A stretch of 55,347 nucleotides of DNA. Source: an uncultured Clostridia bacterium. GTDB lineage: Bacteria; Bacillota; Clostridia; Christensenellales; Aristaeellaceae. A program made the position numbers and the translations under genes. The stretch lies in assembly GCA_946411525.1 (NCBI GenBank), contig CAMKEI010000009.1:1-55347 (forward strand), in the 5' to 3' direction. This document shows, piece by piece, positions 1 through 55,347 of the stretch. Each line of letters opens with the position of its first letter. Positions within the stretch are counted from its first letter, which is position 1. The notes beneath the pieces are model-generated. The model ran no database searches. It was given only the letters and a program-made list of their open reading frames with translations, and was not told the origin of the DNA.

Positions 1-634
1 CGGATTCTTCCTTGACTTCGGGCTCTTCCTTTGCTTCAGGCTCTTCCTTGACTTCGGGTTCTTCTTTTACTGCGGGCTCTTCCTTGACTTCAGGCTCTTC
101 TTTTACTTCGGATGTTTCTTCAGTCTTGGGTTCTGCCTCGGCTTTTTGCTCTTCCTTGTCCTCGGATTTTTCCTGAACTTTGGCATCCGAATCAGAGCCC
201 TTGTCCTTTTCAGGTTTCGGCTCCGGTTTCTTTGCCGTAATCGTCACAGACTTGGTTAATACCGTACCGTCCGCGGCTTTCAGAACGACGCGGTACTTAT
301 GGTCTTTTGTATCTTCCGCCGTAAAGGCATACACAGCCGAAGTGGCTCCCTTGATGGAGATCCACTTCTCCTTTTCCTCTTCCTTCTTATCCTTACCCTT
401 CTTGTCGGGTTTCCCCCATCTTTGCCATTGCAGGGTATAGTCAAGATTGGCTTTCTTTACCTTCGCCTCCAGCTTGACTTTGTCACCGACTTCAACATCG
501 CTGGGCGTCTGCTGAATGGCAAGGGTGCCGGTGAATGCAGTTTCCGCTTTCTCCGGATTCTCCTCTGCCAGCGAAACAGGCAGCATACCTGCCAGCATTA
601 TGACAGCCAACAGCATCGACAGTATTTTCTTCAT
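1..634 (-). CDS. Secreted protein with EVKEEP repeats (5' part only)
   Basis: Reading frame open from an ATG at 634 to the left edge of the window, so the C-terminus is missing. Residues 1-23 form a classical signal peptide (KK, then a hydrophobic stretch ending VSLA before EEN). Residues ~30-130 look like a small all-beta domain with alternating hydrophobics and the phrases YTLQWQRW and YRVVLKAADGTV, resembling an Ig-like or surface-repeat fold, interrupted by a Lys/Glu-rich loop. From about residue 150 the chain becomes a low-complexity acidic stalk made of six-residue EVKEEP-type units that continue past the window edge. This suggests an exported, possibly wall-associated or spacer-bearing protein; no anchor is visible because the end is missing. 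The family is not recognised. The start is chosen for its signal peptide. Confidence 0.75.
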   Translation of the reverse strand, partial: MKKILSMLLAVIMLAGMLPVSLAEENPEKAETAFTGTLAIQQTPSDVEVGDKVKLEAKVKKANLDYTLQWQRWGKPDKKGKDKKEEEKEKWISIKGATSAVYAFTAEDTKDHKYRVVLKAADGTVLTKSVTITAKKPEPKPEKDKGSDSDAKVQEKSEDKEEQKAEAEPKTEETSEVKEEPEVKEEPAVKEEPEVKEEPEAKEEPEVKEES

Positions 635-913
635 ATTCTTTGTCTCCCCCTGAATTAAAGTGGAAGGAAATCCTTCAGTTGACTTTGTCGGAGATCATCT
701 GACTTCTCCGGCTCCGGATCATCTCCGAACTTTTTTCTCATTGGTATTTCAAGTATGTATAAAAATCCATACTCTTATACAGAGTAAAGTATATTATGTT
801 TTTCGTTCGTTGAAAATACTTTTTTGAAATTTTATCCATTTTTTTACCTGTTTTTTCCAATTTTGACCGTTTTTTGCCTCTTTTCCGCCCTTTTCCCGAT
901 CGGATCATAGGAC
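635..913. other. AT-rich spacer between the putative RNA and the secreted-protein gene
   Basis: No gene seen. The part 720-900 is very AT-rich and probably holds the reverse-strand promoter of the secreted-protein gene: TATACT preceded 17 bp upstream by TTTTCA lies near 790-820, a weak match to consensus. Confidence 0.4.
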
Positions 914-952
914 AAAAACGCCCCTGCCGGTCATGAGTCGCCGTGCAGGGGC
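914..952 (-). terminator. Rho-independent terminator of the putative RNA
   Basis: GCCCCTGC (945-952 read in reverse) pairs with GCAGGGGC (920-927), extended by an inner CGG/CCG helix, and is followed on the reverse strand by GTTTTTG. Confidence 0.7.
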
Positions 953-1194
953 TGTTTGCTCCAGATCTATCTCATCGTTCATCTCTTCCGTTTCTCAGCC
1001 TCGCCTGTCAGCGTTGCGGAAGGACCGCTGTGCCGGCGCCTCCTTTGCCGCTCCGGATCTTCCCTCTTGCCATGAGCGCCTCCGGCTGTCACCGTACAGC
1101 TTCGGACGGGTTTCCTGATACCTTTTCGGGGTCTCCTCTTCGGTCTTTCACCTCCTGTATCTGTTCACGTTCTCTCACGTCTTCTTTTCTTTGT
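914..1194 (-). ncRNA. Putative independent structured RNA (~280 nt), family not recognised
   Basis: A reverse-strand consensus promoter (TTGACA at 1224-1229, 17-bp gap, AATAAT at 1201-1206) is followed by about 280 nt with no credible protein gene and then a strong hairpin with a U-run (914-952). Internal helices can be drawn: UCCG-AA-GCUGU / ACAGC-CGGA with a 6-nt loop, and CTTCCG / CGGAAG closing a ~26-nt loop. Only short frames exist, for example a 21-codon frame behind GGAGG. I looked for hallmarks of RNase P, tmRNA, SRP RNA, 6S RNA, T-box and the common riboswitches and saw none. It could instead be a long leader that is terminated before the secreted-protein gene at 634. Identity is inference from promoter-terminator spacing and stems. 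Confidence 0.5.
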
Positions 1195-1200
1195 GGCTAC

Positions 1201-1229
1201 ATTATTACACAATTATTTTCATATGTCAA
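1201..1229 (-). promoter_or_regulatory. Promoter of the putative RNA
   Basis: TTGACA (1224-1229) and AATAAT (1201-1206) separated by 17 bp, in an AT-rich block just downstream of the alpha-galactosidase stop codon. Transcription would start near 1194 and run leftward. Confidence 0.65.
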
Positions 1230-1264
1230 CACTTTTTTAATAATTTTGTAAAATTTTTTTATTT

Positions 1265-3322
1265 TTATTTAACATGTACTGCAATCGCTTCAAAATCGGC
1301 CTTCAGCTCAACCGCCAGCACCCCGTTTTCCAGGGTGATCCGGTTGTTTTCGCTATTCATTGCACGGAGAATGTTACCGCCTGTGACCGGCATGGTCACG
1401 GCCTTCGGATAGTTTCCGCCGAAGGTATGGATCACCGCCAGCGTTTCACCGCCTGCCGTGCGGCAGACTGCCTGCCAGCCTTCCGGATGGCGCCAGCTTT
1501 CCGAGACCGCCCCGTGGAATTCGGAAGCGCCGTCCCGGATGATATGCCTTACCTGCTTATAAAACTCGATTCCCTCGTCCACTTTCGCCCACTGCTCCGG
1601 GGAAAGTTCATGGATGTCGCCGGACAGGCACATCACGCCCAGGAAAGTGTTGATCAGGGAGTAGTTGATCCTGCGCAGGCTGTCCTTTGCCCGCAGCGCC
1701 GCCCAGATTTGGCTTTGGGCCGGCAGGATCAGCCGGTGAAGCTGCGCCGCGATGATCGGGATCTCCGCGCATTCATGGGCGTCGGAGAAGGAAGCCATAT
1801 CCGTCACGCCCATCAGGGAGGGCTCCAGCCGATGCCCGCCGGAAGAGCAGTTCTCGATCCAGATGTCCGGGATCTCCGCCCGCAGGCGGCGGAAAAAGTC
1901 CAGCGTTCCCTGCATGTTCTGCCGGAGGCCTTCGCCCAGGCTGTCCGGGTCGTCGCAGCCGGTTCCGATGCAGTCATTGTAGTCAATCTTGGTATAGCCG
2001 AAGCCGCATCTCTTCAAAAGGCCGATGACCCGCTCGTCAAGATAGGCCTGCACCTCCGGCTTGCGCATATCCAGGAAGCGGCGGTTGTCCGTGTCGATCA
2101 CCGTGCCGTGACGGGTCAGCAGCATTTCTTCCTTCCGGAAGATCTCCGCTCCCCGGGCACAGGTCTCCGGCTCAAACCACAGGCCGGGAATCATCCCGTG
2201 GGCCCGGATCATGTCCGCCGTGGCCTTCAGGCCTTCCGGGAACATCTCCGTTTCCTCCGGGATCCAGTCGCCCCCGCAGTCCGCCCAGCCCACGTCCTTC
2301 CGGCGGTACCAGCCCGCGTCGATTACCAGGAATTCGATCCCGCGCCCCTGCAGGCAGTCCGCGATCTTTTTCAGGTTCTCATGGGACGGGTCGCCCCAGG
2401 TGGTGCAGTATTCATTGAACATCACCGGCAGCTCCGCCTCCGGACGGGGCATGTTCCGCCGGTGGACCGTCAGCAGCCGCTGGCTGATCCTGTCCGCGCC
2501 GCCCTGTCCGACGGTCACATAGGCTTCCGGCGTCTCAAAACTTTCTCCCGGCGCGATTGTCTTCGCCCAGTGACCGAAGTCCTCGTCCGGCAGGGAGGCC
2601 ATGATGCTCAGCCGGTCATCCTTTCGGCGGATCTCCATCTGCCAGGAGGAGGGGCAGGCCAGCTGCATGGCCCAGGTGACGCCGTTTTCCGTATCCTCGA
2701 CCGCTGCAAAGGGGAACCAGCCGCGCACGGGCATGGATCCCACCTGGCCGAACTTAACGAGGCGCAGGGCATGCCCGGTCCAGGAGCGCTCCAGCATGGC
2801 CTCCTCGATGGACTGGGTAATCAGCCTGCCCTCCGCGCTCCAGGCGCTGCCGGCCCGGTGGAGCAGCAGGGTGCCGTGGGCGTCCCCCGCGGCGAAGGGC
2901 GTGATCCCGCCCAGGTTCAGGCTGGAAAGCAGGTCCAGCGTGACCGGCTTTTCCGTCCGGTTCTCGAAGCGGACGGAAACCCGGAACGCTTCCGTGCCTT
3001 CCTCCCACCGGAGGGTATGGAACACCGTCCGGCCGGTTTCATCCGCCAGTTCGGTAATGACAGTATTGCTTTCCTTGTTCTGGCTCACGAAACGCAGCCT
3101 GTCCGTGGCAGTGGTGGTCGCCATGGTATGTCCGTTGCCGTAGCCGTTGGGCAGCTGATCGCCCCGGGCGTGGGTCTGCACCAGGCTCTCCAGGGCGTGA
3201 TTATGCTCCGTGACCCGGTCTTTCATCCCCGACGGAATCAGGGTCATGCCCATGTGTTCCTTTTCGTCCAGCCACCAGGCTGCCAGCATGTCCCCGAACA
3301 GGTATTCGCTGTACTGTTTCAT
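1265..3322 (-). CDS. Alpha-galactosidase, GH36 type
   Basis: 685 residues, normal for GH36. It hydrolyses terminal alpha-1,6-galactose from raffinose-family sugars or galactomannan side chains. Residues 1-290 form the N-terminal beta-supersandwich, about 295-600 the catalytic barrel, and the rest a C-terminal beta domain. The barrel carries the family motifs: VIDAGWY (333-339), WFEPE (382-386), KIDYND with nucleophile Asp447, ENCSSGGHR (490-498) and the acid/base candidate Asp514 in SFSDAHE. There is no signal peptide, so the enzyme is predicted cytoplasmic and would act on imported oligosaccharides. ATG at 3322 is preceded by AAAGGAAAA. A good promoter lies about 210 bp upstream. No sugar transporter is adjacent. 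Family assignment is firm; exact substrate is not. Confidence 0.93.
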   Translation of the reverse strand: MKQYSEYLFGDMLAAWWLDEKEHMGMTLIPSGMKDRVTEHNHALESLVQTHARGDQLPNGYGNGHTMATTTATDRLRFVSQNKESNTVITELADETGRTVFHTLRWEEGTEAFRVSVRFENRTEKPVTLDLLSSLNLGGITPFAAGDAHGTLLLHRAGSAWSAEGRLITQSIEEAMLERSWTGHALRLVKFGQVGSMPVRGWFPFAAVEDTENGVTWAMQLACPSSWQMEIRRKDDRLSIMASLPDEDFGHWAKTIAPGESFETPEAYVTVGQGGADRISQRLLTVHRRNMPRPEAELPVMFNEYCTTWGDPSHENLKKIADCLQGRGIEFLVIDAGWYRRKDVGWADCGGDWIPEETEMFPEGLKATADMIRAHGMIPGLWFEPETCARGAEIFRKEEMLLTRHGTVIDTDNRRFLDMRKPEVQAYLDERVIGLLKRCGFGYTKIDYNDCIGTGCDDPDSLGEGLRQNMQGTLDFFRRLRAEIPDIWIENCSSGGHRLEPSLMGVTDMASFSDAHECAEIPIIAAQLHRLILPAQSQIWAALRAKDSLRRINYSLINTFLGVMCLSGDIHELSPEQWAKVDEGIEFYKQVRHIIRDGASEFHGAVSESWRHPEGWQAVCRTAGGETLAVIHTFGGNYPKAVTMPVTGGNILRAMNSENNRITLENGVLAVELKADFEAIAVHVK

Positions 3323-3532
3323 CCGCTTTTCCTTTCGGTTTTCTTTCTATGAAATAAAACCTGCCGCACGAGCAGAAAAAAAGTTCGAAGGGAACTGCCT
3401 TTGGGGGAAACTCGTTTGGAATGTGCTTTTTTGATGAAAGCGATTTTGAGTGGTACTTTTTTGAGTGATATTTTCGAGAAGATCTTTCTGCAGCTGCAAG
3501 CCTGCTGCGTCGCAGACAGTTTTCGCAGGGTA

Positions 3533-3561
3533 ATTATCTCATATATTTATCCTGCGTTCAA
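3533..3561 (-). promoter_or_regulatory. Promoter for the alpha-galactosidase gene
   Basis: TTGAAC (3556-3561), 17-bp gap, GATAAT (3533-3538) on the reverse strand. The implied 5' leader is about 210 nt. A CCGCGCAG direct repeat lies just upstream at 3570-3592. Confidence 0.55.
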
Positions 3562-3593
3562 GATGCAAAACCGCGCAGAACCGCGCAGATATT

Positions 3594-4322
3594 TCATGAA
3601 TCTGACATGCACAGGTCCCTCACAACCTCCGCCGCGATAATCAGGCCCGCTGCGGCAGGCACAAAGGCCGTGGAGCCGGGGATGTCCCTTCGGACGTCCC
3701 CCCTCCGCTCATTGGCAGGTACTTCCCCGAGGGGTTTGAGCGGCGTCTCCCTTGAATAGACCACCTTCAGCTTTCTGATACCCCGTTTGCGGCATTCGCT
3801 CCGCATGATCCGGGCCAGTGGGCAGACGGAAGTCTGGTAGATATCCGCGACACGGAATGCCGTGGGGTCCAGCTTGTTTCCGGCTCCCATGGCGGAGATG
3901 ATGGGCGTGCCCGCGGCGTCCGCCTTTTCAATCAGCGCCAGCTTCCCCTTCACCGTGTCGATGGCGTCCACGATATAGTCGTACTGCGTAAAATCAAACT
4001 GGTCCTGCGTTTCCGGCAGGAAGAAGGTTTTATATGCCGTCACGCGGCAGTCCGGATTGATGTCCCGGATCCGCTGCTCCGCCGCGTCCGTCTTGTACTG
4101 CCCCAGGGTGCTGCGCGTCGCGTGCAGCTGGCGGTTCAGGTTGGTCTCGGAAAACCTGTCGTCGTCGATCAGGTCCAGGGCGCCGATGCCGGAGCGGGCC
4201 AGCGCCTCCACCGCGTATCCGCCCACGCCGCCGATCCCGAAGACCGCCACGCGGCAGGCAGCCAGGCGCTTCATGGCTTCCGGGCCCAGCAGCAGTTCCG
4301 TTCTGGAAAAGGGGTTTGGCAT
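3594..4322 (-). CDS. tcdA: tRNA threonylcarbamoyladenosine dehydratase
   Basis: 242 residues of the ThiF/MoeB/HesA E1-like family, matching the length of TcdA (CsdL/YgdL). The enzyme uses ATP to cyclise t6A37 in ANN-decoding tRNAs to ct6A. Visible are the nucleotide-binding glycine motif GIGGVGG (30-36), the following acidic strand LDLIDDDRFSETNLNRQ typical of the E1 adenylation fold, and the TcdA-like C-terminal region with RRGDVRRDIPGSTAFVPAAAG. The two CxxC zinc pairs of MoeB/ThiF are absent, as expected for TcdA. ATG at 4322 has GGAG eight bases upstream. It sits between carbohydrate genes but has its own promoter, so it is probably not functionally linked to them. Confidence 0.9.
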   Translation of the reverse strand: MPNPFSRTELLLGPEAMKRLAACRVAVFGIGGVGGYAVEALARSGIGALDLIDDDRFSETNLNRQLHATRSTLGQYKTDAAEQRIRDINPDCRVTAYKTFFLPETQDQFDFTQYDYIVDAIDTVKGKLALIEKADAAGTPIISAMGAGNKLDPTAFRVADIYQTSVCPLARIMRSECRKRGIRKLKVVYSRETPLKPLGEVPANERRGDVRRDIPGSTAFVPAAAGLIIAAEVVRDLCMSDS

Positions 4323-4355
4323 ATGTATCGCTCCGTTCCTTTCTGGATCGGTTTC

Positions 4356-4384
4356 ATTATCTCATTTTCACCCTGTCTTTTCAA
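4356..4384 (-). promoter_or_regulatory. Promoter for tcdA
   Basis: TTGAAA (4379-4384), 17-bp gap, GATAAT (4356-4361), reverse strand, 34 bp upstream of the tcdA start codon. It is divergent from the GH43 promoter at 4405-4433. Confidence 0.6.
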
Positions 4385-4404
4385 TAAAAATATGTCCGTA
4401 CTGC

Positions 4405-4433
4405 TTTACCTTTTCCCCCTCTTCATATATACT
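4405..4433 (+). promoter_or_regulatory. Promoter for the GH43 gene pair
   Basis: TTTACC (4405-4410), 17-bp gap, TATACT (4428-4433). The first GH43 start codon is 52 bp downstream with AAGGAG as RBS. Confidence 0.6.
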
Positions 4434-4485
4434 ATTTCAGGCATCACAGTGCTAATTCCGCACTGATAAAAAGGAGTGTTTTCAC

Positions 4486-5460
4486 ATGAGCGAACAGCGC
4501 AGGCCCCTGGTTTCCCATATCTTCACCGCGGATCCCTCCGCCCATGTGTTCAACGGGAAGCTGTACGTCTATCCCTCCCACGATATTCCCCATGACGGAG
4601 AGGATAACGACGACGGCGACGAGTACCGCATGGAGGACTACCATATCCTGTCCATGGACAATCCGGACGCTCCCTGCGTGGATCACGGCTGCGCCCTGCA
4701 TATGAAGGATGTGCCCTGGGTCAGCAAGCAGATGTGGGCGCCGGACGCGGCCGAGAAGGACGGTAAGTATTATCTGTATTTCCCGGCCCGGGACAAGGAC
4801 GGCATCTTCCGTCTCGGCGTCGCCGTATCGGACGATCCCGCCGGTCCTTTCACCCCTGAAGAAAACTATATCCCCGGCAGCTACAGCATCGACCCCGCCG
4901 TGCTCATGGACGACGACGGCAGCGGATATATCTACTACGGCGGCCTGTGGGGCGGCCAGCTGGAAATGTGGCAGAGCGGCAGCTTCGATCCGGACGCGCA
5001 TCGTCCGGAGGGCAGCGAACCCGCCCTCGGGCCGATGTTCGCAGAGCTGGACGCGGACATGAAGCACTTCCGGACCGAGCCGAAACACCTGCAGATCCTG
5101 GATGAAAACGGAAAGCCCCTCACCGCCGGCGACGAGGACCGCCGGTACTTTGAGGGACCCTGGATGCACAAGTTCAACGGCAAGTACTATCTGTCCTATT
5201 CCACCGGAACCACCCATTACCTGGTCTATGCTGAAGGAGACCGGCCGGACGGCCCGTTCACCTACAAGGGACGGATCATGGAACCCGTGCTGGGCTGGAC
5301 CACGCACCACTCCATCGTGGAGTATGAGGGAAAATGGTACCTGTTCTATCACGACTGCGAACTGTCGCAGGGCATCAACCACAGGCGCTGCGTCAAGTTT
5401 ACCGAGCTGACCATCCATGAGGACGGCACCATTGAGACGATCCGTCCCTACGAAGCATGA
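4486..5460 (+). CDS. Glycoside hydrolase family 43 (arabinofuranosidase/xylosidase type), cytoplasmic
   Basis: 324 residues, single five-bladed propeller. The three GH43 acidic residues are visible: general base Asp16 in FTADPSAH, pKa-modulating Asp136 in SIDPAVLMDDDG, and general acid Glu223 in YFEGPWMHKF. GH43 enzymes remove L-arabinofuranose or D-xylose from arabinoxylan, arabinan or xylo-oligosaccharides; which of these is not readable from sequence. There is no signal peptide, so it probably acts on imported oligosaccharides. RBS AAAAAGGAG precedes the ATG at 4486. The stop codon overlaps the start of the next gene by 4 bp, so the two GH43 genes are co-translated and may act as an intracellular/exported pair on the same polymer. 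Confidence 0.92.
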   Translation: MSEQRRPLVSHIFTADPSAHVFNGKLYVYPSHDIPHDGEDNDDGDEYRMEDYHILSMDNPDAPCVDHGCALHMKDVPWVSKQMWAPDAAEKDGKYYLYFPARDKDGIFRLGVAVSDDPAGPFTPEENYIPGSYSIDPAVLMDDDGSGYIYYGGLWGGQLEMWQSGSFDPDAHRPEGSEPALGPMFAELDADMKHFRTEPKHLQILDENGKPLTAGDEDRRYFEGPWMHKFNGKYYLSYSTGTTHYLVYAEGDRPDGPFTYKGRIMEPVLGWTTHHSIVEYEGKWYLFYHDCELSQGINHRRCVKFTELTIHEDGTIETIRPYEA

Positions 5461-6944
5461 GCGCCGTCAGAAGCGCCGTCCGCCGGACGGCGCTCTTCCT
5501 GCTGATCCTGCCCCTGCTGTTTGCGTGTGCCGAAGGAGAAGAAGCCAGTATGAACACCGTCCCCGTCACCCTGCAGAAATCCTATAAAAAAGCCGGTGAG
5601 AACAACCCGCTCTATACCCAGCGTTTCGGCGCCGATCCGGGCGTCATGGAATACGAAGGCCGGCTGTACGTGTACATGACCGACGATATCGTCGAGTACG
5701 ATACCAAAGGCAATGTAAAGGAAAACTCCTACAGCCAGATCCGGACGATCAACTGCATTTCTTCCGACGACCTGGTCAACTGGACGGACCATGGCAGAAT
5801 CCGCGTGGCCGAGCCTTCCGGCGTCGCGAAATGGGCCGGCAATTCCTGGGCTCCCTGTGCGGCCCACAAGACCATTGACGGGCAGGAGAAGTTCTTCCTG
5901 TATTTCTGCAACGGCGGAAACGGCATCGGCGTGCTGACCGCGGACAGTCCCACCGGCCCCTGGCGGGACGAGCGGGGCAGCCTGCTGATTACCCGGTCCG
6001 TTCCAAACTGCGCGGACGTAACCTGGCTGTTCGACCCTGCCGTCATGGTGGATGAGGACGGCACCGGCTATCTCGCATTCGGCGGCGGCGTGCCGAACGG
6101 CATGCAGAAAGCGCCCGGCACCGCGCGCATCGTGAAGCTGGCGGACGACATGATCCACCTGGACGGGGATCCGGTCCGGCTGGACGTTCCGTATCTCTTC
6201 GAGGATTCCGGCATCAACCGGATCGGGGACAAGTATTACTATACCTACTGCTCCAACTTCCAGACGAAGGGCAACAGCCTGCATATGACGGACGGCGCAA
6301 TCCAGTACATGGTCTCGGACAATCCGCTGGGACCCTACACCTATATGGGTGAGATTTTCCCCAATGAAGGCCGTTTCTTCGGATTGTACGGCAACAATCA
6401 CCACTCCATCGCCTCTCTGAACGGCGAATGGTACCTTTTCTACCACAATCGGCCCGTTGAGAAGGCCATGGGGATTACCGGCAACTACCGCAGCCCGCAG
6501 GCGGACCGGATCCTGTTCGGGGAAAACGGCCTGCCGCAGCAGGTAAAAGGCACCATGAAGGGGCTCGATCAGCTGAAACCCTTCGATCCCTTCCGGACGG
6601 TTTCCGCAGCCACCATGTCCCATCAGGCGGGCATCACCGTGGAAGGCGCGGACGGCCGTTCCTGGATCTCCGGGGATGCCGGCAGCTGGGTCCGGATCTC
6701 CGGCGTGGACTTCGGGACGGAGGCGGCGAAGCTGACCGTCACGGCCATGGCTCCTACAGACTGTACCCTTTACGCGGTCCTGGACGATCCGGCGAACCCG
6801 GTCGCCTCGCAGATCCGGATGGAAATCCCGGAAGACGGCAAACCGGCGTTCTTCACCGCGCCGATCGAAGCAGAAGGCATCCACGACCTGTACCTGGTCA
6901 CCGACGGTCCGATGACATTGTATTCCTGGATCGTCAAGAAATAA
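5457..6944 (+). CDS. Exported glycoside hydrolase family 43 with C-terminal CBM6-like domain
   Basis: 495 residues. The start overlaps the preceding gene (ATGA). Residues 9-25 are a hydrophobic export signal (LFLLILPLLFAC); Cys24 in a lipobox-like context suggests a possible lipoprotein. The GH43 propeller covers about 50-370, with base Asp60 (FGADPG), Asp193 (LFDPAVMVDEDG) and acid Glu249 (YLFEDSG). Residues ~375-495 form a beta-sandwich with WISGDAGSWVRISGVDFG and a final LYLVTDGPMTLYSWIVKK, the layout of a CBM6 carbohydrate-binding module. Typical family members are arabinoxylan arabinofuranohydrolases. An alternative start at Met32 has AAGGAG upstream but would lose the export signal, so I prefer 5457. 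A terminator follows directly. Confidence 0.9.
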   Translation: MSAVRSAVRRTALFLLILPLLFACAEGEEASMNTVPVTLQKSYKKAGENNPLYTQRFGADPGVMEYEGRLYVYMTDDIVEYDTKGNVKENSYSQIRTINCISSDDLVNWTDHGRIRVAEPSGVAKWAGNSWAPCAAHKTIDGQEKFFLYFCNGGNGIGVLTADSPTGPWRDERGSLLITRSVPNCADVTWLFDPAVMVDEDGTGYLAFGGGVPNGMQKAPGTARIVKLADDMIHLDGDPVRLDVPYLFEDSGINRIGDKYYYTYCSNFQTKGNSLHMTDGAIQYMVSDNPLGPYTYMGEIFPNEGRFFGLYGNNHHSIASLNGEWYLFYHNRPVEKAMGITGNYRSPQADRILFGENGLPQQVKGTMKGLDQLKPFDPFRTVSAATMSHQAGITVEGADGRSWISGDAGSWVRISGVDFGTEAAKLTVTAMAPTDCTLYAVLDDPANPVASQIRMEIPEDGKPAFFTAPIEAEGIHDLYLVTDGPMTLYSWIVKK

Positions 6945-6965
6945 CGGCTTTTTCGGATATGGCAA

Positions 6966-6994
6966 AGCGGTCTGCGACTGCAGACCGCTGATTT
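6966..6994 (+). terminator. Terminator after the GH43 pair
   Basis: Perfect 10-bp stem AGCGGTCTGC (6966-6975) / GCAGACCGCT (6980-6989), 4-nt loop, followed by GATTTTATTATT. Confidence 0.75.
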
Positions 6995-7007
6995 TATTAT
7001 TCCCGGA

Positions 7008-7964
7008 TTACAGATACCTGATCAGTTCGTCCCGGACGCCGTCCAGCCGGGCGTCGCTCAGCCCGAAATCCATCTGCCGGTAGGACCAGGCGCAGCGGGC
7101 AATCTGATGCTTCTCAAACACCTCGTGGATCGTCCGGTACCATTTGACCGTGTCTTCCGGCGTGGCCAGATCGATTACGCCGTATTCGCCGCAGTACAGA
7201 GCCGTGCCCCGTTCCGCGGCTGTGCTGATTGCCGACGCGAAGTTCTTCTCAAACAGTTCAGGGGTGATCCCCGCCTCCTCAAAGGCAACCCGTCGGTCGA
7301 TGTCAAACGCCGGATCCGGGATCCAGGTGGCTCCCTGGTGGGTAAAGTCCAGCGGATCGTAGCAGTGGAAGTTGTAGATCACCCGGTCGTCCGCCGGCAG
7401 ATCCAGATCCTTCACCGCATCGGGGCTGTTGTTCCAGTAGCTGCCGACCAGGATCAGGCTGCGCGGGGCCGTCTTCCGGATCCGACGGATGCATTCCGCG
7501 GCGATCCGGTTCCAGGTTCCGATTACGGACGGATCCGTCACTTCGTTCAGCAGTTCAAAGGCGATCCGGTCCGGCTCATTGAAACGTACCGCCAGAGCGT
7601 CCCACAGTTTGTAAAACCGGTCCTGATACGCCTCGTTGCCGAAGAAACCGCCCTCGTTGTGGGCTGCGTCAAAGGAATAGCCGGCTGTCTTGTGCAGGTC
7701 CAGCACCACCTTCAGGCCGCACTTTCCGGCCCAGCCGACAGCCCGGGCGATCCGGCCGAATCCTTCCTCGCTGAGAGAGCCGTCCTTCTGCTCAAGCACA
7801 TTGTAGTCCATGGGAATCCGGACATGGTCCAGGCCCCAGCCGGCGATCACGTCAAAGTCCTTCTCTTCGATAAAATGGTCCAGCCGTTCCCGGGAGTAAT
7901 CGCACTGGGAGAACCAGCCGCCCAGGTTCACGCCCCGGTAGAATCCGAAATCCTTCATTTGCAT
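7008..7964 (-). CDS. GH5-family endo-beta-glucanase/mannanase-like enzyme
   Basis: 318 residues, full-length (beta/alpha)8 barrel of the GH5 clan. Motifs seen: the N-terminal RGVNLGGWF phrase (10-18), DHVRIPMDY (46-54), acid/base Glu141 in ELLNEV, FHCYDPLDFTHQG (199-211), and nucleophile Glu260 in LYCGEYG. There is no signal peptide, so the enzyme is predicted intracellular and would cut imported beta-gluco- or manno-oligosaccharides rather than fibre. ATG at 7964 follows AGGAG by nine bases; a second ATG two codons later is possible. Convergent with the GH43 pair. Substrate within GH5 cannot be decided from sequence alone. Confidence 0.88.
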   Translation of the reverse strand: MQMKDFGFYRGVNLGGWFSQCDYSRERLDHFIEEKDFDVIAGWGLDHVRIPMDYNVLEQKDGSLSEEGFGRIARAVGWAGKCGLKVVLDLHKTAGYSFDAAHNEGGFFGNEAYQDRFYKLWDALAVRFNEPDRIAFELLNEVTDPSVIGTWNRIAAECIRRIRKTAPRSLILVGSYWNNSPDAVKDLDLPADDRVIYNFHCYDPLDFTHQGATWIPDPAFDIDRRVAFEEAGITPELFEKNFASAISTAAERGTALYCGEYGVIDLATPEDTVKWYRTIHEVFEKHQIARCAWSYRQMDFGLSDARLDGVRDELIRYL

Positions 7965-8078
7965 CGCGATACGCTCCTGTTCTGTTGAATTTTCTTTTCC
8001 TGCGGACAGGATAACACAGACCGCCCGCTTCAGTCTACCCCAGATCCTGTCCGGGTTTCCGGCGGAATGTTATTCTTT

Positions 8079-8921
8079 TCACTCCGTGTCAATCGCTTCC
8101 TTACGTTCACGGCCTTCCCGCAGCAGCCTTTTCAGGGTCTGCGCGTCTCCCTCCGCCAGGGCGTCCCGGTACTCCTGGAGTGAGCGGATCAGGCAGTCCA
8201 GTTCAAAGCCCAGATACTCCGCATTGTCCAGAAACAGCTCCGTCCACATGGCCTCGTTCAGCTTCGCCACCCGGGTCAGATCCCTGTAGCTTCCCGCGGA
8301 GAAGGACAGATGCTCCTCAGCCGTGGGGGATTTGATATAGGCGTTGGAGACCACGTGCGCCAGCTGGGAAGTAAAGGCGATCATCTCATCATGCTTCTCC
8401 GCCGTGGTAATTGTCACGGAGCGGAAGCCCGTCTCCCGAAGCATTTCGCTGAGCCGGCTGACCAGGAAAAGGTCCTCCTTCTCCCGCGGGACCAGGATCA
8501 TCGTCGCGTTCCGGAACAGGTTCCCGTCCGCGTACTTGATCCCTGAATACTGTTTCCCGGCCATCGGATGGCCGCCGACGAACGTGAATCCGTATTCCTT
8601 CGCGATCTCAAAGCAGGGTCCGCAGACCGCGCGCTTCACGCCGCACAGGTCGCAAACCACAGCGTCCTTCCGGACCAGCGGTGCCAGCCGTTTCAGTGTT
8701 TCCACCGCCGCGCCGGGATACACCGCCAGGAACAGGTAATCGCATTCCCCGGTTCTGCCGTCCGTCAGTTCCTCCTGAACGGTACCCGTCAGCAGGGCGT
8801 ATTTCTGGACGTGTTCGTCCGTATCCCTGCCGAGTATTCTGTGTCCGCAGGCACCCAGCGCCTTGCACAGGGAAGCGCCCATCAGGCCCAGGCCGATCAC
8901 GCCGACCGTCTTGCTCTCCAT
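8079..8921 (-). CDS. tyrA: Prephenate dehydrogenase
   Basis: 280 residues, the usual length of a monofunctional TyrA. It oxidatively decarboxylates prephenate to 4-hydroxyphenylpyruvate in tyrosine synthesis. The Rossmann glycine motif is at residues 9-15 (IGLGLMG); the conserved substrate-binding GGHPMAGKQYSG lies near residue 150, followed by the helical dimerisation domain with the T-S-Q-L-A-H-V signature. No ACT domain or chorismate mutase fusion is present, so feedback control would rest elsewhere. It lies 25 bp downstream of the DAHP synthase gene in the same direction and is probably co-transcribed with it. Confidence 0.93.
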   Translation of the reverse strand: MESKTVGVIGLGLMGASLCKALGACGHRILGRDTDEHVQKYALLTGTVQEELTDGRTGECDYLFLAVYPGAAVETLKRLAPLVRKDAVVCDLCGVKRAVCGPCFEIAKEYGFTFVGGHPMAGKQYSGIKYADGNLFRNATMILVPREKEDLFLVSRLSEMLRETGFRSVTITTAEKHDEMIAFTSQLAHVVSNAYIKSPTAEEHLSFSAGSYRDLTRVAKLNEAMWTELFLDNAEYLGFELDCLIRSLQEYRDALAEGDAQTLKRLLREGRERKEAIDTE

Positions 8922-8946
8922 GCCTCTTCTTCCTCCGAAGTCCGCG

Positions 8947-9951
8947 TCATACCACCGCCGAGCGGACCTTCCTCACCGCTTCGGCCACGTCGTCAAACTG
9001 TTCCGGCGTCAGGCTCTGCGGTCCGTCGCACAGTGCGTGGGCAGGATCGTTGTGCACCTCGATCATCAGGCCGTCCGCACCGCAGGCGGCGGCAGCCAGC
9101 GCCATGGGTTTGACGTAGCGCGCTGCGCCGGTCGCGTGGCTGGGGTCCACCACCACCGGCAGGTGGCTGAGCTCATGCAGCACTGCCACGGCGGAAAGGT
9201 CCAGCGTATTCCGGGTATAGGTCTCAAAGGTGCGCACGCCGCGCTCGCACAGGATGATCTGCTCGTTGCCGCCGGCCATGACGTACTCGGCGCTCATCAG
9301 CAGTTCCTTGATGTTGTTGGCCAGGCCGCGCTTAAGCAGCACCGGCTTGCTGATCCGGCCCAGCTCCTTGAGCAGCTCGAAATTCTGCATGTTCCGGGCG
9401 CCCACCTGGATTACGTCTACGTCCTCGAACAGGGGCAGGTGGCCGATATCCATGATCTCCGTAATAATCGGCATCCCGGTGCGCTTCTTCACTTCAAGCA
9501 GGATCCGGATGCCCTCGCCGTGCAGCCCCTGGAAATCATATGGGGAGGTTCTCGGCTTGAACGCGCCGCCTCGGAGCATGCCCGCACCGCTGGCCTTGAC
9601 CGCCCGGGCAATCGTCTCCACCTGCTCCTCCGACTCCACCGAGCAGGGCCCGGCAATCAGCTGGAAATGGCCGGCGCCGAAAGCAACCTGGTCCGTCACC
9701 TGCACGACGGTGTCGTCCGGATGGAACTTCCGGTTCGCCTTTTTGAAAGGTTCCGAAATCCGGGTCACGCTCTGGACAATATCCAGGCCGCTGATCAGGT
9801 CCGTATCGATCCGGGTCGTATCGCCCACCAGGCCGACCACAGTCTGGTATTCCCCGACGGAGATATGTGTCCGCACGCCGTAGCTTTCCAGCCAGGCGAT
9901 CAGCCGGTCCTGCTCCTCTTTCCGGATATCCTTTTTCAGCGCGATAATCAT
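8947..9951 (-). CDS. aroF: 3-deoxy-7-phosphoheptulonate (DAHP) synthase, type I beta
   Basis: 334 residues. First committed step of the shikimate pathway: phosphoenolpyruvate plus erythrose 4-phosphate. Residues 1-70 form the small ferredoxin-like regulatory domain typical of the Thermotoga/Bacillus-type enzyme; the barrel follows. Active-site phrases: LIAGPCSVES (98-107), GGAFKPRTSPYDFQG, KRG(L) and VVDPSHATG near the C-terminus, which are all conserved in KDO8P/DAHP synthases of this subclass. The N-terminal domain is where tyrosine or other end products bind in characterised members, so feedback control is likely. Start ATG 9951 follows GGGAGG. It heads a two-gene operon with tyrA, under a near-consensus promoter. 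Confidence 0.93.
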   Translation of the reverse strand: MIIALKKDIRKEEQDRLIAWLESYGVRTHISVGEYQTVVGLVGDTTRIDTDLISGLDIVQSVTRISEPFKKANRKFHPDDTVVQVTDQVAFGAGHFQLIAGPCSVESEEQVETIARAVKASGAGMLRGGAFKPRTSPYDFQGLHGEGIRILLEVKKRTGMPIITEIMDIGHLPLFEDVDVIQVGARNMQNFELLKELGRISKPVLLKRGLANNIKELLMSAEYVMAGGNEQIILCERGVRTFETYTRNTLDLSAVAVLHELSHLPVVVDPSHATGAARYVKPMALAAAACGADGLMIEVHNDPAHALCDGPQSLTPEQFDDVAEAVRKVRSAVV

Positions 9952-9991
9952 ACGGGTCGTCCTCCCTCAAACTTCTTCATTCAGCCGCCGT

Positions 9992-10021
9992 ATTGTATCA
10001 CCTGCCGTTCCGGTCTGACAA
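9992..10021 (-). promoter_or_regulatory. Promoter of the aroF-tyrA operon
   Basis: TTGTCA (10016-10021), 18-bp gap, TACAAT (9992-9997) on the reverse strand, 41 bp before the start codon. No attenuator or T-box features are visible in the short leader. Confidence 0.65.
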
Positions 10022-10108
10022 GGACTCTTGTCCCGGAGAAGGGAAAAACCTTTCCCTCCGTGCAGAAGAAAAACAATGTCTGCTCTTTTGTCCGGTGTAT
10101 TCAGACAG

Positions 10109-10148
10109 AAAAAGCGGACTGTTCCCGCCGTGCGGGCAGTCCGCTTTT
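10109..10148 (-). terminator. Terminator after the adaptor gene
   Basis: AAAAGCGGACTG pairs with CAGTCCGCTTTT (10109-10121 / 10137-10148), with an inner CCCG/CGGG helix; followed by T-runs in both directions, so it can work on either strand. Confidence 0.75.
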
Positions 10149-10187
10149 CCTGCTGTCCCGTCATCCCGCTTCACGGGATCCGGAACC

Positions 10188-11339
10188 TTATTCTGCCGGT
10201 TCCTCAGCTTCTGCCGGTTCGGCCTCTTCCGGTTCGGTCACTTCGGATTCGGCCTCTGCTTCCGCCGGCTGGCCTTCCGTATTCACGACCACCGCCATTC
10301 CGAAGAACACGCTCCCGTCGGGCGTAAAATCGATGATGACCTTGTACTTGACCTCTTCCGTTTCCTCGCTTTCCGATTCCTCGGGAAGCTCGGTGATGTA
10401 CCGGACCGTTCCTTCGTAGGACTTGCTTTCGTCCGCTTCCAGCTCGATGCTCACCTTGTCGCCGGCCTTCAGGGATTTCCGTTCGTCCGCGCTGATGGCA
10501 GCTTCGATCCGCATGCCGCTGATCGGCGCGATCTGGGCCACAACGTCGCCCTGGGTGACGGTGGCGCCCGCCTCCGCGGTCACAGACGTCACGACGCCTT
10601 CCTCTGTGGCCGTCACATCCGTTCCGGGCATCTCATATCCGTCAAAGGTCCCGTTGAGCGTCTCCATCAGCAGATCGCCCCGTTTGACCTCATCACCGTC
10701 CTGCACCGCCACGCTGGCCACCGCGCCGGTGGCTGTCACCGCCGTGGGGCTGACCCGGGCGATCGTACCGCGGCCCAGCCGGGATTTGTCAGAGTATGCG
10801 ACGTCCCGGTAGATCGCGACGGAATCGCCGATGATGAAGCTGCCTTCCGATACCAGCACGGTATAGCTGGAACCGTCAATGCCCGTGATAATGCCGACGC
10901 CCCGTCGGCTGGAGTCGGTACGGCACACGACGTACACCCGCTCGCCGGTATGGACGAACTTGTTCTCAACCGAGGCATAGGCGTTGGAAATGCTGGAATT
11001 GACGGAATACAGCGTCTTTCCTTCAATATACATATCCGCCCCGTACCGCTCCGTCGCCTTCTCGGCGTCGTCCCCGGCCGTCACGAAGACGCCTGTAACG
11101 GTACCGTCCTCGGAAGCGTAAACCTTCTCCGTCCGGTAGCTGAAGAGCGTATCCCCGGCCGCCACATGCATGCCGGTTTCCACCGAGACGCTTTCCACCG
11201 TACCGCCGATCGGCGCGTACACCGGGATCGTCACACCCGCTTCCACCGTTCCGTCCAGGGTCAGGGTTTCCGCATGGGCGGCTCCCGCAGCCATCATCAC
11301 CGCAAACAGGATTACCGCAATTCGTTTCATCGCCTTCAT
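10188..11339 (-). CDS. HlyD/RND-type adaptor (membrane fusion-like) protein, secreted
   Basis: 383 residues. Residues 1-23 form a signal peptide (MKRIAVILFAVMMAAGAAHA). The body has repeated beta-rich hairpins with lipoyl/barrel-sandwich phrases: GTVESVSVETGMHVAAGDTLF near residue 50, and EGVVTSVTAEAGATVTQGDVVA near 220, as in MacA/HlyD adaptors but without a long alpha-hairpin. A C-terminal tail after ~355 is Ala/Glu/Pro-rich. It sits about 120 bp downstream of the MacB-like permease and in the same direction, so it is likely a second adaptor or a regulator of that exporter. The RBS GGAGG precedes ATG 11339. Role as an exporter adaptor is inference from fold and context. Confidence 0.75.
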   Translation of the reverse strand: MKAMKRIAVILFAVMMAAGAAHAETLTLDGTVEAGVTIPVYAPIGGTVESVSVETGMHVAAGDTLFSYRTEKVYASEDGTVTGVFVTAGDDAEKATERYGADMYIEGKTLYSVNSSISNAYASVENKFVHTGERVYVVCRTDSSRRGVGIITGIDGSSYTVLVSEGSFIIGDSVAIYRDVAYSDKSRLGRGTIARVSPTAVTATGAVASVAVQDGDEVKRGDLLMETLNGTFDGYEMPGTDVTATEEGVVTSVTAEAGATVTQGDVVAQIAPISGMRIEAAISADERKSLKAGDKVSIELEADESKSYEGTVRYITELPEESESEETEEVKYKVIIDFTPDGSVFFGMAVVVNTEGQPAEAEAESEVTEPEEAEPAEAEEPAE

Positions 11340-11415
11340 TTTTGTCTTCCTCCTTATATCAATGATATTCTATGTTTTCTGACTAAACGTCCGGGATTAT
11401 GTATTTTACCGGCAG

Positions 11416-11461
11416 CATGTGCCCGAAGGGTCCAGGGGGCGACCGGAAAGCCCCCGGGTTA
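11416..11461. repeat. Palindromic dispersed repeat, short copy
   Basis: Imperfect palindrome: CCAGGGGGC, short loop, GCCCCCGGG, preceded by GCCCGAAGGG. The same element with a 33-bp insertion is at 26084-26155. This copy abuts the stop codon of the MacB-like permease gene and could act as its 3'-end structure. Confidence 0.6.
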
Positions 11462-12670
11462 CACCGCGCGCAGCGCGTCGATGGGATTCAGCTTGCTGGC
11501 CTTTCTCGCCGGCGCCCAGCCGAAGATGATTCCAACTGCCGCGGAGAAGCCCACGCCCAGGATCACCGCCCCGATGTTCAGCACGAAGCCGGTACCCAGC
11601 AGCCGGCACAGCCCGAAGGAAAGCGCCAGTCCGAATACGACGCCCAGCAGGCCGCCGATCATGGACAGCAGGAAGCTCTCCAGCAGGAACTGCATCTGGA
11701 TCTGCCCGGGCACGGCGCCCAGCGCCTTTTTCAGGCCGATCTCAGCCGTCCGTTCCGTCACGGTCGTCAGCATCATGTTCATGATGCCGATACCGCCCAC
11801 CAGCAGTGCGATGGAAGCGATGCCCGCTAGAAGCGAACTGAGCATGGTGGTCATCGTGTTCATCGTTTCCTCGATGCTCTCCATTGAGGAAACCGTGAAG
11901 CAGTCCTCCTCAAAGTCGAACAGCACGTCCATGGCGTCCTCGATCTCCTCCTGCGCCGCGGAGGAATCCGCGCCTGCCTTCAGGTAGACGGTGAAGGAGT
12001 TGATGTCGGTGGAGTTGTTCACCTTCATGGCCGTGGTATAGGGAATCAGCACAGCCGGCGATCCGCTGAAGATGGAGGCGACGCCGCCTCCGCTGTCCTC
12101 CTCGTACCGCCCGACGATGGTGAAGGGCAGTCCGGAGACGTACAGGGTCTCGCCGATGGGATTGATGCCCAGGAAGAACTCGTCCACGATCTCCTGGCTG
12201 ATGACACACACATAGCTGCTGTTGTCGTCGTCAATGAAATTCAGCGCCCGTCCCTGGATGATCATGTCCTCGTTCATGGTGAAATAATAGGCGTTTTTCC
12301 CGGATACGGAGATCCGCGACTGCACATCCCGTCCGTAGGAAACCCGTCCGTTCAGGCTGACGCTCGGCACCACGCCGTCCACGTTCTCCAGGGCCGTAAT
12401 CACTTCCAGGTCTTCCGGCGTCACACCGCTTTTCAGGTCGCTGCCGGTGACGCTCACCGTCAGGGTGCCTACGCCCATGCTTGAAAAGGAGGACGAGATG
12501 GTTCCGGACACACCGGATACCGTGGAGATCAGGGTGATGACCGCCATGACGCCGATCATGATACCCAGCAGCGTCAGGAAGGATCTGACCTTGTTGTTCC
12601 GGATATTGTCCAGCGCCATGGCCGTGCTTTCCCGGATCATGATCAGTTTTTTCCGGATCCCGTCAAGCAT
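11459..12670 (-). CDS. MacB-like ABC transporter permease (FtsX family)
   Basis: 403 residues. One transmembrane helix near residues 22-43 (SFLTLLGIMIGVMAVITLI), a large extracellular MacB-type periplasmic/core domain (~50-270), then three C-terminal helices of the FtsX domain from ~275 with the GGIGIMNMMLTTVTERTAEIG signature. In monoderm bacteria such permeases export peptides, antimicrobial compounds or lipoproteins together with a cognate ATPase and adaptor. It overlaps the ATPase gene by 8 bp and follows it; the adaptor gene is first in the operon. The substrate is not predictable. The 3' end touches a palindromic repeat. Confidence 0.9.
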   Translation of the reverse strand: MLDGIRKKLIMIRESTAMALDNIRNNKVRSFLTLLGIMIGVMAVITLISTVSGVSGTISSSFSSMGVGTLTVSVTGSDLKSGVTPEDLEVITALENVDGVVPSVSLNGRVSYGRDVQSRISVSGKNAYYFTMNEDMIIQGRALNFIDDDNSSYVCVISQEIVDEFFLGINPIGETLYVSGLPFTIVGRYEEDSGGGVASIFSGSPAVLIPYTTAMKVNNSTDINSFTVYLKAGADSSAAQEEIEDAMDVLFDFEEDCFTVSSMESIEETMNTMTTMLSSLLAGIASIALLVGGIGIMNMMLTTVTERTAEIGLKKALGAVPGQIQMQFLLESFLLSMIGGLLGVVFGLALSFGLCRLLGTGFVLNIGAVILGVGFSAAVGIIFGWAPARKASKLNPIDALRAV

Positions 12671-13361
12671 TCCGGATCACCTCCCCGTCACTCAGTTCAC
12701 CGTCTATAATGTGAACAACCCTTCTCGCGTTGGAGGCAATCTTCATGTCATGGGTAATCATGATCACCGTGCGTTTTTCCTCGTTCAGTTCCCGGAACAG
12801 CTGCATGATCTGGGCGCCGGTCTTCTGGTCCAGCGCGCCGGTGGGCTCGTCTGCCAGCAGGATGGAGGGATTCCCCACCATCGCCCGGGCAATGGCCACA
12901 CGCTGCTGCTGTCCGCCGGACAGCTGGCTGGGCAGATGGTCCATCCGGTCCTTCAGCCCGACCCGCTCAAGCATCGCCTCCGCCCGTTCCCGGCGCTCCT
13001 TCGGACGGATCCCGGTGTAGATCAGGGGCAGCTCCACGTTCTTCAGTGCCGTCAGCCGGGGCAGCAGCTGGGAATTCTGAAAAATGAAACCGATCTCCCG
13101 GTTCCTCAGTTCCGCCAGTTCCTGCTCGTCCAGGTCCTCCACTTCCCGTCCCCGAAGGGTATACTCGCCGGAAGTGGGCGTATCCAGGCAGCCGATGATG
13201 TTCATCAGGGTGGTTTTCCCGCTGCCGGACGGTCCCAGCACGGAAAGGTATTCCCCTTCCTCCAGGGTCAGGGAAACCTTCTTCAGCGCGTGGACGTTCT
13301 CCCCTTCCAGTGGATAGATTTTGTCAATCTCCCGCATCCGGAAGAATACTTCGTCTGCCAT
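12663..13361 (-). CDS. ABC transporter ATP-binding protein, MacB/LolD class
   Basis: 232 residues, single nucleotide-binding domain. Walker [10 protein letters not shown] (~42-50), Q-loop [10 protein letters not shown], signature [14 protein letters not shown] (~143-156), Walker [13 protein letters not shown] (~165-176) and H-switch TH near 200. The closing [22 protein letters not shown] is typical of the LolD/MacB class. It powers the adjacent FtsX-type permease. Two bases after the adaptor gene and overlapping the permease gene, hence translationally coupled. RBS GGGGGA lies in the end of the adaptor gene. Confidence 0.94.
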
Positions 13362-13363
13362 CG

Positions 13364-14497
13364 TCAGTTCCCCCGTGATCCGCCGCCCGGAGTACTGTTC
13401 CCGCCTCCGCTGCTGCCGCCGGAACTGCCGCCGCCAGGGAACCCGCCGGGCATGTTGCCCATATCGGGCATATTGTTCCCGTTCTGACTGTTCCGGTTGC
13501 GATTCCAGTTGCTCCGGTTCACCTGCCGGTTTGTAAACAGCCCGGAGAGCAATGCAGCCAGGCCGGTCTCCTCCTCTTCCTTCTCTGCGACCTTATACAC
13601 GGTCTCACCAGCTGTAATGCCCTCTTTGATCTCCACATAATTGCCGTTGCTCACGCCGACCGTTACAGGAACCATCTCCATTTCGCCGTCTTCTTTTTCC
13701 TTAAAGACGTAGGCGGTGTTGTCCCGCGCCGTGCTCAGGCCTTCCATTTTCAGCACCGTCACGTTCTGCGCCTCTTCCAGCGGCACGGTGACCGTCGCCT
13801 GCATGCCCGGCCAGATGTTTTCCGTGGAGGAGGTGTCCACTTTCACCGTGGTCGTGTAATAAGCTACATTGTTGCCGCTGTAGGACACATGATCGATCTT
13901 GTCGATCACGGAATCAAAGGTCGCCCCCGCCGAGGAAACTGTCACGCGGCAGTTCTGCCCTTCCGCAACCTGGGCAATATTGCTTTCGCCCACGCGGACC
14001 GAAACCACCATATGGTCGAAATCCGCCACAGTCAGCAGGGTCGTTTCCGCCTTGACCTCGTCGCCCTTCGCCACGTCGATGGAACTGACCGTTCCGTCAA
14101 ACTCGGCTTCGATCGTCTCGCTGCCTGAAAGCCGCATCAGTTTGTCGCCTTCCTTGACCTGATCGCCTTCAGCCACATAGATCTCCTTGATCTTGCAGTC
14201 AGAAGCCGCGGTGTAGGTCGCGCTGTTAATCAGCTGCATGCTGCCGGTAAAGGACAGGGAGTTGGAAATGCTGCCTGTGGTCGCCGTATAGGGATCATAG
14301 GTAATCTTGTATTCCGACATCAGCCTGCTGTACACAGACCAGCCCGCTAAGCCGACCACCAGGAGGATAATCAGCGTCCAGATCAGCCGCTTCACGATTC
14401 TCCGCTTCCGGCTTTTCTTCTTCTTTTTGCCTTCCCGTTTTTCAGCCGCTTTGGCCGTTTCCGTTTCCAGGGCTGTATTCTCAAGCTTCTCTGCCAT
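13364..14497 (-). CDS. MacA/HlyD-like adaptor protein of the ABC exporter
   Basis: 377 residues. A Lys/Arg-rich cytoplasmic N-terminus (KKKKSRKRRIVKR) is followed by a transmembrane anchor at ~38-58. Then come barrel-sandwich halves (SDCKIKEIYVAEGDQVKEGDKLM near 110 and an FDGTVSSIDVAKGDEVKAET unit), a beta-barrel, and a final membrane-proximal domain with ITAGETVYKVAEKEEEETG. The last ~55 residues are Asn/Gly/Ser-rich (NRNRNSQNGNN, GGGSSGGSSGGG) and look disordered. First gene of the adaptor-ATPase-permease operon. Family known to stimulate MacB-type ATPases; in monoderms it is thought to span the wall region. An inverted repeat lies upstream at 14556-14575. Confidence 0.87.
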   Translation of the reverse strand: MAEKLENTALETETAKAAEKREGKKKKKSRKRRIVKRLIWTLIILLVVGLAGWSVYSRLMSEYKITYDPYTATTGSISNSLSFTGSMQLINSATYTAASDCKIKEIYVAEGDQVKEGDKLMRLSGSETIEAEFDGTVSSIDVAKGDEVKAETTLLTVADFDHMVVSVRVGESNIAQVAEGQNCRVTVSSAGATFDSVIDKIDHVSYSGNNVAYYTTTVKVDTSSTENIWPGMQATVTVPLEEAQNVTVLKMEGLSTARDNTAYVFKEKEDGEMEMVPVTVGVSNGNYVEIKEGITAGETVYKVAEKEEEETGLAALLSGLFTNRQVNRSNWNRNRNSQNGNNMPDMGNMPGGFPGGGSSGGSSGGGNSTPGGGSRGN

Positions 14498-14555
14498 TTT
14501 TACCAGTCATCCTTTCCTTGAATGCCTCTTCGGCGACACCCATCCTACAGGGCAA

Positions 14556-14575
14556 ACTTAAAATGAAGCTTAAGT
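14556..14575. promoter_or_regulatory. Inverted repeat upstream of the adaptor/exporter operon
   Basis: ACTTAA (14556-14561) and TTAAGT (14570-14575) separated by 8 bp, 59 bp before the adaptor start codon. It could be an operator; no regulator is adjacent and the call rests on symmetry only. Confidence 0.35.
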
Positions 14576-14586
14576 AAACAAAAAAT

Positions 14587-14612
14587 TCCCGGCTCCTTTT
14601 CGGAAGCCGGGA
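14587..14612 (-). terminator. Terminator of gyrA
   Basis: TCCCGGCT / AGCCGGGA 8-bp stem with 10-nt loop, followed on the reverse strand by ATTTTTTG, 20 bp after the gyrA stop codon. Confidence 0.75.
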
Positions 14613-14632
14613 TATATCGGATTTACTTCAGT

Positions 14633-17182
14633 TTACAGGTCTGTTTCCGGGACAGGCCCTTCCGTTTCCGGAGCGGACGCTTCCCCGCCGGCCTCCGCGG
14701 GCGTTTCCGGCGCTTCCGCGGTTTCAGTCGGCCGGATATCTTCCGGAGCTTCTTCCTCTTCCTTTTCCGCCCTGCAGACGCCGACCACGGTGCTGCCTTC
14801 GGCCAGCCGCATGATCCGCACGCCCTGGGTCGCACGGCCGCACAGGCGGACGTCCGCGGCTCTGGCCCGGATGATGGTGCCGTCGTCAGTGATCAGCAGG
14901 ATATCCTCATCCTCATGCACGAACATCAGTGCGGCCAGGTCGCCGGTCTTTTCGGTCAGCTGCATGGCCTTGATGCCCATGCCGCCGCGGCCCTGTTCAC
15001 GGTATTCGTCCGGATCGGTGCGCTTGCCGTAGCCGCCCGTGGTAATGGCCAGTACGGTCGTGTCCGGCTCCACCGCGGCGATGTCGATCACTTCGTCTCC
15101 CTCCGCGATCCGCATGGAACGGACGCCGATGGAGTTGCGGCCCACGTTGCGTACATGGCGCTCATTGAAACGGATGCACTTGCCCTTGCGGGTGGATACG
15201 AGCATCTCGTCGTCCCCGTTGCTCAGCCGCACGCCGATCAGCTCGTCGTCCTCCCGCAGCGCGATGGCGATCAGGCCGTTCTTGCGCAGGTTCCGGAACT
15301 CGTTCAGCGCGGTCTTCTTGATCATGCCCCTGCGGGTCGCCATGACCAGGTTGTGCTCCTCTTCCGTTTCCTTCGGCATGGGCAGCATGGTGGAGACCTT
15401 CTCCCCGCCGGCGATATGCAGCAGGTTGATGATCGCCGTACCGCGGGCCTGGCGCCCGGCTTCGGGAATCTGGTAGCACTTCAGGCTGTAGACCCGGCCC
15501 AGGTTCGTGAAGAACATGATCTCCTGGTGCGTGCTGACCACGAACATCTGGGTGGTATAGTCGGTGTCCTTCACGTTCATGCCGCTTACGCCGCGGCCGC
15601 CGCGGTGCTGCGCGCGGTAAACGGAGGATGCGACCCGCTTCACATAGCCGTCGTGCGTCAGCGTAACCACCATATTCTCTTCCTGGATCAGGTCCTCGAT
15701 ATCGATGTCGTCCTCGGCGATGGTCAGCTCGCTGCGCCGTTCATCCCCGAATTTGTCCCGGATCTCGCTGATCTCGGTCTTGATCACGTCCATCAGGAGA
15801 TGCTCATCTCCCAGGATTGAGGTCAGCCGCTCGATGGTTTTCTCCAGCTCCTGATATTCCTCCTGGAGCTTCTCGCGCTCCAGGCCGGTCAGGCGGGCCA
15901 GGCGCATGTCCAGGATCGCCTGGGCCTGTTTCTCGGAAAACTCAAAGCGGAGCATCAGCGCTTCCTTGGCGGTGTTGGTATCCTTGCTGGCCCGGATGAT
16001 CGCCACGATCTCGTCGATATGATCCAGCGCCTTCAGGAGGCCTTCCACGATATGCGCCCGCGCCTGGGCTTTGTTCAGCTCGAACTTTGTCCGGCGGGTC
16101 ACGACGTCCTTCTGGTGCTCCAAGTAGTAGAAGATCAGCTCCCGCAGGTTCAGCACCCGGGGCTTTCCGTCCACCAGCGCCAGCATATTGGCGCCGAAAT
16201 TCTCCTGCATGGGTGTATGCTTGTACAGCATGTTCAGCACGACCTGAGGCTGGACGTCCCGCTTCAGTTCGATCACGATGCGCATGCCCTGCCGGTCGTT
16301 GGATTCGTCCCGGATATCGCTGATCCCTTCGATCTTCTTTTCATGCACCAGGTCGGCGATCTTCTTGACCAGGACCGATTTGTTGACCTGATAGGGGATC
16401 TCCGTCACGATAATGCGGCTGCGGTTGCCCCCCATCTCTTCGACGTTGGTCTTCGCCCTGACGGTAATCCGCCCGTGGCCGGTATGATACGCCGCCCGGA
16501 TGCCGCTGCGGCCCATGATCAGGCCGCCGGTCGGGAAATCGGGACCCTTGATATGCTGCATGAGGTCGTCCACCGTACATTCCGGATTGTCGATCATGCA
16601 GATTACGCCGTTGATCACCTCGGTCAGGTTGTGCGGCGGAATGTTGGTCGCCATACCGACGGCAATGCCGCTGGAACCGTTCACCAGCAGGTTCGGGAAC
16701 CGCGCCGGCAGTACGGAAGGCTGCTGCATGGTTTCGTCGAAGTTGGGATAGAAATCCACCGTATCCTTATCGATCCCGTCCAGCAGATGCATTGTCAGCT
16801 TCTGCAGCCTGGCTTCCGTATACCGCATCGCAGCGGCGCCGTCGCCGTCCACGGAGCCAAAGTTACCCTGGCCCTCGATCAGCGGGTAGCGGATGTTGAA
16901 GGGCTGGGCCAGGCGGACCATGGCGTCGTACACGGAAGAGTCGCCGTGGGGGTGGAATTTACCCAGAACGTCGCCGACCACGCGGGCACTCTTGCGCGTC
17001 GGTTTGTCCGGCGTCATGCCCAGTTCCTCGGACATGTCGTAAAGAATCCGCCGGTGTACCGGTTTCAGACCGTCCCGCACGTCCGGCAGGGCCCGGTCCA
17101 CGATGACCGACATCGCATAGGCGATGAAGCTCTTTTTCATTTCCTGTTCCAGATTAACCGGGATCAGCTTATCCTGAATCAT
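14633..17182 (-). CDS. gyrA: DNA gyrase subunit A
   Basis: 849 residues. Cleaves and rejoins DNA during negative supercoiling. The catalytic tyrosine is Tyr121 (AAMRYTE). The quinolone-resistance positions are Ser82 and Asp86 in [10 protein letters not shown], the residues normally found in susceptible enzymes. A GyrA-box-like QHRGGRG near residue 526 and the six-bladed C-terminal domain distinguish it from ParC. The final ~45 residues after the propeller are acidic and Pro/Glu/Ala-rich ([11 protein letters not shown] onward), an unusual but disordered tail of the kind known to tune supercoiling in some gyrases. It lies 78 bp downstream of gyrB in the same direction; GAGGAA precedes ATG 17182. 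Confidence 0.96.
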
Positions 17183-17236
17183 CTTCTCTGTTCCTCAAAA
17201 ACTCTCTGTAATTCCATCCTTGCTGTAGCAGTGTCC

Positions 17237-17257
17237 ATAATTATGAATTATGAATTG
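17237..17257. repeat. GAATTNT heptamer repeat cluster (gyrB-gyrA spacer)
   Basis: Three tandem 7-bp units (ATAATTA TGAATTA TGAATTG), ending three bases before the gyrB stop codon triplet. One of nine such clusters in the window. Confidence 0.7.
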
Positions 17258-17260
17258 CTG

Positions 17261-19345
<2,085 letters not shown>

Positions 19346-19347
19346 TT

Positions 19348-19353
19348 ATTATA
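19348..19353 (-). promoter_or_regulatory. Extended -10 promoter for gyrB
   Basis: TATAAT preceded by TGG (extended -10, TGNTATAAT form) on the reverse strand; the -35 region is weak (TTTCTT). Leader about 115 nt. Confidence 0.5.
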
Positions 19354-19429
19354 CCACTTTTTCGCCCAAAAAGAAAGCTTTTTCGCAAATTTTTCTTTCC
19401 TATATATATAGACGCCCTGTTTTTTCCGG

Positions 19430-19458
19430 TTGTGCTCCGGCGCATGTTCTGATACACT
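19430..19458 (+). promoter_or_regulatory. Promoter for the TIR-domain gene
   Basis: TTGTGC (19430-19435), 17-bp gap, TACACT (19453-19458), ~60 bp before the start codon; divergent from gyrB. Confidence 0.5.
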
Positions 19459-19520
19459 GATTTCACAGAAAACAGCAGCGAAAATAAAGCACGGAACATC
19501 TTGTGAAACGGAGAACGGAT

Positions 19521-22500
19521 ATGAAAGAATATCAGTACTGCGCGTTTATCAGCTACCGTCACCAGAGCCCTGACCAGGAGATTGCCAAAGCGCTGCACGC
19601 GGCAATCGAAACCTACGGCATCCCGGCGTCGGTCAGAAAGACTGTCGGAAAGAAAAAAATGGGCAGGGTTTTCCGCGACCAGGAGGAGCTGCCCCTTTCC
19701 AGCGACCTCGGTGCAGATATCGAAGCAGCCCTGGACAGCAGCGAATGGTTTATCGCCGTCTGTTCCCCGCGCTACCTGGAAAGCCGCTGGTGCCTCCGGG
19801 AACTGGAATACTTTATTGAGCGCAAGGGCCGGGACCATGTGCTGACAGTGCTCGCGGAAGGCGAACCCGCTGAATCCTTCCCGGACCTGATCCGGTTCTG
19901 TACCGACGAGTCCGGCAGGAAGAAAGAGACGGAGCCGCTGGCCGCGGACGTCCGGTCAGACAGCCTGAACGGCAATCTTAAAAAGCTGCGTGGGGAAAAA
20001 CTGCGGGTGATCGCTCCGATGCTGGGGCTGTCCTTTGACGATCTGAAGCGCCGCGCCAGGCAGCGGAAACTCCGGATCATCTCCGTCATATCGGCGATCG
20101 CTTTTGTGGTTGCGACCGGCACAGCCTCGTTTCTGGTTATCAACCACGAAAGGCAGGAGGAACTGAAACGGGAAGCGGAACGACAGGCTCAGATCGCGCA
20201 GGAGCAGACAAAACTGGCTGAGGAAAAAGCCCGCGTTGCCGACGAACAGACCAAACTGGCCAAAAACAACGCGAAGCTGGCGGAAGATCAGAAGAAGATC
20301 GCGGAGGACAATAAGAAACTGGCCGACGAACAGACGAAAATCGCGGAGGAGCAGACAAAGATCGCGGAAGAAAAAGCCCGCGTCGCAGACGAGCAGACCA
20401 GGCTGGCGGAGGAAAACAAAAAGCTGGCGGAGGAACAGACCAAACTGGCGGAGGACAACGCGAAACTGGCGGAGGAGCAGACCAAACTGGCGGAGGACAA
20501 CGCGAAGCTGGCGGAGGACCAGAAAAAGATCGCGGAAGAGCAGACCAGGATTGCCGAGGAACAGACCAGAATCGCCGAAGACAACAAAAAACTGGCGGAA
20601 GAAAAACAGAAGCTGGCGGAAGAGCAGCATCAGCTGGCGGTTTCCAACGAAATCGGCACCCTGCTGGAAAAGGCTGACGCCTACCGGGAGGAGAACGAGC
20701 GGATCCCCGGCGCGGAAACGCTGCTGGAGGCACTCGCGCTGAGCGATGAAACAGCAGGCGTCCGGCGGGATGAGATTCTGCAGCTGCTTCGGAAAGAACT
20801 GTATTTCATGCCCTTCACCGCCGTTTCCGGCTTTGAGAATGAAAACGTGCGGCTGACGGATATGGTTGTTTCCCCGGACGGTACGCAGGCCATCGGCGTG
20901 GAAAACATGAACTCCGTGGCGGTCATCGATTTCGCCGAAGGCAGGGTGGTCCGGAAAGTCTCCTCCGGCGATACGATGGTCGCCGGTCTGCAGTATTCCC
21001 CGGACGGTTCCCGCTTCCTGGGAAACTATTGTTCCCATGTGACCGTATGGGATGCGAAAAACGGGGCTGAGGTCTTCACATATACGGGCAAAAACCGTAC
21101 TGGCAGCGATATTGCCAACGCGTTCTTCTGGAAAGACGCCGATACGCTCCTGATCCAGGACTGGGACCGGTTCCTGTTCATTTCGCTGAAGGACGGATCG
21201 GAACGGCTGTTCTATACGCTCGGGGAGCATCAGGAATGGTATTCGGTGGAGGACAACCTGTACACAATGATCAGGAACATGCCGATGGACCAGATCTTTA
21301 CGGATTTCGCGGACGGATATCTTGCCGTCCATGTGGCGCTGGCCGGCGACTGGTCTTCCATCATGATCACCGGAAAAGCAGGAACGACCGGAACCCTGGT
21401 GATCGATGAAAACGGCGGTCTCCTCTGTCCCCTGCGGCAGATGCCGGGTTCGGGGTTTGAAAACATTGCCCTTTCTCCTGACGGAAAGACGGCGTTCTGG
21501 CTTTCATGGTTCGGCGTTTACTCAGCCTGGGATGTGCAGACAGGAAACCTGCTGTATATAGAAGCCGTTGACATGGCAGACCATGGAGCTCCGAGCGATA
21601 TTGTTTTTTCTCCGGATTCCGTCTGCGTCACCTTCGCGGCGGGCAGCCAGCTGTATGTCCTGGACGCGAGAACCGGTGCCGTCTATATGCAGGCCGCCCT
21701 GGAAAACACCAGCTACACTCCCCGTATTGCTTACAGTCCGGACGGGGATTACCTGATCCTGACCAATCAGTCCCTGTTCATCATTGACGCGTACTCGTTC
21801 GATCTGCTGATGCTTGAGAAAGCGGAGGAATTCACCAACTTCACCGCCGCGCTCCCGCTGAAGAACGTATTCTTTACCACCCGGAACAACGGAACCGTAA
21901 CCATATATGCCAAGCCTGAAATTGCCAGCATCCGGCCGCTGACTGAACTGCCCTCTCCGCTGCGGGAACGCTATGACCCGGATGTTGCGCCGGAAGGCGC
22001 GTCTGAACTGAACGGCGGGCATGAGGTTGTCCACGGAGCCTGGGAGCAGATCGACGGCATACCCGAAGAATGGAAGAGCACGCGGAAAAAGTATTCCCGG
22101 GACGGCAGCCGGGCCGCCGTCATCTATCCGGATGGAGCCATCGAACTGTACGATACTTTCGGAAACGGGGAACCGCGGAAAGTGCTCGGTCAGCTGTTTA
22201 TGCCGGTTTCCGCTTTCGGCATGGTGAACGACCGGCTGGTAGCTTCGGATACCACAGGCCGTCTCCTGTTCTATGACCTGGCGAACGACAGGGTGATCCG
22301 TGTCCAGAACAGTAACCTGGCATACACCGCCTTCGCCTTCAGCGAATCAGGGGATCTGATGATGGCCCTGAAATCCGAAGAGGAGTATGCCATTGACGTC
22401 TACCGGACGGATAACGCCGAGAAGCTCTTTACCATCACCTACGGCGCCGCCTTCTCTGATTTCGGTTTTACGGAGGACGGAAAATACGCGGTGGGCGTTT

Positions 22501-22628
22501 CGGCAAATCCCACCAACAAAACAGCACTGAACGGTCAGACCATCTATATGGCCGCCGATCTGTACCTGGATGAAAACAGCCTAATCAGTCAGGCCCGGGC
22601 ACTGACATCCCTGTACGGAATGGAATGA
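19521..22628 (+). CDS. TIR / transmembrane / heptad coiled-coil / beta-propeller protein
   Basis: 1035 residues from ATG 19521 (GGAG seven bases upstream; a GTG at 19503 is the alternative). Residues ~1-130 form a bacterial TIR domain: AFISYRHQS, RDQEELPLSSDLGADIEAAL, WFIAVCSPRYLESRWCLREL, with Glu94 in the WCLREL helix at the place of the catalytic NADase glutamate of enzymatic TIRs. A single transmembrane helix spans ~184-206. Residues ~210-385 are an uninterrupted coiled coil of seven-residue KLAEEQT/KIAEDNK units. The remainder (~400-1035) contains repeated SPDG and WD-like strands (VVSPDGTQAI, QYSPDGSRFL, ALSPDGKTAF, VFSPDSVCV), a WD40/TolB-like propeller. TIR and coiled coil would be separated by the membrane. 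Monocistronic with a strong terminator. Function unknown: signalling, NAD-depleting defence or stress sensing are options. Confidence 0.85.
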   Translation: MKEYQYCAFISYRHQSPDQEIAKALHAAIETYGIPASVRKTVGKKKMGRVFRDQEELPLSSDLGADIEAALDSSEWFIAVCSPRYLESRWCLRELEYFIERKGRDHVLTVLAEGEPAESFPDLIRFCTDESGRKKETEPLAADVRSDSLNGNLKKLRGEKLRVIAPMLGLSFDDLKRRARQRKLRIISVISAIAFVVATGTASFLVINHERQEELKREAERQAQIAQEQTKLAEEKARVADEQTKLAKNNAKLAEDQKKIAEDNKKLADEQTKIAEEQTKIAEEKARVADEQTRLAEENKKLAEEQTKLAEDNAKLAEEQTKLAEDNAKLAEDQKKIAEEQTRIAEEQTRIAEDNKKLAEEKQKLAEEQHQLAVSNEIGTLLEKADAYREENERIPGAETLLEALALSDETAGVRRDEILQLLRKELYFMPFTAVSGFENENVRLTDMVVSPDGTQAIGVENMNSVAVIDFAEGRVVRKVSSGDTMVAGLQYSPDGSRFLGNYCSHVTVWDAKNGAEVFTYTGKNRTGSDIANAFFWKDADTLLIQDWDRFLFISLKDGSERLFYTLGEHQEWYSVEDNLYTMIRNMPMDQIFTDFADGYLAVHVALAGDWSSIMITGKAGTTGTLVIDENGGLLCPLRQMPGSGFENIALSPDGKTAFWLSWFGVYSAWDVQTGNLLYIEAVDMADHGAPSDIVFSPDSVCVTFAAGSQLYVLDARTGAVYMQAALENTSYTPRIAYSPDGDYLILTNQSLFIIDAYSFDLLMLEKAEEFTNFTAALPLKNVFFTTRNNGTVTIYAKPEIASIRPLTELPSPLRERYDPDVAPEGASELNGGHEVVHGAWEQIDGIPEEWKSTRKKYSRDGSRAAVIYPDGAIELYDTFGNGEPRKVLGQLFMPVSAFGMVNDRLVASDTTGRLLFYDLANDRVIRVQNSNLAYTAFAFSESGDLMMALKSEEEYAIDVYRTDNAEKLFTITYGAAFSDFGFTEDGKYAVGVSANPTNKTALNGQTIYMAADLYLDENSLISQARALTSLYGME
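20170..20640 (+). repeat. 21-bp tandem coding repeats (heptad coiled coil)
   Basis: About 22 imperfect copies of a 21-bp unit encoding K-[LI]-A-E-[ED]-[QN]-[TAK]. Neighbouring copies between 20440 and 20520 are nearly identical at DNA level, so copy number may vary between strains. Confidence 0.8.
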
Positions 22629-22654
22629 TCCTTCCGGCTTCATACCGGAAAGAA

Positions 22655-22688
22655 GGGGCGCCGGATGATTCCGGCGCCCCGTTTTTTT
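22655..22688 (+). terminator. Strong terminator after the TIR gene
   Basis: Perfect 10-bp stem GGGGCGCCGG (22655-22664) / CCGGCGCCCC (22671-22680), 6-nt loop, then GTTTTTTT. Confidence 0.85.
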
Positions 22689-22694
22689 GCGGTA

Positions 22695-23816
22695 TCAGAT
22701 CTTCTTTTGCTCAAAGCCGAAGTATTGTTTCGCGTTCCGGTAGCTGATGCCTGTCACGATTCCCTTCAGCGCCGCTTCGTCTTCCGGATAGAATCCTTCC
22801 TCCACCCATTCGCCGAGGATCCGGCACAGGATGCGGCGGAAATACTCATGCCGCGGATAGCTCAGGAAACTCCAGCTGTCCGTCAGCATGCCCACAAAGC
22901 CCGCCAGGTAGCCCAGGGCCGCCAGGCTCTTCATCTGGGCGCACATGCCGTCAAAATGATCGTTGAACCACCAGGCGGAACCATGCTGGATCCGTCCTAC
23001 GGCCGCGTCATTCTGGAAGCAGCCGATGATCGTGCCGATCGCCGCGTTGTCCACGGGGTTCAGGCTGTACAGAATCGTCTTCGGCAGGCTGCCCGCGTCC
23101 TCCAGGGCACCGAGAAAAGCCGCTGTCTGGGACGCCGGGGTATAGTTGTCCGCGCAGTCGAAACCCGTATCCGGACCGATTGCCCGGAACATGACCGGAT
23201 TGTTGTCCCGGCGGACGCCGTAGTGCAGCTGCATAACCCAGTCCCGCTCCGCGTACTCAGCAGCCATGGCAATCAGGAAAGCATACTTGAACTTTGCTTC
23301 CTCTTCGGCGGAAGGCAGAACGCCGTCCATCCGTTTCCGGAAGATCGCCTCGATCTCATCCGCTTCCGCCGGCGCGTACATCACATAGCCCAGTCCGTGA
23401 TCGCTCAGTGGGCAGCCGTGTGCCGCGAAATAATCCAGCCGCCTGCGCAGCGCCGCTTTCAGATCCGCGAAGGAGGCGATCTCCGTCCCGGCCGCTGTTT
23501 CCAGCTGCCTGATATATGCCGGCCAGTTTTCTTTTTCCAGGTACATGGCTTTGTCCGGGCGCCATGCCGGCAGCACCGTTACCGGAAAGGATTTGTCCGA
23601 CGCCAGTTTTTCATGCCATTCCAGCGTGTCCGCCGGATCGTCCGTGGTGCAGATCGTTTCCACGTTGCTCATCCGGATCAGGCCCCGGGCGGAGTAGCCC
23701 TCGCTCCGCAGTTTCGCATTGGCGAGCTCCCATACTTCCCCGGCGGTCTCCCGGTTCAGGATCCCGTCGTAACCAAAGTAACGCCGCAGTTCCAGATGGC
23801 TCCAGTGATGCAGCGG
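22695..23816 (-). pseudogene. uxaC: Glucuronate (uronate) isomerase, N-terminally truncated
   Basis: Encodes about 373 C-terminal residues of uronate isomerase, which normally has about 465. Homology starts abruptly at PLHHWSHLELRRYFGYDG and continues through RMSNVETICTTDDPADTLEWH to the natural end (FGFEQKKI). The first ~95 residues, including the metal-binding HxH near the N-terminus of this amidohydrolase-fold enzyme, are absent, so the product should be inactive. The 5' end joins the start of uxaB at an 11-bp sequence (23806-23816) shared by both parents, out of frame relative to uxaB. The first in-frame ATG is at 23672. It may be a true deletion or an assembly join; the evidence for loss of function is direct if the sequence is right. 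Confidence 0.8.
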
Positions 23817-24115
23817 CTGACTGAAGAGATGACGCGTCTGTCGTCCACCCGGACGCCGTTCTCGCTTCCCCGGAGATACAGGGTGTAGAGGCCTTCCTGT
23901 TTGTTGATCTGTTCCGTCAGCCCGTGGGGAATAGGCTGAACCAGCGCCGCTTTCCCGTTAAATCCGGCCTTCTCGTTCGCAATATCAATAAAGTCATCCA
24001 CAAAAGCGCGGAGGAAATTGCCCTCGCCGAACTGCATGACTTTTTCCGGCGCCTTCTCCAGGATATAGCCTGTGTAACCCGACTTTTTCAGTACCGCGTA
24101 ATTCAGCTGATCCAT
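23756..24115 (-). pseudogene. uxaB: Tagaturonate reductase (altronate oxidoreductase), 5' fragment
   Basis: From ATG 24115 (GGAG eight bases upstream) the frame gives about 103 residues of the mannitol-dehydrogenase/UxaB family: the N-terminal KVMQFGEGNFLRAFVDDFID, KAALVQPIPHG, LRGSENG and VISSVSRCI phrases are all typical. After SRCI (23806-23816) the sequence becomes uxaC in another frame and translation stops at 23756. Normal UxaB is ~480-500 residues, so about 80% is missing. UxaB and UxaC act in the same galacturonate/glucuronate pathway and are commonly neighbours, so one deletion of roughly 1.5 kb between adjacent genes explains the structure. The promoter upstream is intact. Confidence 0.8.
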
Positions 24116-24170
24116 TTGCATATCTCCGATGTTTTTTACGGTTTGCCATACTGTGAAAATACACACCAAA

Positions 24171-24198
24171 ACTATACTGCAATTCCATTTTTCGTCAA
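24171..24198 (-). promoter_or_regulatory. Promoter of the uxaB fragment
   Basis: TTGACG (24193-24198), 16-bp gap, TATAGT (24171-24176), reverse strand; divergent from the promoter at 24243-24271. Confidence 0.55.
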
Positions 24199-24242
24199 GA
24201 TTTTTCAAGGTTTTCGACATAGTTTTTGCATATCTGTCCGAT

Positions 24243-24271
24243 TGATTTTCGCCGCCCGCTCTGCTATACTT
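24243..24271 (+). promoter_or_regulatory. Promoter of the 5'-nucleotidase gene
   Basis: TTGATT (24243-24248), 17-bp gap, TATACT (24266-24271), 52 bp before the start codon. Confidence 0.6.
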
Positions 24272-24323
24272 TCTGCAGAAGAAAAAACCCATACCAACCT
24301 GATATCCGGAGGAGGAAAAACGT

Positions 24324-26009
24324 ATGAAAAAACTACTCGCATTACTCCTGGCGCTGATGATGGCGCTGACCGTAACCGCCGCTTTTGCGGATGATGACTG
24401 GGATGAAGCGACGTTTGCCGCCCATGCTGATTTCCGCACCGAGCTGGCAAAAGACTATGCCGGGAAGACCGTGATCCTGCACTCCAACGACGTGCACGGC
24501 CAGATCGACGGCTACGCCACGATCGCCGGCATGCGGGATTACTTCAAGTCCCTCGGCGCCGAGGTCATCCTCGCCGACGCCGGCGACTTCAGCCAGGGTT
24601 CCATTTACGTCAGTTCCAACAAAGGTGCCGCGGCAATCGAGATGATGAACGCCGCCGGCTATGACGTCGTCACCCTCGGCAACCACGAGTTTGACTTCGG
24701 CTATGTCCAGCTGATGGAAAACCTCTCCAAGGCGACATTCAAAACCATCTGTGCCAGCATCACGCTGGACGAAACCGGTGAAACCATTCTGCCCGCCTCC
24801 ACCATTATTACAACTGAAAGCGGACTGAAGATCGGCTTTGTCGGTGTGGAAACCCCTGAGACCGTGACCAAGGTCAACCCCGGCCTGATCAGTATGATCA
24901 CCTTCGCCGCCTATGACAAACTATATGAATCCACCCAGAAGGCGATCGATGAAATCCGTGCGGACGCCGACCTCGTAATCGGCCTGTTCCATTTGGGCAT
25001 GGACGCAGAATCCAAGTTCAACGCCTATCGTTCCATCGACACGCTGGAAAAGGTGACCGGCATCGACATGGTAATTGACGGCCACAGCCACTATCAGATG
25101 ACCGCCGGCCAGAACGGTGAACCCATTCAGTCCACCGGCACCAAGTTCGCCAACATTGGTGTCATCGTGATCGACAACGAGACCAAGGCAATCGAGGACC
25201 ATTTCCTGATCCCGACCAACCTGGGCTCCAAACTGTATACTTTCACCCACACCGATGAAAGCGTCCTGGCCACGGCAAAGGAAATCATCGCCAAGGTCGA
25301 CGAAGAATACAACGCCGTGTTCGCGACCACCGAAGTCCTGCTCAACGGCGAAAGAGCCCCCGGCAACCGGACCGAGGAGACCAACCTGGGCGACCTGATT
25401 GTGGACGCAATGGTCTGGTCCGTCGTGAAGGAAGGCGGCATCGAGCAGGTTGAGCCCAACGCGATCGTCGGCATCACCAACGGCGGCGGTATCCGCGCCA
25501 CGATCAATGTGGGCGATGTCACCAAGAAGGATATCAACACAGTGCTGCCCTTCGGAAACACAGTCGCCGTGGTCTATGTCACCGGCGCTGAACTGCTTGA
25601 AGCCCTCGAAGCTTCCACCTTCTGCACACCCGAATCGGTCGGCGGCTATCCCCAGACCTCCGGCATCACCTGGACCCTCGACACAACGAAAGCGTTCGAT
25701 CAGGGAGACGTATACGTACTCGACGGCAAGGAGAGCAGCTACTTTGCTCCCAAGTCCATCCAGCGCGTCACCATCAACGCGATTAACGGTGAACCCTTTG
25801 ACATCAACGCCACCTACGCGGTTGTAACAAACAACTTCTGCGCAGCCGGCGGCGATACCTACAATGTGTTCTTCAATTCCAGTTCCCGTTTTGACACCGG
25901 CATCCCGATGGATGAAGCGGTCATGGCATATGTCACCGACGTCCTGGACGGCAAGATCACCGCGGAAAAATACGGACAGCCCCGCGGTTCCGCAATCCAG
26001 ATCAAGTAA
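24324..26009 (+). CDS. Secreted 5'-nucleotidase / metallophosphatase, UshA-like
   Basis: 561 residues. Residues 1-22 form a signal peptide (KKLLALLLALMMALTVTAAFA). The calcineurin-like metallophosphatase domain shows HSNDVHGQID, DAGDFSQGS, TLGNHEFDFGY and a later GHSHYQM, the four metal-binding motifs of the 5'-nucleotidase family. From ~330 the 5'-nucleotidase C-terminal domain follows, with ETNLGDLIVDAMV, ITNGGGIRA and FGNTVAVVYVTG, which binds the nucleobase. It would release phosphate and nucleosides from extracellular nucleotides. No LPXTG motif or C-terminal helix is visible, so it is probably released or loosely bound. RBS GGAGGAGG. Monocistronic with a terminator after it. Confidence 0.93.
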   Translation: MKKLLALLLALMMALTVTAAFADDDWDEATFAAHADFRTELAKDYAGKTVILHSNDVHGQIDGYATIAGMRDYFKSLGAEVILADAGDFSQGSIYVSSNKGAAAIEMMNAAGYDVVTLGNHEFDFGYVQLMENLSKATFKTICASITLDETGETILPASTIITTESGLKIGFVGVETPETVTKVNPGLISMITFAAYDKLYESTQKAIDEIRADADLVIGLFHLGMDAESKFNAYRSIDTLEKVTGIDMVIDGHSHYQMTAGQNGEPIQSTGTKFANIGVIVIDNETKAIEDHFLIPTNLGSKLYTFTHTDESVLATAKEIIAKVDEEYNAVFATTEVLLNGERAPGNRTEETNLGDLIVDAMVWSVVKEGGIEQVEPNAIVGITNGGGIRATINVGDVTKKDINTVLPFGNTVAVVYVTGAELLEALEASTFCTPESVGGYPQTSGITWTLDTTKAFDQGDVYVLDGKESSYFAPKSIQRVTINAINGEPFDINATYAVVTNNFCAAGGDTYNVFFNSSSRFDTGIPMDEAVMAYVTDVLDGKITAEKYGQPRGSAIQIK

Positions 26010-26028
26010 TCTGATCCGTAACTCCCGG

Positions 26029-26056
26029 CCGGGCAGCCTCCAGCTGCCCGGATTTT
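26029..26056 (+). terminator. Terminator after the 5'-nucleotidase gene
   Basis: CCGGGCAGC (26029-26037) / GCTGCCCGG (26043-26051), then ATTTTAT. Confidence 0.7.
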
Positions 26057-26083
26057 ATATCTTCTGTTTTTTTTTCAGTTCAA

Positions 26084-26158
26084 TGTGACCGAAGGGGTCC
26101 AGGGGCGCAGGCCGCAGTGCGGCCTGCGTTGGTTTCGATCGGAAAGCCCCCTGGCTCC
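26084..26158. repeat. Palindromic dispersed repeat, long copy
   Basis: Shares TGNCCGAAGGG, TCCAGGGG and CGGAAAGCCCCC with the copy at 11416-11461 but carries an additional hairpin, GCAGGCCGCA (26107-26116) / TGCGGCCTGC (26118-26127). Lies between the 5'-nucleotidase terminator and the degV promoter. Confidence 0.6.
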
Positions 26159-26162
26159 AGTC

Positions 26163-26191
26163 TTGCTTTTTTCCATATACTGCTATAGAAT
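26163..26191 (+). promoter_or_regulatory. Promoter of the degV gene
   Basis: TTGCTT (26163-26168), 17-bp gap, TAGAAT (26186-26191), 50 bp before the start codon. Confidence 0.5.
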
Positions 26192-26240
26192 ATTTTTGTT
26201 ATACGTCATCATTCCGATTATCCCCGAAGGAGGCTTCCCC

Positions 26241-27116
26241 ATGGATCAGACCTACGTCTTTATGACCGACAGCGACAGCGACCTGCCTTTTCACCTGAAA
26301 GAGCAGTATAACATCCCGGTCGTCTATATGCCCTATGCGCTGGACGGAAAGGAATATTTCGACGATCTCGGCCAGATGCTGGATCATAAGAGCTATTACG
26401 ATATGATGCGCAACGGCGCCGCTCCCGTGACCTCCGCGCTGAACGAAGCGTCCTACCTGGAATACTTCGAACCGGTCCTGAAGGAAAAGGACCTTCTTTT
26501 CGTCGCCTTCTCCAGCAAGCTCAGCTGCACCCTGCAGGCCGTCTACAGTGCCCGGGAGAAACTGCTGAAAAAGTATCCCGAGCGGAAACTTATCGTCGTG
26601 GACACCTTGCGGATCTCCGGCCCCATGACCCTGCTGGTCCTGAAAGCCCACGAGATGTACCGCGCCGGAAAACCCATCGAGGAAGTCGCCGCCTGGCTGG
26701 AAGAGAACAAGCTCCGCGCCCAGGCCTACTTCATCGTGGACGACCTGAAATACCTCAAGCGCGGCGGCCGCATCTCCGCAACAGCCGCCACCGTCGGTAC
26801 CATGCTGGACCTCAAGCCTATCATCTCCGAAGCGCCGGACGGCACCCTGACCGCCAACGACAAGATCCGCGGCCGGAAAAAGGCCATCGCGTTCATCGTG
26901 GACAAGATGCTGGAATCCGCTCCCGATCCGAAGGAAAGTCCCATCATCGTCCTGAACGCCGACAGCATTGAGGACGCCGAGCGCACCAAGGCCCTGGTGG
27001 AACAGAAGCTCCCGGGCGCCGACATCATGATTGAGAATGTCGGCCCGGTCATCGGCGCACACGCCGGCCCCGGTACCATCGCGCTATGCTTCATCGGCAC
27101 CAAGTCGCAGGCCTGA
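26241..27116 (+). CDS. DegV family fatty-acid-binding protein
   Basis: 291 residues from ATG 26241 (GAAGGAGG seven bases upstream); a longer frame from 26085 would run through the palindromic repeat and is rejected. Family phrases are MTDSDSDLPFHL at the start, PVTSALN near residue 70, FSSKLSCTLQ near 90, the KYLKRGGRIS segment (~168-178) and the final GPVIGAHAGPGTIALCF. DegV/FakB proteins bind a single fatty acid and present it to a FakA-type kinase so that exogenous fatty acids enter phospholipid synthesis. No FakA gene is in the window, so the partner must be elsewhere. Cytoplasmic. Confidence 0.93.
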   Translation: MDQTYVFMTDSDSDLPFHLKEQYNIPVVYMPYALDGKEYFDDLGQMLDHKSYYDMMRNGAAPVTSALNEASYLEYFEPVLKEKDLLFVAFSSKLSCTLQAVYSAREKLLKKYPERKLIVVDTLRISGPMTLLVLKAHEMYRAGKPIEEVAAWLEENKLRAQAYFIVDDLKYLKRGGRISATAATVGTMLDLKPIISEAPDGTLTANDKIRGRKKAIAFIVDKMLESAPDPKESPIIVLNADSIEDAERTKALVEQKLPGADIMIENVGPVIGAHAGPGTIALCFIGTKSQA

Positions 27117-27130
27117 TCAGAAACATACAA

Positions 27131-27162
27131 AAAGAAGCGGTTCTCTGCCGAACCGCTTCTTT
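27131..27162. terminator. Bidirectional terminator between degV and sufB
   Basis: AAAGAAGCGGTTC (27131-27143) / GAACCGCTTCTTT (27150-27162), perfect 13-bp stem with A- and T-runs on both sides; serves both convergent genes. Confidence 0.85.
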
Positions 27163-27171
27163 TTATCTGCC

Positions 27172-28098
27172 TTACTGCAGGAATCCGTTGATAATCTGTT
27201 CCTCCGCCTCCGCAGCTGTCAGCCCCAGGGTCATCAGCTTGGTCAGCTGTTCCCCTGCGATCTTTCCGATCGCCGCCTCATGCACCAGTTCGGCGTCCAC
27301 GTTGTTCGCTTCCAGCGCGGGAACCGCCAGGATCCGGCCTTCGTCCATGATGATGGAGTCGCACTCCGTATGCCCATGGCAGGCGGCGTTGCCGGCAATC
27401 TTCGCGTCGAATTTCTGGAAGGAACGGTCCCTTGCCACTGAGCGGGAAACCACATCCGCGCTGGCGCCTTCGCCGTTCAGGTTCACCACGTACCTGCTGA
27501 TTGCGCGCTGCTCTCCGTGTGTCATCAGCCGTTCCCGCACGAGCAGCTTCGCGCCGGCGGCCAGTTCCGCTGTGGTGGTGCGCTCCGTGTCGTCCACGCC
27601 TTTGATCTGGACCATTTCCATTTCGGCGTAGCTGCCTTCCTCCATATACACTTCCGTGCCCGGGTTCAGGATCCGCTTCCCGCTGCCCGTGCCGGATCCG
27701 TAATGCTTCTCCACATACCTGATCCGGGCGTTCTTTCCCACATAGAAGCGGTGGATTCCGTCATGCTGGGAATCCTGGTTCCCGCAGTTGTCAATGCCGC
27801 AGCCTGCCACGATCACCACGTCCGCGCCTTCGCCGATGAAGAAATCGTTATAGACCACTTCCTTCAGGCCGCTCTGGGTCATGACCACGGGAATATGCAC
27901 GCTTTCGTTCTTCGTGCCCGGTCTGATCCGGATTTCCAGCCCGCTTACGTCCTCTTTGGAGACGATCTCAATGTTCGCCGTGGACTGCCGCCCGGCTGAC
28001 TGGCTGTTGGAGCGGATGTTGTAAGCTCCCTCCGGCACCTCGTGAAGATCGGCCACTTCCCTCAGCAGCCGCTTCTGGATCTCGTCAAGTTTCAGCAT
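27172..28098 (-). CDS. sufB: SufB/SufD-like Fe-S cluster scaffold
   Basis: 308 residues from ATG 28098; the start overlaps the sufC stop region by 7 bp. It is much shorter than Escherichia coli SufB (~495) or SufD (~420) and consists of the right-handed beta-helix core. Key features: GCGIDNCGNQDSQHDGIH (~107-124), VEKHYGSGTG, then near the C-terminus HTECDSIIMDEG, whose Cys matches the SufB scaffold cysteine, and VHEAAIGKI, whose His matches the SufD/SufB interface histidine. It ends with the helical LTLGLTAAEAEEQIINGFL. With the upstream ATPase it forms a two-gene system without sufS, sufU or sufD nearby, resembling the SUF-like minimal (SmsCB) systems described in anaerobes. Assembles Fe-S clusters in the cytoplasm. 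Confidence 0.9.
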   Translation of the reverse strand: MLKLDEIQKRLLREVADLHEVPEGAYNIRSNSQSAGRQSTANIEIVSKEDVSGLEIRIRPGTKNESVHIPVVMTQSGLKEVVYNDFFIGEGADVVIVAGCGIDNCGNQDSQHDGIHRFYVGKNARIRYVEKHYGSGTGSGKRILNPGTEVYMEEGSYAEMEMVQIKGVDDTERTTTAELAAGAKLLVRERLMTHGEQRAISRYVVNLNGEGASADVVSRSVARDRSFQKFDAKIAGNAACHGHTECDSIIMDEGRILAVPALEANNVDAELVHEAAIGKIAGEQLTKLMTLGLTAAEAEEQIINGFLQ

Positions 28099-28847
28099 CC
28101 CGCATTCCCCTTTCCGACGGGCTGATACGGCCCCTCGCACAGTTCTGCGACTTCCGTCCGCATCAGGTGCGGATACACCTCTTCCCGGCTGCCCCGTTTT
28201 TCCACTGTGCCGCCCTTGATCACGATGATCTCGTCAGCGATGTTCAGAATCCGTTCCTGGTGGGAAATGATCAGGATCGAGCTGTCCCGGATGTCCTCCC
28301 GCATCCGCTGGAAGACCTCGGTCAGGTTCCGGAAACTCCACAGGTCAATCCCGGCCTCCGGCTCGTCAAAAACCGACAGTACCGCCTTGCGGGCAAGCAC
28401 CGTGGCAATCTCAATCCGTTTCAGTTCGCCGCCGGACAGGCTCGCGTTCACTTCCCGGTCCACGTAATCCCGCGCGCACAGGCCCACGGAGGACAGGTAC
28501 TGGCAGGCGTCCGATACGGACAGCGTCTTCCCGGCCGCGATGCGGATCAGATCCAGTACCCGGATCCCCTTGAAGCGCACCGGTTGCTGGAACGCATAGG
28601 CAATTCCCTTCTGCGCCCGTTCGGTAATGCCCAGTTCCGTAATGTCCTCGCCGTTGAAAAAAATACGCCCGGCAGTGGGCTTTTCGATCCCGGCAATCAG
28701 CCTGGCCAGCGTGGATTTCCCGCCGCCGTTCGGTCCGGTTACCACAACCAGTTTCCTGTCCGGAATCGTCAGGCTGACGTCCCGGATGATTTCCTTGTCC
28801 TTTCCGGCGTCATCCACGAGAAAGGAAATATTTTTTAACTCAAGCAT
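28092..28847 (-). CDS. sufC: SufC-type Fe-S assembly ATPase
   Basis: 251 residues, ABC-type ATPase without membrane partner. Walker A GPNGGGKST (~38-46), Q-loop FQQPVRFKG, signature SLSGGELKRIEIATVLARK (~136-154), Walker B AVLSVFDEPEAGIDLW and His of the switch in ISHQER. The ELKRIE signature and the EPEAGIDLWSF motif are diagnostic of SufC. It hydrolyses ATP to drive cluster assembly on the SufB-like scaffold encoded immediately downstream. RBS GGAG six bases before ATG 28847. The pair is followed by a bidirectional terminator and preceded by an AT-rich heptamer-repeat spacer. Confidence 0.94.
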   Translation of the reverse strand: MLELKNISFLVDDAGKDKEIIRDVSLTIPDRKLVVVTGPNGGGKSTLARLIAGIEKPTAGRIFFNGEDITELGITERAQKGIAYAFQQPVRFKGIRVLDLIRIAAGKTLSVSDACQYLSSVGLCARDYVDREVNASLSGGELKRIEIATVLARKAVLSVFDEPEAGIDLWSFRNLTEVFQRMREDIRDSSILIISHQERILNIADEIIVIKGGTVEKRGSREEVYPHLMRTEVAELCEGPYQPVGKGNAGC

Positions 28848-28861
28848 ATCGTTCTCCGGTT

Positions 28862-28903
28862 TCTGAATAATTCATGTTTCACAATTCATAATTCATAATT
28901 GAG
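28862..28903. repeat. GAATTNT heptamer repeat cluster, left of the suf-ppx spacer
   Basis: Reverse-oriented units (AATTCAT repeated) upstream of sufC. Together with the cluster at 28971-29013 it brackets a 67-bp stretch with no gene. Confidence 0.65.
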
Positions 28904-28970
28904 TTACTCTTTCCCCTGCTGGTCCATAACAGTTGCGGGTTTCCCTTTTGCCCGGCCGTGTATCGGCTTG

Positions 28971-29013
28971 ACCATTCATCATTGTGAATTCTGCATTATG
29001 AATTCTGAATTGA
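28971..29013. repeat. GAATTNT heptamer repeat cluster overlapping the ppx stop codon
   Basis: ACCATTCAT followed by GTGAATT CTGCATT ATGAATT CTGAATT. The ppx stop codon (28996-28998) and its last four sense codons (IQNS) lie inside the repeat. Confidence 0.7.
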
Positions 29014-29919
29014 TTTGCCGCAAAAGTATTTGTGGAAGTACCCGTCCAGATTGCCCCATTCGCTGACGGTAATCCGATCCATACCGAGGCAGTCCATCAC
29101 CCCAAGCAGGATGCAGATGCCGTGAACCACAATGTCCGCGCGGCTGGGCTGAAGGCCCGGGAGTCTGACCCGCTCCTCCACTTTCATGTCCGCCAGCGTT
29201 TCGCCGATCTCCCGGATCTCGCCGGCTGTGATTGTGGTTCCGTGCACATGGGTCCGGTTTGTCCAGGGTTGTTTCAGCGTCATCGCCGCCAGCGTCGTGA
29301 AGGTTCCGCCGGTGCCGACCCAGCTGTCCGGAAGCTCCAGCCCGGGATAATCCCGAAGATGCTCATCCAGGATCTCCGCCGCCGCGACCTCCACCGGTTT
29401 CATGTCTTCCCTCCGGTCCAGGCGCAGCCGCCGGTACAGCCTGACGGCGCCCATCTGGCAGGAAAAGGCGCATTCGATCCCGGCCGGAGTTCCGATGGCG
29501 ATCTCCGTGCTGCCTCCGCCGATATCAATGATCCCGCAGCGTTCCGCTGATACCGCCGCCGAGGCGCCCAGGAAACTGAGCTCCGCCTCTTCCTCGCCGG
29601 AAATAATCCGAAGCGGCACGCCGGTTTCCTGTTCCACCGCTGCCATGAAAACCCGGCCGTTCGCCGCGTCCCTGGCAGCGCTTGTCGCGAAAATCGCAAG
29701 CTCTTCCGCGCCGTTCTGCCGCGCCTCCGAAGCCATGCGCCGGACAGCCGAAACCGTCTTGTCCATACTGACCGGATCCAGGTTGCCTGCCGCGTCCAGG
29801 CCCGCAAACAGGCGCGTGCCTTCCCGGTCACGCCGCAGGCGCTGAAAATCCGCGCCGCTGACGTCCGCCAGAAGGCTCCGAACCGAATTGGACCCGATCC
29901 CGATCACGGCAGTTTTCAC
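28996..29919 (-). CDS. Ppx/GppA family phosphatase (exopolyphosphatase-like)
   Basis: 307 residues from the GTG at 29919, which has AGGAGG six bases upstream; a TTG at 29934 would add five residues and lies inside the RBS. ASKHA (actin-like ATPase) fold: GIGSNSVRSLLADV at the start, FATSAARDAANG near 85, ISGEEEAELSFLG near 115, IDIGGGSTEIAIG (~137-149) and GTGGTFTTLAAM near 205. The family hydrolyses polyphosphate or the pentaphosphate (p)ppGpp alarmone; the short single-domain form here lacks the C-terminal HD-like domain of E. coli Ppx. It lies 11 bp after the divIC-like gene in the same direction. The last residues IQNS are encoded by the heptamer repeat. Confidence 0.9.
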   Translation of the reverse strand: MKTAVIGIGSNSVRSLLADVSGADFQRLRRDREGTRLFAGLDAAGNLDPVSMDKTVSAVRRMASEARQNGAEELAIFATSAARDAANGRVFMAAVEQETGVPLRIISGEEEAELSFLGASAAVSAERCGIIDIGGGSTEIAIGTPAGIECAFSCQMGAVRLYRRLRLDRREDMKPVEVAAAEILDEHLRDYPGLELPDSWVGTGGTFTTLAAMTLKQPWTNRTHVHGTTITAGEIREIGETLADMKVEERVRLPGLQPSRADIVVHGICILLGVMDCLGMDRITVSEWGNLDGYFHKYFCGKSIQNS

Positions 29920-29930
29920 GGTTTTCCTCC

Positions 29931-30269
29931 TCAATCGTTCATTTCGTCCATAAGAATTTTCAGTTCCTCTTCCGAGTAGGCGTAAAGCACCTCCGGGTTG
30001 GTAAACTCAAAGCGGATCGCGTCCTTCCTGACGTATGAATAGTCCCTTACCGCGCTGGACATAATATATTCTTCCGTCCCGATCACGTTCAGCTCCCTGT
30101 CCAGGCGCTTGAACTCCTCTTCCAGCTTTGTTTTTTTCACCCGCAGGATCTTCTCTTCCTCTGCTTTTTCATTCAGGGTACCCCTCAGGGAGGTGTGCAG
30201 GATCAGGAAGATCAGCAGCATGATTGCAAGGATCAGCAGAAAACCTTTCAGGTTCATCGACCGGTACAC
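29931..30269 (-). CDS. FtsB/DivIC-like septum formation initiator
   Basis: 112 residues. The start is a GTG at 30269 with AAAGGAGG ten bases upstream; ATG at 30257 is an alternative. One transmembrane helix (~9-27: FLLILAIMLLIFLILHTS) is followed by a coiled coil (~33-65: EEEKILRVKKTKLEEEFKRL) and a short globular end with YIMSSAVRDYSYVRKDAIRFEF, the layout of DivIC/FtsB, which recruit and regulate division septum enzymes. Length is normal. It precedes ppx, a common arrangement near DivIC in Clostridia, and follows polC by about 60 bp in the chromosome but is on the same strand, so could be read through from the polC region. Confidence 0.85.
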   Translation of the reverse strand: MYRSMNLKGFLLILAIMLLIFLILHTSLRGTLNEKAEEEKILRVKKTKLEEEFKRLDRELNVIGTEEYIMSSAVRDYSYVRKDAIRFEFTNPEVLYAYSEEELKILMDEMND

Positions 30270-30332
30270 TCCCGTCTTCCCTCCTTTCCCGTTTCCTAAT
30301 ACATTTCGCTTTGATTTCGGATAAATCCTGCC

Positions 30333-33300
30333 TTAAAACATGCTGATCTGGTTCGTCTCGCTCAGCCCCTGCAGCGCGCCCTGGGTCCGCAGGGTTTCAA
30401 TCACGCTGGAACCGACCTTTCCCCGGATCTGCAGGTCCTCGATGCTGAGGAACGGGCCGTCCTTCCGCGCCTCCGCGATCGGAACCGCCGCGCTTTCACC
30501 CAGGCCCGGCAGGCTGATGAAGGGACAGCGGATATTGCCGTCTTCAACCAGGAACCGCCTGACGTCGCTCCGGTAAAGATCCACCGGCAGGAAGCGGATC
30601 CCGCGCAGGTTCATCTCCAGCACCAGCTCCAGGCAGGTGGCAATATCCTTGTCCCGGGCGGACGGCTGATCCATGTTCCTGATCTCTTTGATCTTCCTTC
30701 TCGCCTCTGCCGGCGGCAGGATCATCGACGAGGAATCAAAGCCGTCCCCGCGCACCGTAAAATATGCGCAGTAATAGGCCAGCGGCTCATGCACCTTGAA
30801 CCAGGCCACCCGCAGCGCCATTGTCACATAGGCCACGGCGTGCCCCTTGGGAAACATGTACTTGATCTTTTTGCAGCTGTCCACAAACCATTCCGGCACG
30901 TTGACCTCGGCCATGGCTTTTTCCATGTCGGGTTTCAGCCCGCGGCCCTTCCGGACGCTCTCCATGGTGGTAAAGGCGAGCTTGGGTTTCACGCCCTTGT
31001 CGATAAGGTAATTCATGATGTCGTCGCGGCAGCAGACGCATTCGCTCAGCGTTGCCGTACCGCTGGAGATAATCTCCTGTGCGTTGCCCAGCCATACGTC
31101 CGTTCCGTGGCTCAGGCCGGAGATGCGAAGCAGTTCCTCCATGGTATGCGGCTTGGTCTCCTCCAGCATGCCCCGGACAAAGCCCGTGCCGAACTCCGGT
31201 ACACCGTAGGTGCCGGTGTTGCAGAGGATATCCTCTGTCGTCACGCCCAGCGCTTCCGGTGAGGAGAACAGGCTCCGCACCTGCGGGTCGTCCAGCGGCA
31301 CGTCCTTGAAATTGATGCCCGTCAGCAGCTCCAGTTCATGCAGCATTGTCGGATCGTCATGACCGAGGCAGTCCAGCTTCACCAGGATATCGTGCATGCT
31401 GTTGAAGTCGAAGTGCGTGGTGGTGAAATCGCTCTCCAGGTCGTCCGCCGGATGCTGTACCGCCGTGAAATCATAGATCTCATATTCCAGCGGAACCACA
31501 ACCATGCCGCCCGGATGCTGTCCGGTGGTCCGTTTCACACCGGTACACTTCAGGGCCAGGCGGTCCTTTTCGGCGTTCCCCGCCTGGATTCCCCGTTCCT
31601 CCAGGTACTTGAGCACATAACCGTAAGCTGTTTTGTCCGCCAGGCCGGAAATGGTCCCCGCGCGGAATACATGGTCCTGTCCGAACAGCTCTTCCACGTA
31701 GTGATGGGCTCTGTTCTGATACTCGCCTGAGAAATTCAGGTCGATATCCGGCACCTTGTCTCCCTCGAATCCCAGGAAAACCTCGAAGGGGATATCAAAT
31801 CCGTCCTTGGTCAGCGGCTGGCCGCAGTCGGGGCAGTCCCGGTCCGGCAGATCCACGCCGACGTGATACTGGCTCTTGTCCACATCGAAAAAGCCCTTAT
31901 GGCACCGGGGACAGCGGTAATGGGGCGGAAGCGCGTTCACTTCGGTGATCCCGCACATCCGGGCTACCAGGCTGGAACCCACGCTGCCGCGGCTGCCTAC
32001 CAGGTAGCCGTCCTCCAGTGAACGGGAAACCAGCTTCTGGGCAATGGAATACAGCGTGCAGTAGCCGTAGCCCACGATGGACTTCAGTTCCTTTTTCAGC
32101 CGCGCCTCCACGATCTCCGGCAGCGGCGAACCGTACATGTCCTCCGCCGTATCCCAGGTCATCTGCTGGATCATGTCCTCAGCGTCGTCCCAGAAGGGCT
32201 GGAAGGTATCCTCTCCCTTCGGATGTTTCGGGAACAGCCGGATTTCCTCCACCTGCTCCGCGATCTTCCTCGGATTGTCGATAACGACCTCTTTGGCTTT
32301 GTCCGCTCCAAGCCAGGCGAACTCCTCCAGCATTTCGTCCGTCGTCCTGAAATAGAGCGGCGGCTGGTTGTCCGCGTCGCTGAATTTCATGCCGGCCTGG
32401 ATAATGGCCCGCCCGATGGCGTCGTCCGGATCCAGGAAATGCACGTCTCCCGTAGCCACCACGGGGATATTCAGTTCTTCGCCCAGCTTCACGATCTCCC
32501 GGTTCAGCTCCCGCAGTTCCTCCTCCGTGGAAACCTGTCCCTCCCGGATCAGGAAAGCGTTGTTCCCGGTCGGCTGAATCTCCAGGTAATCGTAGAAGGA
32601 CGCGATCTGTTTCAGCTTCTCGTGATCCTCCCGGTTCAGCACCGCCCGGAACAGTTCGCCGGCTTCGCAGGCACTTCCCAGGATCAGGCCCTCCCGGTGC
32701 TGCTCGATAATCTGCCGGGGCATATGCGGCACCCGTTTGAACCAGTCCAGATGACTGATGGAAACCAGCCGGTTCAGGTTTACCAGACCGGTCCGGTTCT
32801 TCGCCAGCAGGATGATATGCCAGCTTTCGCCGATAGCGCCTCCTGTCAGCGCCTTGTTCAGGTCCTGCTCGCTCACGGCGTCCGGATACAGCTGCCGGGT
32901 TTCCGCAAACATACGCTTCAGGCACAGCGCCGTGGCCTTCGCGTCGTGAACCGCCCGGTGAGCGTTCTTCAGGCTCACGCCCAGGTGCTTGCACAGGGCA
33001 GCCAGGCGGAAGGATTTCAGGTCCGGATACAGCTTGCGGGCATAGGCAAGCGTGTCCAGCACCGGCGTGGACAGGCTCATTCCGAGCCGTTTCAGCTCTG
33101 CCTTCAGAAGGCTTGCGTCAAAATGGGCGTTATGCGCCGCGATCGGTGCGCTTCCGATGAACTCCAGCAGTTTCGGCAGCGCTTGCTCCGCCTTCGGCTG
33201 CCCCTGCAGCATCGCATCGCTGATCCCGGTAATCTCCGTAATTTCCGGACCCACCGGCTGGCCCGGATCCACCAGTTGCTCGAAGGTGTCGGTCACCTCT

Positions 33301-34814
33301 CCGCCTTCCAGTTTCACAGCGCCGATTTCTATGATCCGCGCTTTGCCGGTGTTCAGGCCTGTGCTCTCGAAGTCCAGCACGACTACCGGCCCGTCATAGG
33401 GCCGCCCGTCCGCGTCCTCCACAATCGGTTTTTCGTCAATCAGGTATCCCTCACAGCCCGGAATCAGCTTGATCTTTCCCTTGGCCGCCCGGAAAGCGGA
33501 CGGGAACGACTGCAGTACGCCGTGGTCTGTTACGGCCACCGCGGGATGACCCCACTTTGCCGCGCGTTCTATCAGTTTTTCCACGGGCGTCAGCGCGTCC
33601 ATCGTGGACATGTTGGTATGCATGTGGAGCTCGACCCGCTTTTCGGCGGCAGTGTCCTCCCGCTCCTCTTTTTCCGTCTCCACCATGTCCCGCACGGTAA
33701 TGCTCAGATCCCGCGCGTAGCTGTCATACAGGCATTCGCCCCGGATGCGGGCGCATATGCCGTCTTTGATCCGGTCCGCCTTTTCCCTGACGGCCGCCCG
33801 CTCTTCGTCGGTAATCGGCGTCGCTTCCGCTTCTTCTTTTTTCATGAAGCGGCTGCGATACCGGAAAAAGATCTTGCACAATACGGAACTGGTTCCGTCG
33901 GTCACAGCGAAGGTCACCAGCAGCGTTTCGCCGCCTTTCAGCTCCCGCTGCTCCGTCCGGAAGACTTCGCCCCGGATCACCACCAGGCCGCTCTCGCCGG
34001 TCAGTTCCCGGATTTCCACCGGCCGGTCCGCGATGCCTCGTCCGAGAATCGGCTTCCCCACAGGGGAATCCGGCGTCTCATCCGCTGCGTTCTTCCCTTT
34101 TTTGCCGTCTGCCTGCTCCCTCCGGGGCTTCGCCGGTTTTTTCTCTCCGGCCGGCTTCTTCGTGTCCCCGTCCTCTTTGGCGACGCTGACCCCGGTTCCG
34201 TACCGTTCCGCCATCTCCTTGGCCGTCACGATCAGCGCGGCGGTGTCCCGTCGTTCCTCCTTCATTTTCCGGAGCCGCTCCTCCCGGGTGCCCTCCACGG
34301 TCATCTCCACCCGGATCTTTGCCGCAAAGATATCGTAGATGGCCGTGGCCAGCCGCGGTCCTACGTCGCTCTGCCGCATGACCCTCAGGCTGAACTCATC
34401 CGGAAACACCAGCGTCAGCAGGCCGTCCCTGTCTCCCTCTCCGGTCAGATCCGTGGTATCCGTCAGCTGGTTCTTTTCCATCTGCCAGCCGATCCGGCCG
34501 ATCCATCCGCGGGCCATCGGGTAATTTCTGCGAAGGAAATCGTCCAGCACCTGCCGGTAGGGAGAAGGATCCTCCAGGAAGTCCGCCTTCAGACCGGGGG
34601 AAGTAATCCTGAGCGCCAGCGGCCGTCCGGGGAACATCTCCCGCAGGATCGTTTCCAGCTTCAGGAACTGCTTTTCTCCCGCCAGCACGGTGCTGTTGAA
34701 CGTAATATAGGTTTTTCTGGAAGATTTGACATAAGTAACCCGCGGAGCCGACAGTTTCCCTGCCAGATCCGGGATTTCCCGCGCGATCCGCGCCATCAGA
34801 TCTTCATAGCTCAT
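30333..34814 (-). CDS. polC: DNA polymerase III alpha subunit, PolC type
   Basis: 1493 residues, full-length PolC, the essential replicase of low-GC-type Firmicutes. Order of domains: N-terminal PolC domain (1-~200), a Lys/Pro-rich linker (KKPAGEKKPAKPRRE), OB-fold (~265-380), PHP domain starting at VELHMHTNMS (~394), DEDD 3'-5' exonuclease inserted in the PHP domain (VVLDFESTG, ~476), then the polymerase core with palm aspartates in PDIDLNFSG (~1023) and the zinc finger (YRCPRCHKGFF, CPDCGQ) just before it, and C-terminal HhH domain. RBS GGGG before ATG 34814. The gene closes the frr-uppS-cdsA-dxr-rseP-ispG-polC arrangement found in many Clostridia and Bacilli. Confidence 0.97.
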   Translation of the reverse strand: MSYEDLMARIAREIPDLAGKLSAPRVTYVKSSRKTYITFNSTVLAGEKQFLKLETILREMFPGRPLALRITSPGLKADFLEDPSPYRQVLDDFLRRNYPMARGWIGRIGWQMEKNQLTDTTDLTGEGDRDGLLTLVFPDEFSLRVMRQSDVGPRLATAIYDIFAAKIRVEMTVEGTREERLRKMKEERRDTAALIVTAKEMAERYGTGVSVAKEDGDTKKPAGEKKPAKPRREQADGKKGKNAADETPDSPVGKPILGRGIADRPVEIRELTGESGLVVIRGEVFRTEQRELKGGETLLVTFAVTDGTSSVLCKIFFRYRSRFMKKEEAEATPITDEERAAVREKADRIKDGICARIRGECLYDSYARDLSITVRDMVETEKEEREDTAAEKRVELHMHTNMSTMDALTPVEKLIERAAKWGHPAVAVTDHGVLQSFPSAFRAAKGKIKLIPGCEGYLIDEKPIVEDADGRPYDGPVVVLDFESTGLNTGKARIIEIGAVKLEGGEVTDTFEQLVDPGQPVGPEITEITGISDAMLQGQPKAEQALPKLLEFIGSAPIAAHNAHFDASLLKAELKRLGMSLSTPVLDTLAYARKLYPDLKSFRLAALCKHLGVSLKNAHRAVHDAKATALCLKRMFAETRQLYPDAVSEQDLNKALTGGAIGESWHIILLAKNRTGLVNLNRLVSISHLDWFKRVPHMPRQIIEQHREGLILGSACEAGELFRAVLNREDHEKLKQIASFYDYLEIQPTGNNAFLIREGQVSTEEELRELNREIVKLGEELNIPVVATGDVHFLDPDDAIGRAIIQAGMKFSDADNQPPLYFRTTDEMLEEFAWLGADKAKEVVIDNPRKIAEQVEEIRLFPKHPKGEDTFQPFWDDAEDMIQQMTWDTAEDMYGSPLPEIVEARLKKELKSIVGYGYCTLYSIAQKLVSRSLEDGYLVGSRGSVGSSLVARMCGITEVNALPPHYRCPRCHKGFFDVDKSQYHVGVDLPDRDCPDCGQPLTKDGFDIPFEVFLGFEGDKVPDIDLNFSGEYQNRAHHYVEELFGQDHVFRAGTISGLADKTAYGYVLKYLEERGIQAGNAEKDRLALKCTGVKRTTGQHPGGMVVVPLEYEIYDFTAVQHPADDLESDFTTTHFDFNSMHDILVKLDCLGHDDPTMLHELELLTGINFKDVPLDDPQVRSLFSSPEALGVTTEDILCNTGTYGVPEFGTGFVRGMLEETKPHTMEELLRISGLSHGTDVWLGNAQEIISSGTATLSECVCCRDDIMNYLIDKGVKPKLAFTTMESVRKGRGLKPDMEKAMAEVNVPEWFVDSCKKIKYMFPKGHAVAYVTMALRVAWFKVHEPLAYYCAYFTVRGDGFDSSSMILPPAEARRKIKEIRNMDQPSARDKDIATCLELVLEMNLRGIRFLPVDLYRSDVRRFLVEDGNIRCPFISLPGLGESAAVPIAEARKDGPFLSIEDLQIRGKVGSSVIETLRTQGALQGLSETNQISMF

Positions 34815-34846
34815 TGTGACCCCTGTGTTATTCCCTGTATAAGTAT

Positions 34847-34882
34847 TAATTCTGAATTATGAATTATGAATTTTGAATTATA
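34847..34882. repeat. GAATTNT heptamer repeat cluster (polC-ispG spacer)
   Basis: TAATTCT GAATTAT GAATTAT GAATTTT GAATTAT. The ispG stop codon (34864-34866) and last sense codons (IIQNS) fall inside it. Confidence 0.75.
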
Positions 34883-35910
34883 TTTTTCACTTCGGCAATC
34901 AGAATCTCTGCCAGGTCGCCCCGAACCTTCCGCGGTTCCTGCCCTTTTACAAACAGCGCGCCGCCGTCCTTCCCGCCGGCAATGCCCACGTCTGCCTCCC
35001 GGCCTTCGCCCAGGCCGTTCACAATGCAGCCCATGACCGCGACCTTCAGCGGCACCGTCACGTCGGACAGCTCCGCTTCCACCCGCCGGGCGATCTGTTC
35101 CACCGGGATGCAGGTTCGCCCGCAGGTCGGGCAGGCAATCAGCTGAACGCCCCTTGTCCGCAGGTTCAGCGCCCGCAGGATATCCCAGGCCGCCTTCGCC
35201 TCCGGCAGCGGATCCCCGCTCAGGCTCACGCGGATCGTATCGCCGATGCCGTCCGCCAGCAGCGCGCCGATGCCGATGGCGCTCTTTACCGTACCCTGTC
35301 CCGGCAGTCCCGCTTCTGTTACGCCCAGATGCAGGGGATAATCGCAGCGCTCATGCGCCAGCCGGTAAGCGTCGATGGTCAGCTTCACGTCGCTCGACTT
35401 CATGCTGAGCACAATGTCTTCAAATCCCGCCTTCTCCAGCATCCGTGCGTGTCCCAGTGCGCTTTCCACCAGGCATTCCGCCGTTGGTCCGCCGTACTTC
35501 GCCAGCAGGTCTTTCTCCGCGGAGCCGCTGTTCACACCGATCCGGATCGGGATTCCGTGGGCCTTCGCGCAGTCCGCCAGTTCCCGCACCCTGGCTTCCC
35601 CGCCGATATTGCCGGGATTGATCCGCAGTTTCGCGATCCCGTTCTCCGCAGAACGGATCGCCAGCTTATAGTCAAAATGAATGTCCGCGACAAGGGGTAC
35701 GGGGCTTTTCTCTGACAGCGTTTTCACCGCTTCCGCGCAGGCTTCGTCATACACGCTGACCCGCACGATGTCGCAGCCCGCGTCATGCAGCGCGCAGATC
35801 TGCTTCAGCGTCGCTTCCGCGTCCCGGGTATCCGTGTTTGTCATGCTCTGCACCAGCACCGGATTCCCGCCGCCCAGCTGCAGCCTGCCGACATTCACAA
35901 CCTTTGTCAT
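34864..35910 (-). CDS. ispG: 4-hydroxy-3-methylbut-2-enyl diphosphate synthase
   Basis: 348 residues, bacterial IspG (GcpE) of the non-mevalonate isoprenoid pathway: converts MEcPP to HMBPP with a [4Fe-4S] cluster. N-terminal TIM barrel with VQSMTNTDTRD and RINPGNIG; C-terminal cluster-binding domain with CPTCGRT and the MGCIVNGLGE segment, which supplies three cysteines and a glutamate. Dxr of the same pathway is two genes upstream. RBS GGAGGG before ATG 35910. The final five residues (IIQNS) come from the adjacent heptamer repeat and are not part of the conserved protein. Confidence 0.95.
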   Translation of the reverse strand: MTKVVNVGRLQLGGGNPVLVQSMTNTDTRDAEATLKQICALHDAGCDIVRVSVYDEACAEAVKTLSEKSPVPLVADIHFDYKLAIRSAENGIAKLRINPGNIGGEARVRELADCAKAHGIPIRIGVNSGSAEKDLLAKYGGPTAECLVESALGHARMLEKAGFEDIVLSMKSSDVKLTIDAYRLAHERCDYPLHLGVTEAGLPGQGTVKSAIGIGALLADGIGDTIRVSLSGDPLPEAKAAWDILRALNLRTRGVQLIACPTCGRTCIPVEQIARRVEAELSDVTVPLKVAVMGCIVNGLGEGREADVGIAGGKDGGALFVKGQEPRKVRGDLAEILIAEVKNIIQNS

Positions 35911-36004
35911 TCTTCTGCCCTCCGGATTCCGATTGATTCATCATCAATATGATCATAAGCTGTGATAATTTAACCTGTTATGTACCGTTACATTCAGGCG
36001 TAAA

Positions 36005-36046
36005 CCATTCATGATTGTGAATTATGAATTCTGAATTGTGAATTAA
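36005..36046. repeat. GAATTNT heptamer repeat cluster overlapping the rseP stop codon
   Basis: CCATTCATGATTGT followed by GAATTAT GAATTCT GAATTGT GAATTAA; the rseP stop codon occupies 36043-36045. The CCATTCAT lead-in matches that at 28971. Confidence 0.75.
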
Positions 36047-37113
36047 CCAAAGAGTCTCATAATATCCTTAAACGTGAAGAAGATCATCAGCCCGAACAGA
36101 AACGCCATTCCGACCAGGTGTACCACGGCTTCCTTTTCCGGCGGCACGGGCTTGCGCCGGATGACCTCCACAATCCCGAACACCAGCCGGCTGCCGTCCA
36201 GTCCCGGAATCGGCAGCAGGTTCATCAGGCCCAGGTTGATCGAAATCAGTACCAGCAGCTGCACATACGCACTCAGCCCGCCTTCCTGCACTTCTGTGGA
36301 GACCAGGCTGACGATACCCACCGGCCCGGATGTCTGATCCAGGCCCTTCCCGGTGGTCACCAGGTCTTTTAGTGCGCCGAGGATTGCGCCCGAAGCGTTC
36401 GCGCACCACTCCCAGGAATGCTGAAAGCCGCCCAGAAACGTTTCCGGCGACGTCTCCGTCCGGTATACGCCGCCGATCGTCACCCCGATCCGCATCCTGC
36501 CCTCTTTTTCGTCCCAGACCGGCGTCATCTCCGTCTCGAAGGTCTCTTCTCCCCGGCGGATCGTCATCCGCAGCGGGGCGTCCCCTTCCTTCCAGTCCCC
36601 GATCGCGTTCAGCAGCGTGTCCATTGTGCCGTCCATCATGTTCTCGCCGTTGATTTCCGTCACCGTATCCCCTGGTTCCATGCCGGCGGAATAGGCCGGG
36701 CCGGCTGCCATCACCTCGGCGATATAGGGGTCAATTCCGGTTACTGTGCTGACGCCGCTAACCCAGAAAAAGATTGTGGCCAGCACAAAGGCCAGCACAA
36801 AGTTCATCACCGGGCCCATCAGGATCACGAACAGCCGTTTCCATACGTTCTGCTTTGGAAACGCGCGCGGATCATCCTTCGAGATCCCTTTGGCATCATC
36901 CTCGCCGTAGAAGGCGCAGAAACCACCCAGCGGGATCGCGCGGATGCTGAAATCCGTCTCATACTTGCGGCTCTTCCATCCCACGATTTTCGGACCCATG
37001 CCGACCGCAAACTCCCGGACCTCGATCTTCATCGCCCGGGCAGCCAGAAAATGCCCGAACTCATGAACCGTGATCAGAATCGCCAGCAATAATATTGCTA
37101 AAAGAATATACAC
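36043..37113 (-). CDS. rseP: Site-2 zinc metalloprotease RseP
   Basis: 356 residues, M50 family intramembrane protease. HEFGH at residues 17-21 in the first helix holds two zinc ligands and the catalytic Glu; the third ligand is the Asp of NLLPIPGLDGSRLV near residue 298. A PDZ domain lies at ~115-200 (PAYSAGMEPGDTVTEINGE). Four transmembrane helices. It cleaves membrane-spanning anti-sigma factors or signal-peptide remnants within the membrane. The start is a GTG at 37113 with only a weak RBS; no upstream ATG fits. Position between dxr and ispG is the standard one. Confidence 0.94.
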   Translation of the reverse strand: MYILLAILLLAILITVHEFGHFLAARAMKIEVREFAVGMGPKIVGWKSRKYETDFSIRAIPLGGFCAFYGEDDAKGISKDDPRAFPKQNVWKRLFVILMGPVMNFVLAFVLATIFFWVSGVSTVTGIDPYIAEVMAAGPAYSAGMEPGDTVTEINGENMMDGTMDTLLNAIGDWKEGDAPLRMTIRRGEETFETEMTPVWDEKEGRMRIGVTIGGVYRTETSPETFLGGFQHSWEWCANASGAILGALKDLVTTGKGLDQTSGPVGIVSLVSTEVQEGGLSAYVQLLVLISINLGLMNLLPIPGLDGSRLVFGIVEVIRRKPVPPEKEAVVHLVGMAFLFGLMIFFTFKDIMRLFG

Positions 37114-37138
37114 GATGCAGATATCTCGCTTTCGTTCC

Positions 37139-37157
37139 TTCTGAATTATGAATTATT
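37139..37157. repeat. GAATTNT heptamer repeat, left end of the rseP-dxr element
   Basis: TTCT GAATTAT GAATTAT. Directly adjoins a hairpin element and a second heptamer cluster at 37238-37260. Confidence 0.65.
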
Positions 37158-37159
37158 GA

Positions 37160-37224
37160 GGAGTCATCCGTGCTTCAGCACGTCAAATGACTCCCGTGCT
37201 GCAGCCGTCAGCGCTTCAGCGCTG
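37160..37224. repeat. Nested-hairpin element between two heptamer clusters
   Basis: GGAGTCAT (37160-37167) pairs with ATGACTCC (37187-37194), enclosing CGTGC-TTCA-GCACG (37169-37182). A second hairpin AGCGC-TTCA-GCGCT follows (37210-37223). Both use the same TTCA loop. It resembles small palindromic (REP/MITE-like) elements; no ORF is present. Confidence 0.6.
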
Positions 37225-37237
37225 TAACAGCGATCAC

Positions 37238-37260
37238 AGAATTATGAATTCACATTATGA
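37238..37260. repeat. GAATTNT heptamer repeat cluster overlapping the dxr stop codon
   Basis: ACAGAATTATGAATTCACATTAT; the dxr stop codon is at 37255-37257. Confidence 0.65.
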
Positions 37261-38391
37261 CCCGTACGCAATCCTGCGCGCCTGCCTGTCCGCTTCCCAG
37301 ATGTCCTCAATACAGTCCGCAGGCAGCCCTGTGAGCTGTTCCAGCGCCCGTTCCACGCGCACGGCGATCTCCCCGAACGGAATCTCTTCCCGCAGGAAAG
37401 CGGCGACCGCCTCTTCGTTGGCACCGTTGAACACAGTGCACGCCGCCCCGCCGGCCCGCAGGCACTCCCTGGCCAGGCGCAGCGCCGGGAATTTCTCTTC
37501 GTCCGGCTTTTCAAAGGTCAGACTGCCCAACGCGAACAGATCCGGCGCCGGAACGCCTGTCTCGATCCGCTCCGGATAAGCCATCGCATAGCCGATCGGC
37601 ACCCGCATGTCCGGTTCGCCGAGCTGTGCCAGAACCGCTCCGTCCCTGAACACCACCGCGCTGTGCACGATGCTCTGGGGATGGACAACGACCTCGATCC
37701 GGTCCTCCGGCATATCAAACAGCCACCGGGCCTCCATGATTTCCAGACCCTTGTTGAACATGCTGGCGCTGTCCACGGTGATTTTAGCGCCCATATTCCA
37801 GTTGGGATGCTTCAGCGCTTCCGCTTTCGTGGCCTTTTTGATCCGCTCCTTCGCCCAGGTGCGGAACGGCCCGCCCGAAGCGGTCAGCAGGATCTTCTCG
37901 GGCCTGTTCTCTCCTGCGCCTTGCAGGCACTGGAAGATCGCGCTGTGTTCACTGTCCACGGGCAGCAGCGGTTTTCCAGCTTTCCGGGCCAGCTCCGTCA
38001 CAAGATGCCCGCCGGTCACCAGCGCTTCCTTGTTGGCCAGCAGCACCTGCTTCCCGGCTTTCAGCGCGTCCATGACGCCCTGCAGCCCTGCAATGCCCAC
38101 AATGCTGACCAGCACCATCTCCGCGTCTGTTTCCGCGGCCGCGGCGTGCAGTGCTTCCTTTCCGGCCATAAACCGGCAGAACTTCAGGTCCTCCGGGATT
38201 TCCGCCGGATCGAAGCCCTCCGTCAGCCCCGCGATCTCCGGCCGGAACTCGCGTACCTGCTCAAAGAGTTTTTCGCGGCTGCCGCGGGCAGTCAGCGCCG
38301 TTACCTGATACCGGTCCGGATGCCGCCGGCACAGATCCAACGCCTGTGTCCCGATGGATCCCGTCGATCCCAATATCGCAATCTTTCTCAT
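37255..38391 (-). CDS. dxr: 1-deoxy-D-xylulose 5-phosphate reductoisomerase
   Basis: 378 residues from ATG 38391, which has AGAGG four bases upstream; an in-frame ATG at 38415 would add eight residues unlike the family. Makes MEP from DXP with NADPH, the second step of the non-mevalonate pathway. GSTGSIGTQAL (~7-17) is the NADPH motif; NKEALVTGG, VDSEHSAIFQ (metal and substrate binding Asp/Glu) and the SGGPFR loop are all present, followed by the linker and C-terminal helix bundle. Followed by rseP. A GC-rich repeat-like spacer separates it from cdsA upstream. Confidence 0.95.
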   Translation of the reverse strand: MRKIAILGSTGSIGTQALDLCRRHPDRYQVTALTARGSREKLFEQVREFRPEIAGLTEGFDPAEIPEDLKFCRFMAGKEALHAAAAETDAEMVLVSIVGIAGLQGVMDALKAGKQVLLANKEALVTGGHLVTELARKAGKPLLPVDSEHSAIFQCLQGAGENRPEKILLTASGGPFRTWAKERIKKATKAEALKHPNWNMGAKITVDSASMFNKGLEIMEARWLFDMPEDRIEVVVHPQSIVHSAVVFRDGAVLAQLGEPDMRVPIGYAMAYPERIETGVPAPDLFALGSLTFEKPDEEKFPALRLARECLRAGGAACTVFNGANEEAVAAFLREEIPFGEIAVRVERALEQLTGLPADCIEDIWEADRQARRIAYGS

Positions 38392-38439
38392 TAAACCTCT
38401 TCTCCCAACAATCACCGAATCGGAAAGCCTTGGTCCTGT

Positions 38440-38516
38440 CGTGCGCGGTGCGCGAGGCAGGAATTCTGCCCGCGGTGCGCGCGCGAATCCTTGCCCGCAG
38501 GCGCGAAATCTTGCTT
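38440..38516. repeat. GC-rich repetitive spacer between cdsA and dxr
   Basis: Contains an 11-bp direct repeat CGCGGTGCGCG (38444-38454 and 38471-38481), the palindrome GGCAG-GAATT-CTGCC (38456-38470) and two similar GCGCGAA(A)TC-TTGC units. Composition differs from the surrounding spacer. No gene seen. Confidence 0.5.
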
Positions 38517-38540
38517 ATAATGTCCGGAATAAACTCAAGT

Positions 38541-39356
38541 TTATACGAACATGAGATAACAATACATCAGTACCGCCATAAACAGCACGCTGTCCAGCCG
38601 GTCCAGCATACCGCCGTGTCCCGGAAACAGATTGGAAAAATCCTTGATCCCGCTGTGGCGTTTTACCAGGCTGGCAAACAGGTCGCCCATCTGCCCGGCA
38701 ATGCCACCCACAAAGCCCAGCACCAGATAGTGCCACCATGCCGGCAGCTTGGCCAGGGTCGGCGCATCGCAGAACACATGGCTCAGTCCGAATACGGTCA
38801 TCGCAGCGACCATGCTGCCGGCCAGCCCGCCGATGCTTCCTGCTACGGTTTTCTTCGGGCTGACAGCCGGGCAGAATTTCGGACCGCCGACGGCGCTGCC
38901 CACATACAGCGCGAACACGTCCCCCAGCAGCGGCACCGCGAAGGTAAGGCACAGCAGTACAACCTCCACCGCCTTCTGGTCCGGGATCAGGCTCAGGGCC
39001 ACCAGGCTCAGTCCCGGCAGCGCCACTGTCAGCAGCGGCAGCGCGCTCATACTCAGGTCCGTCAGTTCCGGTTCGGTGCGGAACAGGATCTGCACCACCA
39101 TGATGAACAGCGCGGCTGCCAGCAGCGGCACGATGATCTTCACGCCGAACAGCAGCGTCAGCGGCACTGAGGTCGCCATAATCATCCAGGTCGGCCAGGA
39201 AACCACCCGGTGTCCGGCCGTCACCAGCGCATGATACTCTTCCCACACCGCAAAGCTGATGCAGATCAGCGTCGCCAGCGCCATGCACCAGTTCGGCGCC
39301 CACAGATTGATTGCCAGGAACGCCACCAGCGCCAGCCCTGTAACAAGTCTCTTCAT
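38541..39356 (-). CDS. cdsA: Phosphatidate cytidylyltransferase
   Basis: 271 residues, polytopic (about seven helices). Makes CDP-diacylglycerol from phosphatidate and CTP for phospholipid synthesis. The CDP-alcohol/CdsA signature is complete at 229-255: S-x-V-K-R, K-D, PGHGG, and D-R-L-D with its metal-binding aspartates. Starts three bases after the uppS stop; GGGGG precedes the ATG. Cytoplasmic membrane enzyme; standard position between uppS and dxr. Confidence 0.95.
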   Translation of the reverse strand: MKRLVTGLALVAFLAINLWAPNWCMALATLICISFAVWEEYHALVTAGHRVVSWPTWMIMATSVPLTLLFGVKIIVPLLAAALFIMVVQILFRTEPELTDLSMSALPLLTVALPGLSLVALSLIPDQKAVEVVLLCLTFAVPLLGDVFALYVGSAVGGPKFCPAVSPKKTVAGSIGGLAGSMVAAMTVFGLSHVFCDAPTLAKLPAWWHYLVLGFVGGIAGQMGDLFASLVKRHSGIKDFSNLFPGHGGMLDRLDSVLFMAVLMYCYLMFV

Positions 39357-39358
39357 GA

Positions 39359-40120
39359 TTACCGACCCCCAAATCTTCTCTGCCGGTGCGCAAATGCCTC
39401 CAGCGCCTCATCATAGTCATGCACCGTAAAGTCCGGCCACAGAACCGTCGGAAAAACGAATTCAGAGTAAGCGTTCTGATACAGCATAAAATTGCTCAGC
39501 CGCTGCTCCCCGCTCGTCCGGATCAGCAGATCCACGTCCGGCTGGCCCCGGGTGTACAGGTAGTCGGAGATCGTCTGTTCGCTGATCTCCTCTTCCCGGA
39601 TCGTCCCGTTCCGCACCAGCGTAGCGATTTCCCTCGCTGCCCGGACCAGTTCGGCCTTTCCGCCGTAGTTCACGGCGATGTTCAGCCGCAGTCCGGTATT
39701 CTTCCTCGTCCGGTCTTCCGCCTCGATCAGCGTTTCCCGCTGTTTCTCCGGCAGTCCGCCCTTGTCACCCATAATCAGGATCCTGACGTTCTTGGCGTCA
39801 AGCTCGTCAATTTCGGAAGCGAAAAAATCCAGGATCAGCTGCATCAGCGCGGCGACTTCCTCCTCCGAACGGCTCCAGTTCTCCGTGGAGAAGGCGTACA
39901 GGCTCAGCGCTCCGATCCCCAGGTCGTCCGTATGACGGATGATTTCCCGCAGGGTTTCCGTTCCCTGCCGGTGTCCCCGGGACACGCTCAGCTTGTGCTT
40001 TTTTGCCCAGCGGCCGTTTCCGTCCATGATGATGGCCACGTGTTTCGGCAGCCGGTCAAACTCCTCCGATGTCCTCGGCGGTTTCTTCAGCGCCAGGGAT
40101 AATGCCGTCTTCAGCTTCAT
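39359..40120 (-). CDS. uppS: Undecaprenyl diphosphate synthase
   Basis: 253 residues, cis-prenyltransferase. Builds the C55 lipid carrier for peptidoglycan and other wall polymers. IIMDGNGRWAKK (30-41) carries the catalytic Asp33; RGHRQG, YAFSTENWSR and the C-terminal LLIRTSGEQRLSNFML with the LWPDF segment are the family's substrate sites. First gene of the uppS-cdsA run, with a plausible promoter between frr and it. About 20 residues before the core are longer than minimal but common. Confidence 0.96.
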   Translation of the reverse strand: MKLKTALSLALKKPPRTSEEFDRLPKHVAIIMDGNGRWAKKHKLSVSRGHRQGTETLREIIRHTDDLGIGALSLYAFSTENWSRSEEEVAALMQLILDFFASEIDELDAKNVRILIMGDKGGLPEKQRETLIEAEDRTRKNTGLRLNIAVNYGGKAELVRAAREIATLVRNGTIREEEISEQTISDYLYTRGQPDVDLLIRTSGEQRLSNFMLYQNAYSEFVFPTVLWPDFTVHDYDEALEAFAHRQRRFGGR

Positions 40121-40192
40121 TCCGTTTCCCTTTCACAGTCCTGCCCGGACCTGTCCGCGGCAGCCGTACATCCGCATAACATATCACCTTAT

Positions 40193-40198
40193 ATTGTA
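40193..40198 (-). promoter_or_regulatory. Possible -10 element upstream of uppS
   Basis: TACAAT on the reverse strand, 73 bp before the uppS start and after the frr terminator; the -35 (TGACAG, 16 bp upstream) is weak. Confidence 0.4.
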
Positions 40199-40250
40199 CC
40201 ATATATTGTGTTTCCTGTCATGGGTTATCATGTCTGTGGCTATGCAAAAA

Positions 40251-40268
40251 ACCCGCCTTTCGGCGGGT
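40251..40268 (-). terminator. Terminator of frr
   Basis: ACCCGCC (40262-40268 read in reverse) / GGCGGGT (40251-40257), GAAA loop, then TTTTTTG on the reverse strand. Confidence 0.8.
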
Positions 40269-40291
40269 CGTTTCCGTATGCTGTTGTTCCG

Positions 40292-40849
40292 TCAGACTTC
40301 CATAATCTCTTTTTCTTTTTTCGCGAAGATCTCATCCACGTCCTTGACGGCTTTGTCCGTCAGCTTCTGCATATCCTCTTCCGCGTCCCGCTGGTCATCT
40401 TCGGTAATTTCGCTGTTTTTCTTCAGCTTCTTGATCTGCTCGATCGCGTCCCGGCGGATCGAACGGATCGCAACCTTCGTCTCCTCCGCGCCTTTGGAGG
40501 CCACCTTGGTCAGATCCCGGCGGCGTTCCTCGTTCAGTTCAGGGAATACCAGGCGGATGATCTTTCCGTCATTGGACGGGTTCAGGCCCAGGTCGCTCTT
40601 CTGGATAGCTTTTTCAATCTGAGGAATCAGTTTCGCTTCCCAGGGGGCAATGACCAGCAGCCGGGGTTCCGGAGAGGAAATGTTGCCGACCTGAGGTATA
40701 GGCGTGGGCGTTCCGTAATAATCCACCATGATCCGGTCCAGCAGTTTCGGATTGGCGCGGCCGGCGCGCAGGCCCATCAGATCCCGCTCATATACTTCGC
40801 AGGATTTCTTCATTTTCTCTTTTGCGGTATCTAAAATATCCTGAAGCAT
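40292..40849 (-). CDS. frr: Ribosome recycling factor
   Basis: 185 residues, exact family length. Releases ribosomes from mRNA after termination with EF-G. Typical phrases: the N-terminal long helix, LMGLRAGRANPKLLDRIMVDYYGTPTPIPQVGNIS (residues ~28-60), then LGLNPSNDGKIIRLVFPELNEERRRDL, and the closing three-helix bundle with DDQRDAEEDMQKLTDK. GAGGAGGG precedes the ATG. Upstream genes usual in Bacteria (pyrH, tsf, rpsB) are not adjacent; an ABC exporter is there instead. Own promoter and terminator, so it is monocistronic here. Confidence 0.96.
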   Translation of the reverse strand: MLQDILDTAKEKMKKSCEVYERDLMGLRAGRANPKLLDRIMVDYYGTPTPIPQVGNISSPEPRLLVIAPWEAKLIPQIEKAIQKSDLGLNPSNDGKIIRLVFPELNEERRRDLTKVASKGAEETKVAIRSIRRDAIEQIKKLKKNSEITEDDQRDAEEDMQKLTDKAVKDVDEIFAKKEKEIMEV

Positions 40850-40892
40850 GGGGTACCCTCCTCGTTTCAGTCTTCAGTTAAAGTCTGCGCAT

Positions 40893-40921
40893 ATTATATC
40901 GTCTTTTACCCGCTCTGGCAA
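40893..40921 (-). promoter_or_regulatory. Promoter of frr
   Basis: TTGCCA (40916-40921), 17-bp gap, TATAAT (40893-40898), reverse strand, 43 bp before the start codon. Confidence 0.7.
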
Positions 40922-40969
40922 CAGATTTTTCGCTCCCCTCATCATATCATCTGAAGTTTGTAAATATCT

Positions 40970-40997
40970 CAATTATCATTATGAATTATGAATTAAT
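40970..40997. repeat. GAATTNT heptamer repeat cluster after the exporter operon
   Basis: CAATTATCATTAT GAATTAT GAATTAATC, five bases before the stop triplet of the ABC-2 permease gene. Confidence 0.65.
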
Positions 40998-41001
40998 CCC
41001 A

Positions 41002-41802
41002 TCAGCTCCCGGTTGACCGGTAGAATTTCATGGCTTTCATAAACAGCAGGTACATAATCCCGAAAAGCGCCAGCCCTGAAAGCGGCGTCACGAACGCCGC
41101 CCATGCCGGCCAGCCGTACAGCGGCTTGTCCAGGATCACCGACGCCGGCACATGCATAACCAGCGCGAACGGTGCGATCACCGTAAACAGCAGCCGCAGC
41201 GGCCGGGGATAGATATCGCTCGGATACTCACAGGCGCTTCGTCCGCCGTAGGTCAGCGCGTTAGCCAGCTCCACGGATTTTACGCTGTGAATGCACAGGA
41301 TCGCCTCCACCATAAACAGGCCGAGGAGCAGCCAGAAGCTGAAGAATATGGATTCCGCCAGCAGCAGCGCTTTCAGCGGCGTCCAGGCAATCTTTGCGAG
41401 GCGGCTGCCCAGCACCAGGCTCACGGTACCGACTGCGATGCAGGTGATCCGCCGCGGATCCGCCGCGCTGCAGAGCACCTGGGTCAGGATTCCCCGGGGC
41501 CGCAGCAGGACCGTATCCAACTGCCCTGTCCGTACCATGGACGGGAAATTGCCGGTAACGCCCCGGCCGAAGATTTCCGTCAGGTAGAAGGAAACGGACA
41601 TCAGGCCGAAAAAGAAATACAGATCGCCGGGCCCCCACTGGTTCAGCCGGTCAAACCGATCGATCAGCAGGATCACCGCCAGCATTTCCCCGCCTTCCAT
41701 CACCAGCTGTGCCAGGGTCTGCATAAAGAAGGATAACGGATACTGCAGCTGGCTTCTGATCAGGATCGCCATGGACCGGCAGTACAGGCGAAGTGTGTTC
41801 AT
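41002..41802 (-). CDS. ABC-2 type exporter permease (DUF990-like), subunit 2
   Basis: 266 residues, six predicted helices. The sequence (YRSMAILIRSQLQYPLSFF near the start, then FFGLMSVSFYLTEIFGRG) matches the smaller permease of the three-component exporters that pair two unequal permeases with one ATPase. Characterised relatives export drugs or glycolipids; the substrate here is not known. Eight bases downstream of the partner permease and ends at a heptamer repeat. RBS GAGGGTGAG. Confidence 0.85.
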   Translation of the reverse strand: MNTLRLYCRSMAILIRSQLQYPLSFFMQTLAQLVMEGGEMLAVILLIDRFDRLNQWGPGDLYFFFGLMSVSFYLTEIFGRGVTGNFPSMVRTGQLDTVLLRPRGILTQVLCSAADPRRITCIAVGTVSLVLGSRLAKIAWTPLKALLLAESIFFSFWLLLGLFMVEAILCIHSVKSVELANALTYGGRSACEYPSDIYPRPLRLLFTVIAPFALVMHVPASVILDKPLYGWPAWAAFVTPLSGLALFGIMYLLFMKAMKFYRSTGS

Positions 41803-41809
41803 CTTCCGC

Positions 41810-42601
41810 TCACCCTCCCTGTATGATCAGCTTCCGCTGGTTGGTCCGCCAGAACGCGCAGCCGATAAGGATCAGGATTCCCGTCCAGCAGATCTGAATC
41901 AGCAGCGCTTCAGGCGCCTGGGAAAAGGCATACTCGCCCGTGTACAGCCGGATCGGCGTATCCAGCAATTGGGCGTAGGGCAGCAGGGTAATCACCCGCT
42001 GCCAGCTGTCCGGGAACAGGGTCAGCGGCAGGATGTTCCCGCTGAACGTCATCATCAGCAGGTTCAGCATGCCCTGCATGCCCCGGGGATCCAGCGTTCG
42101 CATCGTGAACGCCATTGTGATGTTTTCCAGTGCGGAAACGCAGAACAGACCCAGGATCAGTCCGAGAACCGCAAGCAGCAGCGCCGGGACGGACGCCGGC
42201 AGGCAGAACCCCCAGCCCTCCGGAAGCAGTGCGGCAAACACCAGCATCGGAAGCGCCCGCAGGACACTCCCGGTCAGCTTCTGCGCAAGGATCCGGGCGT
42301 AATAATACCCGTACAGGTGCAGCGGCCGGCACAGATCGTACGCGATCGCGCCGGTCCGGATCTTGTCCAGCAGTTCCGGATCGGTCGCCACCACCATCCG
42401 GAAAAACGCCTGCTGCAGCCATACATAGGTTGTCACATGGCTCAGCGGGATTGCCTGCGGTTTACCGGCGTACAGTGCCCGGTAGATCGCCACCAGAATG
42501 ATGCCGAAGAAAACCTGGCAGATCAGGCCGCCCAGCACCGCGCCCCGGTACTGGGTTTCCATTCTTCTTCTCATTCTGAAGATCGACAGATATGCTTTCA
42601 T
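41810..42601 (-). CDS. ABC-2 type exporter permease, subunit 1
   Basis: 263 residues, six helices, with the N-terminal RMRRRMETQYRGAVLGGLICQVFFG pattern of the DUF990/COG4587 permease. Together with the downstream permease and the upstream ATPase it makes a heteromeric exporter in the cytoplasmic membrane. RBS AGGGA before ATG 42601. A 126-bp spacer carrying a dispersed repeat separates it from the ATPase gene, longer than expected within an operon. Confidence 0.85.
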   Translation of the reverse strand: MKAYLSIFRMRRRMETQYRGAVLGGLICQVFFGIILVAIYRALYAGKPQAIPLSHVTTYVWLQQAFFRMVVATDPELLDKIRTGAIAYDLCRPLHLYGYYYARILAQKLTGSVLRALPMLVFAALLPEGWGFCLPASVPALLLAVLGLILGLFCVSALENITMAFTMRTLDPRGMQGMLNLLMMTFSGNILPLTLFPDSWQRVITLLPYAQLLDTPIRLYTGEYAFSQAPEALLIQICWTGILILIGCAFWRTNQRKLIIQGG

Positions 42602-42653
42602 TGATTTCCCTGCTTTTCTCTGTTTACACTGATACCATTGCCGTCGCAGTATT

Positions 42654-42695
42654 TGTCATTCTGAGCGGAGGCTTTAGCCGGAGTCGAAGAATCTC
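42654..42695. repeat. GTCATTCTGAGCG-type dispersed repeat
   Basis: TGTCATTCTGAGCGGAGGCT, then AGTCGAAGAATCTC. This motif class (GTCATTCTGAGCGNAG...GAAGAATC) is found dispersed in many gut and environmental bacterial genomes. It lies between the exporter ATPase and permease genes. Confidence 0.6.
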
Positions 42696-42727
42696 CTCCC
42701 GCCGCAGCGGAAAACATAGAATCCGGA

Positions 42728-43537
42728 TTACAATCCAAGGTCCCTGTACATTGCCGCGATCAGGTGGTCGATGTTCTGGTGTTCCTCCACCTGCACGGTC
42801 TTTTTTGTATCGTACTTTGACAGCAGTTCCTGCAGCCCGCCGTCATACAGTTTTTCTCCGTGCCCCAGCACCATCACCCGGCTGCACAGGGCGGCGATGT
42901 CCTCCATGTCATGGGTCGTCAGCAGGATCGTAGTATTCCTTTCCCTGTTCTCCCATTGGAGGAAGTCCCGCAGCGCCAGCTTGCTGACCGCGTCCAGACC
43001 GATGGTCGGCTCATCCAGAAACAGCAGCTCCGGGCTGTGGAGCAGGCTTCCGCACAGCTCCGCCCGCATCCGCTGGCCCAGACTCAGCAGCCGCAGCGGC
43101 GTCCGCAGCAGGTCGCCAAGCTGCAGCGCCTCGGTCAGCTCATCCAGCCGTTTCCGGTAGTCTTCCTCCGGCACCCGGTAGATATCCCGCAGCAGGGAAT
43201 AGCTGTCCAGCAGCGGTACGTCCCACCAAAGCTGGGTTCGCTGGCCGAACACCACCCCGATGCGGCGCACATGTGCCTTCCGGTCTGTCCAGGGCGTCAT
43301 GCCGCCCACGGTCACGTTCCCGCTGTCCGGCACCAGGATACCCGAGAGGATCTTGACCGTAGTGGATTTCCCGGCGCCGTTAGGCCCGATGTAGCCCACC
43401 AGTTCGCCCTTCCTGATCTCAAAGGAAACGTCCCTCAGTGCGTGCACTGTTTCCTTTTCACGAAAAAAGGAGCCTTTTTCCCGCTTTTTGCGGACAGTAA
43501 AGGTTTTGCACAGATGATCGACAGAAATATAGCTCAT
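42728..43537 (-). CDS. ABC exporter ATP-binding protein
   Basis: 269 residues from ATG 43537, which has GGAGGG six bases upstream. An in-frame TTG at 43630 would run through the heptamer repeat (IIQNSESRIQNN) and is rejected. Walker A GPNGAGKST (~48-56), Q-loop FGQRTQLWWDVPL, signature LSLGQRMRAELCGSLLH, Walker B LLFLDEPTIGLD and HD. The SLGQRMR signature and FGQRTQLWWD phrase are hallmarks of the ATPase that partners DUF990 permeases (COG4586). First gene of the three-gene exporter; gives the energy for transport. Confidence 0.92.
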   Translation of the reverse strand: MSYISVDHLCKTFTVRKKREKGSFFREKETVHALRDVSFEIRKGELVGYIGPNGAGKSTTVKILSGILVPDSGNVTVGGMTPWTDRKAHVRRIGVVFGQRTQLWWDVPLLDSYSLLRDIYRVPEEDYRKRLDELTEALQLGDLLRTPLRLLSLGQRMRAELCGSLLHSPELLFLDEPTIGLDAVSKLALRDFLQWENRERNTTILLTTHDMEDIAALCSRVMVLGHGEKLYDGGLQELLSKYDTKKTVQVEEHQNIDHLIAAMYRDLGL

Positions 43538-43592
43538 GAAAAATCCCTCCGGATGCTGTCCCAATATAAGATGGAACTTGTCTCGCAGCGGA

Positions 43593-43629
43593 TTATTCTG
43601 AATTCTGGATTCTGAATTCTGAATTATCA
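43593..43629. repeat. GAATTNT heptamer repeat cluster upstream of the exporter ATPase
   Basis: ATTATTCT GAATTCT GGATTCT GAATTCT GAATTAT, in the 5' leader of the ATPase gene. Confidence 0.75.
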
Positions 43630-43675
43630 ATACAAGTAGGGTAAGAATGTATCATATCCGGCATAATAAATCAAG

Positions 43676-43703
43676 AGCACCTGACTGTTTTGAGCCAGGT
43701 GCT
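43676..43703 (-). terminator. Possible terminator after the MerR-type gene
   Basis: AGCACCTG / CAGGTGCT 8-bp stem (43676-43683 / 43696-43703), followed on the reverse strand by TCTTGATTTATTA; the U-run is weak. Confidence 0.45.
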
Positions 43704-43733
43704 TCCAAAAGTATTATTACTGATAATGATTCA

Positions 43734-44621
43734 TTATTTCTGCAGCAGGGTAAAGTGGTTCTGCCCGTCGCTGCTCAGGCCGATCCTGCAGTTCATTCCG
43801 CCGTTCATGGCGTCGTGTTTGATCGCCATCACAGCCAGCAGGATGGTCGGGAAGCCGGGATCACTGACCGGACTATCCTCCCGGACCCGGAAAACAAAGT
43901 ACTTCTGTTTCCCGTTGCCCAGGTTCGGTATCTCGTTGATCCACGCCGATACATGGTCCCATCCGCCGCGTTCAAACACAGTCTGCGCGTCCGCAGGAAT
44001 TTCCCCTTCGGGGTTTTCATTCCCGCCGGTAACCGAGAAGAGCAGGCTCCTGTTGTCCGGATTGCCGTCCATCAGGGTTTCCATGACTTCCTTCATGACG
44101 TTGAGTTCCTTGCTGTCCATGTTCCGGGCAATCTCTTCGCTCGCTTCCCGGCATTTGGAGATCCATTCGACAAGCATGTCGTTCACAGCGGCTTTGGCCT
44201 TTGCTTCCTGTTCCCCCTCCAGTCCCAGTTCCTGCCACAGTTCCGGTTTTGCCATCCGGCCTTCCACAAAGTCCATGTATTCATTGACAATATTCCGCAT
44301 ATCCATTGCTTCTTCGAGATATGATCTTTTTATTTTCCGGATCGTCTCCAGCTTCTGCTTCTGCTCTTCGATCTTCCGTTCAAACGCCGCCATCAGGAGA
44401 TCGTCATCCCCCGGAAGAAGCGCCTTGATCTCCTCGATGGAGAAATCCGCCTGCTGCAGGTTTTTGATCTTCACAAACAGCAGCGCCTGCGCTTCTTCGT
44501 AATACCTGTAACCGGTCCATTCATCGACCTTTGCCGGCGTCAGCAGGCCGATACGGTCATAGTACCGCAGCGTCTGGGTGTTGCATCCGCAAAGCCTTGC
44601 GAATCCCTGGATCGTAATCAT
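43734..44621 (-). CDS. MerR family transcriptional regulator with C-terminal effector domain
   Basis: 295 residues. Residues 1-70 are the MerR winged helix: MITIQGFARLCGCNTQTLRYYDRIGLL, then EWTGYRYYEEAQA. A dimerisation coiled coil follows (~75-115), then a ~170-residue C-terminal region not recognised, possibly a ligand-binding domain; it ends with a beta-rich stretch. GAGGAGG precedes the ATG. The promoter region has the 19-bp MerR-type spacer and a central palindrome, so it probably autoregulates. No obvious target gene is next to it: the exporter downstream starts ~100 bp away and shares its direction, so may be a target. Confidence 0.85.
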   Translation of the reverse strand: MITIQGFARLCGCNTQTLRYYDRIGLLTPAKVDEWTGYRYYEEAQALLFVKIKNLQQADFSIEEIKALLPGDDDLLMAAFERKIEEQKQKLETIRKIKRSYLEEAMDMRNIVNEYMDFVEGRMAKPELWQELGLEGEQEAKAKAAVNDMLVEWISKCREASEEIARNMDSKELNVMKEVMETLMDGNPDNRSLLFSVTGGNENPEGEIPADAQTVFERGGWDHVSAWINEIPNLGNGKQKYFVFRVREDSPVSDPGFPTILLAVMAIKHDAMNGGMNCRIGLSSDGQNHFTLLQK

Positions 44622-44641
44622 ATCTCAACCTCCTCACCGGG

Positions 44642-44672
44642 AAGGTATCATTGCAGTTAAGTGCAAGGTCAA
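44642..44672 (-). promoter_or_regulatory. MerR-type promoter/operator
   Basis: TTGACC (44667-44672) and TACCTT (44642-44647) are separated by 19 bp instead of 17, and the spacer contains the inverted repeat TTGCA-N6-TGCAA (44651-44666). This over-long spacer with a palindrome is the hallmark of promoters activated by MerR proteins through DNA distortion. Confidence 0.75.
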
Positions 44673-44817
44673 GCCCTTTTTTCAGATTGTTGGAAAAATT
44701 TTTGCGGAAAGATACCCCCGGTATTATCATTCGGTACAGGAAGGCGGGAATCCTCCGGAAAACCTTGTCCGGGGCGGCTGTTCCGGAGCCGGAGCAAACC
44801 GGCGCGCCGCTCCCCTC

Positions 44818-44845
44818 TTGATAAATCGGCGCAATCCTTTACAAT
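44818..44845 (+). promoter_or_regulatory. Promoter of pepF
   Basis: TTGATA (44818-44823), 16-bp gap, TACAAT (44840-44845), 77 bp before the start codon. The remaining part of the 300-bp merR-pepF gap holds a GC-rich stretch (44755-44815) with GCGCGCC-type symmetry but no gene. Confidence 0.55.
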
Positions 44846-44922
44846 AGATACAGCCGGTTTTTTCTGGCGAGTTGACCGCTCCCGTTTTTCCGGAACCGCA
44901 TCATATATGAGGAGATGACACC

Positions 44923-46725
44923 ATGGCTGATGAAATCAGAAAACGCAATGAGATTGAAGACCGCTATAAATGGGACCTGACGCATATCTTCACGTCGGAT
45001 GAAGCCTGGGAAAAGGAATACGATGAAGCAATGGCTGAGACGCAGGCCGTCGCCGCACTGGACGGGCATGTGGCGGAGGATCCCCGGAAAGCGATCATTG
45101 CCGTACAGAAGCTGTTTGACAGGATCCTGCCGGTTTATGAATACGCCTTCCTGCGAAAAGAAACAGACAACACGGACCCTGCCGCCCAGGCCCTGAAGGA
45201 TAAAGCCATGCGGCTGTATGTGACCGCGATGACCTGTTCCGCATTCCTGCAGCCCGAGCTGCTGGAACTTTCGGAAGAGGAACTGAAAGCGCTGGCCGCA
45301 GATCCTGCCATGAAGGATTACGACGCCGAGCTGCGCCGCCTGCTGCTCAGCAAACCGCACACCCTGCCCAAGGAGCAGGAGCGCCTGATCGCCATGATGG
45401 GCGAGGTGGCTGAAGCGCCTGACAGCATTTTCTCCGCCCTGTCTGACGCGGACATGAAGTTCCCGCCGGTCAGGATGCCGGACGGTTCCGAGCAGGAACT
45501 GACCGAGGGAAACTATTCCACCTTCATCCGTTCCGATGACCGGGATGTGCGCCGGCAGGCTTTCCATTATATCATGAGCACCTATGAATCCTTGGGAAAC
45601 ACTGTTGCGGGCATCTACGGCACCAGCGTGAAAAAAGACCAGTTCATGGCGATGTCCCATCATTACGCCAGCGCCCGGGAAGCCGCCATGAAACCGCTGG
45701 AGATTCCCGAGAGCGTCTATGACAACCTGATTGAAGCAGTTCATGAATACCTGCCCGTGCTGCAGGATTATCTGCGCCTCCGCAAGGAAATGCTGCAGCT
45801 GGACGAACTGCACCTTTACGATCTGTATACCCCCATCGTCAAGGGCTTCCGGATGGACCTGCCCTATGAAAAGGCTTTCGATCTCGTCCTGGAAGGCCTC
45901 CGGCCCATGGGAGAGGATTATATCGCCAAACTGAAGGAGGCCAGGGATGGGCGCTGGATCGACGTCTATCCCAGCGTCGGAAAATCCTCCGGCGCTTTCT
46001 CCGCCGGCAGTCTCCGGGAAGTCCATCCCTATGTGCTGCTGAATCATAACAACAACCTGGACAGTGCTTTTACCATCGCCCACGAACTGGGGCACAGCAT
46101 GCATTCCTACTACAGCAACACCGCGCAGCCTTCTCCGAAAAGTGATTACAGCCTGTTCGTGGCGGAAGTGGCTTCCACCTGCAACGAAGCGGTCATGCAG
46201 CGCTACCTGACCGAAAAGATGGCGGAACCCGCGGCCCGCGCCTTCCTGCTGAACCATCTGCTGGAACAGTTCCGGACTACCGTTTTCCGCCAGACCATGT
46301 TCGCCGAGTTCGAAAAGATCAGCCATGAAATGGCCGCACAGGGACTCCCGCTGACGAAGAAGAGCCTGTCCGACGCGTATTTCGCCCTTAACGAAAAGTA
46401 TTACGGGGAAACATGCTTCATGGATCCGGAGATTGCTTCGGAATGGATGCGGATCCCTCATTTCTACCGGGCTTTCTATGTGTATGTATACGCCACGGGC
46501 CTGTGCGCTGCCATCTCCCTGAGCCGGAAGATCCTGCAAGAGGGTGAATCCGCCGTGAAGGACTACCGGAAATTCCTGAGCGCCGGATGCAGCGTTCCGC
46601 CGATTGAAGCGCTGAAACTGGCCGGAATCGATATGTCCCGTCCCGAACCGATCCGGGACGCGCTGGAGGTCTTCAGGGAAACGGTACAGCAGATGCGTGA
46701 GGTTGCCGGGAAGCTGAAACAGTAA
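44923..46725 (+). CDS. pepF: Oligoendopeptidase F
   Basis: 600 residues, M3 family. Cytoplasmic zinc peptidase that cuts peptides of about 7-17 residues. HELGHSMHSYY starts at His387 (zinc ligands His387 and His391, catalytic Glu388), with the third ligand Glu in the following EVASTCNE segment (~415). The N-terminal MADEIRKRNEIEDRYKWDLTHIF phrase is typical of PepF. RBS GGAG eight bases before the ATG. Own promoter; followed by a hairpin. Fits with the oligopeptide importer at the right end as part of peptide use, though they are not linked. Confidence 0.95.
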   Translation: MADEIRKRNEIEDRYKWDLTHIFTSDEAWEKEYDEAMAETQAVAALDGHVAEDPRKAIIAVQKLFDRILPVYEYAFLRKETDNTDPAAQALKDKAMRLYVTAMTCSAFLQPELLELSEEELKALAADPAMKDYDAELRRLLLSKPHTLPKEQERLIAMMGEVAEAPDSIFSALSDADMKFPPVRMPDGSEQELTEGNYSTFIRSDDRDVRRQAFHYIMSTYESLGNTVAGIYGTSVKKDQFMAMSHHYASAREAAMKPLEIPESVYDNLIEAVHEYLPVLQDYLRLRKEMLQLDELHLYDLYTPIVKGFRMDLPYEKAFDLVLEGLRPMGEDYIAKLKEARDGRWIDVYPSVGKSSGAFSAGSLREVHPYVLLNHNNNLDSAFTIAHELGHSMHSYYSNTAQPSPKSDYSLFVAEVASTCNEAVMQRYLTEKMAEPAARAFLLNHLLEQFRTTVFRQTMFAEFEKISHEMAAQGLPLTKKSLSDAYFALNEKYYGETCFMDPEIASEWMRIPHFYRAFYVYVYATGLCAAISLSRKILQEGESAVKDYRKFLSAGCSVPPIEALKLAGIDMSRPEPIRDALEVFRETVQQMREVAGKLKQ

Positions 46726-46773
46726 ACGGATCAATCCGGCAATTTCAGCCTGGCAGTTTTCGGAAACATACAC

Positions 46774-46797
46774 GGCGCAGGAATAGGCTCCTGCGCC
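46774..46797 (+). terminator. Hairpin after pepF
   Basis: GGCGCAGGA / TCCTGCGCC (46774-46782 / 46789-46797), 6-nt loop; only a weak T-rich tail (ATATCTTTG). Confidence 0.5.
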
Positions 46798-46818
46798 ATA
46801 TCTTTGTTCTCATTCAGA

Positions 46819-47229
46819 TTAAGCTTCCAGGCACGTGATGATATTCAGCAGGATCAGCAGATGCAGCACGATATGATACAGATCCGGGATCAGCCGCTTG
46901 TCGCTCATGGGAAAAACCCTGACCGCGTCCCTGAAGCAGTCGTTGTATCCCCGCAGTTTCCGTTCGCTTGCGCCGAAGATCGTGAAATACCAGTGGCACA
47001 TAAACTGTACGGCAAACCAGAGCAGCAGGATGCCCAGCAGGATCCATTTTCCGGCAGGCCGGAAACAATGGAACGCTGCGATCCCCAGGCTGTACAGGCA
47101 GAGCACGGCAAACTCGGCGCTTTTGACGCCCATTCCCTCCACCAGCAGGTGTTTTCCGACCCTGTACGTCGTTGTGCAGCCCAGGAACCAGATCCACAGG
47201 GCAGCCTGGAGCAGAATTGTGATAATCAT
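46819..47229 (-). CDS. Small membrane protein, family not recognised
   Basis: 136 residues with about four transmembrane helices: ~2-20, ~38-55, ~62-82 and ~112-132. The sequence between helices 3 and 4 (SERKLRGYNDCFRDAVRVFPMSDKR) is charged and cytoplasmic or external. No motif is recognised. It starts 10 bp after the M48 peptidase gene, same direction, so is probably co-transcribed; no function is assigned. Confidence 0.7.
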   Translation of the reverse strand: MIITILLQAALWIWFLGCTTTYRVGKHLLVEGMGVKSAEFAVLCLYSLGIAAFHCFRPAGKWILLGILLLWFAVQFMCHWYFTIFGASERKLRGYNDCFRDAVRVFPMSDKRLIPDLYHIVLHLLILLNIITCLEA

Positions 47230-47238
47230 AGCGTTCCC

Positions 47239-48477
47239 TCAGTTTGCAGTCTTCTGCCCGTTCTGTAGTTTTTCAATGGCTGTGATCCGCTGGCTGAGCG
47301 TGGGGTGGGAGTATTCCAGCTTCACCAGCAGCGGGCTTGGCGCAAGATCCGAAAGATTATCCCTGGACAGCGTTTTCAGCCCGGAAATCAGCGCGTCGCC
47401 GTATCCCTCCTTCACCGCCTGCGCGTCGGCGCGGTATTCGGCACGACGGGAGAACCAGTTGGTCATCAGCCCGAACAGCGGTGCGATCAGCGCGAACTCC
47501 GCGCTCATGATCAGGATCATGGCAAACCCGTAATTCACGCCTTCGAATCCGAAAGGCGGATAGACCCCCGTACTGCGCAGCGTCAGCCAGGCCAGTACGG
47601 CGATGATCAGCATCTGCACGGAAGACAGGATCTGGTTCCGCAGCGTATCATGATGCAGGCCGTGGCCCAGTTCATGGGCAAACACCGCGCAGATCTCGTC
47701 CGGCGTCATCCGGCTGACCAGCGTGTCATACAGCACGATCGTCTTCATCTTTCCGAAGCCGGTGAAATAGGCATTGGATCTGGTGGTTCGCCGGGAGGCG
47801 TCCATCACCTTGATCCCCCGCACATGATAACCGTGTTTTTCCAGCAGTGCGGTAAGCCGGTTCTTCAGTTCCCCGTCCTCCAGGGGCGTAAACTTGTTGA
47901 AGATCCTGCTGAACACCGGATAAAGAAAGACAAACAGCAGGACAAACAGCATCATCACACCGGCAAAAACAACAATCATCCAGTCCCCCAGTGCCTTGTG
48001 GATCAGGATCAGTATACAGCCGATCCATGTCATCAGCAGAACGCTGATCACAAAGGACTTCACCTGGTCCGCCCAGAACGTCTTTATGCTGGAACGGTTG
48101 AATCCGTATTTCTCTTCAATGTGCATCGTATTGTGCCAGGAAAACGGGATCAGAAGCAGTTCCGCAAGCGCGGACAGCAGGATCACCGCCGCCATCTGCA
48201 GGTACGGCGTCTCCGGGAACAGCTTCGCGAACGCGGCGTAAACGTTCAGCGCCATCAGCAGCATGCTGATGATCCAGGAAACCGTCGTCGTGATCAGCGC
48301 ATGCCTTGATTTTTCACCGTGATACCGCCGCCATTTCAGGTAAGTCTCCTGATCATAGACGTCCGCGACGTTTTCCGGGATCGGATTGCTGACGGAACGC
48401 ATTTTGATCAGGTGAAGCGTCATTTCATAAAGATAAACGATGACCAGGACAATCAGTATAATCGCTTTGATATTCAT
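47239..48477 (-). CDS. M48 family membrane metallopeptidase (Ste24-like)
   Basis: 412 residues. HELGHGLHH near residue 277 is the zinc motif (HExxH); the third ligand is the Glu of the SAEFALIAPLF segment about 60 residues later. Transmembrane helices at ~4-22, ~62-85, ~98-116, ~140-160, ~175-200, and two near 290-340. The N-terminal segment with DQETYLKWRRYHGEKSRHAL and the central WHNTMHIEEKYGFNRSSIKTFWAD phrase match the CAAX prenyl protease 1/Ste24 group rather than short HtpX. Prokaryotic members are membrane proteases of quality control; prenyl processing is not expected. First gene of a probable pair with the small membrane protein. Confidence 0.9.
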   Translation of the reverse strand: MNIKAIILIVLVIVYLYEMTLHLIKMRSVSNPIPENVADVYDQETYLKWRRYHGEKSRHALITTTVSWIISMLLMALNVYAAFAKLFPETPYLQMAAVILLSALAELLLIPFSWHNTMHIEEKYGFNRSSIKTFWADQVKSFVISVLLMTWIGCILILIHKALGDWMIVVFAGVMMLFVLLFVFLYPVFSRIFNKFTPLEDGELKNRLTALLEKHGYHVRGIKVMDASRRTTRSNAYFTGFGKMKTIVLYDTLVSRMTPDEICAVFAHELGHGLHHDTLRNQILSSVQMLIIAVLAWLTLRSTGVYPPFGFEGVNYGFAMILIMSAEFALIAPLFGLMTNWFSRRAEYRADAQAVKEGYGDALISGLKTLSRDNLSDLAPSPLLVKLEYSHPTLSQRITAIEKLQNGQKTAN

Positions 48478-48509
48478 TCTCCGTTCCTTTCATTGTGCCG
48501 GTTCCCGGA

Positions 48510-49673
48510 TCATTGCGCGTCAATGATCCTCAGCACGGTATCATATACACGCTCAAAAGGTTTGGACGGATAATCCGGACTGGTTCCGTAGAACGCGTTG
48601 AGTGTCCCCTCCTGATTGGCGTTCGCGGTTGCGGAGAAGCGCATCAGGAGACCGGTTTTCGGCAGGCGGACGAGCACAGGGGCATCGGAGCCTCCGTCGC
48701 CCTTCGTTCGGCGTCCGACAAGCGTCGCCCAGCCGGTCTGCTTGCAGAAGCCGGCAAATCCGTCCGCCGCGGAATAAACATATTCATCAATCAGGACCCA
48801 GCGCCGCGCGTCTGACCTGATTGTTCTGTTTTCTTCGGCAGGTTCAATTACGATTGTGCCGCTTTGCATGTGCGTCAGGCCCAGTTCTTCCGCAAAAGCC
48901 GGTACATCCTCCCGGTCCAGTTCGGAAAGCGGGATGGCTTCCTCCATATATCCGTAGTTCCGGATCAACTCGTTATCCCGGAAAAAGACCCGCTTCTCAT
49001 AGGAAACCTTTTCTCCGAACGGGGCAACCAGCAGATCCGCCCAGTAATAATCTGAACCTCCGCCGTTCCCGCAGATATCAAAAACAATATGCTTCGTCTT
49101 CGGATGGACTCGCAGCGCGTCGGCAAGTACATTCCGATCCCGTTCAATCAGCTCGTGCCGGAAGGACTGAATCCGGATATAGAGCAAGTCCCTTTCTCCG
49201 TCATAGGTCACATAGGGAAGGTATCTGCCGCTCCAATCCTCCGCCGCCGGATCGTCATAATGCATTCCCGCGTAGGTCGCTTCTGTCAGCGGGTCAGTAA
49301 GCAGCAGGCTTTCAGGAGATCCTTCTCCATAGATACCCTGTTCCATGATATGCAGGTATTCCCGATATGCCGCGGCGTCAAGCATGGACAGATGGCCCGG
49401 GTTCCCGATCCGTGCAAACAGTTCTGAGAGCATCACTCTCAGGTCTTCTGCCGACCGGCAGCGGGTTCGGACCAGTTCCCTTTCTTCTGCGCAGAGAGCG
49501 TTATAGTTCTCCACAGTGCTGCGGATAATCCGGATAAATGGATTCCACTCTTCCGTAATGCGCAGGGCTTCATCATAATCCGAAAGATAATCACTGTCCG
49601 GCGGTTCCGCACAGATTCCTGCCGGCCAGGCCAGGATGCACAGCACGACAGCCAGCACAAACCATCTCTTCAC
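48510..49673 (-). CDS. S41 family peptidase, secreted
   Basis: 387 residues from the GTG at 49673 (GGAGG six bases upstream). Residues 1-22 are a signal peptide (WFVLAVVLCILAWPAGICA). The C-terminal half has the S41 (C-terminal-processing/TSPc) fold: YIRIQSFRHE near 165, IVFDICGNGGGSDYYWADLL near 195, and YVYSAADGFAGFC near residue 300 with the catalytic serine, followed by VGRRTKGDGG with the usual lysine. No PDZ domain is seen before it, unlike CtpA; the N-terminal ~150 residues are helical and of unknown fold. Exported peptidase of unknown target. Confidence 0.85.
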   Translation of the reverse strand: MKRWFVLAVVLCILAWPAGICAEPPDSDYLSDYDEALRITEEWNPFIRIIRSTVENYNALCAEERELVRTRCRSAEDLRVMLSELFARIGNPGHLSMLDAAAYREYLHIMEQGIYGEGSPESLLLTDPLTEATYAGMHYDDPAAEDWSGRYLPYVTYDGERDLLYIRIQSFRHELIERDRNVLADALRVHPKTKHIVFDICGNGGGSDYYWADLLVAPFGEKVSYEKRVFFRDNELIRNYGYMEEAIPLSELDREDVPAFAEELGLTHMQSGTIVIEPAEENRTIRSDARRWVLIDEYVYSAADGFAGFCKQTGWATLVGRRTKGDGGSDAPVLVRLPKTGLLMRFSATANANQEGTLNAFYGTSPDYPSKPFERVYDTVLRIIDAQ

Positions 49674-49835
49674 ATTCAGCCTCCGCTTTTCGGGAATTCA
49701 CTTCACATTCTGTCCGGATAAAAAAACAACATGGATATTTTATCATGCACAATATGAAATGAAAAGCCGGTCAGGCAGAATCCTCCTGTTCCCGCCGGAG
49801 TGCCCGCGGTACCGGGGTGCCGTGGGCACCGGATC

Positions 49836-49864
49836 TTGACAAACCAGGTGAATGCCTGTAAAAC
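49836..49864 (+). promoter_or_regulatory. Promoter of the two small membrane-protein genes
   Basis: TTGACA (49836-49841), 17-bp gap, TAAAAC (49859-49864). A 10-bp hairpin (49799-49828, one G-U pair) lies just before the -35. Start codon 78 bp downstream. Confidence 0.55.
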
Positions 49865-49942
49865 TGAATTGATTCCGGTACAGTCCCGCCTGCCGCGGCA
49901 TCCGGGTGGCGTACCATTTCGGGAAAGATTGAGCAATACAGC

Positions 49943-50491
49943 ATGAAAGAGCGTAAGTACAAGGAAGACTGGATCAACGAAACGCGGATTGACGAAAAGG
50001 GAAGGGAAAAACGGGTACCCGTATATCGGGGAGAACTGTTTACGCTTCCTTCCGGCCGTAACAGGCAGCAGTTATTCCTGCTCGCGCTGCTGCCGTGGAT
50101 CGGGTTTCTCACTCTCCTGATCCTATATTTCATGCTGGATTTCCCGGGAGCACGGGTGCTTTATGTGTTCCTGCCCGCCGCGCTGAGCCTCTTCCCCTGC
50201 CTGTACTGGGTCATGGGCGTCTGGGGGATTCTTCGCGCGCCGGAAAAGATGACCCGGGTTCAGAAGGAAACCGGGATCGGCCGGGTCCTCCGCTCCGCCG
50301 CCGCATGCGCGATTCTCTCCTGTGCCGCCCTCATCGGTGAGGCCGTCTTCCTTTTCTCCGGCGGAGACGCTTCCCGCGAATGGCCCGGCGCATTGATGCT
50401 TGCGGCCTGCGCGGCCCTTGCTACCGGCGCCGTGTATGCTTTCCGGAATGTTTATCATCATCTTTCAGAGACAGGAAGTGTCAATATATGA
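49943..50491 (+). CDS. Membrane protein, four helices, family not recognised
   Basis: 182 residues. A polar N-terminus of ~45 residues (KYKEDWINETRIDEKGREKRVPVYRGE) is followed by helix pairs at ~45-65, ~70-95, ~115-140 and ~147-165. No known motif. The stop overlaps the next gene's ATG (ATGA), so the two are translationally coupled and likely a functional pair. The RBS is weak. Function unknown. Confidence 0.75.
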   Translation: MKERKYKEDWINETRIDEKGREKRVPVYRGELFTLPSGRNRQQLFLLALLPWIGFLTLLILYFMLDFPGARVLYVFLPAALSLFPCLYWVMGVWGILRAPEKMTRVQKETGIGRVLRSAAACAILSCAALIGEAVFLFSGGDASREWPGALMLAACAALATGAVYAFRNVYHHLSETGSVNI

Positions 50492-50991
50492 AAATTGCCC
50501 GGATCCTGATTATTTTAACCGTTGTCCTGCTGATACTTGGCATCGCCTTCCTGATCCTCTCCGTCCACACCAGGCTGAAGGGCACCGAGTATCAGTTCCA
50601 GGTGGACGCCGTGCTTGCCGCCGCCTCCATTGCCAATGAGGAAGATCCGCTGACCACCGATCCTGCCATATCCGTGACCGCCGAGTATGAAGGCCGGAAA
50701 ACCGTGGTCGTGCCGGGCAACTATCTGGCTCTGTCTGCCTGGCTGCGGAAAGATGCCGCCAGCATGCTCTTCTTCTCCATGGACCGGGAGAAGGCGCTGA
50801 AGCTGACCGTCTGCGATATCGCGACGTTCTTCATCGCACCACAGGGCAGCTCGGAGGATGTCGTCCTCGTTGAGATGGTCACGAAGGATCAGACCTTCCG
50901 CATGCGCACGGATGGCGGAAACCAGTGGAAGAGCATCCTGACCTGCTGTATGGAAGGAACCTATCACGACAAAAACATCCCTCTGGAATAA
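50488..50991 (+). CDS. Membrane-anchored protein, family not recognised
   Basis: 167 residues. One N-terminal helix (~5-26: ILIILTVVLLILGIAFLILSV), then a beta-rich extracellular part: YQFQVDAVLAAAS, ISVTAEYEGRKTVVVPGNYLAL, and a final TKDQTFRMRTDGGNQWKSIL. No motif recognised. Starts 4 bp inside the previous gene. Length excludes most enzyme families; it looks like a small extracytoplasmic domain on a membrane anchor. Shares a bidirectional terminator with the convergent gene. Confidence 0.75.
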   Translation: MKIARILIILTVVLLILGIAFLILSVHTRLKGTEYQFQVDAVLAAASIANEEDPLTTDPAISVTAEYEGRKTVVVPGNYLALSAWLRKDAASMLFFSMDREKALKLTVCDIATFFIAPQGSSEDVVLVEMVTKDQTFRMRTDGGNQWKSILTCCMEGTYHDKNIPLE

Positions 50992-51005
50992 GAAACGGCA
51001 TAATA

Positions 51006-51042
51006 AAACAGGCTCTGCAATCTGATCATGCAGAGCCTGTTT
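51006..51042. terminator. Bidirectional terminator
   Basis: AAACAGGCTCTGC (51006-51018) / GCAGAGCCTGTTT (51030-51042), 13-bp stem; T-runs follow on both strands. Confidence 0.8.
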
Positions 51043-51046
51043 CATT

Positions 51047-51316
51047 TTATCTGAACCAGACTTTCAGGCAGAACAGGATGAACAGCACGATACCCGCGCA
51101 CATAACGCCGGTCACCAGCAGCGCCGCCTTCAGCGCGCCCCAGGTATAATACCGGGATTCCTGCTTTGTCAGGGATGATTCGTCCCGATCCTTCTGCTTC
51201 CGTTCCGCTCTGGACAGACGGCCGCCCGGAGAATACCAGGGCATGCCCTCCACGTTCATATTGGCGATCGTCCGGCCGTCGTCCCCTTCGGGAAACTCAG
51301 GCTTCTTCTTTGTCAT
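51047..51316 (-). CDS. Small single-helix membrane protein at the end of the opp operon
   Basis: 89 residues from ATG 51316 (GGAG seven bases upstream), overlapping the oppF end by 20 bp. The first ~55 residues are charged and look disordered (KKKPEFPEGDDGRTI, GRLSRAERKQKDRDESS); one transmembrane helix spans ~62-86. No family recognised. The overlap puts it in the opp operon; a role in the transporter is unproven. Confidence 0.65.
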   Translation of the reverse strand: MTKKKPEFPEGDDGRTIANMNVEGMPWYSPGGRLSRAERKQKDRDESSLTKQESRYYTWGALKAALLVTGVMCAGIVLFILFCLKVWFR

Positions 51317-52307
51317 ATCCGCTCTCCGGATCATAAATATGACAGGCGACCGTATGTCCGTTCCCCATATCCATCACCTTCGGAACCTTCTGGCTGCATA
51401 CGCCGCGGCAATCCTTGCAGCGGGTGTGGAACTTGCATCCGGATGGTGGATTGGCGGGAGACGGAATGCTTCCCTCCAGGATAATCCGGTTCATCTTCAC
51501 CGTGGGATCCGGCACCGGAATAGCGCTGAACAGCGCTTTGGTGTAAGGATGTAGCGGATTGGCAAAAATCTCCTTCTTGTCGGCGAATTCCACCATATTG
51601 CCCAGGTACATGACGCCCACCGTGTCCGAGATATGCTGGACCACGGAAAGATCGTGGCTGATGAACAGATAGGTCAGGTTGAACTCTTTTTGCAGATCCT
51701 CCAGCAGGTTGATGATCTGTGCCTGGATCGACACATCCAGCGCAGAGACCGGTTCGTCACAGACGATAAAGTCCGGATTGAGCGCAATCGCCCGGGCAAT
51801 GCAGATGCGCTGGCGCTGTCCGCCGGAGAATTCATGGGGATAGCGGTCTTTCTGGTAGTCGAACAGGCCGCAGCTTTTCATGATCCGGGAAACATAGGCG
51901 TCCAGTTCGTTTTCCGGAACGATGTTATGCTCGCGCACCGCCTCGCCGATAATCTCGCCGACCGGAAGCCGGGGAGACAGGCTGGCGTAGGGATCCTGGA
52001 AAATGATCTGGATCTTCGGCCGGAATTCCCGCAGCTGTTTGCGGGAAAGCTTGTCCAGCTGGACGTTTCCGTTAAAGATCACGTCACCGCTGGTCTTGGG
52101 CGTCAGGTTCAGCAGCGTCTTGCCGACAGTGGTCTTGCCGCAGCCGGACTCGCCCACCAGGCCCATCGTGGTGCCGCGCTTCAGCGTGAAGGATACGTCC
52201 TCCACCGCGTGGACGTGGCCGACGACCCGGCTGAAAAGACCGGCTTTGATCGGAAAGTATTTGCAGAGGTTGCGTACCTCCAGAACGTTTGTGCTGTTCT
52301 CGCTCAT
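51297..52307 (-). CDS. oppF: Oligopeptide ABC transporter ATP-binding protein
   Basis: 336 residues. OppF/DppF-type nucleotide-binding domain: Walker A GESGCGKTT (~53-61), signature EFSGGQRQRICIARAIAL, Walker B FIVCDEPVSALD, and the C-terminal oligopeptide-transporter zone with CKFHTRCKDCRGVC, whose cysteines bind an Fe-S or zinc centre in some OppD/F proteins. Second of the two ATPases of the importer; its start overlaps the oppD stop (ATGA). Acts at the membrane with oppB and oppC. Confidence 0.95.
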   Translation of the reverse strand: MSENSTNVLEVRNLCKYFPIKAGLFSRVVGHVHAVEDVSFTLKRGTTMGLVGESGCGKTTVGKTLLNLTPKTSGDVIFNGNVQLDKLSRKQLREFRPKIQIIFQDPYASLSPRLPVGEIIGEAVREHNIVPENELDAYVSRIMKSCGLFDYQKDRYPHEFSGGQRQRICIARAIALNPDFIVCDEPVSALDVSIQAQIINLLEDLQKEFNLTYLFISHDLSVVQHISDTVGVMYLGNMVEFADKKEIFANPLHPYTKALFSAIPVPDPTVKMNRIILEGSIPSPANPPSGCKFHTRCKDCRGVCSQKVPKVMDMGNGHTVACHIYDPESGYDKEEA

Positions 52308-53455
52308 TCGTTGCCACCTCGATTCGGATCGTCAAAATACCGCCAGCAGCTGACGATGTGCGTATCAGAAACATGCAGTTCCGGGGGATATTCGCCCTTG
52401 CACCGCTCCACACATTTTTCGCAGCGGTCCCGGAAATAGCAGTAGTCCGGCATGTTCACGGGATTCGGTACGGAACCGGGAATGGAATACAGTCGTTCCA
52501 CCGTCTTGTTGATCACGGGTTTGGATTCCATCAGGCCGATGGTGTACGGATGCCGAGGATCTAGGAACACTTCTTTCGCCAGTCCCTTTTCCACGATACG
52601 GCCGGCGTACATGACCACCACGTAGTCCGCCATCTCGGCGATAACGCCCAGGTCATGGGTGATCAGCATAATGGAGGCGTTGATCCGGCCCTTCAGCTCT
52701 CGCAGCAGCTCCAGAATCTGCGCCTGGATCGTAACGTCCAGGGCTGTGGTGGGTTCGTCGGCGATGATCAGCCGGGGATTGCATACCAGCGCCATAGCGA
52801 TCACGATACGCTGCCGCATACCGCCGGACAGTTCGTGCGGGTACCGCTCATAAATGCCTTCCGCGTCCGGAATGCCGACCATCTTGATCGCATCCACGGA
52901 GCGCTGTTTCACTTCCTCGTCGCTCATCTCCGGATTGTGCAGCTTGATGATCTCGTCCAGCTGGAAACCGATGCGGAACACCGGGTTCAGGCTGGTCATG
53001 GGTTCCTGGAAGATCATGGAAACCACGTTTCCGCGGATATGTTCCATGGCCCGGATGGGCATCTTCGCCACGTCATAAGCTTTATCGCCGAGGTTCAGGC
53101 GGATCTCGCCGGATACGATCTGGCCCTGGGGCCGCTGCAGCAGCTGCATCAGGCTCAGGCTGGTCACGGATTTGCCGCAGCCGCTTTCGCCCACGACGCC
53201 CACGGTCTTGCCGATCGGCACATTGAAGCTGACGCCGTCCACGGCTTTGACAACGCCGACGTCCGTAAAGAAGCAGGTATGAAGATCGTCAAACTCCACG
53301 ACGTTGCCTTCATCGTGCATCTTCGTCAGATACTCTGTCTCCGCCACGTGTTTCCGGTTCAGTTTCGCGTCCAGCTCTTTGGTGATCTTCGCGTTTGCCC
53401 GGCTGATTCGGCGTGATTCACGGGCTGAAATAAAGTTGGAATCTTTCTTTGCCAT
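52304..53455 (-). CDS. oppD: Oligopeptide ABC transporter ATP-binding protein
   Basis: 383 residues. OppD/DppD-type: Walker A GESGCGKSV (~93-101), signature ELSGGMRQRIVIAMALVC, Walker B LIIADEPTTALD, and a C-terminal CYFRDRCEKCVERCKG cysteine cluster. The first ~50 residues (MAKKDSNFISARESRRISR onward), charged and helical, precede the usual start of the ATPase domain and make the protein about 50 residues longer than standard OppD; GGAGG six bases before ATG 53455 supports this start. Partner of oppF. Confidence 0.94.
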   Translation of the reverse strand: MAKKDSNFISARESRRISRANAKITKELDAKLNRKHVAETEYLTKMHDEGNVVEFDDLHTCFFTDVGVVKAVDGVSFNVPIGKTVGVVGESGCGKSVTSLSLMQLLQRPQGQIVSGEIRLNLGDKAYDVAKMPIRAMEHIRGNVVSMIFQEPMTSLNPVFRIGFQLDEIIKLHNPEMSDEEVKQRSVDAIKMVGIPDAEGIYERYPHELSGGMRQRIVIAMALVCNPRLIIADEPTTALDVTIQAQILELLRELKGRINASIMLITHDLGVIAEMADYVVVMYAGRIVEKGLAKEVFLDPRHPYTIGLMESKPVINKTVERLYSIPGSVPNPVNMPDYCYFRDRCEKCVERCKGEYPPELHVSDTHIVSCWRYFDDPNRGGNE

Positions 53456-53472
53456 CTCTCTTTCCTCCCGTC

Positions 53473-55239
53473 TTACCGTTTCATCTTGGGGTCAAAGGCG
53501 TCACGAAGGCCGTCGCCAACGAAGTTGAATCCCAGCACCGTCAGCACAATCAGCAGGCCGGCGGGAATCCACAGATACCAGCAGTTGGTCATGACATAGA
53601 TATTTGAGGAAGAGTTGATGATCGTTCCCCAGGAGGCCAGCGGATACTTGATGCCCAGGCCCAGGAAGCTCAGCGTCGCCTCGGCCAGGATGATGCCACC
53701 CAGGCCCATGGTCGCCTGCACGATCAGCAGGGGCATCACATTCGGCACCAGATGGCGGAAGATCCGCCGGGAAACCTTGATGCCGGTGGCCTCGGTGGCA
53801 ACCATGAAGTCCTGCTCACGCAGGCTCAGGATCTGGCCGCGGACCACGCGGGCCACGCCGGTCCAGCCCATGATACCCATGATGGCCATCATCATATACA
53901 GGCGCAGATACGGATTCACTTCGAAGCTGTCCATGATCGCACCGGCGATGATCATCATCGGGTAATACGGGATCGAGTTGAACAGGTCCACAAAACGCAT
54001 CAGAAGCGTGTCCACCCAGCCGCCGAAGTAGCCGGAGATGCCGCCCACGATGATACCGATGATATTCTCCAGGATCATAACGATGAAACCTACCATCAGG
54101 GAGATCCGGCCGCCGTACATCAGCCGCGTCAGCACGTCCATGCCGTGATCGTCTGTTCCCAGCGGATGCTCCGCGCTCGGCGGGGAATACATATCGATCA
54201 GGTAGGTCTGCTGTTCGGTGGAAATAATGTAGTTGTTCGAGCGCATCTGGATTGTATGCTTCTCGGTGTTCCCTTCCGCGTTGACATACTCGAAGGATGT
54301 CTTCTTCGCCAGAATCGCCTCAACTACCGCGTCCTTGTAGGAAGCGGGCAGCACCACACCGCTGGTCACGGGATTCACAATGATGTTGGATACGTTGGCC
54401 AGTTCCGTGCCGGAGGCGTCACGGATGGTGGCGTCGGTCTCGCTGAGGATCTCCAGCGAATACTCTGTGCCGTCAGCAGTAAAGGTTGTCTGTCCGGCGT
54501 GCATGGCGGCTTCGCAGTTTTTCCGGAATTCATAGCCTGCGGCTAAGACGGAATACTGCGGATCCGCCGCGTCAAAATTCAACATGCTGGCCAGGGCTAC
54601 TTCACCCATGCCGCTGAGTTTATAGCTCTTGCCCATGTCCTTTGTCAGGGTATAGGCTGTACCGTCCAGTTCAAAACTTTCCTGGCCCGCGGCTGCGGCG
54701 GCAGTTGCCGCGGCTTTCAGTTCAGCGGAAATTTCCTTGCCTTCCGCTGCCTTCACGTCCACGATCTTGCCCAGCATCGTCACGGATCCCAGCTCTTCGC
54801 CGGATGTAATTACATAAAACCCGTCGTCTATTTTCAGCGCAGTATAGGCTGTCTTGTCGGCGGTAAAAGTAATCGCGTCGCCTTCCTTGCCTTTCACCTG
54901 GCTGTTGAAGGTCGCCCGGACCATCGTGGAGAGTGGTTTCCCGTCCACGGTGGTGAAACGGTAATCCGTATTCACGACGGCGCCGGCGTATTCCTTGTTG
55001 GCGCTGTCCACTTTGTAGAACACCTGATCCTGGCGGTAGGGAGAAATCACGCCGCCCAGAAAAGAGAAGGTGAACATGAACACCAGGATGCAGATGCCGA
55101 CGATGGCCAGCCGGTTCCGGATGAACCGCTTGAATACCATCATGCCGGGAGAAAGCACTTTTACCCGGCGGCCGTCATCCAGGGACATCTGTTCCTGTTC
55201 GTTCTGTTCCGTATTGTTGATCTTGTTGATATCGCTCAT
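53473..55239 (-). CDS. oppC: Oligopeptide ABC transporter permease with a large extracellular insertion
   Basis: 588 residues against ~300 for ordinary OppC. The first transmembrane helix (~44-63) is followed by a ~280-residue insertion (~68-350), then the normal core resumes at PPSAEHPLGTDDHGMDVL (353-370) with five further helices and the EAA loop near residue 480 (VATEATGIKVSRRIFRHL). The insertion contains repeated units of the form xTFTADGTEYSLEIL (residues ~123, ~188, ~251 and, weaker, ~315), an Ala-rich helix (KAAATAAAAAGQ) and should lie outside the cell. It might help capture substrate or bind the solute-binding protein. Frame is uninterrupted and RBS GGAGG is good, so it is not a misassembly sign. 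Confidence 0.93.
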   Translation of the reverse strand: MSDINKINNTEQNEQEQMSLDDGRRVKVLSPGMMVFKRFIRNRLAIVGICILVFMFTFSFLGGVISPYRQDQVFYKVDSANKEYAGAVVNTDYRFTTVDGKPLSTMVRATFNSQVKGKEGDAITFTADKTAYTALKIDDGFYVITSGEELGSVTMLGKIVDVKAAEGKEISAELKAAATAAAAAGQESFELDGTAYTLTKDMGKSYKLSGMGEVALASMLNFDAADPQYSVLAAGYEFRKNCEAAMHAGQTTFTADGTEYSLEILSETDATIRDASGTELANVSNIIVNPVTSGVVLPASYKDAVVEAILAKKTSFEYVNAEGNTEKHTIQMRSNNYIISTEQQTYLIDMYSPPSAEHPLGTDDHGMDVLTRLMYGGRISLMVGFIVMILENIIGIIVGGISGYFGGWVDTLLMRFVDLFNSIPYYPMMIIAGAIMDSFEVNPYLRLYMMMAIMGIMGWTGVARVVRGQILSLREQDFMVATEATGIKVSRRIFRHLVPNVMPLLIVQATMGLGGIILAEATLSFLGLGIKYPLASWGTIINSSSNIYVMTNCWYLWIPAGLLIVLTVLGFNFVGDGLRDAFDPKMKR

Positions 55240-55258
55240 CTCCGTACCCTCCCGCGCC

Positions 55259-55347
55259 TCAGTTCACGCGCACCCGCGGATCGACCACGGCGTACATGAT
55301 ATCGGCCAGCATCAGGCTGATCTGCGTGAGGACCAGGCCAAACATGG
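55259..55347 (-). CDS. oppB: Oligopeptide ABC transporter permease, C-terminal end
   Basis: The last 28 codons before a TGA at 55259-55261 read FGLVLTQISLMLADIMYAVVDPRVRVN, the standard end of OppB/DppB permeases (LxDxxYxxxDPRxR). The rest lies beyond the right edge of the window. It precedes oppC by 20 bp in the same direction. Confidence 0.85.
   Translation of the reverse strand, partial: MFGLVLTQISLMLADIMYAVVDPRVRVN

Follow-up and report, generated by a model that had tools for sequence, protein, structure and literature searches.

A family of Clostridia TIR proteins with a membrane helix, a stalk that varies in whole heptads and a propeller-like region

The window, i.e., the whole stretch of 55,347 nucleotides that was analysed, is contig 9 of a 2.45-Mb assembly that is 85% complete, and it carries the one copy in this genome of a gene for a protein in which a TIR domain is followed by a transmembrane (TM) helix, a heptad stalk and a propeller-like region. 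The gene belongs to a family, new here, that is found across the bacterial class. In this family the length of the stalk changes in whole heptads, so that the number of residues between an invariant position before the TM helix and another after the stalk can be divided by seven in 55 of the 57 genes measured. This suggests a feature more general than the initial annotation of the gene saw, namely a heptad-phased TIR receptor family within bacterial TIR signalling.

Results

The Gene and Its Surroundings

The features of the gene are collected in Table 1. The order of domains described initially (TIR, TM helix, heptads, propeller-type region) is borne out by the open reading frame, Pfam, hydropathy and repeats. 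A longer frame from a GTG at 19503 is less likely, because GGAG precedes the ATG at 19521. The stem past the stop codon has the most pairs among the 13 terminator-like sites found in the region, where 4.9 are expected.

Table 1. Positions in the window of the TIR-TM-stalk-propeller gene and its parts
Feature	Position	Strand	Basis
TIR-TM-stalk-propeller gene	19521..22628	+	1035 aa ORF
GGAG, probable ribosome-binding site for ATG at 19521	19510..19513	+	sequence
TIR domain core, residues 9-116	19545..19868	+	Pfam TIR_2
Codon of E94, catalytic-type glutamate in W-C-x-x-E	19800..19802	+	computed from residue number
Single TM helix, residues about 189-207, K/R-rich on TIR side	20085..20141	+	
Heptad stalk, residues 208-375, 24 heptads, 21-bp-based repeats	20142..20645	+	
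Helical cap after stalk, residues 376-430, second anchor of phase measurement	20646..20810	+	
Beta-propeller-like sensor region, residues about 431-1031	20811..22613	+	sub-threshold matches, low-confidence model
Intrinsic terminator-like stem, 11 pairs (10 GC), T-run on + side	22655..22680	.	just past stop

The gene is a single gene upstream of this terminator-like stem, between the divergent gyrB and the remnants of a uronate operon, where a piece of uxaC and then a uxaB-like piece follow downstream on the opposite strand. The stretch from 22695 to 24121 (minus strand) holds the C-terminal part of UxaC (glucuronate isomerase; residues 147-469 of a 469-residue relative) and the N-terminal part of a tagaturonate-reductase-like protein (residues 1-103 of 495), both partial. 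Longer uxaC and uxaB-like genes adjoin gyrB in G015 and G019, and the partial genes in the window look like the result of a deletion within the uronate operon. On the other side, a 1130-residue open frame (16019-19411, plus strand) runs antisense to gyrA and gyrB and is most likely the shadow of their coding strand. That no partner gene is adjacent, as had been noted, is correct for the window, where gyrB and the uxaC and uxaB pieces flank the gene; in the genus, an HD/RyR-like gene co-occurs with it in trans.

When 34 gyrB loci of relatives were fetched, none of the 32 with at least one readable upstream gene (32/32) had a relative of the window protein beside gyrB. The upstream flank of gyrB holds many different gene sets among these 32 relatives (L108-L141), as if it were a frequent site of gain and loss. 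From this wide variation, together with the occurrence of relatives of the gene at many unrelated places, it follows that the gene is accessory.

Matches at an E value of 0.001 were obtained in 20 of 61 relatives and in 21 of 45 genomes of the genus (own genome counted; a few of the matches are coil-only), and a profile of the TIR and juxtamembrane parts at 1e-15 found the family in 17 of 396 genomes at the level of the order and in 37 of 391 at that of the class, again with the own genome counted. Its presence is patchy and scattered among genomes. Two scans of viral contigs gave no relative of the gene. The single distant match of a scan of genome contigs, a Planctomycetaceae locus with 25% identity, was not used.

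The TIR Domain

The TIR domain of the window protein scores 52.1 bits against Pfam TIR_2 (cut-off 28) and 34.7 bits against Pfam TIR (cut-off 21.3), which places it in the TIR superfamily. The glutamate E94 lies within W90-C91-x-x-E94, aligned with the same motif of the flax L6 TIR, and F51-R52-D53, E56-L57-P58, W90 and E94 are invariant in 15 of 15 selected family members (alignment A3); the glutamate that the initial annotation put at the catalytic position is thereby confirmed in place. A conserved glutamate is required by all TIR enzymes examined (PMC10022894), and self-association is needed for NAD+ cleavage by SARM1 and by plant TIR enzymes (PMC8635717). With its catalytic-type glutamate, the window TIR is a candidate NADase. 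PADLOC gave a weak match of the TIR region to the candidate family PDC-S66 (1.2e-6) and an E value of 0.0036 for ThsB. A model of the TIR domain from the single sequence has a pLDDT of 43; in a Foldseek search with this poor model TIR domains rank first at E values of 0.009 or worse, and the result, with no match at 0.001 or better, is not counted as evidence.

Membrane Helix and Topology

The TM helix has a mean hydropathy of 2.29. In the window protein the 15 residues before it contain seven K/R and one D/E, and the opposite side contains four and five. K/R are more numerous before the helix than after it in 32 of 32 TM-bearing family members, counted over 33 rows of which one truncated row was dropped. 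By the positive-inside rule, which underlies the reading of charge bias as topology, the TIR domain is probably inside and the sensor region outside, so that the two would lie on opposite sides of the membrane, as had been proposed before. Cysteine content did not discriminate as a test of topology, with 1.34% in secreted-like and 1.50% in cytosolic-like proteins.

The Stalk and the Heptad Rule

In the window protein the stalk between TM helix and cap has 167 residues, or 23.9 heptads. L, I or V occupies one heptad site in 22 of 25 cases and Q or N the site four residues further on in 21 of 26, and therefore every second core position is polar. Coiled coils in which alternate core layers are Q/N are weak, and this counts against the reading of the stalk as the paired rod of a receptor. 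The heptad pattern suggests that the stalk may oligomerise. Beneath the stalk, the DNA contains tandem arrays with periods of 21, 42, 63, 84 and 147 bp.

To follow the phase of the stalk through the family, the residues were counted from the invariant D173, before the TM helix, to the invariant N376, after the stalk. In the 13 rows of alignment A1 this distance is 49 (five times), 56, 84 (twice), 91, 133, 182, 203 (the window protein) and 80, which is a multiple of seven in 12 of 13. For comparison, the same count was made for six variable intervals that lie nearer the C terminus of these 13 proteins; there the commonest remainder modulo seven takes just 3 to 7 of 13. Further genes, measured with two small profiles, gave 17 rows. 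L051 was dropped as spurious, its second anchor preceding the first, and L170 because it is the same gene as L146; the distance is a multiple of seven in all of the remaining 15, four of them from the genus and eleven from six other genera. Among class-wide loci the count is 28 of 29. The rule had been noticed before the later counts were made, when L036, L043 and L147 of the 15 had already been seen; for the other 12 and the class-wide 29 together, i.e., the genes first measured once the rule had been noticed, it is obeyed by 40 of 41.

When the second anchor scores 10 or more, all of the further genes (11/11) and of the class-wide loci (23/23) are in phase; scores under 10 belong to L160, L163, L165 and L171 among the former and to L202, L204, L205, L207, L210 and L215 among the latter. 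The downstream anchor was also replaced by a directly aligned position that lies 28 residues beyond it. Phase is then kept in 41 of 42 rows, and in 34 of the 35 that score 10 or more; the 42 rows include the duplicate pair L146/L170 and leave out 18 ORFs without a usable second anchor. The exceptions are L034 (80) and L210 (45, with a second-anchor score of 0.7), while L206 breaks the rule with the other anchor.

The multiples observed are 49, 56, 63, 70, 77, 84, 91, 98, 112, 119, 126, 133, 182, 203, 217 and 259. Because many genes share the length 49, what counts for the rule is that these sixteen different lengths stand against two or three exceptions, and the number of independent events is far smaller than 57, with L195/L198 and L213/L214 being near-copies. 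In one pair of close orthologues, identical at 198 of 201 positions before the stalk and 196 of 211 after it, the stalks differ by exactly six heptads; one of the two genes is cut by a contig end. Since only the stalk varies, the counts demonstrate phase between the TM side and the cap; a continuous coil that includes the TM helix does not follow from them alone.

The coiled-coil stalk of the initial annotation thus holds up, with its phase maintained through the family. The figure of about 24 heptads given there is right for the window gene and is not fixed: the nearest relative has about 7, and others have from about 2 to about 32, so that lengths differ by 0 to 30 heptads. Change of the stalk in whole heptads is what would be expected of a heptad-phased transmembrane receptor, and exchangeable sensors on a phase-sensitive coiled-coil rod, by analogy with sensor histidine kinases, would fit these data.

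The Probable Sensor Region

A propeller had been claimed for the C-terminal region, and here the support is divided. There are propeller-like matches, all at superfamily level (THOC3-type, 6.5e-15), but their bits are below the cut-offs (55 against a model cut-off of 305 for the THOC3-type match; WD40, PQQ_2 and PD40 likewise under theirs), and the single-sequence model, with helices first and many short strands after, has a pLDDT of only 41. Pfam gave no LRR match in the window protein. Among 16 propeller-type members, mean identity is 58% in the TIR parts and 28% in the sensor parts, and the TIR part is the more similar in 119 of 120 pairs.

Candidate Partner Genes

In the 45 genomes of the genus, an HD/RyR-like gene is present in 9 of the 10 that have a gene closely related to that of the window, versus 2 of the 35 without. 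The line that defines a close relative (best E value between 6.7e-72 and 9.2e-49) was set after the gap had been seen; the numbers leave out weak, partial matches to HD in G026 and G067, and G066 has its copy in two pieces. A prediction made in advance for eight genomes was right in seven, the miss being G066. On a gyrB tree of 35 genomes the corresponding numbers are 8 of 9 versus 1 of 26 (Fisher 3.3e-6), and the tree contains five independent pairs, of which on average 4.3 (3.7 with the traits swapped) go the same way and none the opposite way (sign test p 0.06-0.25), so that the tree-corrected support is slight.

Outside the genus, a close HD/RyR homologue is present in one, and a homologue of 28-35% identity in four, of the 13 genomes that carry a family TIR, versus 0 of the 15 that do not; G045 has both genes and G042 a distant homologue only. 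The HD/RyR-like gene was therefore rejected as an obligate partner, because most family-bearing genomes outside the genus are without a close homologue, although some association remains. The label itself refers to RyR matches in 7 of 10 members, with a best E value of 6.5e-4, and to HD matches in 3 of 10, where the best is 7.6e-4; neither reaches its cut-off in the member shown.

In the own genome the HD/RyR-like gene lies on contig 25. It adjoins a membrane gene labelled SLOG-SLATT-like (DUF4231) in six genomes of the genus (L042 14264-17949, L146 9515-13188, L066, L067, L068 and L069). In G064 the HD/RyR-like, SLOG-SLATT-like and TIR-TM-propeller genes are consecutive on the same strand, and in G020 the three types lie within 9 kb. 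The SLOG-SLATT label is weak: DUF4231, a SLATT domain, matches in 6 of 6 members tested (one above the cut-off), and a SLOG profile in 3 of 6, all below. The gene occurs in 7 of the 45 genus genomes, all of which have the HD/RyR-like gene, and it was not found in the window's own genome. SLATT proteins are predicted to be membrane effectors regulated by derivatives of ADP-ribose (PMC9503650). PADLOC at 0.01 gave no match for the HD/RyR-like and DUF4231 genes scanned (two of each), and the pair is possibly an unnamed module. The co-occurrence is used here as a lead for a conflict role, and as nothing beyond that.

Other TIR-TM Groups

Contig 25 of the own genome also carries a second, different TIR gene, which adjoins the HD/RyR-like gene. 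It belongs to a further TIR-TM group, in which LRRs come after Pro-Thr-rich linkers (L065 11624-13084, the own genome; L032 5605-8403; L070 4529-5914), TIR and LRR are both above the Pfam cut-off and which resembles an animal Toll-like receptor turned round. Adjoining this group in L070 are two very long TM-LRR proteins (5933-10018 and 10050-16625; 1361 and 2191 residues), with a TIR-like start below the Pfam cut-off. TIR-TM genes also occur as adjacent pairs (L041 10535-15467, L044 8593-13538, L045 8068-13115, L046 7331-12252, L049 9535-12479), and in 5 of 5 pairs one partner is without the usual TIR start motif and without a Pfam TIR match. A shorter TIR-TM group of about 470-530 residues (L015, L016, L017, L018, L019, L028) has repeats instead of a propeller; in the two members scanned, L015 and L018, these were confirmed as Sel1 repeats, and both pass the ThsB_TIR cut-off.

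Discussion

What has been computed is the order of domains, the charge bias, the conserved glutamate, the whole-heptad changes, the faster divergence of the sensor and the patchy presence. From these we infer a topology, an oligomer, an enzyme activity, the direction in which the signal passes and a part played in conflict or defence, which combine to a single-pass receptor. The TIR enzyme domain would reside in the cytosol, and the propeller, outside the membrane, would bind a ligand. Two or more chains would pair along the heptad rod, which would act as a phase-sensitive lever between TM helix and sensor. Binding to the sensor would alter the rod by rotation, tilt or assembly, this would bring the TIR domains into their active arrangement, and the active TIRs would cleave NAD+, with depletion or a cyclic ADP-ribose-type signal as the result. 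The step from ligand-bound propeller over paired rod to TIR arrangement is suggested because heptad linkers of histidine kinases and self-association of TIR domains are both known. We consider this receptor reading about equally likely to be right or wrong.

The main rival concerns the rule itself. If the coil is a spacer whose length is gained and lost through slippage of 21-bp units, whole-heptad changes arise without selection, the rule becomes a mutational by-product, and the TIR protein could act simply by clustering or be a constitutive scaffold. Slippage alone could keep the phase, and the tandem arrays in the window gene, together with the close orthologues six whole heptads apart, indicate that it could explain part of the rule. 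However, distant members with short linkers (56, 63, 70, 77 and 84) and no obvious long array obey the rule too, and it spans linker types that differ in heptad sequence, so that we regard slippage as the full explanation as fairly improbable.

The other two alternatives leave the rule as it is and differ in what the protein does. Propeller sensors of bacterial conflict proteins are often cytosolic. The sensor might likewise be in the cytosol, in which case the hydrophobic helix would anchor the protein peripherally or as a re-entrant segment and the propeller would monitor a target inside the cell, for instance a phage protein; the protein begins directly with the TIR domain, with no N-terminal signal peptide. 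Pro-Thr-rich linkers are typical of extracytoplasmic parts, and such a linker, followed by LRRs, stands past the helix of the own-genome TIR-TM protein; this pattern and the K/R excess in 32 of 32 members make a cytosolic sensor quite unlikely, even though bacterial conflict proteins include propellers among their superstructure or scaffold parts (PMC7159879). Equally improbable, in our judgement, is a housekeeping sensor of envelope or cell wall, in which the TIR would be merely a protein-docking domain with no NADase activity. Some TIR domains are scaffolds (PMC8635717), and the window gene sits among housekeeping genes, but the catalytic-type glutamate is kept in 15 of 15 selected members, the presence of the family is patchy, and the genes around some relatives include other TIR, HD/RyR-like and SLOG-SLATT-like ones.

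The receptor reading can be extended to the whole class. The family would then consist of surface receptors equivalent in function to Toll-like receptors, in which the outside propeller reads a ligand (a phage tail, a rival's product, wall damage) and the heptad-locked rod signals to a cytosolic NADase TIR. At a rise of 0.1485 nm per residue the rod would be free to evolve between about 2 and 33 nm, always by whole heptads, and its length would set how far up each paralogue senses, within the cell wall or beyond it. This extension is tentative, and we find it somewhat improbable. The bacterial TIR immune systems known to us all act in the cytosol. If the extension is true, a widespread, membrane-spanning TIR receptor joins NAD+-based bacterial immunity to surface sensing, as Toll-like receptors do in animals. 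A stalk that is free in length and kept in phase is also a useful case for asking how a change crosses a membrane, and the heptad rule implies that stalk changes of 7 residues should be tolerated and those of 3 or 4 should not. Full-text searches of a literature collection without most subscription papers showed no description of a bacterial TIR-TM-coil-propeller protein and none of heptad phasing in TIR proteins.

Among known systems, Thoeris (ThsB TIR with ThsA SLOG effector) shares a TIR with a catalytic-type glutamate, and the genus relatives L146 and L042 adjoin a SLOG-SLATT-like gene. Unlike ThsB, the window gene is without an adjacent ThsA, its product is a single-pass membrane protein with a stalk and a propeller-like region, and its score against Pfam ThsB_TIR is 13.9 bits, below the cut-off of 21.2, which L015 and L018 pass. 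The vWA-MoxR (VMAP-type) conflict systems have propellers, TPRs, membrane-spanning segments and TIR domains in their components (PMC7159879), whereas the window protein is one self-contained protein without an NTPase or vWA part.

With animal Toll-like receptors the window protein has in common the probably cytosolic TIR, the one TM helix and the proposed outside sensor. An extracellular LRR before the TM helix and a C-terminal TIR define these receptors, whereas the order here is TIR-TM-stalk-propeller, with an N-terminal TIR, a propeller-like region in place of LRRs, a long heptad stalk and an enzyme-type glutamate; the likeness does not imply common descent of the architecture as a whole. 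A parallel to the heptad rule is in sensor histidine kinases (YF1, BvgS family), where linkers change by whole heptads and the output depends on the register (PMC6798134, PMC5829827). Red-light kinases also have heptad-dependent linkers, yet their natural linkers use several registers (PMC11164954). Unlike these kinases, the family described here has a TIR as output, and its stalk, of up to about 32 heptads, is probably on the sensor side of the TM helix.
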